From Muribaculaceae bacterium (lineage in GTDB: Bacteria > Bacteroidota > Bacteroidia > Bacteroidales > Muribaculaceae), in the NCBI GenBank assembly GCA_017483645.1, contig JAFUWD010000050.1, positions 1 to 50,082 of the forward strand: a stretch of DNA of 50,082 bases. The letters run 5' to 3'. Of this stretch, positions 1 through 50,082 are shown in pieces. Position numbers and translations under genes: made by a program. Below the pieces are notes generated by a model that was not told where the DNA came from, made no database searches, and saw only the letters and a program-made list of their open reading frames with translations. Positions within the stretch are counted from its first letter, which is position 1. Each line of letters opens with the position of its first letter.

Positions 1-16
1 AATGTAAATCGTTCGC

Positions 17-835
17 TCACAGGGTGCCACCCTTCAAGCGATAGAGTTGCCACAGCCGTGCAAAATCCTCGAGCTGACCGGTTGTGAACATCTTCACATG
101 GTCGATGCCATTAGCGCCCAACAACTTCACACGCGCCCAGTGACAATGGGTCAGGGCATACACAAGGTCGCGGTCGGATGCTCCAAGCTCCTCATCACTT
201 GTTTCCCAGTAAAAGCGGGCTCCCTGCCGGCCACGTTGTGTTCTTGCCGGCCGATAGGGATACTCAAAACCATCGATTGTGAACACCATTTCTGAGAAAT
301 TCAATGGGTCGTCGGCAAAATACTGCACACGCAGCCTGAGCGGGCCGTTGTCCACGAAATAAAAATAGATGGCGTTTTCACTTTGCTTCATCGAGGTGCC
401 ACGGGGTGTGTAGCGGCCATCATTTTTGTCAATATGTGGCAGCAACCCGGACATAGAGCCTGTCGCAGGTTCATCGACCCACTCCAAGCGTTTGGGGCCG
501 TCGGCCACATACTGCTTGAGCGAATAATCCTTGTTGAGCAACTCGTAGAGAGTTTCTTTACCGTCGGGCACGGCGGCGTCACTCGCGCCCCAAGGGTCGG
601 CACTGCGCGTAGTCACCCCACCCTGCTGCTGTGCGGCTGCCTTTCGAGCTTGTTCTTCTTCCCACTTCTTGATGGCTTTCTCACGCTCACGCTCGGGGTG
701 CAACCTGCGGATGGGTTTACGGATGCTCTCGTCGTAGTCCTCTTCGTCGGGTTGCATGGCTGCAGCGCCCGTGGTGCTACAAAGAGCCAAGAACGCTGAA
801 GTAAATGCCAAAATAACAAAACGATACTTTTTCAT
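17..835 (-). CDS. Exported protein of unknown function, 272 aa
   Basis: I do not recognise this family. The start MKKYRF at 835 is chosen because a hydrophobic export signal (residues 1 to about 24) follows directly; the open frame runs further upstream but only through the end of the porin gene. The signal could be type I (cut near GAAAMQ) or a poor lipobox (FLALC). Residues 28-75 are highly charged and low in complexity (Glu/Arg/Lys, then a Gln run). The C-terminal two thirds look folded, with aromatic-rich beta-like stretches and no catalytic motif that I can name. It starts 2 nt after the stop of the porin gene, so it is very likely the last gene of the minus-strand operon headed by the 5'-nucleotidase. 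Function unknown; probably periplasmic or envelope-associated. Confidence 0.75.
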   Translation of the reverse strand: MKKYRFVILAFTSAFLALCSTTGAAAMQPDEEDYDESIRKPIRRLHPEREREKAIKKWEEEQARKAAAQQQGGVTTRSADPWGASDAAVPDGKETLYELLNKDYSLKQYVADGPKRLEWVDEPATGSMSGLLPHIDKNDGRYTPRGTSMKQSENAIYFYFVDNGPLRLRVQYFADDPLNFSEMVFTIDGFEYPYRPARTQRGRQGARFYWETSDEELGASDRDLVYALTHCHWARVKLLGANGIDHVKMFTTGQLEDFARLWQLYRLKGGTL

Positions 836-837
836 TC

Positions 838-1839
838 TCAGAATGCCAGTTGCAATTGGGTTAATATGGAGTTTGACCCTTTGTCGGCGCCATGCACTTT
901 GGCATGATTGTATCCCAAACGCACCCGGCATTTGGGATAGAACCAGTAATTCAGGCCCACCGAATAGCGGTTGGTGATGCCGATGATGCAATCCAAACGG
1001 TCGTAGCCTGCCACCAAGTCCAGATTGTTCAGCAACAAGCTCTTGGCGATTGCTGTAACATAGCATCCCTGGCTGTCGTCGTCACCGTCACGGCCCCACA
1101 TATACTCGGTGCGCACCTCCAGGGGTTTCGTCTTAAGCAGGGCGCTGGCAGCAAAACGATTTCGCTTGAAGTTACCCATTTCCTCGGTATAACCACGTCC
1201 CAGAATCATCGAGCCTCCAAAACTCAAATGGCTTTCGGGGTGCACCATCAACCGAGCCACAAAATCCTTGGCGCTGTTGATGTCACCACGATTTCGGCCA
1301 GCTCCATTCATCACAGCCAGGTCGTACGACAAATGAGAATGGAACAAATTGCCAAATATCGTCAAGCCAATGTCGCGGCCACCCGATCCGGGCATCATCA
1401 GTGGATTGCTACCCATGACCATGTATTGCGTCACCATCGCGTTCTCGCTGATAAACTCCAGCACGGTGGGAGAAAGCGGGTTTTCTATTGAAAAGGGTGT
1501 TTTGAATTGCCCGATTTTCACACCAAACCCCTCACATGGCGTATAACTGCCCCACGCTTCGAGCAGCGACGGACTGTTGAAACTGAACATGGCAAAGGCT
1601 TTAAGCTTGGGCAAAATGGTGAGCTCGGCCATGCCAATCACCTTGTTCACCTTAAATTCATTGCTGGGCGAGGCTTGGTTGTTGTAGGTGTAATCGAGCA
1701 AGGCGTAACCATTGATTTTAAACCGGCTCGACAGGCCGTTCATGAACTCTGTTACTTTGTTCACTTTTTCCTGCGCTGTCAGCGACGTCAGGCAACAAGC
1801 CGCAGCCAGCAACATGCATACGATTCGTTTTAACTTCAT
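838..1839 (-). CDS. Outer-membrane porin, OprO/OprP (Porin_O_P) type
   Basis: A 333-residue predicted outer-membrane barrel. ATG at 1839 begins MKLKRI and is followed by a clear signal peptide ending near SLTAQ; a GTG two codons earlier is less likely. The body consists of alternating amphipathic strands (MAELTILPKLKAFAMFSF, FGVKIGQFKTPFSIENPLSP) and ends in an aromatic residue (LQLAF), as expected of a barrel recognised by the BAM complex. The GQFKTPFSIE and DIGLTIFG segments are typical of phosphate-selective porin O/P-like proteins of Bacteroidota. Substrate specificity cannot be read from sequence; the same operon carries a 5'-nucleotidase that would release phosphate, which fits phosphate uptake, but that is inference. 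It lies between a TlpA-like lipoprotein gene upstream and an unknown exported protein downstream. Confidence 0.8.
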   Translation of the reverse strand: MKLKRIVCMLLAAACCLTSLTAQEKVNKVTEFMNGLSSRFKINGYALLDYTYNNQASPSNEFKVNKVIGMAELTILPKLKAFAMFSFNSPSLLEAWGSYTPCEGFGVKIGQFKTPFSIENPLSPTVLEFISENAMVTQYMVMGSNPLMMPGSGGRDIGLTIFGNLFHSHLSYDLAVMNGAGRNRGDINSAKDFVARLMVHPESHLSFGGSMILGRGYTEEMGNFKRNRFAASALLKTKPLEVRTEYMWGRDGDDDSQGCYVTAIAKSLLLNNLDLVAGYDRLDCIIGITNRYSVGLNYWFYPKCRVRLGYNHAKVHGADKGSNSILTQLQLAF

Positions 1840-1860
1840 GTCCACAAGAAAACAATAAAA

Positions 1861-2841
1861 CTATTGCTTGTTACCGACAAGTTTGTCGACGAGCGCAGCC
1901 AAGTCGTCACCTTGCAAGCCACGCGCCACGATGGTGTCGGACGCGATGACCAGAATGTGAGGGATACCGCTCACACCATACAAATCGGTGGGTGCAGTCC
2001 AATTCGAGCCACCCTCTATCACAGGCCAAGTGATATTGAGTTCCTTCATGGCCTGATGGGTGTCGTCGGGCTTGTCCCACACGGCCACGCCCACCACATT
2101 CACCCTGTCGCCATACTTGCCCACAATCTGCTGCAAATTGGGTATTTCGCGACGGCAAGGCCCGCACCAACTGGCCCAGAAATCCACAATATTCACCTTG
2201 CCCTCAGCCAAATGGTCACTCAGCCGTTCACCTGATGGATTAGAGAAATCAGTGTATTTCTTTCCGGGCGCCGTAAGCTCATGCTGTTGTGCAAATGCAA
2301 TGGCCTTTTGCACGCGCTTCAAGTCGCGATAACGGGCAGGCAATGCCGACAGGATAGAATCAATTTGCGTAGCCGTGAACTCATTGTACATTAAATAATA
2401 GTTCAGCGCCCACGGGCCGATGGCGTTCTCCACATTTTCATGATAGGCCACTTTGAAAGCCTCGATGGCCAGAGAATCGTTGTCGCCAATTTCCTCCAGA
2501 CGCTTGTCCAGGTCATTCAGCGCCTGATTCAACACAGTGCCTGTGGCCTGCCCGTCTTGCCAAATGATGGCAATTTCGCCTTTCTCCACAACAAAGCCCA
2601 TGCGTTGTCCATGCACAAGCATACGTGCCATGAACGAGTCGTCTACCGTGCCTTCTATCACGGCACAAGCATGGGCCACGAGAGCATGCGCCACTGTGTC
2701 GCCACTGTCGTAGTTAGTAAGATACATGGTGTCGCCGTCGCACGACGCATCGGGAAAGGTAACTGTGATTTTGTATTGCCCCTGGCTTGTGCAGGCAACA
2801 GCCAGCACCAGAGTCATAAGTGCATAAATGATTTTTTTCAT
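1861..2841 (-). CDS. Thioredoxin-like (TlpA/ResA-type) lipoprotein with DUF4369-like N-terminus
   Basis: A 326-residue lipoprotein. The start MKKIIY at 2841 gives a short signal with lipobox LAVACTS, so Cys17 would be lipidated. Residues about 20-110 resemble the DUF4369 beta domain common in Bacteroidota thiol-disulfide proteins; a helical linker follows; the C-terminal 140 residues are a thioredoxin fold with the redox motif WASWCGPCRREIP and the cis-Pro region SGIPHILVI. It should work in the periplasm as a thiol-disulfide oxidoreductase, reducing or isomerising exported proteins; its partner is unknown. It follows the 158-aa lipoprotein gene by 5 nt in the same operon. Longer upstream readings of the frame only extend into the preceding gene's end and are rejected. 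Confidence 0.85.
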   Translation of the reverse strand: MKKIIYALMTLVLAVACTSQGQYKITVTFPDASCDGDTMYLTNYDSGDTVAHALVAHACAVIEGTVDDSFMARMLVHGQRMGFVVEKGEIAIIWQDGQATGTVLNQALNDLDKRLEEIGDNDSLAIEAFKVAYHENVENAIGPWALNYYLMYNEFTATQIDSILSALPARYRDLKRVQKAIAFAQQHELTAPGKKYTDFSNPSGERLSDHLAEGKVNIVDFWASWCGPCRREIPNLQQIVGKYGDRVNVVGVAVWDKPDDTHQAMKELNITWPVIEGGSNWTAPTDLYGVSGIPHILVIASDTIVARGLQGDDLAALVDKLVGNKQ

Positions 2842-2846
2842 GATTA

Positions 2847-3323
2847 TTACTTGATTTGGGATTTGTCGATAACCACCCACACCGTGTCAACTACGTGGCC
2901 ACCCCGGTCGCCGTCGTTCAGGTGCTTCATCACATTGGCAAAGTCACGGTCAAGCACTGTCACATCGTCGACAAAATAATCGGTTTCACCACGGTTCATA
3001 AAGAAATTCTTAAAGCCCCACACGGCATGGTACTTGATTTTTACTTTCCAACCGTCGATTTGAGCTTGATAAAGCAACTTCACCAGCGAATCCTGGTCGG
3101 TACGGTCGTTGTCAAAAGAGAACTGGAACGGCTCGCCGCCGGTGTTCATGCCGGTCTGGGTCATGTTCAGGCGGCCTTCCCATGAATCCCAGATGACGCC
3201 TTTGCGCGCAAACTCGATGAGCGTGCCCACTTTTTCTCCATTGGAATAATTCTCCTTGCAGCCGGTGAGTGCCAAAAGCACCACCAGCCCTGTAAGCACC
3301 AGGTGGCTAATGGGATGTTTCAT
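2847..3323 (-). CDS. Small lipoprotein of unknown function, 158 aa
   Basis: ATG at 3323 overlaps the stop of the upstream glycosidase gene by 4 nt (ATGA), indicating translational coupling. The N-terminus is a lipoprotein signal with lipobox LALTGCKEN (Cys22). The mature part has no cysteines or obvious catalytic motif; it contains the string GEKVGTLIEFARKGVIWDSW and then a mixed alpha/beta sequence ending in basic residues. I recall similar short lipoproteins in other Bacteroidales but know no function. Its position between a periplasmic glycosidase/beta-lactamase fusion and a thiol-disulfide lipoprotein suggests an envelope role, nothing more specific. Confidence 0.75.
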   Translation of the reverse strand: MKHPISHLVLTGLVVLLALTGCKENYSNGEKVGTLIEFARKGVIWDSWEGRLNMTQTGMNTGGEPFQFSFDNDRTDQDSLVKLLYQAQIDGWKVKIKYHAVWGFKNFFMNRGETDYFVDDVTVLDRDFANVMKHLNDGDRGGHVVDTVWVVIDKSQIK

Positions 3324-6300
3324 TTTTCTATGTTTTGATAAATCAGTGACTGAATGTGGCTGCGGGCGCTCACGCGGCTGAAGGCCGGATTGTTGCGCGA
3401 CGGGCTCACACGATTGCTCAGGAAGATGTAGAACATATCGTTCTTGGGATCAACCCAGAAACATGTTCCAGTGAAGCCAGTATGGCCATAGGTTTCGGGC
3501 GTGGCCTCGGCACAGGTGTTCGATGCGTCGGGATTGCCCACAACGGGTTTGTCATAACCCAAGCCACGGTGACTGTTGGGGCTTTTCTGCGTGGTGAACA
3601 CGTCCACGGTTGACGGCTTGTAGAAGCGCACGTCGCCGTAGGTGCCTCCGTTAAGCCACATTTGCAGCAGTTTCGCCAGGTCGTTGGCCGAAGAGAACAA
3701 GCCAGCGTTGCCCTGTACGCCGCCCGAGAAGGCCGCCAGTTCATCATGGACATAGCCATGAATGTGTTGACGGCGAAGATAGGTGTCGACCTCGGTGTAA
3801 GCAATTTGGTCGCGCGCAAATTTCGATAGCGGCCGATAAAGCGTGTGATATGCACCCAGGGGCGCAAAAATGTAACTATTCACAAAATAATTGAGCGGAG
3901 CATGGGTGATGCGCTGCACGGCATCAGCCAGGAGGCAGAAGTTCAAGCAACTGTACAGATACTTTTTCTTACCCAACTCGGCGTGATAGATGCGTTGCAT
4001 GATGGAATCGTAGGTAACTCGCCCGCCCCAGATGCCGTCGGCAATGGCCACGTTGAACTGCTCGGTCTGGACACGCGACAAAATGTCGGTGCGCAGTCGG
4101 GCGTCATTGTGTCCGTAAGCACCGTTCATGATTTTAATATCATGTTGTGAATCGGGCTTGCCCACAATCAGCGGACCGCTGTAGGTGGCGGTGTCCATCA
4201 TCATCTGCCACATACTCAGTGAGGGCGGCATGCCGGTTTCATGATACAGCAGGTCGCGGAAAGTGATATCTTCCTTGTCGGTGCCGCGCAAGTCGGTGAT
4301 GATGTCGCTGGCCTTGTCGTCAAGGCGGAATTTGCCGTCGTCGTACACTTTCATCAATGCGCTCAGGGTGCCTGTAGCTTTCGACACCGAGGCCAAGCCA
4401 AAGAGGGTGTTGTCGTCAACAGGCACACCGGTGCCATAAGCCGTCTCACCGTAAGCACGCTTACATATCACCTTACCGTGGCGGCCAATCACTACCTGGC
4501 AACCGGGGAACGCATGCTCACGCAAGCCCACACGGGCCACCGAATCGACCTGTTCAAGAAGGCGGTTGTTCACCCCCACCTCGGCAGGAACAGTATAGCC
4601 CAGACGTGTGGCCTCATAGTGAATACCGTGGCCTGCAGGATACTTTTTCTTTCCATCGATGGAGAGAGAAATGGGCAGGCAACCCTGGGCGGCATTACCG
4701 CCGAAAATGGTCTGCACAGCATAGTCCTGAGCCTCTTCACCGGTTTCATAGGTCACCACTACGCCCTTCACGGCAGACTGTCCGATGGCAGTGGCATAAT
4801 TGGCAATCTCATAGGGCTTGCAAAGGACGGCGAGCACCACGTTTTTGCACTTTTTCGACAATGCGTCAATGCTGGCGCGTGTCGACGGCTCGTTGCCATA
4901 AGCCTCCAAAATAATGGTGTTGAAGCGACCCGCATTCAACATGTCGCACAAGGCCTCCACGTCGTCGCCAGGCTTGCAGTCAAAGGCTGTCACCCCGGCA
5001 TAGTCGTCGGCGCGGTCGCAGAACATCGACTTCAATCCCTCACCGTCGCCTACGGTCACCACTGCGATGCGGCGACTCTGCAGATTGTGGATGGGGAGGA
5101 TATTGTCGTCATTTTTTATCACCGTGATAGATCCGGCAGTGAGCTGACGGTGAAGCACAGCCGAGCCGGCCGACTTCAAATCACTCTCCAGATTATTTGT
5201 GTCGACATGCTGAGGCACAGTCAGTCCCAACACATATTTATAACACAACAATTTGTGGCAACGCTCGTCGATGTCTTTTTGCTTGAGTGTGCCATCGGCA
5301 ATGGCAGCCTTGATGGCTTCAACCTCGCTCTCCACCTGAGACGGAATAAGCAACACATCATTGCCTGCCAGCAGAGCATTGACACACACCGATCCCTTGA
5401 GCAGCTGTGTGGCGCCTTTCATTCCCAAAGCATCGGTGATGACCAGCCCCTTGAAATGAAGCTTTTCCTTGAGCAAATTGCGAACGCACCGCACCGACAA
5501 GGTAGTGGGACCTTGCGCAGGGTCAATGGCGGGGACATAAAGATGAGCAGTCAGAATACCCGAGAAACCGGCATCGATAAACCGCCTGAAAGGCACCAAC
5601 TCGCAGGTGTTGAGTTCCTCCATTTTCTTGTTGATGGTAGGAAGCACCTTGTGAGAATCCTCGGTCGACGAACCGTGGCCGGGGAAATGCTTACCCACAG
5701 CTATCACACCGCCGTCTTCCAAACCACGGGCATAAGCAATACCATGCGTTGACACCATTTCTGGACTCTCGCCGAAGGAACGGGTGCCGATGACGGGATT
5801 CTGCGGGTTGTCGTTCACATCGAGCACCGGGGCAAAGTTCACACGCAGCCCCAGGCGCACACACTGACGTGCCACCTCGCGGCCATAATTATAGAGCAGT
5901 CGCTCGTCGGTAATGGCGCCCAGCGTGAGATTGCGCTGATACTTGGGCATACCCTCCACACGCATGGCAATGCCCCACTCACCGTCCATGGTCAGCAACA
6001 GCGGGATGCGGGCAAGCGACTGAGCGTAGTTGGTGATGGTCACTTGCTCATGTAGGGTGCTCTCATTGTAGATAAGGCCACCCACTTTGTTATCGGCCAC
6101 ATATTTTTTGACACGGGCGCGTGTGGCGTCGTCGTCCCTGGGGTCTATTGCCATGACAAAAAGTTGTGCGATGCGCTCATCCTGGCTCATCGACTTCATC
6201 GTGGCCGACACCCACTTCTCCATCTCTGCCTTGTTCACTGAATTAAACAGCGTGGGCATTGCTTGCGAGCTGCGGCGGGCACCGGCATTCAGCGCCAGCA

Positions 6301-6358
6301 CACACAGCATCAGGGTCACAAGTGTTCTGTTGATTCTCATCTGCTTGAAATTTTTCAT
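3320..6358 (-). CDS. GH3 beta-N-acetylhexosaminidase (NagZ-like) fused to a serine beta-lactamase-family domain
   Basis: A 1012-residue two-enzyme fusion. A signal peptide (residues 1 to about 27, ending NAGA) exports it; MRINRTL at 6340 is an alternative start. Residues about 45-380 are a GH3 N-terminal barrel with KHFPGHGSSTEDSH (223-236), the His/Asp dyad typical of NagZ-type N-acetylglucosaminidases, and the nucleophile Asp309 in VITDALGM. Residues about 400-580 are the GH3 C-terminal alpha/beta domain. Residues about 600-1005 are a class C beta-lactamase/penicillin-binding fold with SVSK (Ser657, Lys660), a YSCLNF motif and an HTG triad in HTGFTGTCFW. Known relatives are involved in peptidoglycan turnover; here the enzyme would act in the periplasm on muropeptides, the esterase/peptidase partner activity being inferred. 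It lies 37 nt downstream of the 5'-nucleotidase gene and overlaps the next gene. Confidence 0.9.
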   Translation of the reverse strand: MKNFKQMRINRTLVTLMLCVLALNAGARRSSQAMPTLFNSVNKAEMEKWVSATMKSMSQDERIAQLFVMAIDPRDDDATRARVKKYVADNKVGGLIYNESTLHEQVTITNYAQSLARIPLLLTMDGEWGIAMRVEGMPKYQRNLTLGAITDERLLYNYGREVARQCVRLGLRVNFAPVLDVNDNPQNPVIGTRSFGESPEMVSTHGIAYARGLEDGGVIAVGKHFPGHGSSTEDSHKVLPTINKKMEELNTCELVPFRRFIDAGFSGILTAHLYVPAIDPAQGPTTLSVRCVRNLLKEKLHFKGLVITDALGMKGATQLLKGSVCVNALLAGNDVLLIPSQVESEVEAIKAAIADGTLKQKDIDERCHKLLCYKYVLGLTVPQHVDTNNLESDLKSAGSAVLHRQLTAGSITVIKNDDNILPIHNLQSRRIAVVTVGDGEGLKSMFCDRADDYAGVTAFDCKPGDDVEALCDMLNAGRFNTIILEAYGNEPSTRASIDALSKKCKNVVLAVLCKPYEIANYATAIGQSAVKGVVVTYETGEEAQDYAVQTIFGGNAAQGCLPISLSIDGKKKYPAGHGIHYEATRLGYTVPAEVGVNNRLLEQVDSVARVGLREHAFPGCQVVIGRHGKVICKRAYGETAYGTGVPVDDNTLFGLASVSKATGTLSALMKVYDDGKFRLDDKASDIITDLRGTDKEDITFRDLLYHETGMPPSLSMWQMMMDTATYSGPLIVGKPDSQHDIKIMNGAYGHNDARLRTDILSRVQTEQFNVAIADGIWGGRVTYDSIMQRIYHAELGKKKYLYSCLNFCLLADAVQRITHAPLNYFVNSYIFAPLGAYHTLYRPLSKFARDQIAYTEVDTYLRRQHIHGYVHDELAAFSGGVQGNAGLFSSANDLAKLLQMWLNGGTYGDVRFYKPSTVDVFTTQKSPNSHRGLGYDKPVVGNPDASNTCAEATPETYGHTGFTGTCFWVDPKNDMFYIFLSNRVSPSRNNPAFSRVSARSHIQSLIYQNIEK

Positions 6359-6395
6359 TATATGTATAACATCTAACTTAAACAGTCACAACACT

Positions 6396-7916
6396 TCATT
6401 TCTTAACCATGCGCACTTCGTCGGTCGAGTCAATCTTCTTGCCGGCGGCACTGAGCGAGCGCACATAGTTGATGATGTGCTTGCCATATTTCTCTTCGTC
6501 GACAAACAGGCGCTTGCCAAGGGTGAACGGAACCATATAGTCGCCACCGTTGGCCAGATAGTCAATGGTCACCACTTTGTAGGTGCGTTCGGGTTTGATT
6601 TTTTTGCCTTTCACCTTGGCTTGGGTAATTTGTCCCTTGTCGTTGAAGGTGGCACGCAGTTCCTTGCTCACGGCATCACCCCCACGGCCGGCCATCACTT
6701 GCAGGGCGTCGAGCAGTTGTTGACCGGTGAGCTCCAGTACCACAAACCGGTTGTCGAAGGGGAACATCGAGTCAAGAAGGCCTTCGGTCACCACACCCTG
6801 AGGCATGTCGGTGCGGATGCCGCCCTTGTTCATGATAGCCAGGTCCACACCCTTCACACCGCTGATACCCTCAATAATAGCCATGGTGGCATCGCTCACC
6901 CAGTTTTGTGAGGTGGCGCTGGAGTTTTTCCATGCGCGCGCACTCTCGCCCACAGGGCTGTTCATCAGGGAGTCCACGCCATGTCGATACTGGTCGAGCC
7001 AGCTGTTCATGGCCGTATAGCGGCTGGCTGCTTCGTCCCACGACGCGTCGACGGCGATATGACGATAGTCGACAGCACCCGTTTCCAAGTCCAGGTCATA
7101 GACGGCCACAATCTTGCCGCTTTTGCCATTCTGCCCCACTGTGATGAGTTTTCCGTCGGCATTCCCAATCTGGCAATAAGCTGTGCCCGGTTTAAGCACG
7201 GTGTGCGAGTGCCCGCCCACCACCAGGTCGATGTAATGGCTCGACGCGATGATGGTGCTGTCGTTGGGGTCGCCGGGCTTATAGGAGTCATAGCCGATGT
7301 GCGACACCATCACAGCGTAGTCCACCTTTTGCACTTCCTTCAAGTAGCGGGCAGTGGCATCGGCCACCTCTTCGCTCGGCAGATAGCGCATGCCGGGAAA
7401 GTTCTTATCGGCAATCAAGCCTTGGGGCTGTACGTTGATTCCGAAAAAGCCCACGCGCTTGTCGCCATAGGCCTTGATGATATAAGGCTGGAAAAGCCCT
7501 TCAAGTTTCGTGCCGCTCAAGTCATAGTTGGCACTCAATTTGGCAGCCTTGATATTCTTATAATAATAAGCGATGCTGTCGAGGCCGTTGTCAAACTCAT
7601 GGTTTCCCAAGATGATGATATCATAGCCCAACGAATCCATGGCGGCATACTCCACCTCACCGCCATACAGGGAGAAAAACACGGTACCCTGAACGGCGTC
7701 GCCGGCATGCACGGTGACTGTGTTCTTGTTCTCACGGCGCAACTGGTCGTATATGGCACGACGGCGCAGCAGCCCGCCCTTGCCGTCCGATGCAGGCTCA
7801 ATCTGGCTGTGAGTGTCGTTCACAGCGATAATGGTCACATGCTCGGCTTGAGCCGTGGGGAACAATGCCGCAGCTGTCAACACTGCCAACATGGATTTTT
7901 TTACTCGATGATTCAT
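6396..7916 (-). CDS. Bifunctional UshA/CpdB-type 5'-nucleotidase (metallophosphoesterase)
   Basis: A 506-residue secreted nucleotidase. After a signal peptide (residues 1-24, ending AQA) comes the calcineurin-like metal site: NDTHSQ (Asp34, His36), HAGDAVQG (Asp73), GNHEFD (Asn105, His106), VSHIGYD and GGHSHT. The C-terminal 5'-nucleotidase domain carries NKGGIRTDMPQG and PFDNRFVVLELTG, which bind the nucleoside. Both domains are in one polypeptide, about the usual UshA length; many Bacteroidota carry them as two separate genes. The enzyme would hydrolyse nucleotides in the periplasm to nucleoside and phosphate. It is the first gene of the minus-strand operon that ends at 17, and the divergent region to the sigma-factor gene contains its presumed promoter. 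Confidence 0.9.
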   Translation of the reverse strand: MNHRVKKSMLAVLTAAALFPTAQAEHVTIIAVNDTHSQIEPASDGKGGLLRRRAIYDQLRRENKNTVTVHAGDAVQGTVFFSLYGGEVEYAAMDSLGYDIIILGNHEFDNGLDSIAYYYKNIKAAKLSANYDLSGTKLEGLFQPYIIKAYGDKRVGFFGINVQPQGLIADKNFPGMRYLPSEEVADATARYLKEVQKVDYAVMVSHIGYDSYKPGDPNDSTIIASSHYIDLVVGGHSHTVLKPGTAYCQIGNADGKLITVGQNGKSGKIVAVYDLDLETGAVDYRHIAVDASWDEAASRYTAMNSWLDQYRHGVDSLMNSPVGESARAWKNSSATSQNWVSDATMAIIEGISGVKGVDLAIMNKGGIRTDMPQGVVTEGLLDSMFPFDNRFVVLELTGQQLLDALQVMAGRGGDAVSKELRATFNDKGQITQAKVKGKKIKPERTYKVVTIDYLANGGDYMVPFTLGKRLFVDEEKYGKHIINYVRSLSAAGKKIDSTDEVRMVKK

Positions 7917-7964
7917 CTTGATTACTTTTTTATAGGGTTTGTTATCATGCTTTTTATCAAACTA

Positions 7965-7972
7965 CGAAATTA
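7965..7972 (-). promoter_or_regulatory. -7 element TAATTTCG for the 5'-nucleotidase operon
   Basis: Read on the minus strand the site is TAATTTCG, one base from the Bacteroidota -7 consensus TAnnTTTG, about 50 nt before the 5'-nucleotidase ATG. No convincing -33 box was found, so this is a tentative call. Confidence 0.4.
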
Positions 7973-8102
7973 CGAATAATTTGACAACCCACCAAGCAAA
8001 ACCCCGCAATTTTTCTTTTCCAACCATTTTTCAGCACGCACCACCGGCATGCAGGTTATGGGTTGTTGAGTGTTTTTTTCTTCGCATCTTCGTCGATTTT
8101 CT

Positions 8103-8110
8103 TATTTTTG
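8103..8110 (+). promoter_or_regulatory. -7 element TATTTTTG for the ECF sigma operon
   Basis: Exact match to TAnnTTTG, with a T-rich tract around 8072-8080 in place of a clear -33 box. The expected transcript begins near 8117, about 30 nt before the sigma factor ATG. This is a housekeeping-type promoter; no separate ECF-type promoter was identified. Confidence 0.6.
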
Positions 8111-8146
8111 CGTCATATATGATGGAAAGACAAATGAGCGCTTTGC

Positions 8147-8629
8147 ATGATGTTTGGCAAGCAATACGGAAATATCGATGAACTGATGAGAGCCAACCTC
8201 GACGCATTGGTGAGGTTTGCACGCTTCCGTACAGGCGACCGGGCGGAAGCCGAGGACATCGTCTATGAGGCTGTGCTGCGCCTGCTCGAAAACCACAACA
8301 AGGTAAGAGACGCCAAATGCTACCTGTTCCGTATCGTGTACAATCTTTGCCAAAACAAGTTCCGAGAAAAACGGAACCCCACAGTCTCCCTTGAGTTGGT
8401 AGACCTGCCCGACGTGGAAGAAGAAAAGCTTGACCTGGAAGAAATAAATCGCATCAACCGCTTGCTTGACGGTTTGCCACCCAATGAAGCGGAGATTGTA
8501 AGAATGAATGTGGTGGACGAACTTTCGTTTGTTGAAATCAGTCAAATTCTCAATCTCCCGCAATCCACCGCCAAATCCCGGTTCTATTCGGGAATGAAAA
8601 AACTGAGAGAAGAGTATTTTCACCAATAA
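8147..8629 (+). CDS. ECF-type RNA polymerase sigma factor
   Basis: A 160-residue sigma-70-family protein of extracytoplasmic-function type. Region 2 covers residues about 14-80 (LVRFARFRTGDRAEAEDIVY, then the -10-binding helix YLFRIVYNLCQNKFRE), a short acidic linker (DLPDVEEEKLDLEE) follows, and region 4 covers about 105-156 with a helix-turn-helix (LSFVEISQILNLPQSTAKSR). Regions 1.1 and 3 are absent, as normal for this class. It is followed 3 nt later by a one-helix membrane protein that is probably its anti-sigma factor, then a small exported protein and a TonB-dependent receptor, so it likely controls this operon and perhaps other envelope genes in response to an outer-membrane signal. 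A second ATG at 8150 is possible. Confidence 0.9.
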   Translation: MMFGKQYGNIDELMRANLDALVRFARFRTGDRAEAEDIVYEAVLRLLENHNKVRDAKCYLFRIVYNLCQNKFREKRNPTVSLELVDLPDVEEEKLDLEEINRINRLLDGLPPNEAEIVRMNVVDELSFVEISQILNLPQSTAKSRFYSGMKKLREEYFHQ

Positions 8630-8632
8630 TTT

Positions 8633-9037
8633 ATGATTGCTATGGATGAGTATCAAGACATAAAAGAACTCCTGAAACCGAAACGAACATTCGAAGCGTC
8701 ATCACAACTGCGTCGACGCATCAGCGATGTTGCGATTTGCGACAGCAACACCGGCAAGAAATCATGGTGGGTGCGGAGCGGTGCCGCAGCCGCTTGTCTG
8801 ATAATGATTGCGGGCACTGCAATGCTTCTCAACAACAACATCGCCGTACCACCCCTCACCGACGACAACTGCATTGTCTATGTCTCAGGCCAAAAAGCAA
8901 GCGGCGATGAAGCACAAGCGATTGCCGAGGCCGATGTTGTCAAAATGGAGCAATTCATGCAGATTGTCGCACAGCAGAACGCAACCGAAAAAGAGAAAGT
9001 CAATCAATTCATTCAACACAACTCCTTACAAAAATGA
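8633..9037 (+). CDS. Probable membrane-anchored anti-sigma factor
   Basis: A 134-residue protein with a cytoplasmic-looking N-terminus (about 45 residues, containing ELLKPKRTFEASSQLRRRI), one transmembrane segment (about residues 49-66, AAAACLIMIAGTAMLL) and a soluble, probably periplasmic C-terminal tail rich in Gln and Glu. No zinc-binding anti-sigma motif is present. The call rests on topology and position immediately after the ECF sigma gene (3 nt gap) and on translational coupling with the next gene (4-nt overlap ATGA at 9034). MDEYQD at 8642 is an alternative start. It should hold the sigma factor inactive at the inner membrane; this is inferred from gene order rather than shown by sequence. 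Confidence 0.65.
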   Translation: MIAMDEYQDIKELLKPKRTFEASSQLRRRISDVAICDSNTGKKSWWVRSGAAAACLIMIAGTAMLLNNNIAVPPLTDDNCIVYVSGQKASGDEAQAIAEADVVKMEQFMQIVAQQNATEKEKVNQFIQHNSLQK

Positions 9038-9417
9038 AACGATTAGCCATCATCATAGCGTGCATCGTCACCGCCATAGCGGCCAATGCCACCCCACCGA
9101 AGTTGAACGTCGAAAGCTTGTTCGACGGCCGATACAACGACAACAAGAATGTGACCATTTCAATCTACAAGAACAATGGCAACTATTACCGTGGGCTGAC
9201 GGTAAAAAACAACCCGGCCATCATCAAATCAATCGTCGAAGCCATCTCAAAAGACACGCCAAGAGCCAAGGAATACTCCGACTACAACGGAGATGACGGG
9301 CAATACACTTCGCTCCAGATTGTCAACAACGGTGAGACCATCTACATCGGATTGCAACGCGACCGGCATGGCGGGGCGTTTTTCTTCATCCAGGGCAAAG
9401 AAAAAGCATTTAAGTAA
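9034..9417 (+). CDS. Small exported protein of unknown function in the sigma operon
   Basis: A 127-residue protein with a signal peptide (residues 1-19, ending IAANA) and a mature part of about 107 residues: a short basic/acidic stretch, a strand FDGRYNDNKNVTISIYKNN, a helix IIKSIVEAISKDT, and a final beta region ending HGGAFFFIQGKEKAF. It overlaps the anti-sigma gene by 4 nt and precedes the TonB receptor by 17 nt. Family not recognised with confidence; similar short exported proteins accompany ECF sigma genes in Bacteroidota. It may take part in sensing in the periplasm, which is inference only. Confidence 0.7.
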   Translation: MKRLAIIIACIVTAIAANATPPKLNVESLFDGRYNDNKNVTISIYKNNGNYYRGLTVKNNPAIIKSIVEAISKDTPRAKEYSDYNGDDGQYTSLQIVNNGETIYIGLQRDRHGGAFFFIQGKEKAFK

Positions 9418-9434
9418 CTAATTCATCATCTATT

Positions 9435-11585
9435 ATGAACAATCTATCGAAAGCCATCTTATGGGTGGCTCTGCTCCCCACATCCCTTCTCGCACAAGAA
9501 AACAGCGACTCGGCAAGCATTGATTCCATTGCTGGCTACTGGGACAAAGTACTGGAACTGAACGAAGTGGTAGTGATTGGGCATCGCACGGTGCTCAAGC
9601 AAGAACCCGACCGCATCGTCTATCTCACCAAGAACGACATGTTCACCAAAGGGCTGAATGGCATGGAGGTTCTCGACCGTATTCCGCGAGTTTCGGTGGA
9701 AGGCGATGCAGTGACCGTTGCCGGCAAATCATCGGTGCGTTACATTGTTGACGGGCGCTTGCTGGAAATGCCGGACGATGCCATAGCCATGCAACTGAAA
9801 AATTTACAGGCATCGGGCATTGAGCGCATTGAAGTGCTCACTACCCCACCGGCAAAATATGCTACAGGAACGAATGTGGCGTTTATCAGCATCACCACAC
9901 GCAATGAATCGCTCGGCACGCGGGGCACCTTGTGGGGGCGCGGCGTCGCCCGGGAGAAATTCAGTTATATGCTGGGCGGTAATCTTTCGCAAACCACCCG
10001 CAAGGTGGAACTTTCGGTGGATGCCAGCTGGAACGATAACCGAGGCATCAACGACTTGGACCGCACTTTCTACTTCAGCGACCACGAGAAGGCATCCCAT
10101 CGAAGCACTCATTTCACCAACCGTGCATTGGGCTTGAACGGACTTTTCAAGTACAAAATCACCGACAAAATCAACACAGGCGGCATTGCAAATTTCAGCA
10201 CGACAAGAATGAACAGCAATTTGAACGATGTCACAAACGACAATGGCAACGTATTCCGTTCTTTCAACACCTCTCCTTCTCGGCCCAACAACGCACTCAC
10301 ATTGACCACATTTTGTGATTGGCAACTTGACAACTACGGCAAGGTGTTGAGCCTCACTTACAACTGGTTTAACAAATCATCCAAGTCGTTCTCCGATGTG
10401 ACGACAACCTGGAATGAGGGTTCGTCGCACTTGACCAACGACGGTCACAACAAATATCACATTCACTCCCTCAAGCTGGATGCAACACTGCCGTTCAAAA
10501 CATTTAAGATGGAAACGGGCATGGCTTACACCACCATCGGTAACAAAACGGCATTGGCAGCGGGAGTCTTCAACGGCACGCAATGGATTCATGACCCGAC
10601 TCAGAGCAACACATTTGACTATGAAGAATGCACCGCGGCCGCTTACTTCAGTGCCGAGAAAAGTTTCTCCAACTCTTTGTTCGGAAAAATGGGACTTCGA
10701 TACGAGCACACCCGAGTGAAGGGCTTGCAGTCGGTCGGCAACGAGAAGCACAACAATCGTTACGGCTATCTGTTCCCGTCGTTGAACTTGAGTTGGAACA
10801 ATCAAAGCGTGGGGCGCTTCTCCTTGTCCTATTCAATGGGAATCACTCGACCGAACTTTGGCAACCTCAATCCGTTCCGCTATTACACAACGACAACCGA
10901 TTATGTCGCCGGCAATCCCGACCTAAAACCGAGCATCACGCACAATGCGGAATTGAGTTACAACTTCAAGGGCATTTATGCTGTGCTCTATAATTCCTAC
11001 AATCACAACGCCATTGGTTATGTCACGAGGTTCAATAACGACGGCTCGCAATTCTCCATCCCCTTGAATTGCATCGACAACAACAAGGTGGGCATCTATG
11101 CTTCCTGTTATCGCTCCATCTTCGACTGGTGGAACGTGAACATCGGCGGTGAGGTGTTCAACATCTACACCAAATCAAAGATTGCCGACTTCAAAGATGT
11201 TGATGACCGCAGCTGGAGCGGCAAACTGGAGTTCAGCACATCGTGGATGCTCAATCGCCAACAGACACTCATCTTCAATGTGCGATTCAGCCATTATTTC
11301 CCCTATCATGAGCGGATGGTGCGCTATAAAGCGATGTCGCTGATTGGCTTCGAGCTTCGTTACACACTCCTCAACAACCGATTGACACTCACTGCCACAG
11401 TGAGCGACCCATTCGGGTGGAACATCACCAAATCAACGGCGCTGTATAGCGGCTACAGCGTCAACACCCGTAACAACATCCACAGCCACGCAGTCGCGCT
11501 GCGAGTGTCATACGCCTTTGGCGGCAACAAGGTGAACCAAGCGTATCGCGACAGCAAAGAGCGGGAATCAAGTCGTTCCTATTGA
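9435..11585 (+). CDS. TonB-dependent outer-membrane receptor (OMP_b-brl_3 type)
   Basis: A 716-residue receptor. Signal peptide residues 1-20 (TSLLAQ), then a TonB box-like ELNEVVVIG (residues 41-49), a plug domain (about 50-155) with IPRVSVEGDAVTVAGK and IERIEVLTTPPAKYATGTN, and a long barrel of alternating aromatic strands to the end. It lacks the carboxypeptidase-regulatory N-terminal domain of SusC proteins and the STN domain expected of a sigma-signalling transducer, and no SusD-like lipoprotein follows. It would import a ligand through the outer membrane using TonB energy; the ligand is unknown. It is the last gene of the sigma operon. The transcript presumably ends at the hairpin at 11795-11825, after the inserted 175-bp element. 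Confidence 0.88.
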   Translation: MNNLSKAILWVALLPTSLLAQENSDSASIDSIAGYWDKVLELNEVVVIGHRTVLKQEPDRIVYLTKNDMFTKGLNGMEVLDRIPRVSVEGDAVTVAGKSSVRYIVDGRLLEMPDDAIAMQLKNLQASGIERIEVLTTPPAKYATGTNVAFISITTRNESLGTRGTLWGRGVAREKFSYMLGGNLSQTTRKVELSVDASWNDNRGINDLDRTFYFSDHEKASHRSTHFTNRALGLNGLFKYKITDKINTGGIANFSTTRMNSNLNDVTNDNGNVFRSFNTSPSRPNNALTLTTFCDWQLDNYGKVLSLTYNWFNKSSKSFSDVTTTWNEGSSHLTNDGHNKYHIHSLKLDATLPFKTFKMETGMAYTTIGNKTALAAGVFNGTQWIHDPTQSNTFDYEECTAAAYFSAEKSFSNSLFGKMGLRYEHTRVKGLQSVGNEKHNNRYGYLFPSLNLSWNNQSVGRFSLSYSMGITRPNFGNLNPFRYYTTTTDYVAGNPDLKPSITHNAELSYNFKGIYAVLYNSYNHNAIGYVTRFNNDGSQFSIPLNCIDNNKVGIYASCYRSIFDWWNVNIGGEVFNIYTKSKIADFKDVDDRSWSGKLEFSTSWMLNRQQTLIFNVRFSHYFPYHERMVRYKAMSLIGFELRYTLLNNRLTLTATVSDPFGWNITKSTALYSGYSVNTRNNIHSHAVALRVSYAFGGNKVNQAYRDSKERESSRSY

Positions 11586-11598
11586 CCTGCCACATTAT

Positions 11599-11781
11599 TT
11601 ATGGTGGGTTCTATCAATTAACTTGAGATGATTTTGATTTTTTATCGAGCAGATGCGAAGTTAAAGCGACAGCGGCATAGCGGGCTATGTTGCAACGTTT
11701 TAACCCAGCAGATGCCGACAAAAAACAAAATCAGCCAAGCACTCATCTCTACTTTTTCTTAATTTATAGAACCCACCTTAT
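11599..11781. mobile_element. MITE-like non-autonomous element with terminal inverted repeats and TTAT duplication
   Basis: The element proper is 11603-11777 (175 bp). Its ends are inverted repeats: GGTGGGTTCTATCAATTAA on the left and, on the other strand at the right end, GGTGGGTTCTATAAATTAA (18 of 19 identical). TTAT directly flanks both ends (11599-11602 and 11778-11781), as a target-site duplication would. It has no ORF. The two halves also pair with each other (GATTTTG...TTTTTT...GTTAAA arms) around a central palindrome CATAGCGGGCTATG, so the whole element could fold into one long hairpin. It lies between the receptor stop codon and the operon terminator. The family of the mobilising transposase is unknown to me. 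Confidence 0.75.
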
Positions 11782-11794
11782 ATATCTTCAATAG

Positions 11795-11825
11795 CGCATC
11801 TCTTTCGAGGGATGCGTTTGTTTTT
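11795..11825 (+). terminator. Rho-independent terminator of the sigma/TonB-receptor operon
   Basis: CGCATC (11795-11800) pairs with GATGCG (11811-11816); inside, a T-G wobble and CT/AG close a TTCG loop. TTTGTTTTT follows. This is a strong intrinsic terminator about 210 nt after the receptor stop, the gap being mostly the MITE-like insertion. Confidence 0.8.
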
Positions 11826-11896
11826 AAAACCTGTGCCCGTTATCAAAACTGCCGGATTTATCCGTCGAAAAAAATGGCGCACTCCACGAAAATTAC

Positions 11897-11904
11897 TACC
11901 TTTG
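11897..11904 (+). promoter_or_regulatory. -7 element TACCTTTG for the DUF6624 lipoprotein gene
   Basis: Exact TAnnTTTG match 34 nt before the ATG at 11939; transcript start expected near 11911. No clear -33 box. Confidence 0.6.
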
Positions 11905-11938
11905 TAGTGAACAACCACAAAAACTAAAATGGATTGAA

Positions 11939-13459
11939 ATGGGAATAAGAAACATATTGATCGGCATGACGATGATTATTGCCTTAGCCGGATGCTCGGT
12001 AAGCAAAATTCCACCTTTCACATCATCAAGATGGGCTCTTGCAGGCAATGTGGCAAGCAGCACACGTCATGGCGTAGCCATCAACTTTGGCGGTGAGAGT
12101 GTATTCCCTATGACCAACTTGAGTAATGGTGAATATGAGTTGAACTTCATCACCACCGATGAGCAATTCCAGGCCTACGCCCCTTATTGCAAGGATTATA
12201 TTGCATCGGCAATCAGTTTCATTCCTATGAAAATCGACTCGCTGGAATTAGTGCTTGCCGACCAGTTTGTGGTGTTCTCCCCAAATCTTTTGAGCGAATG
12301 GATGCCTGATTATGTTCGCCAGGCCGACGGCAGTGAGTTTGTGGTTGAAGCCAACCCCCGTGCAACAGCCATTCAACCGCATGACGAGATATGGCGCAAT
12401 TTCGTTTTCGATGACAAGCGGCATCGCATTCTTGTCGTTGACCGCATTGTGAAAAACGGAAAACATCTGGGTATCGTCTACATCATGCAGGGCGAGGACA
12501 AGCACGTTCCATTCTCGGGAAATTTCCATTACGACATCACCGCTCGACGAAATATTCAACCCGTTGGCGAACACATGAGAGCGCTCCTCGAGATCACCAT
12601 TGCCGCAAGCAACTCTAAAGTGAAACCCCGCACCTACGGTGAATGTGTTCACGCCGCCGACTCCTGCTTTATGGCTGGTGATTTCTCAGGCGCTTACCGA
12701 CAGTTTGAAATGGCATTCGCCACCGGCAATGAAATTCATGGCGCTCACTTGTATAATGCCGCTTGCGCGGCGGCATTGGCAGGAGAAAAAAACGCTGCAT
12801 TCGCCTGGTTGAATGCACGTCTCAACAAGGAACCCGATTGGTATGTCGATGACCCCGCGGCCGACAACGATCTTGCCTCGCTCCATGATGACGCAAGATG
12901 GAGCAACTATGTCGATACCTTGATGGCACGGCGCGACCGCATTGAAGCGAATTTCGACAAGCCGCTAAGGGCACAACTGCAAGAAATAGCCCAAAGTGAC
13001 CAAAGCATACGTTATGAGTTTCTTGAGGCTTACCGCGCTGCCGGGCAAAACCAAGCCCTCATCGACTCTCTGACACATGCGATGCAACGTGTCGACAGCA
13101 TCAATCAAGCGGCGATTTGCCACATATTGGACACACGGGGATTTGTGGGTAGCGACAAGGTGGGAAATGCTTGTGCCGTGTTTTGGCTTGTCATTCAACA
13201 TGCGCCGGTCGAACTGCAAAAGAAATACTTTCCTCTTTTTGAGCAAGCCTCACAGCGGGGTGACATATCGCAGGAATGCATTGCGATGATGGACGATAGG
13301 ATTGCTATGTTTGAGGGGCGGCCACAGAAGTATGGCTCCCAAATTGTTGACGGCAGGCTTTATCAACTGCTCGACCCCGAAAAGGTAGACCAATGGCGAC
13401 ACGATATGGGTATGCCGCCACTTGCCGACTACTTGATGCAAATGGGAATCTCACACTGA
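11939..13459 (+). CDS. Lipoprotein with TPR-like middle and C-terminal DUF6624-like domain
   Basis: A 506-residue lipoprotein with lipobox IALAGCSVS (Cys19). Residues about 25-225 form an unrecognised beta-rich N-terminal part. Residues about 228-330 look like tetratricopeptide helices (AADSCFMAGDFSGAYRQFEM, HLYNAACAAALAGEKNAAFA). The C-terminal 165 residues match the pattern of DUF6624 (CAVFWLVIQHAPVELQKKYF, RPQKYGSQ, then VDQWRHDMGMPPLADYL). DUF6624 proteins occur widely in Bacteroidota, often as immunity-like or stress-related lipoproteins, but no biochemical function is established to my knowledge. It has its own promoter and stands alone, ending 15 nt from the convergent SH3 gene. Envelope location is supported by the signal; role unknown. 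Confidence 0.8.
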   Translation: MGIRNILIGMTMIIALAGCSVSKIPPFTSSRWALAGNVASSTRHGVAINFGGESVFPMTNLSNGEYELNFITTDEQFQAYAPYCKDYIASAISFIPMKIDSLELVLADQFVVFSPNLLSEWMPDYVRQADGSEFVVEANPRATAIQPHDEIWRNFVFDDKRHRILVVDRIVKNGKHLGIVYIMQGEDKHVPFSGNFHYDITARRNIQPVGEHMRALLEITIAASNSKVKPRTYGECVHAADSCFMAGDFSGAYRQFEMAFATGNEIHGAHLYNAACAAALAGEKNAAFAWLNARLNKEPDWYVDDPAADNDLASLHDDARWSNYVDTLMARRDRIEANFDKPLRAQLQEIAQSDQSIRYEFLEAYRAAGQNQALIDSLTHAMQRVDSINQAAICHILDTRGFVGSDKVGNACAVFWLVIQHAPVELQKKYFPLFEQASQRGDISQECIAMMDDRIAMFEGRPQKYGSQIVDGRLYQLLDPEKVDQWRHDMGMPPLADYLMQMGISH

Positions 13460-13474
13460 TGCAAATCGGTGAAT

Positions 13475-13876
13475 TCAGAACCCGTCTTTTATATAGCCTT
13501 TGCCGTTACACTTGCGACAAGTTGCAAGTTCTATGTCAACTTCCCCAATGTTTTCATCTTTTGTTCCTCCACAGGTGGGACACACGATGACCGGGCGCAG
13601 GTATTTTTGTGAGACCCAGCCGTCTCTTTCGTCACCACCCCATTCCAATGGACCGTTAACAAGGCAAAAGCCATTCTTCTTTTGGCCACAATCCAACACA
13701 ACGTCACCTTTCGACATCTGGCGCCTGTGGCCATCGCCTCGATCCATAACGGGATAATTGACTCCGGCTCCAGTGCGAATGTTCACATGATTGCCCGTGC
13801 ACACATAACCTTTCTGCTGTGCGTTGGCAGTCATGATTGTCATTATCGCAATCAATAAGAATGTCAGTTTGTTCAT
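13475..13876 (-). CDS. Secreted SH3b-domain protein with a DnaJ-like cysteine pair at the C-terminus
   Basis: A 133-residue exported protein. Signal peptide residues 1-19 (MTANAQ). Residues about 22-95 are a bacterial SH3 domain (VCTGNHVNIRTGAGVNYPVM, ending in DGWVSQKYLRPV). The last 35 residues contain CPTCGG and CRKCNGKGY, the CxxCxGxG spacing of a DnaJ-type zinc finger, which would bind one zinc ion. SH3b domains in exported proteins often bind peptidoglycan; combining one with a DnaJ-like zinc finger in a periplasmic protein is uncommon. It converges with the DUF6624 gene and has a likely promoter at 13928-13935. Confidence 0.75.
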   Translation of the reverse strand: MNKLTFLLIAIMTIMTANAQQKGYVCTGNHVNIRTGAGVNYPVMDRGDGHRRQMSKGDVVLDCGQKKNGFCLVNGPLEWGGDERDGWVSQKYLRPVIVCPTCGGTKDENIGEVDIELATCRKCNGKGYIKDGF

Positions 13877-13927
13877 AGCAAATAGTTATTTAATGGAAAA
13901 TAGCATTGGATAACTTCATAATCATTG

Positions 13928-13935
13928 CAAATGTA
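13928..13935 (-). promoter_or_regulatory. -7 element TACATTTG for the SH3b gene
   Basis: Read on the minus strand this is TACATTTG, an exact TAnnTTTG match about 52 nt before the SH3b ATG at 13876. Confidence 0.55.
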
Positions 13936-14029
13936 ATCATTATTTTTTACATATATCTTTTATGGGGTAAAAAATGTATCAATGGCAACGGTGAGGGGGA
14001 TTTGACCTTCGACAGATTAAATGGTAACG

Positions 14030-14060
14030 TTTGCCAAATGCCGATTTTTTTGTATTTTTG
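14030..14060 (+). promoter_or_regulatory. Full -33/-7 promoter of the RelA/SpoT-domain gene
   Basis: TTTG at 14030-14033, a 19-nt spacer, then TATTTTTG at 14053-14060: the canonical Bacteroidota promoter. It lies inside the longest possible reading frame, which shows that translation must begin downstream, at 14093. Confidence 0.75.
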
Positions 14061-14092
14061 TGTTTTGTATCACATCAACCGACACTTCACTC

Positions 14093-15424
14093 ATGCAAAT
14101 TCCCGAAGCGCACTACTCCAATAAAGACTACAAACGTCTTGGCGACCGCATTCGCAGCAATCCACACGACATTGCCGACGAAGACCTGCTCATGCTCCAG
14201 CAACTGCGCATGAGCTACAAAGAGCCGCTGGCCACAATTTTCAACGCCATCGAACGACTGGCGCACAACGTCGACAAAGACTGCATCTGCACCTACCGCG
14301 TGAAGCGCATCGAGTCCATCGTGAGCAAGCTCATCCGTTTTCCCGAGATGCAAGTGAACCGCGCCGAGGACATCGCCGGATGCCGTTGTATCTTGTCGTC
14401 GACCGACAAGGTGTACGAACTCTACAAGCGCATCCTTAAAAATCAAAGCCGGCTACCGTTTCTCATCAAGGGCGTGATTCACGACTACATCGAGAAGCCC
14501 AAGGAAAGCGGCTACCGCTCCATTCACCTGAACGCCGTTCTCAAAGACGGCGACAACCGAAGGGTGGAAATCCAGCTGCGCGCACTCGAGCACCACAACT
14601 GGGCTACCCTTGTCGAAATCACCGACTTGCTTTTTGGCGCCAAGCTCAAAGAATACGGACGCCAGGGAAACGAAGACCTTTTCGAGTTCCACCGCTTGCT
14701 GGCACGCAACGAGGATGCGCTCACCAAGAAGGACAAATACAAGATTGCCGATGTGTCAATCAAATACAACTACATCACCACCATCGGCGAGGTGTTTGCG
14801 CACAACTATCTCGACGTGAGGGCGCAGTGGAACGAGATGAAACTGCAGCAAAAGCACTTTTTCCTCATCTCAACAGGCAGCGACGGTGTTCCCAGTTTTC
14901 TGGGTTACCTCATGTTTGAAGAGGCCGAAAAGGCTTATTTCGAGAAATTCATTAACAACGACGAAAACCGCAACATCGTTCTCACCCACCTGCAAAAGGC
15001 CGATTTCACAAAAATCAGTATTGCCTACTCCAACTATTTCCTCACGTTCAACAACACGATGAACCGGGTGCTGCTCTATCTCTCGGAAGCTGTGGTCAAT
15101 GCCTATAAGCAGAACAAGGTGCAGGCCTTCTCGCGCTATTTCCAGAGCTTTCTCGACATCGTCACATTCTGGGTCGACCGACAGATGCTGGAACTGCGTT
15201 CGTTCAAACTCGACAAAAACGTGAAAAACTCTCTGCTCATGCGCACCGAGTGGAGCAATTCCATCAAGAGCAGCATCAACACCATGCACTACATCATGGC
15301 CGACATGCGGCAGCGAATCAAATTCGACGTCATGCACATCGCCCCCTATGTGGTCATGCGCAGGAAACTGCACCAGTTCAAACTCAACGTGGTCGACAAG
15401 CAGAACGGCCACCGCGAGGGGTGA
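14093..15424 (+). CDS. RelA/SpoT-type (p)ppGpp synthetase-domain protein with long C-terminal extension
   Basis: A 443-residue protein. The ATG at 14093 (MQIPEAHY) is set by the promoter just upstream. Residues about 50-180 are a RelA/SpoT synthetase domain: RVKRIES (Arg69-Ser75, the RxKxxxS motif), AEDIAGCR (Asp93, metal), ESGYRSIH (Gly140-His145) and VEIQLRALEHHNW (Glu159, Gln161, Arg163, His168). There is no HD hydrolase domain, and no TGS or ACT domain. The remaining 260 residues are largely helical and unrecognised. It would make (p)ppGpp or a related pyrophosphorylated nucleotide in the cytoplasm, as small alarmone synthetases do; some family members are toxins, but no antitoxin-like neighbour is seen. 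It is a single-gene unit converging on gpmI. Confidence 0.85.
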   Translation: MQIPEAHYSNKDYKRLGDRIRSNPHDIADEDLLMLQQLRMSYKEPLATIFNAIERLAHNVDKDCICTYRVKRIESIVSKLIRFPEMQVNRAEDIAGCRCILSSTDKVYELYKRILKNQSRLPFLIKGVIHDYIEKPKESGYRSIHLNAVLKDGDNRRVEIQLRALEHHNWATLVEITDLLFGAKLKEYGRQGNEDLFEFHRLLARNEDALTKKDKYKIADVSIKYNYITTIGEVFAHNYLDVRAQWNEMKLQQKHFFLISTGSDGVPSFLGYLMFEEAEKAYFEKFINNDENRNIVLTHLQKADFTKISIAYSNYFLTFNNTMNRVLLYLSEAVVNAYKQNKVQAFSRYFQSFLDIVTFWVDRQMLELRSFKLDKNVKNSLLMRTEWSNSIKSSINTMHYIMADMRQRIKFDVMHIAPYVVMRRKLHQFKLNVVDKQNGHREG

Positions 15425-15463
15425 CCGTTCCGAATTGTTTCTTTTTGTCGATGTACGACAATA

Positions 15464-16981
15464 TCAGCGCTCGATGAGCTTCTCACCGGTCATCTCGGCC
15501 GGTTGTTCCAATCCCATGATTTGCAAGATGCTTGGAGCCACGTCGGCCAGACGACCATCGCGCACAGTGGCATCGCGGTTCTCGGTGACGTAGATGCACG
15601 GCACGGGATTGAGCGAGTGGGCGGTGTTGGGGGTGCCGTCTTCATTGATGGCGTGGTCGGCATTGCCGTGGTCGGCGATGATAATCACCTCATAACCATG
15701 GCTGCGGGCGGCCTCCACGGTGTCGTGAACACACTCATCGATGGCCACGACGGCCTTTTGGATGGCCTCGTACACGCCGGTGTGCCCCACCATGTCGCCG
15801 TTGGCATAGTTCACCACGATGTAGTCGTATTTCTCCTCGCCGATGGCTGCCACCAGTTTGTCGCGCACCTCAAAAGCGCTCATCTCGGGCTTGAGGTCGT
15901 AAGTGGCCACCTTGGGCGACGGCACCAGGATGCGGTCTTCACCCTCGAAGGGCTCCTCACGCCCGCCGTTGAAGAAGAAAGTGACGTGGGCATACTTCTC
16001 GGTTTCGGCAATGTGCAGCTGTTTTTTGCCGCAAGCCGACAAATACTCGGCCAGCGTGTTCTGCACGTTCTCTTTTGGGAAAAGAATATGCACGCCGGTG
16101 AACGAGGCATCGTAGGGCGTCATGCAGTAGTACTGCAGGTCGGCAATGGTGTGCATGCCCTGCTCGGGCATGTCCTGCTGGGTGAGCACGATGGTCAACT
16201 CCTTGGCGCGGTCGTTGCGGTAGTTGAAGAAAATCACCACATCGCCTTCCTTGATGCGGCCGTCCACAGTGCTGTTGACGATGGGCTTGATAAACTCGTC
16301 GGTCACGCCCTCGTCGTAGCTTTCCTGAATGGCGCGAACCATGTTGTCGCTCTGGCGACCCACGCCGTCCACGAGCTGGTCGTAGGCAAGCTTGATGCGC
16401 TCCCAGCGCTTGTCGCGGTCCATGGCATAGTAGCGGCCTGTGACCGTTGCCACCACGCCGGTGGTGGCGGCACAATGCTGCTCCACCTGGGCCACAAAAC
16501 CCTTTCCACTCTCAGGGTCGGTGTCGCGGCCGTCCATGAAGCAATGGATGAACACATCCTTCAGGCCGTATTCATGAGCAATGTCGCACAGCGCAAACAA
16601 ATGCTCAAGCGAGCTGTGAACGCCGCCGTTACTGGTCAGGCCCATGAAGTGAATACCCTTGTCGGTGCGCTGCGCGTAGCTGAAGGCGCTCACCACCTCG
16701 GGATTCTTGAGAATGGAGCCGTCGGCAATCGACTTGTTGATTTTCACCAGGTCTTGATAGACGATGCGGCCGCCACCAATGTTGAGGTGCCCCACCTCAC
16801 TGTTGCCCATCTGCCCGTCGGGCAAGCCCACGTCCTCGCCGCAGGCCATGAGCTGACTGTGCGGATAGGTGTCCAGCAGATGGTCCCAATAGGGAGTTGG
16901 GGTACTATAAATTGCATTACTGCGGTCGTGAGGGCCGATGCCCCAGCCGTCGAGTATCATCAAAAGTGCTTTCTTTGCCAT
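15464..16981 (-). CDS. gpmI: 2,3-bisphosphoglycerate-independent phosphoglycerate mutase
   Basis: A 505-residue cytoplasmic glycolytic enzyme that interconverts 3- and 2-phosphoglycerate using two Mn ions. The N-terminal metal motif MILDGWG (Asp11), the phosphoserine-forming motif [17 protein letters not shown] (Ser61), and the C-terminal metal ligands [10 protein letters not shown] and NPVPCIYV are all present and the length is typical of GpmI. It starts at ATG 16981 shortly after a TAATTTTG promoter element and is transcribed alone; the flanking genes are convergent (RelA/SpoT-domain gene) or separated by about 130 bp. Confidence 0.96.
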
Positions 16982-17009
16982 GATTGTATTGGTTTTCTTG
17001 TTTTTTTTG

Positions 17010-17017
17010 CAAAATTA
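17010..17017 (-). promoter_or_regulatory. -7 element TAATTTTG for gpmI
   Basis: Minus-strand TAATTTTG, an exact consensus match 29 nt before the gpmI ATG; GTTG about 19 nt further upstream may serve as the -33 box. Confidence 0.65.
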
Positions 17018-17116
17018 CAAAAATCTCACCAATAGGCAACGCTGCGACAGGAACTATTTTTTCCGGCTTGGTTTTTATCCGTTGCTGGCAGCGTCAGGCA
17101 AGCGACGGCCTCAGTT

Positions 17117-17677
17117 TCAATTTATCCTCATGCTCAGAATGATGGCGCGTACTTCGGGGTCGCTGGCGTCAGTGCCCTCCACCTCAATTCTCATGAGTTT
17201 ATCTATGTACTTGGCCACCAGCAGCAACATGTCGCGGCCGTCTTCCACATAGGTGCAAGTCTTATAGGTTGTTGCGCCAATGGTCACATCTTTGCCTACA
17301 GTAGCGTTTATTCCTGTCACCATTTCCTGGATGGCAGCGTCGGGGGTCACGCCATCGGCCGGCACGATTACAAGGTGCACGGCCCGACCATCAAGGTAAT
17401 CCTCCTCGATGGTGCCTTTGTAAACAATCAGGCAGTAGTCGTCGTTGCTCATCACCTTCCATCCCTCGGGGAGTCCAACGGTGAAGTCGTCACGCTCCAC
17501 TTCTTCTTCAATGGGCGGTAAGGAGAGCGCCTCGACGGTATCCAGGTCGATACCGATACCCGGCCCTCCACACTGCACATTTTCTTGCTGATTTTTGGGG
17601 TTCTTGCATGCACAGGTCGCTGCAAGCATAGCCAAGCCTGCAACGGCCAAAAGTATAGTAATCAGTACTGTTTTCAT
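17117..17677 (-). CDS. Exported protein of unknown function, 186 aa
   Basis: ATG at 17677 (MKTVLI) is preferred to a TTG two codons earlier. The N-terminus is a hydrophobic signal with two candidate lipidation cysteines (LAATCACKN); neither is an ideal lipobox. A Pro/Glu linker (LSLPPIEEEVERDD) leads to a 120-residue domain with strands FTVGLPEGWKVMSNDDYC and HLVIVPADGVTPD, a helix, and YKTCTYVEDGRDMLLLVAKY. This arrangement recalls small lipoproteins that share a PsbP/Mog1-like alpha-beta fold, but the match is weak. No partner is evident; the next gene upstream is separated by a strong terminator, so it is probably transcribed alone. Confidence 0.7.
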   Translation of the reverse strand: MKTVLITILLAVAGLAMLAATCACKNPKNQQENVQCGGPGIGIDLDTVEALSLPPIEEEVERDDFTVGLPEGWKVMSNDDYCLIVYKGTIEEDYLDGRAVHLVIVPADGVTPDAAIQEMVTGINATVGKDVTIGATTYKTCTYVEDGRDMLLLVAKYIDKLMRIEVEGTDASDPEVRAIILSMRIN

Positions 17678-17721
17678 AATCAAAGAAATAAAAAGTGTAT
17701 CGCAGCCGAGAGAATAAAAAT

Positions 17722-17758
17722 TTGCCGGCCTGAGCCCACATTTTGCTCAGGCCGGCAA
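17722..17758 (-). terminator. Strong intrinsic terminator after the 89-aa gene
   Basis: A perfect 14-bp stem, TTGCCGGCCTGAGC (17722-17735) with GCTCAGGCCGGCAA (17745-17758), 9-nt loop. On the minus strand it is followed by ATTTTTATT, fitting termination of the 89-aa gene that ends at 17782. Confidence 0.8.
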
Positions 17759-17781
17759 CTCATTCGGTTAATTGCCGAGGA

Positions 17782-18051
17782 TTATTTCTCCTCTTTCTTG
17801 CCAAAGGTGTCTTTCAGGAAGTCAACAGCCTGGTCAACCATGCCCTCCACCTTGTCGTCGAGCGAGTCGGGTGCGATGGCTTTGCCCATTTCCACAGCTT
17901 TGGCTTTGAGTTCATCGGCATTCTCCAGCAAGTCACCTGCCTTGTCGCTTAGGAACTCTTTTGCCTGCTCCACAAGGCCGCTTCCTTCGCTCATCTTGCC
18001 GCTCAAAATCTCTTTTGCCTGATCCAACAGACCTTTGTTTTCTTCTGCCAT
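17782..18051 (-). CDS. Small amphipathic helical protein, 89 aa
   Basis: An 89-residue soluble protein without signal peptide or cysteine. It is almost entirely amphipathic helix with repeated patterns (LLDQAKEIL, LVEQAKEFLSDKAGDLLENA, MVDQAVDFLKD) and a highly charged tail KKEEK. This layout resembles small late-embryogenesis-like or MT0933-type antitoxin-like proteins, but I cannot assign it firmly and there is no toxin next to it. It has its own -7 element and its own terminator, so it is a single-gene unit, and such compact units with strong signals are often well expressed. Confidence 0.75.
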   Translation of the reverse strand: MAEENKGLLDQAKEILSGKMSEGSGLVEQAKEFLSDKAGDLLENADELKAKAVEMGKAIAPDSLDDKVEGMVDQAVDFLKDTFGKKEEK

Positions 18052-18112
18052 AGTTTTTCTTGGTTTTAGAGGTTAAACTTATTTGTTGAGTCCAAAGTTA
18101 GGATTTTTTTTG

Positions 18113-18120
18113 CAAAAATA
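18113..18120 (-). promoter_or_regulatory. -7 element TATTTTTG for the 89-aa gene
   Basis: Minus-strand TATTTTTG, exact consensus, about 62 nt before the ATG at 18051 and just downstream of the barrel gene that ends at 18142. Confidence 0.6.
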
Positions 18121-18141
18121 CAACTTTATTCAACAAATTCA

Positions 18142-18762
18142 TTACAATTCGAATTTATAACCCAGCATGAGGACACCACCCGTGTTCCTGAAAATGCCTT
18201 TGCCCATGTCAATGCCTTCGACGACGAGCGGCTTGTCCATGACTTTCGTCACTCCCAAGTGCCACAAGAGGCCCAAGCTCAAGCCATTTTCCCATTCGTA
18301 GCTCAAGCCCAGAGGGATAGAGAAATCAAAGGAGCGGGTATAATCGCCGGCTTTCACATCCACTGCCATACCGTTGACCTTGGCCGAGAGTGATGATTTC
18401 ACCACAAAACCAGGCTGCACACCCAAGCTGATTTTCATGCCGCGAATAATATAATAGTTGGCCAGCACGGGAATCATGATTTTGTCGTTTTTCCATGTGG
18501 CATCAATGCCATCAATCTTGGCACCACCCATTCCGTACATGGGAATAGCCGACACTGAGAATTTATTGGACACCTGATACTCCAACTCCACACCTGCGGC
18601 AAAGCCCCAGCGCAATTTTGTTCCCGAGGCGTCCTCGCCATAGAACTCGGTGGACGACACGCCCACCATTGGTTTCAATGAAAAACTATTCACTTCACTC
18701 TGTGCCTTCAGGCCCAAGGATGCTGCAACAGCGAGCATCACCACTAATGCGATTCTTTTCAT
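18142..18762 (-). CDS. PorT-like outer-membrane beta-barrel protein, paralogue 1
   Basis: A 206-residue small barrel with a signal peptide (residues 1-20, GLKAQ) and alternating strands (FAAGVELEYQVSNKFSVSAI, MISLGVQPGFVV-like segments, GVLMLGYKFEL) ending in Leu. It fits the Bacteroidota outer-membrane beta-barrel 2 (PorT-like) family. A second copy, about two-thirds identical by eye, lies at 19648-20268 on the other side of rplS. Shared strings include KNDKIMIPVLANYY, QPGFVVKSSL and GVTKVMD. Function not known; such proteins have structural or transport roles in the outer membrane. It is separated from rplS by the rplS terminator and has its own -7 element. Confidence 0.8.
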   Translation of the reverse strand: MKRIALVVMLAVAASLGLKAQSEVNSFSLKPMVGVSSTEFYGEDASGTKLRWGFAAGVELEYQVSNKFSVSAIPMYGMGGAKIDGIDATWKNDKIMIPVLANYYIIRGMKISLGVQPGFVVKSSLSAKVNGMAVDVKAGDYTRSFDFSIPLGLSYEWENGLSLGLLWHLGVTKVMDKPLVVEGIDMGKGIFRNTGGVLMLGYKFEL

Positions 18763-18794
18763 AATAAGTGTTATTAAATTAGTAATTTTTTTTG

Positions 18795-18802
18795 CAAAAA
18801 TA
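18795..18802 (-). promoter_or_regulatory. -7 element TATTTTTG for barrel paralogue 1
   Basis: Minus-strand TATTTTTG, exact consensus, 33 nt before the ATG at 18762. Confidence 0.6.
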
Positions 18803-18880
18803 CTCTCTTTGTTATATTTGCCCCTGCAAATGGTGCAAATTTAACACAATATTAACATTATGCGCGCACCACAAACAAAA

Positions 18881-18912
18881 CGTGCTGCAGCGCCATGTAG
18901 CACTGCAGCACG
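18881..18912 (-). terminator. Intrinsic terminator of rplS
   Basis: CGTGCTGCAGCGC (18881-18893) pairs with GCACTGCAGCACG (18900-18912), a 13-bp stem with one wobble and a 6-nt loop; on the minus strand TTTTGTTTGT follows. It lies 28 nt after the rplS stop. Confidence 0.8.
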
Positions 18913-18940
18913 ATGTTGTCCAAACAAAAGAGCATTCCTA

Positions 18941-19303
18941 TCAAGCCTCTTTCTTGACAATGCGGCGCTCGGGAATACGAGCCTTCTTGCCGGTGAGGTT
19001 GCGCAGATAGTAAATCTTGGCACGACGCACACGACCATGCTTGTTGATGGTGATGCTGTCGATAAACGGCGACTCCAGCGGGAAAATACGCTCCACACCG
19101 ATGTTGTCGCTGATTTTACGAACGGTGAAACGCTTCTTCTCACCGTCACCGTTGATGCGAATCACCACACCACGGTACTGCTGAATACGCTCCTTGTTAC
19201 CCTCCTTGATGCGATAAGCCACTGTCACAGTGTCGCCAGGGAAAAACTCAGGATGTTCTTTGCCGGTGGCAAATGCCTGCTCGGCAACTTTAATCAAATC
19301 CAT
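18941..19303 (-). CDS. rplS: 50S ribosomal protein L19
   Basis: A 120-residue ribosomal protein that sits at the 30S-50S interface. The start MDLIKVAEQ at 19303 matches the family; the frame is open further upstream but that part overlaps the leader and promoter. Family hallmarks are all present: FFPGDTVTVAYRIKEGNKER, QQYRGVVIRI, FTVRKISDNIGVERIFPLES, and the basic tail RRAKIYYLRNLTGKKARIPE. The bacterial L19 neighbours rpsP/rimM/trmD are absent here; instead it is flanked by two paralogous barrel genes and has its own promoter (19389-19396) and terminator, so it is a single-gene unit. Relics of its 5' region recur at 20421-20475 and 26695-26763. Confidence 0.97.
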   Translation of the reverse strand: MDLIKVAEQAFATGKEHPEFFPGDTVTVAYRIKEGNKERIQQYRGVVIRINGDGEKKRFTVRKISDNIGVERIFPLESPFIDSITINKHGRVRRAKIYYLRNLTGKKARIPERRIVKKEA

Positions 19304-19388
19304 TACTTCTTTATTTAATGCATTAAAAATCACTTCGCAATATACGCAAGCCACTCGATTTTCTTGCCAGAGATTGCGAAAAGCGGTG

Positions 19389-19396
19389 CAAAATTA
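19389..19396 (-). promoter_or_regulatory. -7 element TAATTTTG for rplS
   Basis: Minus-strand TAATTTTG, exact consensus, giving an untranslated leader of about 80 nt before the rplS ATG. A decayed copy of this block is found at 20421-20475. Confidence 0.7.
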
Positions 19397-19647
19397 CAAA
19401 AAATCCCTTAACCGACAATGATTTTTGACGAAAAATTTTTATCTTTAATTTTCTGCGGTCAGCAACACTGCAGAGCCTGAGCCTCAAGCCGGCGGTCACG
19501 ATAGCGGTGGCCACACTCAGTGTATTGGTGTGAACAATGGTGGGCTCAATGCTTCCTTACTGCCACACCACCGAGTGGATTGGAGGTCTTCTGAAAGCTC
19601 TATCCGAACAAAAAAATTCTGTTCTGAAAAAAGCAATCTCCAGATGG
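19397..19647. other. Intergenic stretch upstream of rplS with no recognised gene
   Basis: About 250 bp between the rplS promoter and the end of barrel paralogue 2. I see no ORF with family resemblance, no tRNA fold and no strong terminator. It is GC-richer than a typical intergenic region near 19460-19590, so it could be the remains of a gene. Confidence 0.4.
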
Positions 19648-20268
19648 TCACAGCTTGAACTTGTATCCCAGGGTTAGAACTCCACCGGTGTTCATGAAAT
19701 CATCTTTGCCTACATTAACATCTCCGATTATCATTTCGTTATCCATTACTTTAGTCACGCCCATATGCCACAGAATGCCCACACTCAACCCGTTAGTAAA
19801 CTCATAACAGATACCCAGCGGAATGGCAAAGTCAAAAGTGCGTGTCGACTTACTGGCATCAAAGTCCACACTGTTTCCATTTATCTTGGCATAAAGCGAT
19901 GACTTCACCACAAAGCCGGGCTGCAAACCCAGACTTAACTTGAAACCGGGCGCCACATAGTAGTTGGCCAGCACGGGAATCATGATTTTGTCGTTTTTCC
20001 ACACAAGATCTCCATCTTCCAACATGGCTCCACCCATTCCGTACATGGGGATAGCCGAGACCGAAAACTTTTGAGTGGCTTGATATTCCACTTCCACTCC
20101 GCCGGCAACCCCCCAACGCAATTTGGACCCTTGGGCACCATCACCGTAGAAAGTGGTCGCCGCCAATCCGACAATGGGTTTCAGCGAAAAATGTTTCACT
20201 TCGTTTTGGGCACTCATACCCATCGATGCTGCCATTACAAGCATCGCCACTAATACAATTCTTTTCAT
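19648..20268 (-). CDS. PorT-like outer-membrane beta-barrel protein, paralogue 2
   Basis: A 206-residue exported barrel of the same length as the copy at 18142-18762. Signal peptide residues 1-20 (GMSAQ), then the same order of strands (SLKPIVGLAATTFYG, VEVEYQATQKFSVSAIPMYG, GFKLSLGLQPGFVVKSSLYA) and C-terminal GVLTLGYKFKL. The two proteins differ mostly in surface-loop-like positions, consistent with an old duplication. It should sit in the outer membrane; the function is unknown. Its upstream region (20266-20390) is almost the same as a block at 26533-26655 where no intact gene follows. Confidence 0.8.
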   Translation of the reverse strand: MKRIVLVAMLVMAASMGMSAQNEVKHFSLKPIVGLAATTFYGDGAQGSKLRWGVAGGVEVEYQATQKFSVSAIPMYGMGGAMLEDGDLVWKNDKIMIPVLANYYVAPGFKLSLGLQPGFVVKSSLYAKINGNSVDFDASKSTRTFDFAIPLGICYEFTNGLSVGILWHMGVTKVMDNEMIIGDVNVGKDDFMNTGGVLTLGYKFKL

Positions 20269-20390
20269 AACCTATAATAAATACACTAATTCTTACTTGT
20301 TCTGATAAGCGCCACGAATTTACTGTTTTTTTATGGAATCATGGGGGGGGTGTAAAAACATTTAACATCACCTTAACACATGCGAAATGA
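20266..20390 (-). repeat. Barrel-gene upstream repeat, copy A
   Basis: This block, which begins at the start codon of barrel paralogue 2 and runs upstream, is roughly 90% identical by eye to 26533-26655. Shared landmarks are CTAATTCTTACTT, GATAAGCGCCAC, AATTTACTG plus a T run, ATGGAATCAT and a G run, and AACATCACCTTAACACA. It carries the gene's -7 element (20315-20322, minus-strand TAAATTCG). Confidence 0.85.
20315..20322 (-). promoter_or_regulatory. -7 element TAAATTCG for barrel paralogue 2
   Basis: Minus-strand TAAATTCG, one base from consensus, 47 nt before the ATG. The homologous position in the second repeat copy (26580-26587) reads TAAATTTG, an exact match. Confidence 0.5.
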
Positions 20391-20416
20391 GGGCGTGTCG
20401 AATTGACACACCCTCA
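20388..20416 (-). terminator. Hairpin at the position of the rplS terminator in the duplicated segment
   Basis: TGAGGGCGTGTC (20388-20399) pairs with GACACACCCTCA (20405-20416) with one mismatch and a 5-nt loop. It lies between the barrel promoter and an rplS promoter relic, the same order as the real rplS terminator, but now follows no gene and has a poor T tract. Confidence 0.5.
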
Positions 20417-20420
20417 CCAA

Positions 20421-20475
20421 CTTGCCATAGATTGCAGAAAGCGGTTCAAAATCACATAAAATCACTTAACGGACA
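20421..20475 (-). pseudogene. Relic of the rplS promoter region
   Basis: CTTGCCATAGATTGCAGAAA and the following bases align with 19363-19420 upstream of rplS (CTTGCCAGAGATTGCGAAAA). The -7 element has decayed from TAATTTTG to TGATTTTG on the minus strand (20447-20454). No rplS coding sequence remains beside it. Confidence 0.7.
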
Positions 20476-20536
20476 TGTTTATTTCTTTAAATTTTGTTCG
20501 GCACCGTTTTCTATAGTGTTTTCCTGCTTCTGCGCG

Positions 20537-20743
20537 TCAATTGCTTATAAGAATGTTCACCAGCGCGGTGATGTCGGCGATACCGGTTTCGCCATCGTTG
20601 TTCACATCGCTGCGGATATTCTCTGATTGGGCCAACACCAGCAAAGCCAGCATCGTCACGTCGGCAATGCCCACTTCGCCATCACCGTTCACGTCGCCGC
20701 GCAAGAAAGAAGCCGCACCCACGGTGAATGCCACACGACACAT
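20537..20743 (-). pseudogene. Dockerin type I domain remnant
   Basis: A 68-codon open stretch encoding two dockerin-type calcium-binding repeats: GDVNGDGEVGIADVTMLAL and SDVNNDGETGIADITALVN, each with the Asp/Asn-x-Asp-Gly-x loop followed by a helix. The frame stays open upstream of the first Met for about 30 more codons (to a TAG near 20850, inside the adenine deaminase gene), but no signal peptide or catalytic domain precedes it. It is therefore the C-terminal end of an exported protein whose main part is gone. Dockerin-like tails are common on secreted proteins of gut Bacteroidales. A short translated product cannot be excluded, but I consider it a remnant. Confidence 0.65.
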
Positions 20744-20806
20744 GGTGTTACCGTTATTCTGGTGGAATGTGTCGCCATATTCTCCGTAACGGCCCTTTCT
20801 GAAAAT

Positions 20807-20832
20807 TTCGTGTTCTTTCGTGTCTTTCGTGG
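20807..20832. repeat. Short TTTCGTG tandem repeat
   Basis: TTTCGTGTTC, TTTCGTGTC and TTTCGTGG follow each other between the dockerin remnant and the adenine deaminase stop. I recall similar strings in intergenic DNA of many Bacteroidota; its role is unknown. Confidence 0.5.
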
Positions 20833-20842
20833 TTAAATAACT

Positions 20843-22504
20843 CTATGTGACTGGCGCCATGTTCTGGCTGTCCCAGAGACAGCGGTCGGTGATCTTCAGC
20901 TCGGGGATGACGGGCAGGCATAGGAACGCCATCGTGATGAAGGGAGCCTTCAGCGTGCAGCCGGTCAGGACTGCCATGTCGCAGAGCAGCCGGCATCGGT
21001 AGGCCACCTCATGCCCGTCGAGCGGCGACATCAGCCCGGCAATGGGCAGTGCCATCTCGATCATCTCATCACTGGTTATTACCACCTGCCCCCCTCGCAT
21101 CGTTATGATTCGGTTGATGGCATGGACAATCAACTCGTCGTCGGAGCCGATAGCCACGATGTTGTGGCTGTCATGGGCCACTGACGAGGCAATGGCCCCG
21201 TGACGAATGCCGAAACCGCGCACCAGCCCGATGACGGGACGTGCCGACGGGGTGTAGCGGTTATAAACCACCACCTTCTGCACCTCGTGCCACGGGTAGT
21301 GAGAGTCCTTCATTGGGTCACCCGTCACCTCCACCACCTCGTGACCGGTATACAGGCTTTTGTCAGTGGCGTGGATGATGTGCTTGGTGTCGCCGCGACG
21401 GATGTCGAGCCGTATGTCTTCGGGCGTGATGAGAGTGGCGCAGAAATGGTTGGGATAACTATTAAGGTCGGCAATCGTCTGTCGACGAATGCTGATGCTT
21501 CCGAATGACTGATCGTAACTATAAACCTCAACGCCGCGGATGATGGTACTCTGTATCGCCAGATAAGGGCCGATGTTGTTGACCACAATAAATGTGGCCG
21601 GGTCGCCCTCTTGCAGCAGTCCCCAGTTCACGCCGTAGTGACGCTGAGGGTTGCAGCATGCCACCTGAAGGACGTTCCAAAAGTCGTGACCGTCGAGAAG
21701 TGCCCGTGCTGCAATGACATTGATGTGGCCACGCACAAGGTCGTCGGCATGGCAGTCGTCGGTACACAACATCACCTGATCGGGATATTCGTCGATGAGC
21801 GGGTGCAGCAGATTGTAGTCCTTGGCGGCACTGCCCTCACGAATGATGACCTTCATGCCGGCACGGATGCAGTCACGCCCCTCTTCGAGCGTCGTGCACT
21901 CATGGTCGGTAGACACACCAGCCTGGGCATAGAGCCGGCGACCTTCAAGCGAAAGACCGGGGGCATGGCCGTCGATGGGCTTGCCGGCCGCACGGGCAGC
22001 GGCCAACTTTGCCATCACCTCGCTGTCGCCATGCAGCACTCCCACGTAGTTCATCATCTCGGCCAAGAAGGCAATGTCATCGCGTTGCATCAGGGCTGTA
22101 ATCTCTTGACTGCCGATGGTCGCGCCGCTGGTCTCCACGTTGCCGCCTATCGACGGCACGCAACTGGGCGCACCGAACAAGAAGTTGAACTGCGCTTGGC
22201 GACCCAGGTGAATCATCACGTCAACCCCTTCAACGCCCATCACGTTTGCAATTTCGTGCGGGTCGGCAATGGCCCCGATGGTGCCGTGTTCCGACGCCAC
22301 ACGGGCAAACTCCGCGGGCAGCATCATACTGCTCTCGATGTGTACGTGGCTGTCGATAAATCCCGGCATCAGGTAAGGCCACGGCTCCATGCTGTCAGGT
22401 AGACTACACTGTCTTATTCTGCTGATGCGTCCGTCAGTCACTATTAACTCACCGTCATATATTTCGCGCCGCACCACATCCACGATATGTCCTTTGTATG
22501 TCAT
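20843..22504 (-). CDS. ade: Adenine deaminase
   Basis: A 553-residue cytoplasmic amidohydrolase that converts adenine to hypoxanthine and ammonia for purine salvage. The metal motif SHVHIESSMM (about residues 51-60), ADPHEIANVMG, the internal IDGHAPGLSG-like segment (IDGHAPGLSL), STDHECTT and CTDDCHADDLV, and the C-terminal VAHDSHNIVAIG and GGQVV blocks are all those of the Ade family, and the length is typical. ATG at 22504 begins MTYKGHIVDV. It has its own promoter (22608-22615) with a leader of about 97 nt and is transcribed alone. The 3' end abuts the dockerin remnant. Confidence 0.95.
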   Translation of the reverse strand: MTYKGHIVDVVRREIYDGELIVTDGRISRIRQCSLPDSMEPWPYLMPGFIDSHVHIESSMMLPAEFARVASEHGTIGAIADPHEIANVMGVEGVDVMIHLGRQAQFNFLFGAPSCVPSIGGNVETSGATIGSQEITALMQRDDIAFLAEMMNYVGVLHGDSEVMAKLAAARAAGKPIDGHAPGLSLEGRRLYAQAGVSTDHECTTLEEGRDCIRAGMKVIIREGSAAKDYNLLHPLIDEYPDQVMLCTDDCHADDLVRGHINVIAARALLDGHDFWNVLQVACCNPQRHYGVNWGLLQEGDPATFIVVNNIGPYLAIQSTIIRGVEVYSYDQSFGSISIRRQTIADLNSYPNHFCATLITPEDIRLDIRRGDTKHIIHATDKSLYTGHEVVEVTGDPMKDSHYPWHEVQKVVVYNRYTPSARPVIGLVRGFGIRHGAIASSVAHDSHNIVAIGSDDELIVHAINRIITMRGGQVVITSDEMIEMALPIAGLMSPLDGHEVAYRCRLLCDMAVLTGCTLKAPFITMAFLCLPVIPELKITDRCLWDSQNMAPVT

Positions 22505-22607
22505 ATTTAAGTTTCAAAAGTGAAAACTACTGTTATAGTTGGGCAAAGTCGCTGAATCTCAAAATCTTTATGGCAATAAAGACAAACTAAATCACAACTG
22601 CGCAGTA

Positions 22608-22615
22608 CAAAGGTA
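22608..22615 (-). promoter_or_regulatory. -7 element TACCTTTG for ade
   Basis: Minus-strand TACCTTTG, exact consensus. The roughly 97-nt leader down to the ATG contains two small hairpins (CTTTAT/ATAAAG and GTTTCA/TGAAAAC) but no riboswitch fold that I recognise. Confidence 0.6.
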
Positions 22616-22685
22616 AGAATATTTTTTTGAAATGAGGCTATTTGCCTATAGTTTCTTGTCTTCTATGTTGAAATCCAAATCATTA

Positions 22686-22723
22686 CCCCACCATTCAGTC
22701 GCTTCGCTCTTGTCATGGTGGGG
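22686..22723. terminator. Hairpin between ade and the C10 peptidase gene
   Basis: CCCCACCAT (22686-22694) pairs perfectly with ATGGTGGGG (22715-22723) over a 20-nt loop, followed on the plus strand by TTTTC. It lies about 70 nt beyond the stop of the minus-strand peptidase gene, where it may end that transcript although the T tract is on the wrong side. A second small hairpin (ATCGCC TTC GGCGAT) follows near 22738. Confidence 0.35.
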
Positions 22724-22792
22724 TTTTCACTCTAGTAATCGCCTTCGGCGATGGCTCCGGCGTTCAGCCGGTATTTGTGGCGGTGACTGGTG

Positions 22793-25238
22793 TTATCGCA
22801 GGAGGACCTTGCGGGAGATACCGTCGGCCACGACTATGTATAGGCCTGCGGCGAGGGCGCGGGCCTCGCTGCCGGTGGCGATGAGGGTGCCGCGGCTGTC
22901 GTAGACGGCCACGCTGCTCGCCCCGCTGACGCTGATAGTGCCATTGCCGGCGCGCACGGTGACGGCGTCGGCGTTCACGGCGCTTACCGCGGTGGGTAAC
23001 GCCGCAATCTTAAACGGCGAATTATCGCCCCAATCCGAATTGTCGGCGACAAAGCGCAAACACATGCGATAGACCTTTCCCGGCACGCCTTCGAAAGCCG
23101 ACGCAATGCTGACTTTCACCTTCTCGCCCGGAGCGATGGTGACAATGTCGCTGATGCCGAGTTCGGCCATAAACGTAAGGTCGTCGCTCATAATCTTATA
23201 AGGAATATTACCGACGAAGGTGCCGGAGCCGGTGTTGGTGAGTTCCACCATGCCGGAGACTTGTCCTGACGGCATTATGTAAGCGTCGGGGGTAATCTGC
23301 GAAGTGATTTCGAGGTTATAATCCTTGCTCAAGAGCACTGAGAAATCGAAATCGCCGCCTATCACCTTGTTGTTCTTGTCAAGCACCCTCAGATAGTATT
23401 CACCGGCGGTGGCGGGCGCGGGTATTTGAGCCGTCATAATCACGTCTTTGCCCGGCGCTATGGTAACGTATTCACCTTCGATAATAGTAGGCTCGACGCT
23501 CATATCTTTCGGTTGGTAACTATATTTCACCACGCCCTCATAGTAAGAGCCGTTGTTGCGAATAGTGCTGGTGACCTTCATCTGAGAGTCGGTGCCTACT
23601 TGCTCGGGACAGTCAATGACGGGGACAGCGAGATTGGCAGGTGCCGACTCCTCGTTATAGTACACCACACCATCCTTCACTGTCACTTCGATATAGCCGG
23701 GCAGAGTGGCACTGTGGTCATACTCTCTAAAGTCATTGACGCCGGCTTCGGGACACTTATACATCAGCCACAGACGATAGACACCGTCGGCGACATCCGG
23801 CGAGGCCATGAACGTGGTATTGGCGTATAAGACATTCGGCTCTATAAAACTGAGGTATTGCCCCATCGTGTAGTCGGTGGTGTAGGAGTTGGTATCGTAT
23901 TGCTGACCCACTTGATTACCTTCCTCATCACACAAATCGAAGCGCAGGGTAACGTTCAACGTGGGGCCGCAACCATAGCCCACCACTCTTACGCTATTTA
24001 TAATCATCGGCATCAAAGAGCCTGTCGGGAAACTGTTTACCGAAGGCTTGAAATTCTCGACACACAATTCCATACCCTTCTCGGGGGCGGGTTCTCCGCA
24101 GTCGGGGTATAGTCCAGTAATCAGCCCTTGCAGAGAATTATATCCGCCTTCAAAGGAGCCAATCCCTTGCACGCCGGGCGAAAGGGCTGTGATGAGGAAA
24201 TAGCCGTTTGACGTGCCTCCCCAGCCCCAGTTGATGTGATAATAGCCCCTTGTGTCATAGCCGTCGATGACAAAGGCGTGACTGCCGCCGGAGCGCACGT
24301 AACCTGCGAATAACACGGGGTGGCTGTTATCGAGTTCGTTGTCGATAAGCGCCTCCCATTCGGTACCGGTCATCGAGTAACGCGAGTAATTGCGCATCGC
24401 CTTGTTATAACCGAAGTGGTCGCGTATGGCTTCCATCATGTTGAAAATATCCACGCCACTGTTACCACCGTAGTTGGTACCCGCCGCCACGCCTATATGG
24501 TACATCAGCGTGGCGACGGCATCGGCCTGCCGGTCGGTGTAGTTACCGTTCTCGTAGTCGTTGAGCATATCATCCCAGCGGTAGGTGGTGTTACCGAAGT
24601 CGGCGCTGAGCGTCTGCGGCGAGGTCTCGTTGACGTTACACTCGTAGGAGTGAGAGCCCACGCCCTGCTCCGGCCACCGGTAGTAGTTCATGATTTGCGC
24701 GGTGGCGGTGATTACGCAACCCGTCGCCGAGCGTTCGGTTGTTCCGTCAGCGGTGTAGGTCGGACACAGGTTGTTGTACGGCTCCGATTGGTTCCACGTT
24801 GTTTTGAGCAACGGAGCGACGGTTTTGTCGCGCACGGCGCGTGCGGGAGGGGCGGCCAACGCGGGATTATCGCGCAAGGCGGTAATCTCGTCGCTATAGA
24901 CGCCGAGCATATACTCCATGCCGTCGGGCACGTTGGCGGGGTCTATCGCACCCTCGTCGCCGTAAGCGAGCACGACGGGCGCTTTGTCATCGCCGGCGAT
25001 AACCACCCAGCCGGCGGCGGCGCTGTTGTTGAACACGTAATAGGCTGGCGCGGCCGCTGCCGACGCTTTCTTCGCCCTCAGCGCCAACGACGGACGTGAG
25101 GCGGCGGTCACCTGGTGCGACCCAAAGAACTGCGCGGCGCGTTCCGCCGCTTCCTGCTCGCTCACCGTAGCGCCTTGCGAAGCAAGAGCCACGATGGCGA
25201 ACAGTGCAAAACATATTTTCTTCATTTCATTTTTCATT
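22793..25238 (-). CDS. C10-family cysteine peptidase (streptopain-like) with T9SS-like C-terminal tail
   Basis: A protein of about 814 residues counted from MKNEMKK at 25238 (MKKICF at 25226 is the alternative). Signal peptide residues 1-23; a Spi/C10 propeptide about 25-140; then PLLKTTWNQSEPYN, the catalytic Cys174 in TGCVITATAQIMNYYRWP, the catalytic His320 in GGSHAFVIDGYD, and NWGWGG. A middle region (about 390-730) is made of beta-sandwich-like repeats with ITPDAYIMPSG and DIVTIAPGEKVKVS. The last 70 residues (VAVYDSRGTLIATGS, LAAGLYIVVADGISRKVLLR) have the pattern of a type A C-terminal sorting domain of the type IX secretion system. It should be secreted or surface-attached and degrade proteins or host peptides. 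Its GC-rich coding style differs slightly from its neighbours, and it lies beside an IS110 remnant. Confidence 0.88.
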
Positions 25239-25497
25239 CGAAAATATTTGCGTTGTGAAGTACTGAAAATCAACACTTCGGGTTAATAATTCAATTACAG
25301 GACAGACGAAAGAAAGCACACTGCTTGCGGCGGCATACGGCTATTATCGTAGGCGTTTATGTTTTAAAACGACCGGATGGGTCAGGAAATTTCATTCGCG
25401 TGCTCGTAGCAACAATCTTTGCCTCTCAGTCGTTTAGGCCAGTTTCATAGTCGGGCTCGATGTCCCAGTAAAAATCGGCCTTAGAACTCGTGCGCCG

Positions 25498-26441
25498 TCA
25501 GGCACTTTCTTTCTCGGGCGGGTTCTCTCCGAGTAGTTTATTGAGTTGCTCCCTGTGATACTTGATTTGAGCTTGTTTGCGACGCTCGTCAAGATGGGTG
25601 TCACCGAGTTCCTGATAGGCCGTGCCGTCTTTGAGCATATGGTAGATGACCACAAGCATCTCTGCGGCAATCGCGACTAATACGCGTTTCTTCCCTCGCC
25701 GTGCTGCGAGTCTCTTATATCGAGCCGAGAAGTAGGTGTTCTTGGTCCGCGTCGCACACCACGCACATTCTGTCATTATCGCTTTGGTGGCTTTGTTGCC
25801 GTGGTTGGTGTGTGAGCTTTTTTTTACCTGCGCTCTCGTTGTTGCCCGGAGCCAGACCCGCCCATGACTTGAGGTGGTCGGCCGTGGGGAATACTTCCAT
25901 GTCTACGCCTATCTCTGCGAGCAGTTCGCGCACGGAGGTCGTGTCCATACCGGGCACTTCGCAGAGTTGGCGTATCCTGTCTTCCAGTGGTTGCATGCGG
26001 CGCTCAATCTCGCAGTCGAGGTGGTCTATCTCCGCCTCTATGTTACGGATGCTCGCGTGACGGCACAAAACTGCCCTTGAGCGGTCCGGCTCGCAACAGC
26101 TTGCATATCCATGCCGAGTCCTTCTTGTCGGTCTTGTGCCCGGGCACATACTTGATGTGACGCGCGTTCACCACAAGGATGGTGAAACCGCCTGGCTCAA
26201 GGATATTCATCACTGGCTTCCAGTATACACCTGTGCTCTCCATCGCCACATGAGTGACGCCCAGAGACATTAGCCATTCTTTCAATTCTGTCAAAGATCT
26301 CGTCGTCGACTTGAATGTACGGGTCTCACTCTCGATTCCCGAACCAGTCACTGTCGCCACGATTTCTTTCTTGTGGGCATCAAGGCCGCAGCCTCGCTCC
26401 ACGACCTGTTCAAAGGGCACTTCTTGTTTCTTACTTGCCAT
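25498..26441 (-). pseudogene. IS110-family transposase, inactivated by deletion and frameshift
   Basis: Three frames together encode an IS110/IS116/IS902-type DEDD transposase. The N-terminal part (26441-26055) has GLDAHKK, AMESTGVYWKPV and KTDKKDSAWI, the catalytic Asp/Glu/Asp positions. At about 26058 the frame changes and roughly 110 residues of the linker, normally after the GSFVPSRE motif, are missing. The second frame gives IEAEIDHLDCEIERRM, VPGMDTTSVRELLAEIG and WAGLAPGNNESAGKKK. After a run of eight A (about 25818-25825) the frame changes again, giving RYKRLAARRGKKRVL and DGTAYQELG to the stop at 25498. One frameshift at a poly-A run could be slippage, but the internal deletion indicates a dead copy. 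Confidence 0.88.
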
Positions 26442-26471
26442 AGTAAATTGCCTTCAATTAGTTACACGTGG

Positions 26472-26479
26472 CAAAGGTA
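26472..26479 (-). promoter_or_regulatory. -7 element TACCTTTG of the IS110-type transposase
   Basis: Minus-strand TACCTTTG, exact consensus, 31 nt before the transposase ATG at 26441. Confidence 0.55.
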
Positions 26480-26532
26480 ACTAATTACGATGACTTTTCA
26501 TTCATTTTGGCGAAAGCAGTTCATGTCCGTTT

Positions 26533-26655
26533 CATAACCTAATAAATATACTAATTCTTACTTATTCTGATAAGCGCCACAAATTTACTGTTTTTTTTAT
26601 GGAATCATAGGGGGGAGTAAAAGCATTTAACATCACCTTAACACAAGCGACATGA
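26533..26655 (-). repeat. Barrel-gene upstream repeat, copy B (orphan promoter)
   Basis: Near copy of 20266-20390, starting at a CAT that corresponds to the barrel start codon and keeping the -7 element (26580-26587, TAAATTTG on the minus strand). Only ATGAAACG of a barrel gene remains before the similarity ends and IS110-type DNA begins, so a third barrel gene was probably disrupted here. Confidence 0.8.
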
Positions 26656-26657
26656 AC

Positions 26658-26678
26658 AAAACGAGCGCTGCTCGTTTT
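26658..26678. terminator. Perfect hairpin at the rplS-terminator position of copy B
   Basis: AAAACGAGC (26658-26666), loop GCT, GCTCGTTTT (26670-26678). With A and T tracts on both sides it could terminate in either direction. It occupies the same position relative to the barrel promoter as the rplS terminator. Confidence 0.6.
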
Positions 26679-26694
26679 GCTGACCAAACATCTA

Positions 26695-26763
26695 CCTTGC
26701 CGGTGGCAAATGACTGCTCGGAAGCTTTATGCTAATCTATAATGTCTTTATTTCATGCATTAT
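26695..26763 (-). pseudogene. rplS: Relic of the rplS 5' end
   Basis: CCTTGCCGGTGGCAAATGAC and the following bases align with 19257-19326, covering the first codons and leader of rplS (TTGCCGGTGGCAAATGCC, then TCTTTATTTAATGCAT against TCTTTATTTCATGCAT). The start codon has been lost (ATG changed) and the body of the gene is absent. About 80% identity by eye. Confidence 0.75.
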
Positions 26764-26958
26764 TCCCTCTGCCGACTGCACATTATCATAAATCTTTCTT
26801 ATCGGATGAGGTAATTAAACTCAATCATTGACAGGACTATTTTCAGTTGCCTCTAACTTGGAAATGGAACTACTGCAAACACCATCACTGAATAGTTTGC
26901 CGGAAAACGCCTAAATGTTAATTATTGTTAACACTCAATAAATTTATGTCATGTTTAC
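26764..26958. other. AT-rich intergenic stretch with no recognised gene
   Basis: About 195 bp without ORF, terminator or repeat that I can support; it contains an imperfect palindrome TGTTAA-N6-TTAACA near 26917 whose meaning is unclear. Confidence 0.4.
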
Positions 26959-26989
26959 TTGTTATAATGTAAAGTTTACATTACTTTTG
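26959..26989 (+). promoter_or_regulatory. Promoter of the membrane-protein/XRE-regulator operon
   Basis: TTG at 26959-26961, a 20-nt spacer, then TACTTTTG at 26982-26989: a complete Bacteroidota promoter. The spacer is occupied by a palindrome, so a regulator can cover it. Confidence 0.7.
26967..26981. promoter_or_regulatory. Operator-like palindrome 1, ATGTAAAGTTTACAT
   Basis: A perfect 7-bp inverted repeat (ATGTAAA/TTTACAT) around one central base, lying in the spacer between the -33 and -7 elements. The likely binder is the small XRE protein encoded at 27513-27713 in the same operon (autorepression). Confidence 0.6.
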
Positions 26990-26993
26990 TTGC

Positions 26994-27007
26994 GTTAAAC
27001 TTTACAT
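26994..27007. promoter_or_regulatory. Operator-like palindrome 2, GTTAAACTTTACAT
   Basis: On the other strand this reads ATGTAAAGTTTAAC, matching palindrome 1 at 12 of its first 14 bases. It lies just downstream of the -7 element over the expected transcription start. Confidence 0.55.
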
Positions 27008-27028
27008 CATCTCTAATAAAAAGGAATT

Positions 27029-27523
27029 ATGAACAGTAATTATCTATTTCCGACAATGTGCAAGCGGGTGGGCTGGGTGCTCTTTGTTCCGTTTGCCATC
27101 ATGGGCCTAATCCTGATATTCGGCCATAACGAGTGGCTCCCCGCTTTACCGTGCAAGGTCATCGCTCTATTCAATGGTCCCGAGTGGGCCACCGATAAGA
27201 CAGTCGGACCGTCGCCCATCGTGCAAATCATCACCGACAACATGATTGAAGAGGTCATCATCTTTGGCCTGGCCATTGCCTTAGCTCTAATCGCTTTCTC
27301 GCGCGAGAAAGACGAGGATGAGTTTATCGAGCATCTACGTGCCAAATCGTTGGTGTGGTCGCTTAAGGTCAACATGGCTCTCATCCTGGTTGCCACATTA
27401 TTCCTTTATAATTCGAATTTTATGGCATTCACCTGGATTTATTTATTTGGTGTACCCCTGCTATTCGCCATTAAATTCGAAGTTGAGTTGTACTGTTTCA
27501 GACACCAGAGCGATGAAGAATAA
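27029..27523 (+). CDS. Integral membrane protein paired with an XRE regulator
   Basis: A 164-residue protein with about four transmembrane segments (VGWVLFVPFAIMGLILIF near residues 14-31, a second at IIFGLAIALALIAF near 77-90, then VNMALILVATLFLY and FTWIYLFGVPLLFAI) and short charged loops, including EKDEDEFIEHLRAK. No enzyme motif is visible. The stop overlaps the start of the downstream XRE regulator by 11 nt. Pairs of a small membrane protein and a small HTH protein, with the membrane gene first, are common in Bacteroidota and Firmicutes; the membrane protein may modulate the regulator, which is inference. Confidence 0.8.
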   Translation: MNSNYLFPTMCKRVGWVLFVPFAIMGLILIFGHNEWLPALPCKVIALFNGPEWATDKTVGPSPIVQIITDNMIEEVIIFGLAIALALIAFSREKDEDEFIEHLRAKSLVWSLKVNMALILVATLFLYNSNFMAFTWIYLFGVPLLFAIKFEVELYCFRHQSDEE

Positions 27524-27713
27524 TATCAGAGTAGAACGTGCCATCGTGCGCATGACACAACAGCAGTTGGCCGAGGCCGTGAGCGTGAGCCGCCAGACAA
27601 TCAACGCCATCGAGTCGTGCAAGTATGTGCCATCGGCAGTGCTGGCAATGAAGATTGCCCGCACTTTCGGCAAGCCCGTCGAGAGCATTTTCAGCCTCGA
27701 GGAAGAAGACTGA
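27513..27713 (+). CDS. Small XRE-family (HTH_3) transcriptional regulator
   Basis: A 66-residue protein made only of a lambda-repressor-like helix-turn-helix: MTQQQLAEAVSVSRQTINAI is the HTH, followed by YVPSAVLAMKIARTFGKPVE and IFSLEEED. The start ATG at 27513 lies inside the end of the membrane-protein gene; the frame continues upstream but only as the antisense-like continuation of that gene. This YozG-like class acts as a dimeric DNA-binding repressor. The two palindromes at 26967-27007 are the obvious target, implying autoregulation of this operon. Confidence 0.9.
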   Translation: MKNNIRVERAIVRMTQQQLAEAVSVSRQTINAIESCKYVPSAVLAMKIARTFGKPVESIFSLEEED

Positions 27714-27750
27714 GGTAAATTAAAATTGAGAATTGAAAATCCAAAAAATT

Positions 27751-30039
27751 ATGACCATGGAATTTATAGCACTCCTCTTTCTGGCTGCGATAATCTATGT
27801 GATTGTCGTGGTTCGAGATGTGAACTATAAGGTTGACCACCTGAGCCAACGTGTCGAGGATATAGCCTATCGGCAACAAGTTGCCGATAGCGTGGCGTTC
27901 CACCCTACCATAGGTACACCAATGACCGAGGCAGAGGTTCACATCGAACCAAAACCCGAACCTGTGCCCGAACCTGTTCAGCCCATGCCCACTCCGCCGC
28001 CTCTTGTGCAATGGGAACCTGAGGAAGTTGAGCAGCCCATCGCAGAAGCCGAAACCGAACCGCTGCAAGTTTTGGAAGAGGATGTTCTCGAACCAGTGGC
28101 TCACAAAGGCCGCAACTTCGAGAAGTTTATCGGCGAAAACCTGTTTGGCAAGATTGGTGTCATTGTGTTTATCATCGGCATCGGATTCTTTGTCAAGTAT
28201 GCCATCGACAAAAACTGGATCAACGAGGTGGCACGCACCATCTCGGGCTATGCGGTGAGCGTAGCGATGCTGGGCATCGGAGCCCGACTGCATCGGCAGT
28301 ACCGCACCTACAGTTCGCTCATCATGGGCGGTGCTTTCGGTGTGGCCTACGTGACCACTGCTGTGGCTTATCACTATTACCATCTGTTCGGTTCGACGGT
28401 GGCCTTCAGCATCCTGGTTGGAGTGACCATCCTGATGGCTGCCCTTGCCTATATCACCGACAAGCGCGAGTTGGCCATTATCGCCCTCGTCGGCGGCTTC
28501 ATTGCACCATTCATCGCCAGTAACGAGAATGGCAGTGTGGTTGCCTTGTTCAGCTATATCCTTGTACTGAATCTGGGCATGACAGCATTGTCGCTAATCA
28601 AACGCTGGAGCGAGCTGCCCATCATTGCTTGCGTCGCCACTTGGGTATTGCTCTTGTTGCTTGGCAATGGTTATGATGTGGACAAAAACCGCACACAACG
28701 CATCTTGTTTGCGTTTAGCACATGCTATCTGCTGCTCTTCATGGCCTCGGCCACCTATACGCTGCATCGTGACGGTAGTCAATGGCAGAGCCGTATTCTT
28801 GCTTCGATGCTGGTTTTCAATAGTTTTATCTATCTACTCTTCAACATCGATTGCGGTACCTATTTTGCCCACTGGAATGATGGCCTATTTTGTATATCCA
28901 TCGCCTTGTGCCATGTGGCTTCTATCGCACTCATCTGGCGCAAACGCGACAACAATCCGATAGCCTACCATACCCATCTATCACTGGCCATCTCATTCCT
29001 TGCCATTGCCGTGCCTATGGAGTTCAGCAACTTCCAGATTGTCACACTTGTGTGGGCCGTACAGACTGCTATCATATTCTATTTGTACGCCCGTTCACAC
29101 ACGCACATATTTGCTTGGGGCAGTTTTGCACTGGCGGCTCTCACCCTGATTAGTTATCTGACCCACAGCCTTTTCACTGCGCCATCGGGGGAACACATGT
29201 TTGCCAACAGCGACTTTTCCTGTGGCATCGTCTATGCCGGCAGCGCATTGGCTGTGGCGCTGATGTGCGACCGCAATCTGGGGCAGTTGCGCCAGGCGTG
29301 GAAAATTAAGTGGGGGTTCATCACCATCATCTCCTATCTTGTTGCTATCGGAGTATTCTACAAGGCATTTGTCACCGAGTTCAATTGCCACATGCCCGCT
29401 CCGCTCTCGGGAGCCATGATCGGGTTGTTCACTGCGGCGCTGGTACTGGGATTGTGCCTCGCATTCTACAAGCGCATGAACATCAACAAGAATCTGGCAT
29501 TCTACCTCCTGATGGGCTTTGTGAGCATGATGACCCTTGCCGTTCAGGCTGTAGTGACGACAACTCCCATCCACGGCATCGCAATCATCGCCATGCATTG
29601 GCTCAATGTGATAGCAGTTGCCGCCACCCTGGCATTCATCGCACGGCAGTACTACCTGGCAAACTGGCCTGGCGAACGCTTGGTGACGATAGTGCTCAAT
29701 GTGTTGGCAACGGTCGCGGTTGTGTCTTTCGCCCGATTGCTGTTGTTGCAGACTGGAATCACCGACTTCAGCGCAGGCTTGTCACTGTCGTTGGCTGTGG
29801 CTGGATTTGCCCAGATGCTCCTGGGCATGCGGCTGCATCACAAGGATTTTCGCATCGTCAGCCTGTTCACCCTCGGTTTGGTGTTGCTCAAACTTGTGCT
29901 GAACGATCTGTTGAGAATGCCGGCTGTGGGCAAGATCATCACCTTTATCGTGCTGGGCTTGTTGTTGCTCGTTCTTTCGTTCCTCTACCAGCGCCTGAAA
30001 AACGTCCTCTTCGATGACAATGATGATGTAACCAAATAA
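27751..30039 (+). CDS. DUF2339 multi-pass membrane protein
   Basis: A 762-residue protein. Start MTMEFIALLF at 27751 (or MEFIAL at 27757) is preferred to a TTG upstream. The N-terminus has one helix (FIALLFLAAIIYVIVVV), then a soluble segment with a coiled coil (YKVDHLSQRVEDIAYRQQ) and a Pro/Glu-rich linker (about 60-115). From about residue 125 the protein is about 20 or more transmembrane helices, starting FIGENLFGKIGVIVFIIGIGFF, which is the conserved DUF2339 entry motif. The function of DUF2339 proteins is unknown. It starts 37 nt after the XRE gene and may be in the same transcript. A perfect hairpin follows at 30060. Confidence 0.85.
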   Translation: MTMEFIALLFLAAIIYVIVVVRDVNYKVDHLSQRVEDIAYRQQVADSVAFHPTIGTPMTEAEVHIEPKPEPVPEPVQPMPTPPPLVQWEPEEVEQPIAEAETEPLQVLEEDVLEPVAHKGRNFEKFIGENLFGKIGVIVFIIGIGFFVKYAIDKNWINEVARTISGYAVSVAMLGIGARLHRQYRTYSSLIMGGAFGVAYVTTAVAYHYYHLFGSTVAFSILVGVTILMAALAYITDKRELAIIALVGGFIAPFIASNENGSVVALFSYILVLNLGMTALSLIKRWSELPIIACVATWVLLLLLGNGYDVDKNRTQRILFAFSTCYLLLFMASATYTLHRDGSQWQSRILASMLVFNSFIYLLFNIDCGTYFAHWNDGLFCISIALCHVASIALIWRKRDNNPIAYHTHLSLAISFLAIAVPMEFSNFQIVTLVWAVQTAIIFYLYARSHTHIFAWGSFALAALTLISYLTHSLFTAPSGEHMFANSDFSCGIVYAGSALAVALMCDRNLGQLRQAWKIKWGFITIISYLVAIGVFYKAFVTEFNCHMPAPLSGAMIGLFTAALVLGLCLAFYKRMNINKNLAFYLLMGFVSMMTLAVQAVVTTTPIHGIAIIAMHWLNVIAVAATLAFIARQYYLANWPGERLVTIVLNVLATVAVVSFARLLLLQTGITDFSAGLSLSLAVAGFAQMLLGMRLHHKDFRIVSLFTLGLVLLKLVLNDLLRMPAVGKIITFIVLGLLLLVLSFLYQRLKNVLFDDNDDVTK

Positions 30040-30059
30040 CCGGCAAGCACTTAAATCAT

Positions 30060-30103
30060 ACATAGAGTTGCGTAACACAACATTATGTTACGCAACTCTA
30101 TGT
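30060..30103. terminator. Perfect 18-bp hairpin after the DUF2339 gene
   Basis: ACATAGAGTTGCGTAACA (30060-30077) and its exact inverted copy TGTTACGCAACTCTATGT (30086-30103) around an 8-nt loop. It begins 20 nt after the DUF2339 stop and is bidirectional, between two convergent units, but has no T tract on the plus strand (GTTAAAAACC follows). Confidence 0.6.
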
Positions 30104-30220
30104 GTTAAAAACCCACACAAAGTTGAGTGTTTCAAAATTAAATTATAATTTCGCCAACGAGTCATTCCTTATTCAACAAAGAGTTATTTATTGCACTTCG
30201 TTTGTGAATTGAGTGCGGGG

Positions 30221-30814
30221 TCAATCTCCCGGCGTGAGGTACTTCTCTATATATAGCTTGCAGTTAGCCACCAATTCTTCGTACCATTGCTGGCCATAGC
30301 ACTCAATGAGCGGCTCGCGCAGAAATTCATAAAGACGTATGCCCCGGGCCCGGCCCAGCACCTCGGCACATTTGCAGATTTTCCACCGGTGGTAGTTCAC
30401 GGCATCGTAACAGTCGTAGTGCTTGATACGCACAGGATACAGGTAGCATGACATGGGCTTGCGCCACCCGATGCGGCCTTCCCGATAGGCCTTTTCGATG
30501 GCGCATGAGCACAGCCCGCCTGGCTCATAGCAAGTGAAAACGCAGTTGCCGCCATCAACGATGCTGGTCACCAGTTCGCCTTCAGGGTCGTGGTAGGCCA
30601 CTCCCTGCTCGGCAATGACCTCGCGTGCCCGTGGCAGCAGCTGGTCCCAAATAGCTGGCAGCACTTCTTTCAGTTTCTTGTATTCGGCCTGCGTGATGGG
30701 AGCCCCGGCATCGCCCTCGATGCAGCATGCGCCCAGACACTTCTCCAAGTCGCAGCAGAAGAAGCGCTCCACCAGGTCGAGGCTCACCAGTGTGTTTTCA
30801 CCTATCTGAAACAT
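30221..30814 (-). CDS. DUF3109 family cysteine-rich protein
   Basis: A 197-residue cytoplasmic protein with many cysteines. The N-terminal CCDLEKCLGACCIEGDAGAPI and later CVFTCYEPGGLCSCAIEKA, PMSCYLYPV and RWKICKCAEV are the spaced cysteine clusters of DUF3109, a group related to the YkgJ zinc/iron-chelating domain. The cysteines may hold an iron-sulfur cluster or zinc; no reaction is known. It is 31 nt downstream of cdaA and on the same strand, so it is likely cotranscribed with folP and cdaA. ATG at 30814 begins MFQIGENT. Confidence 0.88.
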   Translation of the reverse strand: MFQIGENTLVSLDLVERFFCCDLEKCLGACCIEGDAGAPITQAEYKKLKEVLPAIWDQLLPRAREVIAEQGVAYHDPEGELVTSIVDGGNCVFTCYEPGGLCSCAIEKAYREGRIGWRKPMSCYLYPVRIKHYDCYDAVNYHRWKICKCAEVLGRARGIRLYEFLREPLIECYGQQWYEELVANCKLYIEKYLTPGD

Positions 30815-30845
30815 GATTCAAGGAATTGGTTTTTCGTTGGGGAAA

Positions 30846-31616
30846 TCACAAATTGGACAACGCGTGCTCCAAATCGGTACTTGTCAGTTTTTGGTGAAGC
30901 TCGCCCTTATAAGCATAGGAAATGTTACCGGTTTCCTCGCTCACCACCACAGCCACGGCGTCGGTGGCCTGAGCAATACCTAATGCCGAGCGATGTCGCA
31001 ATCCCAGATAACGAGGCAACGACGTGTCGTGCGACACCGGCAAGATGCATCCGGCACTCTTCACCTTGTCGCCTGCAATGATGAGCGCACCGTCGTGCAA
31101 AGGACTATTCTTGAAAAAAATGTTTTCTATCAGTCGCGTGTTAATGTTGGCGTCAATCATATCACCCGTGCGCTCATAGTCGTCAAGCGGCATTTGTCGC
31201 TCAATGACAATCAGTGCGCCAGTCTTTGACTTCGACATGCTCATGCAGGCATAGACCACAGGCATAATCCAGCGCTTGTTGGCGCTGTCGTCGGTGCGGT
31301 GCTTGAACATGTTGCTCACGAAGCGCCACCCCTTGTGTGAAGAGCCCAATTCGGTGAGGAATCGCTTGATTTGGTCTTGAAACAATATCACCAGGATGAA
31401 CAGACCGATGTCGATAAACTTGTCCATGATGGTGCCGATGAGCCGCATCTCAAATATCTTGTACATCACCACCCAGGCGATGACAAAAGCCAGCACACCG
31501 ATAAACACACTCAGCGTGCCGGTGTCCTTCATCGTGCGGTAAACATAGTAGAGCAACGTGGCCACCAGCAGCACGTCAATCAAGTCTTTGATTCCAAACA
31601 GAGCAAATATGTTCAT
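30846..31616 (-). CDS. cdaA: Diadenylate cyclase CdaA
   Basis: A 256-residue membrane protein that makes cyclic di-AMP from two ATP. Three transmembrane helices occupy residues about 5-90 (LIDVLLVATLLYYVY, FIGVLAFVIAWVVM, FIDIGLFILVILFQ). The DAC domain (about 100-256) has the active-site motifs PLHDGALII (DGA at 175-177) and LGLRHRSALG (RHRSA at 207-211). Start ATG at 31616 (MNIFALFG); a TTG three codons upstream is less likely. It begins 9 nt after the folP stop. Pairing with folP is typical of Bacteroidota. c-di-AMP would affect potassium, osmotic and cell-wall homeostasis, as in other bacteria. Confidence 0.95.
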   Translation of the reverse strand: MNIFALFGIKDLIDVLLVATLLYYVYRTMKDTGTLSVFIGVLAFVIAWVVMYKIFEMRLIGTIMDKFIDIGLFILVILFQDQIKRFLTELGSSHKGWRFVSNMFKHRTDDSANKRWIMPVVYACMSMSKSKTGALIVIERQMPLDDYERTGDMIDANINTRLIENIFFKNSPLHDGALIIAGDKVKSAGCILPVSHDTSLPRYLGLRHRSALGIAQATDAVAVVVSEETGNISYAYKGELHQKLTSTDLEHALSNL

Positions 31617-31625
31617 AGTTGTCAA

Positions 31626-32480
31626 TTATCCATTTTCCATTATCATCATGCACAAGGTGCGGGCCTCGACTGCCGCCCGCACATCGTGCACACGCAGCAT
31701 GTGAGCACCGGCCAGCAGCGCAGCGGTGTGGAGCACCGTGGTGCCTCCCAGCGCGTGAGCCGGGTCGCAGCCCAGCGGCCTCATGACCATCGATTTGCGC
31801 GACACCCCCACCAGCAATGGCACTTGCAGCGCGTGAAACACATCGAGATGGGCCAGCAATTCATAATTCTGCTCCACAGTCTTTGCAAAACCGAAACCGG
31901 GGTCGGCTATCACATCGACAACTCCCAACTGGTGCAGGTGGTCGACACGACGGGCAAGCCATTCGAGCACTTGGGCGGTGACATTGTCATAATCGGTCAA
32001 TTGCTGCATGGTGGCAGGTGTTCCACGCATGTGCATCGCCACAATAGGGACCTGTAGCCGAGCCAGCGTGCACTCCATGTCGGGGTCGAGCGTGGCACCC
32101 GAAATGTCGTTCACTATTTGCGCCCCCCACTGCTCCACCGCAGTGGCCGCCACGCCAGCCCTGAATGTGTCGACCGACAGCAGCACACGCTCGGGCAGCA
32201 TCCGGCGCACCACGGGCAACGCCCATTGCAAACGGCGCAGTTCCTCGTCTTCGGCCACTGTCACGGCACCGGGGCGCGTGGAGCATGCGCCCACGTCGAT
32301 CACGTCGGCACCGTCGTCCAGCATCTGCCGCACACGCCGCTCGAGCTGCTCCAGGTCATTGACCCGGCTGTCGGGGAAAAACGAATCGGGTGTGACATTG
32401 ACCACACCCATCACCCACGGCCTGCTGATTTCCACCAGCCGGCCGCCAACATTCAGACTGTAAGGGATGAATTTCTGCAT
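31626..32480 (-). CDS. folP: Dihydropteroate synthase
   Basis: A 284-residue cytoplasmic enzyme joining 6-hydroxymethyl-dihydropterin diphosphate to p-aminobenzoate in folate synthesis; it is the target of sulfonamides. Signature motifs: MGVVNVTPDSFF (residues about 24-35), DVGACSTRPGA, IVNDISGA, IADPGFGFAKT and LLVGVSRKSM. Start ATG at 32480 (MQKFIPYS) is preferred to a TTG at 32504. It is the first gene of the folP-cdaA-DUF3109 unit, with a likely -7 element at 32512-32519 that overlaps the stop of the upstream ADP-ribosylglycohydrolase gene. Confidence 0.95.
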   Translation of the reverse strand: MQKFIPYSLNVGGRLVEISRPWVMGVVNVTPDSFFPDSRVNDLEQLERRVRQMLDDGADVIDVGACSTRPGAVTVAEDEELRRLQWALPVVRRMLPERVLLSVDTFRAGVAATAVEQWGAQIVNDISGATLDPDMECTLARLQVPIVAMHMRGTPATMQQLTDYDNVTAQVLEWLARRVDHLHQLGVVDVIADPGFGFAKTVEQNYELLAHLDVFHALQVPLLVGVSRKSMVMRPLGCDPAHALGGTTVLHTAALLAGAHMLRVHDVRAAVEARTLCMMIMENG

Positions 32481-32511
32481 CGCTCGGTTTGCCTTTATGG
32501 GCAAATCGTTG

Positions 32512-32519
32512 CGAATTTA
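32512..32519 (-). promoter_or_regulatory. -7 element TAAATTCG for folP-cdaA
   Basis: Minus-strand TAAATTCG, one base from consensus, 32 nt before the folP ATG. Confidence 0.45.
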
Positions 32520-33413
32520 CGAGTTTTTTGGCGTAAATCCAAAAAAACGCCTGATTTGTTGTACAAAACCGCCTTGCCGAGCATTTTCACCATCGGCCCA
32601 TCCGGCACCATAGAGTTGCTCAAATTCGGCAATTATCCTTTTAAAATCGGCCGACAGCAGTGTCATCACATGGTCGCGCATCCACCCTGGCACGCCATAA
32701 AGGGCCTCGGCCACACTGCCGGCGATGCACCCTACCGTGTCGCTGTCGCCACCGATGGAGATGGCATTGCGGATAGCGTCCTCGAAATCGACGGCTTCCA
32801 GCGCGCAAACGAGCGCCTGCGGCACACTGCCCTGACAAGTGGCTCCCGATGCCTCAAGGTTTCCGTCAAGGCCATCCCACGAATAGCGAGGGCGGATTTC
32901 ATCCACCGTCAGGCTCAAGTCATAACCGAATTGCTCCTCCATTGCCCGGCGTATCTCGTCCTTTCCAACGCCTTTGCGGGCCATGAAAATGGCCAATGCC
33001 GTGGCCTGCGCCCCTTTGATGCCCTCGGGGTGATTGTGGGTGCAGGCAGCACTGCGTTCGGCGGCGGCCAACGTCTGCTCGGCAGTGTCGAAAGCCCATC
33101 CCACCGGCCCAACGCGCATGGCCGAGCCGTTACCGCAACTGCCATAGGGAGCGGCTATCCCGCGAGCCGAACGGATGAGCCACGACTGGAATCGACCGCC
33201 GTAACCACCCATGGGACACTCATTCTCGCTGCCGAAGCGATAATAATAGTTCGCCGGCTCTCCACCGTCGAGCAGCCATTGCGCCGTGGCAAAGGTGAGC
33301 ACCGAATCATCGGTATATTCCATTCTTTTGTCGAAAAACGGAAATTCTTTCGTCTTGATGTTGCGAAACTCGTAGATACTGCCCACGACATCGCCAATAA
33401 CACTCCCTATCAT
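32517..33413 (-). CDS. ADP-ribosylglycohydrolase family protein
   Basis: A 298-residue protein of the DraG/ARH family (PF03747). The start ATG at 33413 (MIGSVIGDVVGS) places the conserved GDVVGSIYE motif at the very N-terminus, as in the family. The two metal clusters are visible: YTDDSVLTFATAQWL (Asp residues about 35-36) and SIGGDSDTVGCIAGSVAEAL. These coordinate magnesium or manganese and remove ADP-ribose from proteins or other acceptors. It has no export signal. It begins 14 nt after the stop of an NSS transporter gene and is probably cotranscribed with it; the link between the two is not obvious. Substrate (protein ADP-ribose, O-acetyl-ADP-ribose or another glycoside) cannot be told from sequence. 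Confidence 0.85.
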   Translation of the reverse strand: MIGSVIGDVVGSIYEFRNIKTKEFPFFDKRMEYTDDSVLTFATAQWLLDGGEPANYYYRFGSENECPMGGYGGRFQSWLIRSARGIAAPYGSCGNGSAMRVGPVGWAFDTAEQTLAAAERSAACTHNHPEGIKGAQATALAIFMARKGVGKDEIRRAMEEQFGYDLSLTVDEIRPRYSWDGLDGNLEASGATCQGSVPQALVCALEAVDFEDAIRNAISIGGDSDTVGCIAGSVAEALYGVPGWMRDHVMTLLSADFKRIIAEFEQLYGAGWADGENARQGGFVQQIRRFFGFTPKNS

Positions 33414-33427
33414 AATCAACAATATTA

Positions 33428-34771
33428 TTAAATTAAACCCACACAATACAAGAAGATGAGCACCACGGCCACAGGAGCCACATAGCGCAGGCACACGATG
33501 GTGTAGTTCTGCACATGGCTGACCAGGCGGCCACGGTTGGTCAGCTGCTCGGCAATGATGCGGCTGTCGAGGAACCAGCCCACATACACCGCTGTGAACA
33601 AACCGCCCAGCAGCATGAACACGTTGCTGGCGGCATAGTTAAACAAGTCGAACAGATTCATGCCCCACAAGGTGACATCGCTCAGCACATTGAACGACAA
33701 CGCGCTGGGAACGGCTATCAGCAGCGTGCCCGCTGCCGTCCAAGCGATGGCACGGCCGCGGCTCATGTGCCGGTCCTCGGTGAGGAACGTGATGGGAATC
33801 TCGCTCAGCGAGATGGTGCTCGTGAGCGACGCGAACAGCAGCAGCACGAAGAACAGCACCGCCCACACCGTTCCGCCCGACATCTGCTGGAAGATACTGG
33901 GCAGAATCTCAAAGATGAGCTTGGGGCCGGCCTCGGGCTGCATCCCGAAGGAGAATACGGCCGGGAATATCATCACGCCTGCCAGCACGGCCACCAGGGT
34001 GTCGAGCGTGGCGATGATGGCGGCGTCACGGGCCAGCGGAGCATCGTCCTTGAAATAGGAGGAATAGGTCACCAGCCCCGAGATGCCGAGCGTGAGCGAC
34101 ATGAACGCCTGCCCCATGGCATCGACCACGCCTTTCCAGGTGAGTTGAGAGAAATCGGGGCTCAGCAAAAACCGCACGCCGTCCATGGCATTGGGAAGCA
34201 GCAGCGAGTTGATGCAGAAGATGACCAACAGCAGGAAGAGCATAGGCATCATGATGCCCGACGTGCGCTCGATGCCGCGTTCCACACCGCGGCGCAGCAC
34301 CACAAAGTTCACCATCAGAAACACCAAGGTCCACAACACGCAGCGCCACGGACTGCCCACAAAGCCGCTGAAGATGTCGCTGTACTCCTGCGGTGTGTGG
34401 CCGGTCATGCCGCCACCGATGGCACGCAACAAGTACTCCAGCACCCATCCGCACACCACGCTGTAGAAGCCCAACGTCACCACCGCGCCCAGGATACACA
34501 CATAGGTGAATCGGTAGACCGACGAACCGGGCGACAACTGCAGTAGCGCACCCTTCATGTTTTTGTGCGTCGAGCGGCCGATGATGAACTCACCCAGCAT
34601 CACCGGAACGCCCAGCAATGCCACGCACACGATATAGACAAGGATAAACGCTCCACCGCCATTCTGACCGGCCTCATAGGGGAAGCGCCATATATTGCCC
34701 AAACCCACCGCCGAGCCCACCGTGGCGGCGATGGCTCCCATGCGGGTGGCAAAACTTGCACGTTTATTCAT
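33428..34771 (-). CDS. Sodium-dependent transporter, NSS/SNF family, paralogue 1
   Basis: A 447-residue inner-membrane transporter of the neurotransmitter:sodium symporter fold with about 11-12 helices. The N-terminal GSAVGLGNIWRFPYEAG is the family signature that forms part of the sodium and substrate site in helix 1; GVPVMLGEFIIGRSTHKN follows. Bacterial members mostly import amino acids or related amines with sodium. Length is shorter than the eukaryotic ones and normal for bacterial homologues. It lies directly downstream of paralogue 2 (34865-36211) with a -7 element of its own at 34810-34817, and upstream of the ADP-ribosylglycohydrolase gene. Confidence 0.92.
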   Translation of the reverse strand: MNKRASFATRMGAIAATVGSAVGLGNIWRFPYEAGQNGGGAFILVYIVCVALLGVPVMLGEFIIGRSTHKNMKGALLQLSPGSSVYRFTYVCILGAVVTLGFYSVVCGWVLEYLLRAIGGGMTGHTPQEYSDIFSGFVGSPWRCVLWTLVFLMVNFVVLRRGVERGIERTSGIMMPMLFLLLVIFCINSLLLPNAMDGVRFLLSPDFSQLTWKGVVDAMGQAFMSLTLGISGLVTYSSYFKDDAPLARDAAIIATLDTLVAVLAGVMIFPAVFSFGMQPEAGPKLIFEILPSIFQQMSGGTVWAVLFFVLLLFASLTSTISLSEIPITFLTEDRHMSRGRAIAWTAAGTLLIAVPSALSFNVLSDVTLWGMNLFDLFNYAASNVFMLLGGLFTAVYVGWFLDSRIIAEQLTNRGRLVSHVQNYTIVCLRYVAPVAVVLIFLYCVGLI

Positions 34772-34809
34772 TTTTGCCTCAATTTCTTTTGAAATCGTAA
34801 AATTTTCGG

Positions 34810-34817
34810 CAAATTTA
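34810..34817 (-). promoter_or_regulatory. -7 element TAAATTTG for NSS paralogue 1
   Basis: Minus-strand TAAATTTG, exact consensus, 39 nt before the ATG at 34771, inside the 93-bp gap between the two transporter genes. Confidence 0.6.
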
Positions 34818-34864
34818 GCAACAATCCGTCACATTCACAACAGATGGCGCCGAAAATTTTCACA

Positions 34865-36211
34865 CTACCGCCACAGCAGGCCGTAAAGGAAAACCACCAC
34901 GATGGCAGCCGGTGCCACATAGCGCAGGCAGAACACCAGCGGACGCATCACGCGCACTGTGCGGGTACCATGGTTGGTGAGCTGGTCACGCACCAAGCCC
35001 CGGTCGAGCACCCACCCCACCAGCAGTGAGAAGAAGATGCCGCCCACGGGCAGCAGCACGTTGGACGACACATAGTCGAACAACTCGAACAGGGTCATGC
35101 CGAACACCGTGGCCTCGCTCAGCACCCCGAACGACAACGCGCACAGTGTGCCCAGCACCATGGCAATGCCGGTGTTAAGTATCGAAGCGCGGTTGCGGCT
35201 CATGCCCCACTCCTCGCTGAAGAACGCGATGGAAATCTCGCTCATGGAAATTGTGCTGGTGATGGATGCCACAAAGAGCAGCGCGAACAGGAGTACCGCC
35301 CAAACCGGTCCGCCGGGCATCTGCTCAAAGATGGCGGGCAACACCTCGAAAAGCAGTTTAGGGCCAGCCTCGGGGCGCATGTCGTAGGAAAAAACTGCGG
35401 GAAATATCATCAGCCCGGCAAGAATTGCCACCACCGTGTCGAGCACCCCCACAATGGTGGCGTTGCGCACCAGCGAGTCGCTGTCCTTGAAATAAGACGC
35501 ATAGGTGAGCAGACACGACAAGCCCAGCGACAACGAGAAGAACGCCTGGCCCATGGCACCTATGGCCACACGCGGAGTTATCTGCGAGAAATCGGGGGTG
35601 AACAGAAACCGCACACCCCGCTCGGCGCCGGGCAGCGTCAACCCGTTCACGCAAAACACCACCAGCAGCACGGCAAGCAACGGCATCAACACATTGCTCA
35701 CGCGCTCTATGCCTCGTTTCAGCCCACGGCGGAGCACCACATAGTTCAAAGCAAGGAACAGCAGCGTCCACAGCACACAGCGCCACGGGTTTTGCACAAA
35801 ACGGGCAAACATCTGCTCATATTCGGACGGCGTATGCCCGTGAAGCAAGCCGCGCACCGAAAGCTGCAGATACTCCACTATCCAGCCACACACCACGCTG
35901 TAGAAGCTGATTATCATCAGCGATGCCAGAATACAAACGTAAGAAAACCAGTGCAGCTTGTGACGGGGAGCCAGCTCGCGCAAGGCACCGCGCACGTTCT
36001 TGTGCGTGGAACGCCCTATCACAAATTCGGCCACAATCACCGGGATGCCCATCAGCAACACACACGCCACATACACCAGCAAGAAAGCGCCGCCGCCATG
36101 CACGCCGGCCTCATAGGGGAAGCGCCAAATGTTGCCCAGCCCCACGGCCGAACCCACCGTGGCTGCTATAGCACCCATGCGGGTGGCAAATATCGCTCGT
36201 TCACTTTTCAT
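34865..36211 (-). CDS. Sodium-dependent transporter, NSS/SNF family, paralogue 2
   Basis: A 448-residue symporter closely similar to the neighbouring gene: FATRMGAIAATVGSAVGLGN starts both, and PEAGPKLLFEVLP, TSTISMSEISIAF and GIFFSLLVGWVLDR have direct counterparts. The sodium-site signature GSAVGLGNIWRFPYEAG is intact. It should import a small amino acid or amine with sodium. The substitutions between the two copies are spread through the protein and suggest different substrates after tandem duplication. A probable 33-residue one-helix protein is encoded 37 nt upstream and may be its small subunit. Confidence 0.92.
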   Translation of the reverse strand: MKSERAIFATRMGAIAATVGSAVGLGNIWRFPYEAGVHGGGAFLLVYVACVLLMGIPVIVAEFVIGRSTHKNVRGALRELAPRHKLHWFSYVCILASLMIISFYSVVCGWIVEYLQLSVRGLLHGHTPSEYEQMFARFVQNPWRCVLWTLLFLALNYVVLRRGLKRGIERVSNVLMPLLAVLLVVFCVNGLTLPGAERGVRFLFTPDFSQITPRVAIGAMGQAFFSLSLGLSCLLTYASYFKDSDSLVRNATIVGVLDTVVAILAGLMIFPAVFSYDMRPEAGPKLLFEVLPAIFEQMPGGPVWAVLLFALLFVASITSTISMSEISIAFFSEEWGMSRNRASILNTGIAMVLGTLCALSFGVLSEATVFGMTLFELFDYVSSNVLLPVGGIFFSLLVGWVLDRGLVRDQLTNHGTRTVRVMRPLVFCLRYVAPAAIVVVFLYGLLWR

Positions 36212-36248
36212 CAGTCTTCAATTCTCGCATGGGCCAGGCATCAGTGGC

Positions 36249-36350
36249 TCACCACACCAGCAGCAGCAAGGCGAGCACCGCCACAACGAGCAGTGTGCCC
36301 ACGCGCTGGTGGCGCGTCATCTCCAGGTGCCTTCTTATGCTTTCCTTCAC
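36249..36350 (-). CDS. Probable 33-aa single-helix membrane protein heading the NSS unit
   Basis: A short ORF with GTG start at 36350: a basic N-terminal half (KESIRRHLEMTRHQRVG) followed by one hydrophobic helix (TLLVVAVLALLLLVW) to the stop at 36249. An exact -7 element lies at 36372-36379, so the expected transcript starts about 15 nt before this GTG and the ORF is the first coding sequence in the unit. Some bacterial NSS transporters (for example MetP) work with a one-helix small subunit (MetS) encoded next to them; this would be a candidate of that kind, without detectable sequence similarity that I can claim. An in-frame TAG directly upstream excludes a longer reading. Confidence 0.5.
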   Translation of the reverse strand: MKESIRRHLEMTRHQRVGTLLVVAVLALLLLVW

Positions 36351-36371
36351 TGTCTTTTTCTATTTTATGGA

Positions 36372-36379
36372 CAAAATTA
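36372..36379 (-). promoter_or_regulatory. -7 element TAATTTTG for the NSS unit
   Basis: Minus-strand TAATTTTG, exact consensus, 22 nt before the GTG of the 33-aa ORF and 161 nt before the transporter ATG. Confidence 0.6.
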
Positions 36380-36453
36380 CTAATCATCGTTCATTTTGCC
36401 CCACTTTTTCTCATTTTTTTCATCTTCCATGCATCACAATCACCAAAATTGAG

Positions 36454-36461
36454 TAATTTTG
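36454..36461 (+). promoter_or_regulatory. -7 element TAATTTTG for the VanZ-like gene
   Basis: Exact consensus 43 nt before the ATG at 36504, divergent from the NSS promoter. Confidence 0.6.
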
Positions 36462-36503
36462 CCGTGTAAAACAAGTTCGTATTATTAACCTTCCAGTAAT
36501 GGC

Positions 36504-36986
36504 ATGAAGAGTTTTCTCAGACAAATCCCCGTCGGCGTGCCGTCGCTCATCATAACAGCCCTTGTCATTTATTTGTCGCTGGCCCATGACCCGTTCCACA
36601 CCAGCGAGTTGCCCCTTTTCCCGGGTGCCGACAAGTGGGCTCACGTGGTCATGTATATCGCGGTGACTGCGGTTTATATGCTGGATTACGCAAAACACAA
36701 ATTGCCGCACCATCCCAAACTTAACGTCGACCTGGCCCTCACGTCAAGTGCCAGCGTGCTGGGACTGCTCATGGAGGTGGGCCAACTCATCATGCACAAC
36801 GGCAGGGGATTTGAATGGGCCGACTGGACTGCCGACACCATGGGAGCCATCATCGGGCTGCTGCTCGTCAGGTATTGGTTCATGCACCACTTCCGCACCT
36901 ATTTTCTGGGGCGCCGGCACCATGCGCACCACGCATTTGCCAGGCGGCGCAAGCGGTCGCACCGTCACTCGCGCCACAGCCATTAA
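36504..36986 (+). CDS. VanZ-like membrane protein
   Basis: A 160-residue inner-membrane protein with about four transmembrane helices: PSLIITALVIYLSLA, the conserved VanZ block FPGADKWAHVVMYIAVTAVY, LALTSSASVLGLLMEVGQL, and ADTMGAIIGLLLVRYWF. The KWAHVVMY and EWADWTADTMGAIIG motifs are typical of the VanZ family, which includes a teicoplanin-resistance accessory protein; in most bacteria the function is unknown. The C-terminal tail is a striking His/Arg-rich stretch (RRHHAHHAFARRRKRSHRHS) that could bind metal or nucleic acid/phospholipid surfaces. Single-gene unit with its own promoter. Confidence 0.82.
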   Translation: MKSFLRQIPVGVPSLIITALVIYLSLAHDPFHTSELPLFPGADKWAHVVMYIAVTAVYMLDYAKHKLPHHPKLNVDLALTSSASVLGLLMEVGQLIMHNGRGFEWADWTADTMGAIIGLLLVRYWFMHHFRTYFLGRRHHAHHAFARRRKRSHRHSRHSH

Positions 36987-37083
36987 GCCCAAGATTCATA
37001 AAAACGACCCATTCTGGCCCTGAAGACCGATTGGGGCTAAAACTTTTTCCGTGCAGGATAGCTCAAATTCCGAAAAATATCAC

Positions 37084-37091
37084 TACTTTTG
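37084..37091 (+). promoter_or_regulatory. -7 element TACTTTTG for the methyltransferase gene
   Basis: Exact consensus, 28 nt before the ATG at 37119. Confidence 0.6.
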
Positions 37092-37118
37092 TCAAAATCA
37101 AACAAAAGGAGGTGAATC

Positions 37119-38279
37119 ATGCTTTTTTCCGAACACATCCGCACACTGCGCAAGCAGCAGGGCATCATGCAGCGAGAGCTTGCCAAGGCCATCGGCGTGG
37201 ACATTCCCATGTACTGCCGTTATGAGCATGGCGAGCGCCGGCCAAAACGGGCACAAGTGGTGAAACTGGCCAAGAAATTCAAAGTCGACCCCGACGAGCT
37301 GGTGGCACTGTGGCTGGCCGAAGAAGCGTGGAGCGACATCGCGCACGACCCCATGGCCGACCGTGCAAGCCAGCTGCTGCTGGAACAATTAGGCGCCGGA
37401 GGCACAGCCGCCACACCCCAACCCGTGGCTCCCGCCAAACAAGCCCCCCAAGCCCAAGCACCCGAGGTGAACCCACTGGTGCTGCGAGCCATGGAACTGC
37501 CGGCAAGCCAGCGCACACTGGTGGCAAACCTCGACGACAACCCCATGCCGCACTATGTGCAGGGCGACGCCCTGACGGTGATGCGCTCCATCGAGGACGA
37601 GAGCATCGATTGCATCGTCACCACACCGCCCTATTGGAACCTGCGCAAATACAACACCGAGAGCATCAAGGCACGCACCCTGCAACAATTCACCGAGCAG
37701 TTGCTCACGGTCATGGCCGAGGCACACCGAGTGCTCAAGCCGCAAGGATCGTTATGGCTCAATCTGGCCGACTTCTACGAAAACCGCGCCATGCAGGCAC
37801 TGCCCTGGCGGGTGGCCATCAGCATGATGGACTTGCAGGGATGGATCATGCGCAACGATGTGGTCTGGAACAAGCCCATGGGCACCTTTGACAGCGCCGT
37901 CGACCACTTGCGCAATGTTCACGAATTTTTGTTCCATTTTGTCAAATCACCCGATTATTACTGCGACGAAGATGCGTGGCGACGCGACTATGGCATTGTG
38001 AGTCACAGCGTGGAAATCATGCCGGCCGACGTGTGGGACATCGCACCCGAAAAGAGTGAAATCGAGCGCTATCGGGTGGCCCCCGAGCGGTTGTGCCGGC
38101 TGCCCATTGCCGTCACCTGCCCGCGGCACGGCATCGTGCTCGACCCGTTCTGCGGCACAGGCACCACCTGCAAAGTGGCCTACGACCTTGACCGCCGGTC
38201 GATTGGCATCGACGTGAACGGCGACAGGCTCGAACGAGCCCGCCGCCGCATAGAGCAAAAATCGCTCAGTCTATTTTAA
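37119..38279 (+). CDS. DNA methyltransferase (N4-C/N6-A, beta-type order) with N-terminal XRE helix-turn-helix
   Basis: A 386-residue fusion. Residues 1-66 are a helix-turn-helix of the XRE type (IRTLRKQQGIMQRELAKAIG, then YEHGERRPKRAQVVKLAKKF). A Pro/Ala/Gln linker (about 88-117) follows. Residues about 140-386 are a DNA amino-methyltransferase with motif IV TTPPYWNLR before motif I DPFCGTGTTC and a C-terminal SIGIDVNGDRLERARRR; that order is the beta class, giving N4-methylcytosine or N6-methyladenine. No restriction endonuclease gene is in the vicinity, so it is a solitary methylase, perhaps regulating itself or other genes through its HTH. Its stop overlaps the convergent GntR gene by 9 nt. 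Confidence 0.88.
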   Translation: MLFSEHIRTLRKQQGIMQRELAKAIGVDIPMYCRYEHGERRPKRAQVVKLAKKFKVDPDELVALWLAEEAWSDIAHDPMADRASQLLLEQLGAGGTAATPQPVAPAKQAPQAQAPEVNPLVLRAMELPASQRTLVANLDDNPMPHYVQGDALTVMRSIEDESIDCIVTTPPYWNLRKYNTESIKARTLQQFTEQLLTVMAEAHRVLKPQGSLWLNLADFYENRAMQALPWRVAISMMDLQGWIMRNDVVWNKPMGTFDSAVDHLRNVHEFLFHFVKSPDYYCDEDAWRRDYGIVSHSVEIMPADVWDIAPEKSEIERYRVAPERLCRLPIAVTCPRHGIVLDPFCGTGTTCKVAYDLDRRSIGIDVNGDRLERARRRIEQKSLSLF

Positions 38280-38630
38280 GTAGTCCTCGTAGAGGGCTTT
38301 CAATTCACCGGGGCTGATGCCCACGGCCTTGAGGCGACCCAAAAAGTAGTCCAGCTCGCCTTGCATGAGCGCGTTGCGCCGCTCGCGCACCACAATTTGC
38401 GCCGCATCGGCGGCCACAAAGTAACCCAGGCCGCGGCGGGTGTAAATGACACCCTGCTGCTGCAAGTACTCATAGGTGCGCGCCACGGTGTTAGGGTTCA
38501 CCTCAATCTCGGCAGCCATCTCACGCACCGACGGAATTTTGCCGTCGGCCGGCAATTCGCCGCTCAAAATACGGTCGCCTATATTGTCGGCTATCTGAAG
38601 ATAGATAGCCTTGTTCTCTTTGAAATCCAT
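38271..38630 (-). CDS. GntR-family (YtrA-type) transcriptional regulator
   Basis: A 119-residue repressor. ATG at 38630 begins MDFKENKAIYLQIADNIGD, the usual YtrA-type start; the open frame upstream of it overlaps the permease gene and is ignored. The winged helix is residues about 8-75 (KIPSVREMAAEIEVNPNTVA is the recognition region). There is a short C-terminal part without a ligand-binding domain, as in YtrA-type regulators of ABC transporter operons. It is third in the operon after the ATPase and permease genes and probably binds the AGTGTA-N12-TACACT palindrome at 40331-40354. Its 3' end overlaps the methyltransferase gene by 9 nt, tail to tail. Confidence 0.92.
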   Translation of the reverse strand: MDFKENKAIYLQIADNIGDRILSGELPADGKIPSVREMAAEIEVNPNTVARTYEYLQQQGVIYTRRGLGYFVAADAAQIVVRERRNALMQGELDYFLGRLKAVGISPGELKALYEDYLK

Positions 38631-38659
38631 AGTCAATCGTTCATTAGGGGGGTGATAGA

Positions 38660-39475
38660 TTAGAGCACGCTGCGTGTCACCACATCCTTGCGCTTGAAGA
38701 ACACATAGGCAAGCACGGCGCACACCACTGCCTGAACAATGGCCAGAACCGTAAAAAACCATCCCACACCATCCACATGATTCACATCGGTGATATAATG
38801 CAGCCAGGTAGCGTTCATCCACCGGCCACAAAGAATCAAGACAACAAAGATTACTATGTCAACCGCTTGCATGACCACCATCATTTTGAGCCATGTGTAG
38901 CGCGGCATGAGCACGGCTCCCATGAAATAGGTTGCCATAGAAGCGGCAAGAGCCATTGTGAGCATGGTGCCAAAGGATATCCGGGCGTCATAGTTCGACA
39001 CACCGAAAGCATAATTGTACGGAAATGCCAAGAAGTTGATGGGGCCGGGAATCTCGGCCGTGGGAACCAGCAAGTTCATCAGCCCTATTCGGGTGAGGTC
39101 CGCCAACTGGGCACACAGCAAAAACACCAGCACACCGGCCACGCCGTAGACCAAGGCCTGCACAAGCACCTTCTCGAGGGCAGTGGCGGGCATCATCAGC
39201 AGGTCCACGCGGCCGCCTCGTGTCTTGAGACCGCTGAATGCCATGGAAGCCATGATACTGAACACGAATGCTGCGATGCAGTAAACCACCACATTGGCCA
39301 GCAATGTTACCGGTATCTCAAAACTGTGCGAAAACATCATGTTTCCAAAGGTCATCACTATGGTCAACCCCATGTAAAGACCCAGCGCCAGCAACAGCAG
39401 CGTCCTGCCGTTGACGGCTATTTCCTTGCGCAGCACGTTCAAAAACCGACGCGCGCTGAATACATTGTCTTTCAT
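38660..39475 (-). CDS. ABC transporter permease, ABC-2-like
   Basis: A 271-residue membrane protein with about six transmembrane segments (LLLLALGLYMGLTIVMTF, LLANVVVYCIAAFVFSIMAS, VLVQALVYGVAGVLVFLLCA, MLTMALAASMATYFMGAVLM, AVDIVIFVVLILCG, FFTVLAIVQAVVCAVLAYVFF) and a charged cytoplasmic N-terminus. The layout fits the membrane half of a YtrB/YtrC-type ABC exporter. It lies between the ATPase gene (10 nt gap) and the GntR gene (29 nt gap). Substrate unknown; such transporters respond to envelope stress or antibiotics in Gram-positive bacteria, which need not hold here. Confidence 0.85.
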   Translation of the reverse strand: MKDNVFSARRFLNVLRKEIAVNGRTLLLLALGLYMGLTIVMTFGNMMFSHSFEIPVTLLANVVVYCIAAFVFSIMASMAFSGLKTRGGRVDLLMMPATALEKVLVQALVYGVAGVLVFLLCAQLADLTRIGLMNLLVPTAEIPGPINFLAFPYNYAFGVSNYDARISFGTMLTMALAASMATYFMGAVLMPRYTWLKMMVVMQAVDIVIFVVLILCGRWMNATWLHYITDVNHVDGVGWFFTVLAIVQAVVCAVLAYVFFKRKDVVTRSVL

Positions 39476-39485
39476 CGTCTTGGTG

Positions 39486-40316
39486 TCATTTACGGGTAAA
39501 CAATTCTTTCATTCTCGCAGGTTGCGTGAGCGCAGCGTTGAAAAGCAACTCCATGTCGATGGGAGTCTCCAGGCCACTCAGGTTGGGCGAAACGGTGACG
39601 GGACCCAGCGGAGTGGACTGCACATAGAGGGCGTCGGGGACCACCTCCGAGCCGAAGGTGAGCCGCTGCCCTATCTCGCGCACGCCGGCATCGAGCAGCA
39701 CCTGGCTGCGGTCCACAATCACCACATGGTCGAGCAGGGTGTCGATGTCGCGCACCTGATGGGTGCTCACCACGATGGTGCGCTCGTCGGTCATGCTTTG
39801 GGCGATGGCTTTGCGAAACTGGCTCTTACTGGGAATGTCAAGCCCGTTGGTGGGCTCATCGAGCAGCAGCAGACTGGTGCCCGATGCCAGCGCGAAGCAG
39901 ATGAAGGATTTCTTTCGCTGCCCCATCGACATGGACTTGAGCGGCATCGCGCCGTCCATCTCAAAGATGTCGAGATAGGACTTCAGTGCCTCCATGCTGA
40001 ATCGGGGATAGAACGGAGCGTTCACCGCCACATAGCGGTTGAGTGACATCGAGGGCAACTCAAACTCCTCGGGAACGACAAACACGTCGGCAAGCGTCGA
40101 CGGCAACCGGCGCCGCACGTCCACGCCACGCAGCATCACTTGGCCGGCATCGGGTGTGAGCAGACCTGCCATCAGGTAGATGAGTGTGCTCTTGCCGGCA
40201 CCGTTCTTACCCAGCAAGCCCACTACCTGACCGGCCGACAGCGACAACGAGAAGTCGCTGAACAGCGGCGCGCCCTTGCGGCTGTAGCCAAATTGGAGAT
40301 TTTTGATTTCAATCAT
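39486..40316 (-). CDS. ABC transporter ATP-binding protein (YtrB-type)
   Basis: A 276-residue ATPase. ATG at 40316 begins MIEIKNLQFGYSRKG; longer readings run into the promoter region. Walker A is GLLGKNGAGKSTL (about residues 34-46), the signature is a variant MGQRKKSFICFAL, Walker B is LLLLDEPTNGLD, and the switch His lies in IVVSTHQVRD. The C-terminal 70 residues extend beyond the ATPase fold. It energises the permease encoded 10 nt downstream. The unit is led by a promoter at 40356-40363 with a GntR-type operator. Confidence 0.93.
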   Translation of the reverse strand: MIEIKNLQFGYSRKGAPLFSDFSLSLSAGQVVGLLGKNGAGKSTLIYLMAGLLTPDAGQVMLRGVDVRRRLPSTLADVFVVPEEFELPSMSLNRYVAVNAPFYPRFSMEALKSYLDIFEMDGAMPLKSMSMGQRKKSFICFALASGTSLLLLDEPTNGLDIPSKSQFRKAIAQSMTDERTIVVSTHQVRDIDTLLDHVVIVDRSQVLLDAGVREIGQRLTFGSEVVPDALYVQSTPLGPVTVSPNLSGLETPIDMELLFNAALTQPARMKELFTRK

Positions 40317-40330
40317 GATTTTAGTATTAT

Positions 40331-40354
40331 AGTGTACTACATAACTATTACACT
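40331..40354. promoter_or_regulatory. Operator-like palindrome AGTGTACTA-N6-TATTACACT
   Basis: Two inverted arms of 9 bases (8 of 9 complementary) separated by 6 nt, lying directly downstream of the -7 element and across the expected start of the ABC/GntR transcript. The position and GTGTA/TACAC core fit a YtrA-type GntR operator. Confidence 0.65.
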
Positions 40355-40355
40355 G

Positions 40356-40363
40356 CAAATGTA
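40356..40363 (-). promoter_or_regulatory. -7 element TACATTTG for the ABC/GntR operon
   Basis: Minus-strand TACATTTG, exact consensus, 40 nt before the ATPase ATG. Confidence 0.65.
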
Positions 40364-40414
40364 GATGGTTTTTCTCACCTATGCAAATTTTTTCGTCTTT
40401 TTTTAGAAAAAACT

Positions 40415-40422
40415 TATCTTTG
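40415..40422 (+). promoter_or_regulatory. -7 element TATCTTTG for the beta-galactosidase gene
   Basis: Exact consensus, 18 nt before the ATG at 40441, giving a very short leader; it also rules out the in-frame ATG at 40381. Confidence 0.65.
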
Positions 40423-40440
40423 CACATCAAAACCCAAATC

Positions 40441-42735
40441 ATGAAATCGATTCGTCTCTTATTCGTCATTGCATGGGCGGCCCTGTGCGGCTCGGTTGCG
40501 AGCCATGCCGCACACACCTTCGCCGTGGCCGACGGCTCGCTGATGCTCGACGGCAGGCCGTTTACGGTGCGGGCGGCCGAGTTGCACTATCCGCGCATTC
40601 CGCGCCCCTACTGGGAGCACCGCATCAAGATGTGCAAGTCGCTGGGCATGAACACCATCTGCCTCTATGTTTTTTGGAACTTGCACGAGCCCAAAGAAAG
40701 CCAATTCGACTTCACCGGCCAGAACGACGTGGCACACTTCTGCCGACTGGCCCAGAAGCATGGCATGTGGGTCATCGTCAGGCCAGGGCCCTATGTGTGC
40801 GCCGAATGGGAAATGGGCGGATTGCCCTGGTGGCTGCTCAAAAAACACGACATCGGCCTGCGGCAGCTCGACCCATATTTTATGGAACGCGTGCGCGCTT
40901 TTGAGCAACGTGTGGGCGAACAACTGGCGCCGCTCACCATCGACCGCGGAGGCCCCATCATCATGGTGCAGGTGGAAAATGAGTACGGCTCCTATGGAAC
41001 CGACAAGCCCTACGTGTCTCAAATTCGCGACATCATCCGCCAGGCGGGCTTCGACCGCGTGACGCTTTTTCAGTGTGACTGGTCCACCAACTTCGAGAAC
41101 AATGCTCTGCCCGATTTGCTATGGACCATGAACTTCGGCACGGGCTCTGACGTCGACGAGCAATTCAGGCGGCTGGGCGAGTTGCGGCCCACGGCCCCCA
41201 AGATGTGCTCGGAGTTTTGGAGCGGATGGTTCGACAAGTGGGGAGCACAGCATGAGACGCGGCCTGCCGACGACATGGTGGCGGGCATCGACCAGATGCT
41301 GCGACAGGGCATCTCGTTCTCTCTCTACATGACTCACGGAGGGACTTCCTTCAGCCACTGGGCCGGGGCCAACAGCCCGGGCTATGCCCCCGATGTGACA
41401 AGCTACGACTACGACGCCCCCATCAACGAGCAAGGACTGCCCACCCACAAGTACTGGCTGCTGCGGGATGTCATGCAGCACCACACCACATGCGCGCTTC
41501 CCGATGTCCCCGAGCCAGCCATGCCGATTATCAGCATTCCGGAATTCCGGCTCACAGAATATGCTCCGCTTGATGCTGGCATCACCAGCACAGTGAAATC
41601 CAGCCCGCTGCGCACCATGGAAGAATTGGACATGGGCTGGGGTTCTGTCGTTTACCGCACATCGTTGCCTGACATTGAAGAACCATCCACGCTCACCGTT
41701 GACCAGTGCCACGACTATGGCCGGGTTTTCATCGACAGCACACTGGTGGGTACCATCGACCGACGGCTTGGACAAAGCGCCGTCAACCTGCCGCCCTGCA
41801 AACAGGGAGCGCAGCTCACCATTCTGGTCGAGGGCATGGGACGCATCAACTTCGGGCGGGCCATTGCCGACCGCAAGGGCATTGCCGGCGGGGTGGGCAT
41901 CACACTGGCCAACGGGGACCACATTTCGCTCACCCGCTGGGACATCGGCCTTGTCCCCGATGATTACGAATGTGCCCTGAACGCATTGTCGAACGCCGAC
42001 AAAATCATCTCGTCAATGGGAACTGCAGGCTATTATCGCGGCTATTTCCACATTGACAGCGTGGGCGACACTTTTCTCAACACAGAGCATTTCGGCAAAG
42101 GGCAGGTCTATGTCAACGGCCATCCGCTGGGACGCTTCTGGAGCATCGGACCGCAACAAACACTGTACCTGCCCGGCTGCTGGCTGCAGAAAGGCCGCAA
42201 CGAAGTTATCGTGCTTGATGTGGCGGGCACCGGCCACCCCACCCTGCTTGGCCAGCTCACCCCTGAGCTTAATCGCCTGCGCACCGGCACGGGTCGCAGT
42301 CACGGCACCGGCCCCGAGGCCAGGCCGTCGATGCCCGCAGCTGTGGCACAGGGGGCGATAGCAGCCGGCTCGGGATGGCATCACGTGACGCTGCCTCAAG
42401 CTGCCGTGGGACGGTATCTGGCGGTAGAACTGACCTCCGACGATGGACATTGTGCATCGCTTGCCGAGATAACAGCCTATCACTCATCGAGCGATCGCAT
42501 AATGTCAGAGAACTGGGCCGTGCGCTACGTCAGCGGCGAAGATGCCTTGCATGGCAACCATACGGCCGACAAAGCCTTCGACTTGCAGGAATCCACTCAC
42601 TGGAGCTGTGCGCAAACCGACGCCACACCCCAACTCCTCGTCATCGACATGGGCATCAAGCAAACCATTGCTTCTGTGAACCTGTTGTTACCTCAAGGCC
42701 ACGCGGCACGCTATCGCCTTTTCGTCATCGAATGA
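40441..42735 (+). CDS. GH35 beta-galactosidase with C-terminal discoidin-like (F5/8 type C) domain
   Basis: A 764-residue exported glycosidase. The start at 40441 (MKSIRLL) gives a signal peptide (residues 1-22, ending ASHA). The GH35 barrel (about 30-340) has the acid/base motif QVENEYGSYG and the nucleophile motif CSEFWSGWFDKWG, with RPGPYVCAEWEMGGLPWWL, a family hallmark. Jelly-roll domains follow (VYVNGHPLGRFWSIGPQQTL), and the last 120 residues look like a discoidin-type carbohydrate-binding domain (HTADKAFDLQESTHWSC, SVNLLLPQ). It would release terminal beta-linked galactose from host or plant glycans in the periplasm or outside. It stands alone rather than in a polysaccharide-utilisation locus; no SusC/SusD pair is near. 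Confidence 0.92.
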   Translation: MKSIRLLFVIAWAALCGSVASHAAHTFAVADGSLMLDGRPFTVRAAELHYPRIPRPYWEHRIKMCKSLGMNTICLYVFWNLHEPKESQFDFTGQNDVAHFCRLAQKHGMWVIVRPGPYVCAEWEMGGLPWWLLKKHDIGLRQLDPYFMERVRAFEQRVGEQLAPLTIDRGGPIIMVQVENEYGSYGTDKPYVSQIRDIIRQAGFDRVTLFQCDWSTNFENNALPDLLWTMNFGTGSDVDEQFRRLGELRPTAPKMCSEFWSGWFDKWGAQHETRPADDMVAGIDQMLRQGISFSLYMTHGGTSFSHWAGANSPGYAPDVTSYDYDAPINEQGLPTHKYWLLRDVMQHHTTCALPDVPEPAMPIISIPEFRLTEYAPLDAGITSTVKSSPLRTMEELDMGWGSVVYRTSLPDIEEPSTLTVDQCHDYGRVFIDSTLVGTIDRRLGQSAVNLPPCKQGAQLTILVEGMGRINFGRAIADRKGIAGGVGITLANGDHISLTRWDIGLVPDDYECALNALSNADKIISSMGTAGYYRGYFHIDSVGDTFLNTEHFGKGQVYVNGHPLGRFWSIGPQQTLYLPGCWLQKGRNEVIVLDVAGTGHPTLLGQLTPELNRLRTGTGRSHGTGPEARPSMPAAVAQGAIAAGSGWHHVTLPQAAVGRYLAVELTSDDGHCASLAEITAYHSSSDRIMSENWAVRYVSGEDALHGNHTADKAFDLQESTHWSCAQTDATPQLLVIDMGIKQTIASVNLLLPQGHAARYRLFVIE

Positions 42736-42757
42736 CATACAGGGAGTGAAACAATCA

Positions 42758-42797
42758 GGCCCGGAAGTCAAGTTGACAACAACTTGCTTTCCGGGCC
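42758..42797. terminator. Bidirectional hairpin between the convergent beta-galactosidase and deacetylase genes
   Basis: GGCCCGGAA (42758-42766) with TTCCGGGCC (42789-42797), a 2-nt internal loop, then CAAGTTG/CAACTTG around an ACAA tetraloop. It is a strong fold between the two stop codons, without a clear T tract on either side. Confidence 0.65.
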
Positions 42798-42827
42798 CAA
42801 TGTTGCTTGAGGATTGCTTAAAACACT

Positions 42828-43673
42828 TTACTGTGCAGCTTTTTCAGCAGCAATTACATCATGCAAGGTCTTGAAGTCATAACCTTTGGCTCTCAGCGTG
42901 TCGATAATCTCGCCCAGATAGGTGTAAACGCGGTCAGCATCGGTACGGTCGGGATAATTCATGGCATGGATGAGCAAAATCACACCATTCATGCTGTGCT
43001 CTTTTTCGTACTGCCAGATGTTGTCCATAATTTCCTTGGCCGACACATAATTCTTGGCACCGGGAGATGTCCAGTCCATGCCCGTGAGGAAACCGCCTGT
43101 GGGATTAAGCAGATGGTAACCCAGGTTGCGCATGGCGTCGGCTGTTTCCTTGTTATAGTTCTCATAGGGAGGAATCATCCAGTAGTATTGCTCCTTGGTC
43201 AGGCCCAGAGCATTGAGGCGCTCTTCCATTTGAGCAAAGTCAACGGCAATCGAGTCGGCTCCCACCAAGGTTTTCGACGGGTCGGCCTCGTCGCAAAGCA
43301 TCAGGTGGTTCATTGAGTGTGCCGACAGGTAATGTCCCTCATCAATGATGCGGCGCAACGGAGCCTGATATTTCTCTTGCAAGAAGCAAACACCCGTGGG
43401 GAAGAACGAACCTTTCACACCTTTGGCTTTCAAAGTGTCGAGCACCGGCACCACACCATCGAAATTCTCAAATCGTCCACTGTCGTTAGCGCTGTAATGG
43501 GCTGTAAAAACCAGGTAAACGGTTTTCTCATCAGGATTGAAGTTACGCACCACACCGCAATCGTCGGTTTGGAAGTTAAGGGTCACAACAGAGTTACCAC
43601 CCTGCTTGCAGGCTGTCAGCGCCAGGCACATCAAGGCTGCCATCGTCAAGAAATGCTGAAGTTGTTTCATCAT
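42828..43673 (-). CDS. Polysaccharide deacetylase-like (NodB fold) lipoprotein
   Basis: A 281-residue lipoprotein with lipobox LALTACKQG (Cys22). The NodB-like body keeps the second motif LSAHSMNH (His-x-x-x-His zinc ligands) and a third-motif-like WMIPPYENYN, plus GVKGSFFPTGVCF and GVILLIHAMN. The first motif, usually TFDDG, is replaced by VYLVFTAHYSANDSG, so the usual catalytic Asp is not at its normal place; a divergent subfamily of Bacteroidota reads similarly. It might remove acetyl or related groups from an envelope polysaccharide, or be inactive. It lies 29 nt downstream of tamL on the same strand and is probably cotranscribed with tamB-tamL. MKQLQH at 43670 is an alternative start. 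Confidence 0.82.
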   Translation of the reverse strand: MMKQLQHFLTMAALMCLALTACKQGGNSVVTLNFQTDDCGVVRNFNPDEKTVYLVFTAHYSANDSGRFENFDGVVPVLDTLKAKGVKGSFFPTGVCFLQEKYQAPLRRIIDEGHYLSAHSMNHLMLCDEADPSKTLVGADSIAVDFAQMEERLNALGLTKEQYYWMIPPYENYNKETADAMRNLGYHLLNPTGGFLTGMDWTSPGAKNYVSAKEIMDNIWQYEKEHSMNGVILLIHAMNYPDRTDADRVYTYLGEIIDTLRAKGYDFKTLHDVIAAEKAAQ

Positions 43674-43702
43674 TTTGAATATTTAGAGGTTAATAAATTG
43701 GT

Positions 43703-46009
43703 TTAGAATGGATAACCGATAGCCAGGTGAAACGCCAAGCTATCCTTGAAACGGGGCAGATTGAAATAACCGCTCTTTCCAGTGTCGTAGGGAGCATGAA
43801 GACCGATACCCAAGTCGGCACGCACCACCAGCATATTCATATCGAAACGGATGCCAAATCCAGTGCCCAGCGCCAACTCCTTGAAGAAATTGCCTATGGT
43901 ACCGCCCGGGCGGAAGTCGTCGGCTTTGAGCAGCCACACGTTACCGGCATCTACAAACACCGCGCCCTTGAAATAACCAATGATGGGGAAACGATACTCC
44001 CAGTTGGTCTCAAATTTAAAGGTACCCGTTTGGTCGTAATAGTCGTAGACCGATTTCACCTCAGGGTGATAACGGCCGGGACCGATTGTGCGTACAGCAA
44101 ATCCGCGCACCGAGTTGGCTCCGCCTATGTAGAATTGCTCGCGATAAGGCACCTCGCTCACGTTGCCATAGGCATGTGCTGCCCCCACATAAACACGCCC
44201 CACCAATTTGTTGTTTTCCGACAAAGAGTTCGTCCACACCAGCTGTGTCTCGGCTTTGACAAATTGCGAGAAAGGTGTGCCCAGCATCTTCTTCTCACCC
44301 TTGCTGCCACACATGGCCCACAAGCCGGCAAAGATGTTGCCGGCCTCAATCACTGTGGAGCGCCAAGTGATGTGGTTTCGACCGAAATCATTGTCGTAGG
44401 TGTAGCTGTAGCGCATCTCGGGGATGAATATATTGGCGAAACTTTGAGCGATGGCGGGGTTTGCCGCCATGGCCGAGTCGAAGGCCTCCGTTCGGCTCAA
44501 CACTTTGTTATAAGTCAGCTTGAATGGGGTGAACTCATTGAGCGAATGACGGTTGGCGTGCCACTCCCACGACATGCCTGCACCCATTTGCAGCAACTTG
44601 AAATAGTTTGGACGATTCATGATGTCGGCTTTCATATTGAATCGAGTCCAATTCTGATAGCGACGGCTGCGGTCTACAAAGCGGGGCGCCAGCAGCCGCG
44701 GCAGAGCCAGGCTGAATTCGGCACCAAACTCATAGGAGTTGAAGTCGTTGCTCTTGTATCCGCCTCCTTTTCCCGTTTGCCATTCATAAGACGCCATGAG
44801 GTTGGCGCTGAATCGCTCACCGCCACCAAACACATTTTTATGGGTCAGCCCAAGTTCAAGGCCGGGGCCGATGAAACTGTTGCTCTTGCTGGTGCCTTGC
44901 ACTTCGAGTTTCACTTCCCACGGTTTGTCGAGAATGCAGTTCACATCCAAATCAAGCAGGCCGTCACCTGAGGGTGTGATGCTGTCGAGTGTGGTCACAC
45001 GCATATCAATATTGCTGAAAATCCCCAGCCGCGACAACATCAGCTGCGTGCGGTCCATGCTGTTGACACGGAAAGGCCTTCCCGGACGGCCTTGAATATT
45101 GCTTGGCACCACGCGGTTGCGCACCCGCACCGGTTCCAGCTTCACCAGCGTGCATCGGGGCATCTCTATGGTGTCGGGGGTGCCGATGCCGCTATTGTTG
45201 GCCACCGTGGCTGTGACTCGGTTCAGCAGATAACGCACCTCGGCCTGGTTGGGAATATCCTGTGCCTTGGTGAGCCGCAGGTCAATGACGCCTTGCTCGC
45301 GCACGCTGTCGGCCAAATATTGGATATACTCAGGACGGTAATAATAGTAGCCACGGTTGCGCAGTGTGTTGGTGATGTCAACACGCACAGCGTTCAGTGA
45401 GTCAAGGCTGTAGCGACTGCCGGGACGCAGATAGGTGTTTCGGCGCGCCAGCGAATCTATCAGTCGGTCCACTTCTGAATTGCGCTCCAAATATTCCACC
45501 CTGCCTATCCGATAGGGTTCGGCCAGAGTCACATCGTAGGTGATGCTTGCCTTTTTGGGATTTGACTTGCTGTAATTCAGTGTATAATCGGCGCTCGATG
45601 TGAAATAGCCGTTGTTGCGCAGCAAGGTGTTAATCATGTCGACGCGTGTATCGGGGTTCACGCGGCTGATGAGCACAGGGCGTGCCACCAGATGCTTGTA
45701 GAGCCAGCCTTTGAACCCTTTGGAGTCAGGATCCCAATGATTATACACCCACAACCCCACGGGGAACGGCGTGCGATAATAAGGAGAATACAGCGGATTA
45801 TTGGGCTTGACGTTGATGGCCTCAAAAATCTGTTTTTTCAACCCATCGTCCACCTTCAAAGTATCGGGCTTGTGATAGGCCAGTTTTTTCACACCGGTAT
45901 ACAGCACATCACGCTCCCCCAGACGGCTGGTGGTGGAACAGGAGGTGACCAGCAGCAGTATGACCGCGGCGACACACAGGACAATATGGCTGAGGTGATG
46001 ATGCTTCAT
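43703..46009 (-). CDS. tamL: TamL, Omp85-family outer-membrane lipoprotein
   Basis: A 768-residue BamA/TamA-type barrel protein. ATG at 46009 (MKHHHLSH) gives a lipoprotein signal with lipobox LLVTSCSTT; ATGs at 46021 and 46033 are in frame and would overlap the tamB stop. Residues about 50-330 hold POTRA-like domains (YRIGRVEYLERNSEVDRLID, PLYSPYYRTPFPVG), the rest is the barrel (FIGPGLELGLTHKNVFGGGE, GGANSVRGFAVRTIGPGR, the Omp85 lid-motif VRGF). TamL is the lipidated TamA-type partner of TamB in Bacteroidota, acting in outer-membrane assembly or lipid transport. It begins 2 nt after the tamB stop, so the pair is a tight unit. Confidence 0.88.
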   Translation of the reverse strand: MKHHHLSHIVLCVAAVILLLVTSCSTTSRLGERDVLYTGVKKLAYHKPDTLKVDDGLKKQIFEAINVKPNNPLYSPYYRTPFPVGLWVYNHWDPDSKGFKGWLYKHLVARPVLISRVNPDTRVDMINTLLRNNGYFTSSADYTLNYSKSNPKKASITYDVTLAEPYRIGRVEYLERNSEVDRLIDSLARRNTYLRPGSRYSLDSLNAVRVDITNTLRNRGYYYYRPEYIQYLADSVREQGVIDLRLTKAQDIPNQAEVRYLLNRVTATVANNSGIGTPDTIEMPRCTLVKLEPVRVRNRVVPSNIQGRPGRPFRVNSMDRTQLMLSRLGIFSNIDMRVTTLDSITPSGDGLLDLDVNCILDKPWEVKLEVQGTSKSNSFIGPGLELGLTHKNVFGGGERFSANLMASYEWQTGKGGGYKSNDFNSYEFGAEFSLALPRLLAPRFVDRSRRYQNWTRFNMKADIMNRPNYFKLLQMGAGMSWEWHANRHSLNEFTPFKLTYNKVLSRTEAFDSAMAANPAIAQSFANIFIPEMRYSYTYDNDFGRNHITWRSTVIEAGNIFAGLWAMCGSKGEKKMLGTPFSQFVKAETQLVWTNSLSENNKLVGRVYVGAAHAYGNVSEVPYREQFYIGGANSVRGFAVRTIGPGRYHPEVKSVYDYYDQTGTFKFETNWEYRFPIIGYFKGAVFVDAGNVWLLKADDFRPGGTIGNFFKELALGTGFGIRFDMNMLVVRADLGIGLHAPYDTGKSGYFNLPRFKDSLAFHLAIGYPF

Positions 46010-46010
46010 T

Positions 46011-49000
46011 CTATTGGTCATCGTTTTCGTCATCTTTACGGTTCATAAGCGGAGGGGTGGCAACGGTACTGTCGGGCTGTTGCTCTTTGGCGGCCGCTAT
46101 GGCATCCTCGGCGTCTTTCTGGGCTTGTCGCAGAGCTTTGTTCACAGCCTCTATCGAATCTTGCTGGGCCGTTTGTTGCGGGCGGCGGCGGTGGAAGAAG
46201 TCGGCCAGCGAGCCCACTTTGTGCTTCATCACGAAACCAATACCGGTTTCGGTCACCTGGCCTTCGAGAATGCTCTCGAAGCCAGTGTGGCGGAACAGGC
46301 GCAGATAGCGTGAACCGGCATCATTGAGCTTGTACTCGAAGGAGATGTCACTGATGAGGTTCTGGCCGAAATTCTCCTCGGCAGTGGCATCGGTGCTGTA
46401 TTCACCGCCCACCACAATCTTGAAGCGGTCGTTGAACAGGGTCTTGGCAAGGCGGTAGGAATAGCTGGTCTGGGTGCCGCTGCTGCGTGTACCTTCATAC
46501 TGGTTGATGCCGAAGGTCAAGTCTATACCCTTCAAACTCTTGGCCGCCCAACTGTTGAGCTGACCCTGCAAGAATGAGAACAACGCCGAGCTGGCAGTGA
46601 GGTTGCTCATATTGGTGCCCGTGCCCGAATAGGTGTTGTACAACAGCAGGTTGATGGCCGATTGGGAACGCTGCACGTCGCTCATCGACTGCAATTCGTT
46701 CTCCACGGTCATGTCATTCTCGCTGCTCAGGTCAAATTCCAAGTTGATATTGCTCAGTGTGCCACCCACATTGGCGGTGATAAGGAAATCGACCAGTCGT
46801 GAACCGTCATCGCCCGACACACTGGTCCGCACACGCTCGGTACCGGAGAGATTGAGCTGCGGATTCATCATGTCGCCGGTCCACACAATGGTGCCACCGC
46901 TGGCAATGTCGAAATTTTTCTGAGAAATGAGCGGCGGTGAATAGCGAACGTTGCCACTCTCTACGGTATATGTTCCGTTCAGGCTGCTCTTGCCTGCAAA
47001 GTCAAGTGAATACTTCAGTTTTCCGCTGCCGTCAATCACCGCGCGGTCCAAGCCGTCCTCCGACAGGTAGGCGTTGATGTGCGCGCCGGGCTGGATGTCG
47101 ATATTGGCCAGGATGGACGTGGCCAAACTCTGGCCGGCAGCCGTACGCAGCACAGCACCGGTGTCGGTCGAGTCATTGAAGTTGACAAACGTCACCATGT
47201 CCTCGTCGACCTGAGAGGTGAGCTTCGACACGTCGTCCTTGAGCACATAGGTGATATTGGACCCACTGAGCAGCGACACGTCGGCACGCACGTTCATGGT
47301 GTTGTTACGGCTGATTACCGAAGCGTCAAGATCGGCAAAGGCTTTGCCGAAGATTTCACTGTAACGCTTCTGTTCTGTACCGATAAACTGCACATTCCGA
47401 CCGCGCATGCGCAGGTCGATGAGTGGTGTGCTCATGTCTTTCAGGTTCACCGAGCCGTTCACCGTCACAGGATTTTCATTTAATCCGTAGATTTTGTAAC
47501 CATCAAAGTTGATGACGTTGTTTTTCACGGGAATGGCCTCTTCCGAGAGGAGAAGTTCACTGCCATAGCGAGGCAGGCGAATACTGGCTGAATCACCAAC
47601 CACATAACCGTTGACAATGGGATTGTCCATCGTACCCCCGATTTTCAGTTCGCCATCGGCATAGCCACGAAGCCTGATGAGGTTGCCGGGGATGAAAGCC
47701 GAAGCTTTGCGCAACGGGAAACGGTCGAGATTAAGGGTCAAGTTCAGCGGACTCTTCGAGGTGCTGTCGTTGAGCGCGCCATAGGCCACCGCCACGCGCG
47801 AGCCGTCCATCAAGAGGTCGGCATTGACACGCGTGCTCACTGTGGCCGGATCGATGGTATAGTTGGCCAAAAGCTTCAAATCGCCCTCACGATGGCCGTC
47901 GTATACAAAGTTCTTAACCTCGGCTTCTCCCTTACCTTCCATATTTTTGCCATCGAACGACAAATCAAAGTCGGCATTCATAGTTCCGCTCATCGACTTG
48001 AGCGATGGCACAATATTGGTCCACTCCTCTATGTGCAGGTTGGCCACATCCACATATATGTCCTCGCGCGTGGCGCCTGCAGCGCGGTCGGTACGCAGCG
48101 CCACTTTGCTCTCGCCGCTCGCCAGCGACAGGTCGGCATCGAGCATGCGGTTTTTATAGTTGTAATTGATGAAGTTGCCGTCGTTCACACTCCACTTGCG
48201 ATAACCCACAATGGGCTCCGATGGGAACAAGCGCACGTTGACGGCGGTATCGGTGAGCGTGGCGTTGGCACCCAAGCGATAGCCCATCTCTTTGTCAATA
48301 TTTTGCTGAGTTAACAAGAAGTCGAGCACCGACCCCTTCACCCCACCTTTGACGGTGACCTGCGCCCAGTCGTCGAGCGTGCCCCGACGGTTGCCCATGT
48401 GGCCCTCGAATGCCAGATACTTGTTCCATTCGCTGGCTTTCAGCGTCAGGGTGTCGATATTGGTTTGACCCACACTGATGGAGTGGGCCCAGCCATCAAT
48501 GAAGATGTTGCTGTCGTTGCGCATGTCGAGTTGCATCTCACGGAAGTCTACCTCGTACTGCTCCAAATAACGCTGCACCAGTCCGTCACGGCCCATCTGC
48601 GCATGCATCGTGAAGGGCGGGAGGGCTTGCTTAAGGGTGTCGATATTCAGCGAGCGGGAATCGTACTGTGACTGGGCGATGGCACCCGCTTCCTTGAAGC
48701 GTCGGCTCAAGGCATCAATGCCTAATGGAGCGTCAAAGCGCAAGTGGTTGTCCTCGTTGTCAAGTGTGAAATGGGTGGTGTCGGCATTTGCTGTGAATTC
48801 GGCGCGGGCCTCTTCGGCCACTAAATGCGAATTGTTCAGGTGCCAGTCAATATCGGTAAGGTTCAGGTCCACATCGTAGTCCTGGGTACGGGGATTGATT
48901 GAACCCGAAGCGGCAAAGCGTCCTTTTCCGGCACATACGCCATTGTACATTCCCAAAGCTTGCAAGTCAAGGTCCTTGATACGGCCTTGCGCATCAAATG

Positions 49001-50082
49001 CATATCGGTCACCTGAGATGGTGCCGTTTATATCCACGTCGACATCGCAGTTTTTGTTGTCCGACGACAAACGCCCGTCAAACTGTCCACCGCTCATCTG
49101 CACGTCGGCACGCAAGTTGCGGTAAATGGCATTGTTGTAATTCACACTGGCCAAATCCACCTGTGCGTTGACTTTGGCATCGGGTTTGAATAAATCCGAG
49201 CCGTGACCGTGGGCTTTGACATGGCCGGTGAGGTCATTCACGCCCGACATCGGAAGCACCGACCTGACAGGGAAATGGTCGAAACGAGCATCCACATCGT
49301 AGTCCATGCTCTTGCTGTTGAACGTACCCTTTCCCACCACCTTGCCACCACCGGTGGTCATGGTGGCATCGGCAGCGATGGTGTTGCCGGCGAGCTTTGC
49401 CTTGCCTTTGAGCGACATGGGGGGCAGGTTCACCTGTTTCTGGGTGGCTTTGTCCATAATCGAGGGTTTCACCCAGTTGATATTGTCGAAGCGTGCATCC
49501 ATCTCCACCTCACCACTCAGCCGTTCGGGGTCAAGGGGGTTGTTGATGATACCGCTCACGGTGGCATGGGCATATCGGGGCATGTCGGCAGTGAGGGAAT
49601 TAACCTGCAGCCGCTTCATTGTGCCGCTCACATCACCTTTCACACTCACGGGGCTCACCTGTGGCACGTCTTTGAGGGCCGGACGCAGTCCGGGCGCCAG
49701 TTTTCCCACTTCTTGCAAGGCAATTTTTGAATTAGTGGTGATGTGCATTTGGCCGTTTTTATCGCCGCGCAAAAGCGCCATATCCACATTGCCATCCACA
49801 TCCACATCGCTCAGCATGGTCTTGAGACGCACTCGCTTCAGGTCCACATGGGTGCTGTCCATGACGATGTGCCCCTGGCCTTCCTTGATTTCCAACCCCG
49901 AGCGTTCTCGCGCCCTGATGCGGGCCACGGTCAAGTCCACATCGGTACCGTGATTGGTCAGGTTGTCGACTGCCAAGTCTAAATCGTTCACCTCGATATA
50001 GTTCATGTCGAGGGCGTCGCCGCTGGTGGGTTTAGCGTCGTTTTGGGCATAAATAGCATGGCCGCGTGTCAAGCGCACGCTG
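46011..50082 (-). CDS. tamB: TamB, translocation and assembly module protein (partial, cut at window edge)
   Basis: The C-terminal 1357 or so codons of a very large protein; the 5' end lies beyond the right border, and the first possible GTG at 50078 is internal. The visible part is repetitive beta-strand sequence with many DVDVDLN-type repeats, as in the groove-forming AsmA/TamB family. The C-terminal 400 residues are the DUF490/TamB domain (ITYVLKDDVSKLTSQ, VRTSVSGDDGSRLVDFLITA, SQSAINLLLYNTYSGT). After it comes a hydrophilic tail (RRRPQQTAQQDS..., Gln/Asp/Ala-rich). TamB spans the periplasm from the inner membrane to TamL and moves lipids or helps barrel assembly. It is followed by tamL 2 nt later. 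Confidence 0.9.
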   Translation of the reverse strand, partial: SVRLTRGHAIYAQNDAKPTSGDALDMNYIEVNDLDLAVDNLTNHGTDVDLTVARIRARERSGLEIKEGQGHIVMDSTHVDLKRVRLKTMLSDVDVDGNVDMALLRGDKNGQMHITTNSKIALQEVGKLAPGLRPALKDVPQVSPVSVKGDVSGTMKRLQVNSLTADMPRYAHATVSGIINNPLDPERLSGEVEMDARFDNINWVKPSIMDKATQKQVNLPPMSLKGKAKLAGNTIAADATMTTGGGKVVGKGTFNSKSMDYDVDARFDHFPVRSVLPMSGVNDLTGHVKAHGHGSDLFKPDAKVNAQVDLASVNYNNAIYRNLRADVQMSGGQFDGRLSSDNKNCDVDVDINGTISGDRYAFDAQGRIKDLDLQALGMYNGVCAGKGRFAASGSINPRTQDYDVDLNLTDIDWHLNNSHLVAEEARAEFTANADTTHFTLDNEDNHLRFDAPLGIDALSRRFKEAGAIAQSQYDSRSLNIDTLKQALPPFTMHAQMGRDGLVQRYLEQYEVDFREMQLDMRNDSNIFIDGWAHSISVGQTNIDTLTLKASEWNKYLAFEGHMGNRRGTLDDWAQVTVKGGVKGSVLDFLLTQQNIDKEMGYRLGANATLTDTAVNVRLFPSEPIVGYRKWSVNDGNFINYNYKNRMLDADLSLASGESKVALRTDRAAGATREDIYVDVANLHIEEWTNIVPSLKSMSGTMNADFDLSFDGKNMEGKGEAEVKNFVYDGHREGDLKLLANYTIDPATVSTRVNADLLMDGSRVAVAYGALNDSTSKSPLNLTLNLDRFPLRKASAFIPGNLIRLRGYADGELKIGGTMDNPIVNGYVVGDSASIRLPRYGSELLLSEEAIPVKNNVINFDGYKIYGLNENPVTVNGSVNLKDMSTPLIDLRMRGRNVQFIGTEQKRYSEIFGKAFADLDASVISRNNTMNVRADVSLLSGSNITYVLKDDVSKLTSQVDEDMVTFVNFNDSTDTGAVLRTAAGQSLATSILANIDIQPGAHINAYLSEDGLDRAVIDGSGKLKYSLDFAGKSSLNGTYTVESGNVRYSPPLISQKNFDIASGGTIVWTGDMMNPQLNLSGTERVRTSVSGDDGSRLVDFLITANVGGTLSNINLEFDLSSENDMTVENELQSMSDVQRSQSAINLLLYNTYSGTGTNMSNLTASSALFSFLQGQLNSWAAKSLKGIDLTFGINQYEGTRSSGTQTSYSYRLAKTLFNDRFKIVVGGEYSTDATAEENFGQNLISDISFEYKLNDAGSRYLRLFRHTGFESILEGQVTETGIGFVMKHKVGSLADFFHRRRPQQTAQQDSIEAVNKALRQAQKDAEDAIAAAKEQQPDSTVATPPLMNRKDDENDDQ

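What the first reader, a model, noticed from the sequence alone, without database searches (positions are those of the whole stretch)
18142..26763. Decayed triplication of a barrel-gene/rplS regulatory segment
Seen directly: the order barrel start and promoter, hairpin, rplS leader occurs three times. Copy 1 is intact (18142-19396). Copy 2 has an intact barrel gene (19648-20268) plus an rplS promoter relic (20421-20475) behind a hairpin (20388-20416). Copy 3 has only the barrel upstream block (26533-26655), a hairpin (26658-26678) and a start-codon-less rplS 5' relic (26695-26763). The upstream blocks of copies 2 and 3 are about 90% alike while copy 1 has diverged. Duplication of a ribosomal-protein gene with loss of the extra coding parts but survival of promoters and terminators leaves promoters that drive nothing known.
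Basis: seen in the sequence. Interest (0 to 1): 0.72.

Follow-up and report, generated by a model that had tools for sequence, protein, structure and literature searches.

The report
Decayed rplS–barrel gene duplicates
A bacterial chromosome carries one working ribosomal-protein gene beside two related outer-membrane genes, plus two broken fragments of extra copies, one cut off by a jumping gene; this is mostly ordinary gene duplication and decay.

Summary
The repeats are real. Two barrel genes (66% identical proteins) flank the only full rplS. A second barrel upstream block (26530-26655) matches the first at 117 of 129 columns, and rplS fragments lie at 20421-20475 and 26697-26762, all far above shuffled controls. 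Copy 1's barrel upstream region shows no detectable similarity to the others.

Likely history: duplication of an rplS-terminator-barrel unit, then decay. The barrel pair predates the split of the three genomes that carry a barrel beside rplS. 'Surviving promoters' holds only in part. Relic 2 lost both promoter boxes and half of the rplS leader hairpin. Relic 3 has no rplS promoter, leader hairpin or start codon. Copy 3's barrel block keeps a -7-like box but no -33 box, and now faces a transposon.

Copy 3 stops exactly at the barrel ATGAAA because an IS110-type element (25238-26529) sits there. Nine right ends of this element, in 5 of 101 genus genomes, are all followed by ATGAA[A/C].

The intact rplS leader resembles the known L19-Flavobacteria leader (RF03130); three of eight relatives' loci reach Rfam's cut-off, the window's copy does not. 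Overall ordinary, with a mildly interesting transposon.

The parts
18142..18762 (-). barrel gene 1 (outer-membrane beta-barrel, 206 aa)
   Evidence: PF13568 and PF13505 above cut-off; orthologues in G012 and G013
18881..18912 (-). terminator-like hairpin after the working rplS
   Evidence: 14-pair stem plus T tail
18941..19303 (-). rplS, the only full copy found (ribosomal protein L19, 120 aa)
   Evidence: PF01245 E 1.3e-43; one match in own genome, which is 79% complete
19338..19376 (-). L19-type leader hairpin of the working rplS
   Evidence: RF03130 at 16.9 bits, below its gathering score of 31.5; L061, L055 and L051 reach it; covariation
19389..19418 (-). rplS promoter, TTG-N19-TAATTTTG
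   Evidence: Read from the sequence; the pattern is kept in 28 of 33 leaders. The box names are recalled from Bacteroidetes promoter literature.
19648..20268 (-). barrel gene 2 (206 aa)
   Evidence: PF13505 and PF13568 above cut-off; 87% aa orthologue in G012
20263..20390 (-). barrel 2 upstream block (copy 2)
   Evidence: 117/129 to copy 3, 126/138 to G012
20388..20416 (-). hairpin of copy 2
   Evidence: -24.8 kcal/mol; not listed as terminator-like; G012 keeps one arm only
20421..20475 (-). relic 2: rplS promoter and 5' part of the leader, both promoter boxes lost
26530..26655 (-). copy 3 barrel-type upstream block, ending at ATGAAA
26658..26678 (-). hairpin of copy 3
   Evidence: -15.8 kcal/mol; not listed as terminator-like
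26697..26762 (-). relic 3: end of the rplS 5'UTR and first codons, start codon lost
25238..26529 (-). IS110-type element between two ATGAAA motifs; transposase domains lie in different frames
   Evidence: PF01548 and PF02371 in separate open frames; ends set by copies in other genus genomes
25387..25499 (-). non-coding stretch of the IS with two target-like segments (25442-25449 and 25390-25398)
   Evidence: Sequence; related stretches in G438 (77%) and G292 (74%) hold TATGAAAC and ATGAAATTT, but the bases just before ATGAAATTT differ
22793..25225 (-). C10-type peptidase gene directly downstream of the IS right end
   Evidence: PF01640 E 1.1e-68 with PF13734

Best explanation
A unit rplS-terminator-barrel was duplicated, most likely in tandem, before the split of the three genomes that carry a barrel beside rplS. 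Both barrel genes were kept; the extra rplS decayed to a dead promoter fragment (relic 2). A further copy of the barrel 2 upstream region with a piece of the rplS 5' end (copy 3) arose at about the time the window's genome and G012 separated. An IS110-type element that inserts at ATGAA[A/C] then landed on copy 3's barrel start codon. The right side of the element is a C10 peptidase gene, so either copy 3's block had already become joined to that gene or two IS copies recombined. Shown: the homologies, the gene tree, the lost promoter boxes in relic 2, the IS ends and their target. Inferred: the order of events, the tandem mechanism and the lack of function of the relics.
For: Homology above shuffles. 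The unrooted barrel tree sets barrel 2 of G000 and G012 (support 1.0) apart from barrel 1 of G000, G012 and G013; fourfold-site differences are 0.52-0.57 between barrel 1 and barrel 2 against 0.18-0.28 between orthologues. Of 30 rplS loci examined (own genome included, up to 1.5 kb held on each side), only those of G000, G012 and G013 have a barrel match. A match to the whole copy 2/3 block is found in 2 of 101 genus genomes; G111 has a 35-base partial hit, and at most 7 candidates per genome were scored. Three-way block comparison: 111 columns shared, 4 private to copy 2, 4 to copy 3, 6 to G012, 5 with gaps. Relic 2 lost both promoter boxes. IS right ends: 9 of 9 followed by ATGAAA (7) or ATGAAC (2); left ends, window included: 5 of 6 after TTATGAAA, 1 after TTACGAAA.
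Against: Copy 1's barrel upstream region has no detectable likeness to copies 2/3. Relics 2 and 3 are different pieces of rplS, and no genome searched shows an intermediate with two rplS genes. G013's contig ends just upstream of rplS, so its lack of barrel 2 is not shown. The window is a contig of a 79%-complete assembly.
Confidence: 0.8

Rival explanations
1. Copy 3's barrel promoter block was captured by the C10 peptidase gene and drove it; the IS later split promoter and gene at the shared ATGAAA. This adds a step to the best explanation rather than replacing it.
For: A simple insertion leaves on its two sides what was contiguous before it; here the left flank is the block and the right flank the peptidase start.
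Against: Recombination between two IS copies, one at each gene, gives the same structure. No natural empty site was found: full block matches lie at three places in 101 genomes, and the nearest peptidase relatives are 49% identical or less.
Confidence: 0.35
2. The relics are functional: the extra promoters or hairpins regulate barrel 2 or act on neighbours.
For: The copy 2 block is well kept between G000 and G012 (126/138) while copy 1's upstream region is not (140/190); copy 3 keeps TAAATTTG, as G012's copy 2 does; one sigma-70-type match (9 of 12) lies in copy 3's block at 26573-26545.
Against: Relic 2 has lost both promoter boxes and half of the leader hairpin; G012 has lost relic 2 and half of the copy 2 hairpin; relic 3 has no rplS promoter or start codon; the sigma-70 scan found 12 sites against 9.1 expected.
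Confidence: 0.1
3. Assembly artefact (chimeric contig).
For: The assembly has 101 contigs and is 79% complete; an IS lies next to copy 3.
Against: The relics differ from the working gene at about 17% of aligned columns, so they are not collapsed repeats; both sides of the copy 3 segment are collinear with G012 (20655-22682 and 30215-40758).
Confidence: 0.06

Closest known systems
Tandem segmental duplication with pseudogene decay
   Same: Paralogous intact gene pair, truncated relics of the neighbour gene, no start codon in one relic
   Different: Relics are only 55 and 66 bp long, and copy 3 is bounded by a target-specific IS
L19-Flavobacteria ribosomal leader (RF03130; L19 leaders in Flavobacteria are mentioned in PMC7247131, passages seen)
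   Same: Hairpin with CAA[CU]CUCUG and the matching 3' strand just before rplS
   Different: Seen here in a Bacteroidales genus; the window copy scores below Rfam's cut-off
IS110/IS1111 elements with seekRNA or bridge RNA (PMC11187229, PMC11208160; passages seen, plus one section of the first)
   Same: DEDD and Transposase_20 domains, a non-coding stretch with target-like segments, a fixed target
   Different: The target here is ATGAA[A/C]; the non-coding stretch with these segments is downstream of the transposase, as described for IS1111; no RNA was measured

Membership tests
Tandem duplication with decay | Copies alike beyond chance | tested here: met
   Blocks and relics; barrel genes. Copy 1's upstream region does not meet it.
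Tandem duplication with decay | Extra copies of rplS not coding | tested here: met
   One rplS match in own genome; relics read directly
L19-Flavobacteria leader RF03130 | Score at or above the gathering cut-off | tested here: not met
   Window 16.9 bits against 31.5. Of 8 relatives' loci searched, L061 (34.8), L055 (32.8) and L051 (31.5) meet it, L054 (30.6) is just below, and L035, L047, L057 and L060 show no RF03130 match at E up to 5.
L19-Flavobacteria leader RF03130 | Hairpin before rplS kept by covariation | tested here: met
   28 distinct of 32 sequences: 5 of 13 pairs with changes on both sides (15 of 500 shuffles as high), 98.6% of cells paired and covariation score 0.255 (0 of 500 each); but further pair types are no more than in shuffles (448 of 500 as high). 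Single-sequence folds of 4 leaders are only slightly better than shuffles (z -1.05 to -1.22).
IS110 family | DEDD (PF01548) and Transposase_20 (PF02371) domains | tested here: met
   in two separate frames
IS110 family | Fixed target sequence | tested here: met
   9 of 9 right ends followed by ATGAA[A/C]; 6 of 6 left ends after TTATGAAA or, once, TTACGAAA
IS110 family | Guide RNA from the non-coding region matching the target | tested here: inconclusive
   Two target-like segments in 25387-25499; fold no better than shuffles; RNA not measured

The most novel reading that the evidence does not exclude
The IS110-type element is guided to the ATGAAA that starts many secreted-protein genes; insertion keeps the downstream reading frame whole but cuts it from its promoter, and recombination between copies swaps promoters between genes, as may have happened to join the copy 3 barrel promoter to the C10 peptidase.
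Probability: 0.12. Interest if true: 0.55.

Novelty: new member of a known kind. Interest (0 to 1): 0.28.

Why it matters
As a duplication with decay it is ordinary. It shows how an rplS neighbourhood in one Bacteroidales lineage picked up paralogous outer-membrane genes and shed the extra ribosomal gene. The side result, an IS110-type element with an ATGAA[A/C] target and target-like segments in its non-coding region, would be a useful natural case for RNA-guided insertion at start codons if confirmed.

Tried and rejected
Dispersed repeat: not supported; full matches to the block lie at three places in 101 genomes, window included (at most 7 candidates per genome scored). Second functional rplS: none seen; of 61 genomes searched 59 have a match, and the double matches in G007, G017 and G021 are adjacent pieces of one interrupted gene. 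Known RNA at Rfam's cut-off: none in the window. Start-codon preference of the IS: not shown; 5 of 8 distinct right flanks (G065 and G003 counted as one site) have an open frame of 65 codons or more, against 95 of 174 ATGAA[A/C] sites in 11 stretches of DNA at hand. Promoter and terminator scan: 12 promoter-like sites against 9.1 expected and 11 terminator-like against 9.0, uninformative as totals. IS ends in viral contigs: 6 hits to the 17-base right-end pattern, none followed by ATGAA; no hit to the left-end pattern. Barrel 2 relatives in viral contigs: none confirmed. IS DNA in 393 genomes of the order: 14 with partial matches, no full second copy. Dropped rows: of 34 rplS loci, L059 was left out of the promoter count (gene cut at the contig end), and L058 and L059 of the leader alignment; of the 5 leaders without the full promoter pattern, L034 is cut by its contig end and L055, L056 and L061 keep the -7 box. 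The G000-G013 rplS fourfold count came from a slice in the wrong frame and is discarded. Papers: no paper in the library held 'insertion sequence', IS110 and ATGAAA together; the other searches were used as listings. PMC7247131 and PMC11208160 were seen in passages, PMC11187229 in passages and section 12.

Full report
Setting. The window is contig C15 of a 2.1 Mb, 79%-complete genome. All genes discussed are on the minus strand.

Observation. Barrel 1 (18142-18762), rplS (18941-19303) and barrel 2 (19648-20268) are intact. The barrel upstream blocks of copy 2 (20263-20390) and copy 3 (26530-26655) align at 117/129; relic 2 aligns to the rplS promoter at 53/64 and relic 3 to the rplS 5' end at 55/66, all well beyond 300 dinucleotide shuffles. 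Copy 1's barrel upstream region does not align to either block above chance. The three hairpins exist but have different stems, and only the first is in the terminator scan's list.

Relatives. G012 has the same barrel 2-rplS-barrel 1 order. Its copy 2 block runs into one arm of the copy 2 hairpin and then jumps into a dockerin fragment, so relic 2 is missing there. G012 has no match to 26764-30214, and its DNA between the equivalents of 22682 and 30215 is a different 2 kb. In 27 of 30 rplS loci examined there is no barrel match in the flank held, up to 1.5 kb on each side. A match to the whole block occurs in 2 of 101 genus genomes, the window's own and G012; G111 has a 35-base partial hit.

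Dating. In an unrooted tree, barrel 1 of G000, G012 and G013 is set apart from barrel 2 of G000 and G012, so the barrel pair most likely predates the split of the three genomes. The copy 2, copy 3 and G012 blocks have 4, 4 and 6 private changes, so copy 3 is about as old as the G000-G012 split; the order cannot be settled.

State of the relics. Of 33 genus rplS leaders, 28 keep TTG-N19-TAnnTTTG; relic 2 keeps neither box. The naming as -33 and -7 boxes is recalled. The barrel blocks themselves have no TTG box at the usual distance: copy 3 and G012's copy 2 have TAAATTTG, the window's copy 2 TAAATTCG. So copy 3 may or may not be a live promoter. The leader hairpin before rplS is supported by covariation in 32 sequences (28 distinct; 5 of 13 pairs changed on both sides, though not every measure beats its shuffles). 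It is a relative of RF03130: three of eight relatives' loci reach its cut-off, while the window copy scores 16.9 against 31.5. Relic 2 keeps only the 5' strand of that hairpin and relic 3 none of it, so by inference neither can take part in L19 feedback.

The transposon. Copy 3's likeness to barrel 2 stops exactly after ATGAAA. Copies of the flanking element in G005 and G074 lie, like the window's, after TTATGAAA (5 of 6 left ends, window included; one TTACGAAA). Nine right ends in 5 of 101 genomes are followed by ATGAAA (7) or ATGAAC (2). Two of the nine (G065, G003) are the same site and match only the last 96 bp of the element. Nearly all G005 and G074 ends lie at contig ends, so no second full copy was seen. 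The element carries IS110-type domains in separate frames. Its non-coding stretch 25387-25499 holds TATGAAAC and CGAATGAAA, like the left and right junctions. Related stretches in G438 and G292 keep TATGAAAC and ATGAAATTT; the bases just before ATGAAATTT differ, by one in G438 and two in G292. Open frames beginning ATGAAA lie downstream in both, but the element ends there were not determined. The stretch does not fold better than shuffles, and a preference for start codons over other ATGAA[A/C] sites was not shown.

Verdict. The repeats are real, the duplication reading is mostly right, and the surviving-promoter reading mostly wrong or unproven. The finding is ordinary evolution with an informative IS.

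Noticed in passing
window 20655-22682: The adenine-deaminase segment is 97% identical to G012, while 500-base steps in 13474-18948 are 80-94%, suggesting recent exchange.
   Followed up: partly
window 19338-19376 and L061, L055, L051: rplS leaders of this Bacteroidales genus belong with or near L19-Flavobacteria RF03130; the paper passages seen mention the L19 leader for Firmicutes and Flavobacteria.
   Followed up: yes
window 20343-20350 and 26610-26615: A G tract of 8 bases in the copy 2 block against 6 in copy 3 and in G012; of three internal length differences in the block alignment two are in homopolymers. Possible slippage site, untested.
   Followed up: no
window 19490-19549 and L062 15244-15305: Short shared fragment (score 51, maximum 28 in 300 plain shuffles) between the rplS-barrel 2 spacer here and the deaminase-dockerin spacer in G012.
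   Followed up: partly
L152 3525-3620 and L153 2529-2624: Only the last 96 bp of the IS110-type element stands directly before the same signal-peptide-like gene start in two genomes.
   Followed up: partly
   Followed up: no
G011:C6, G029:C59: Several related barrel genes stand in tandem.
   Followed up: no
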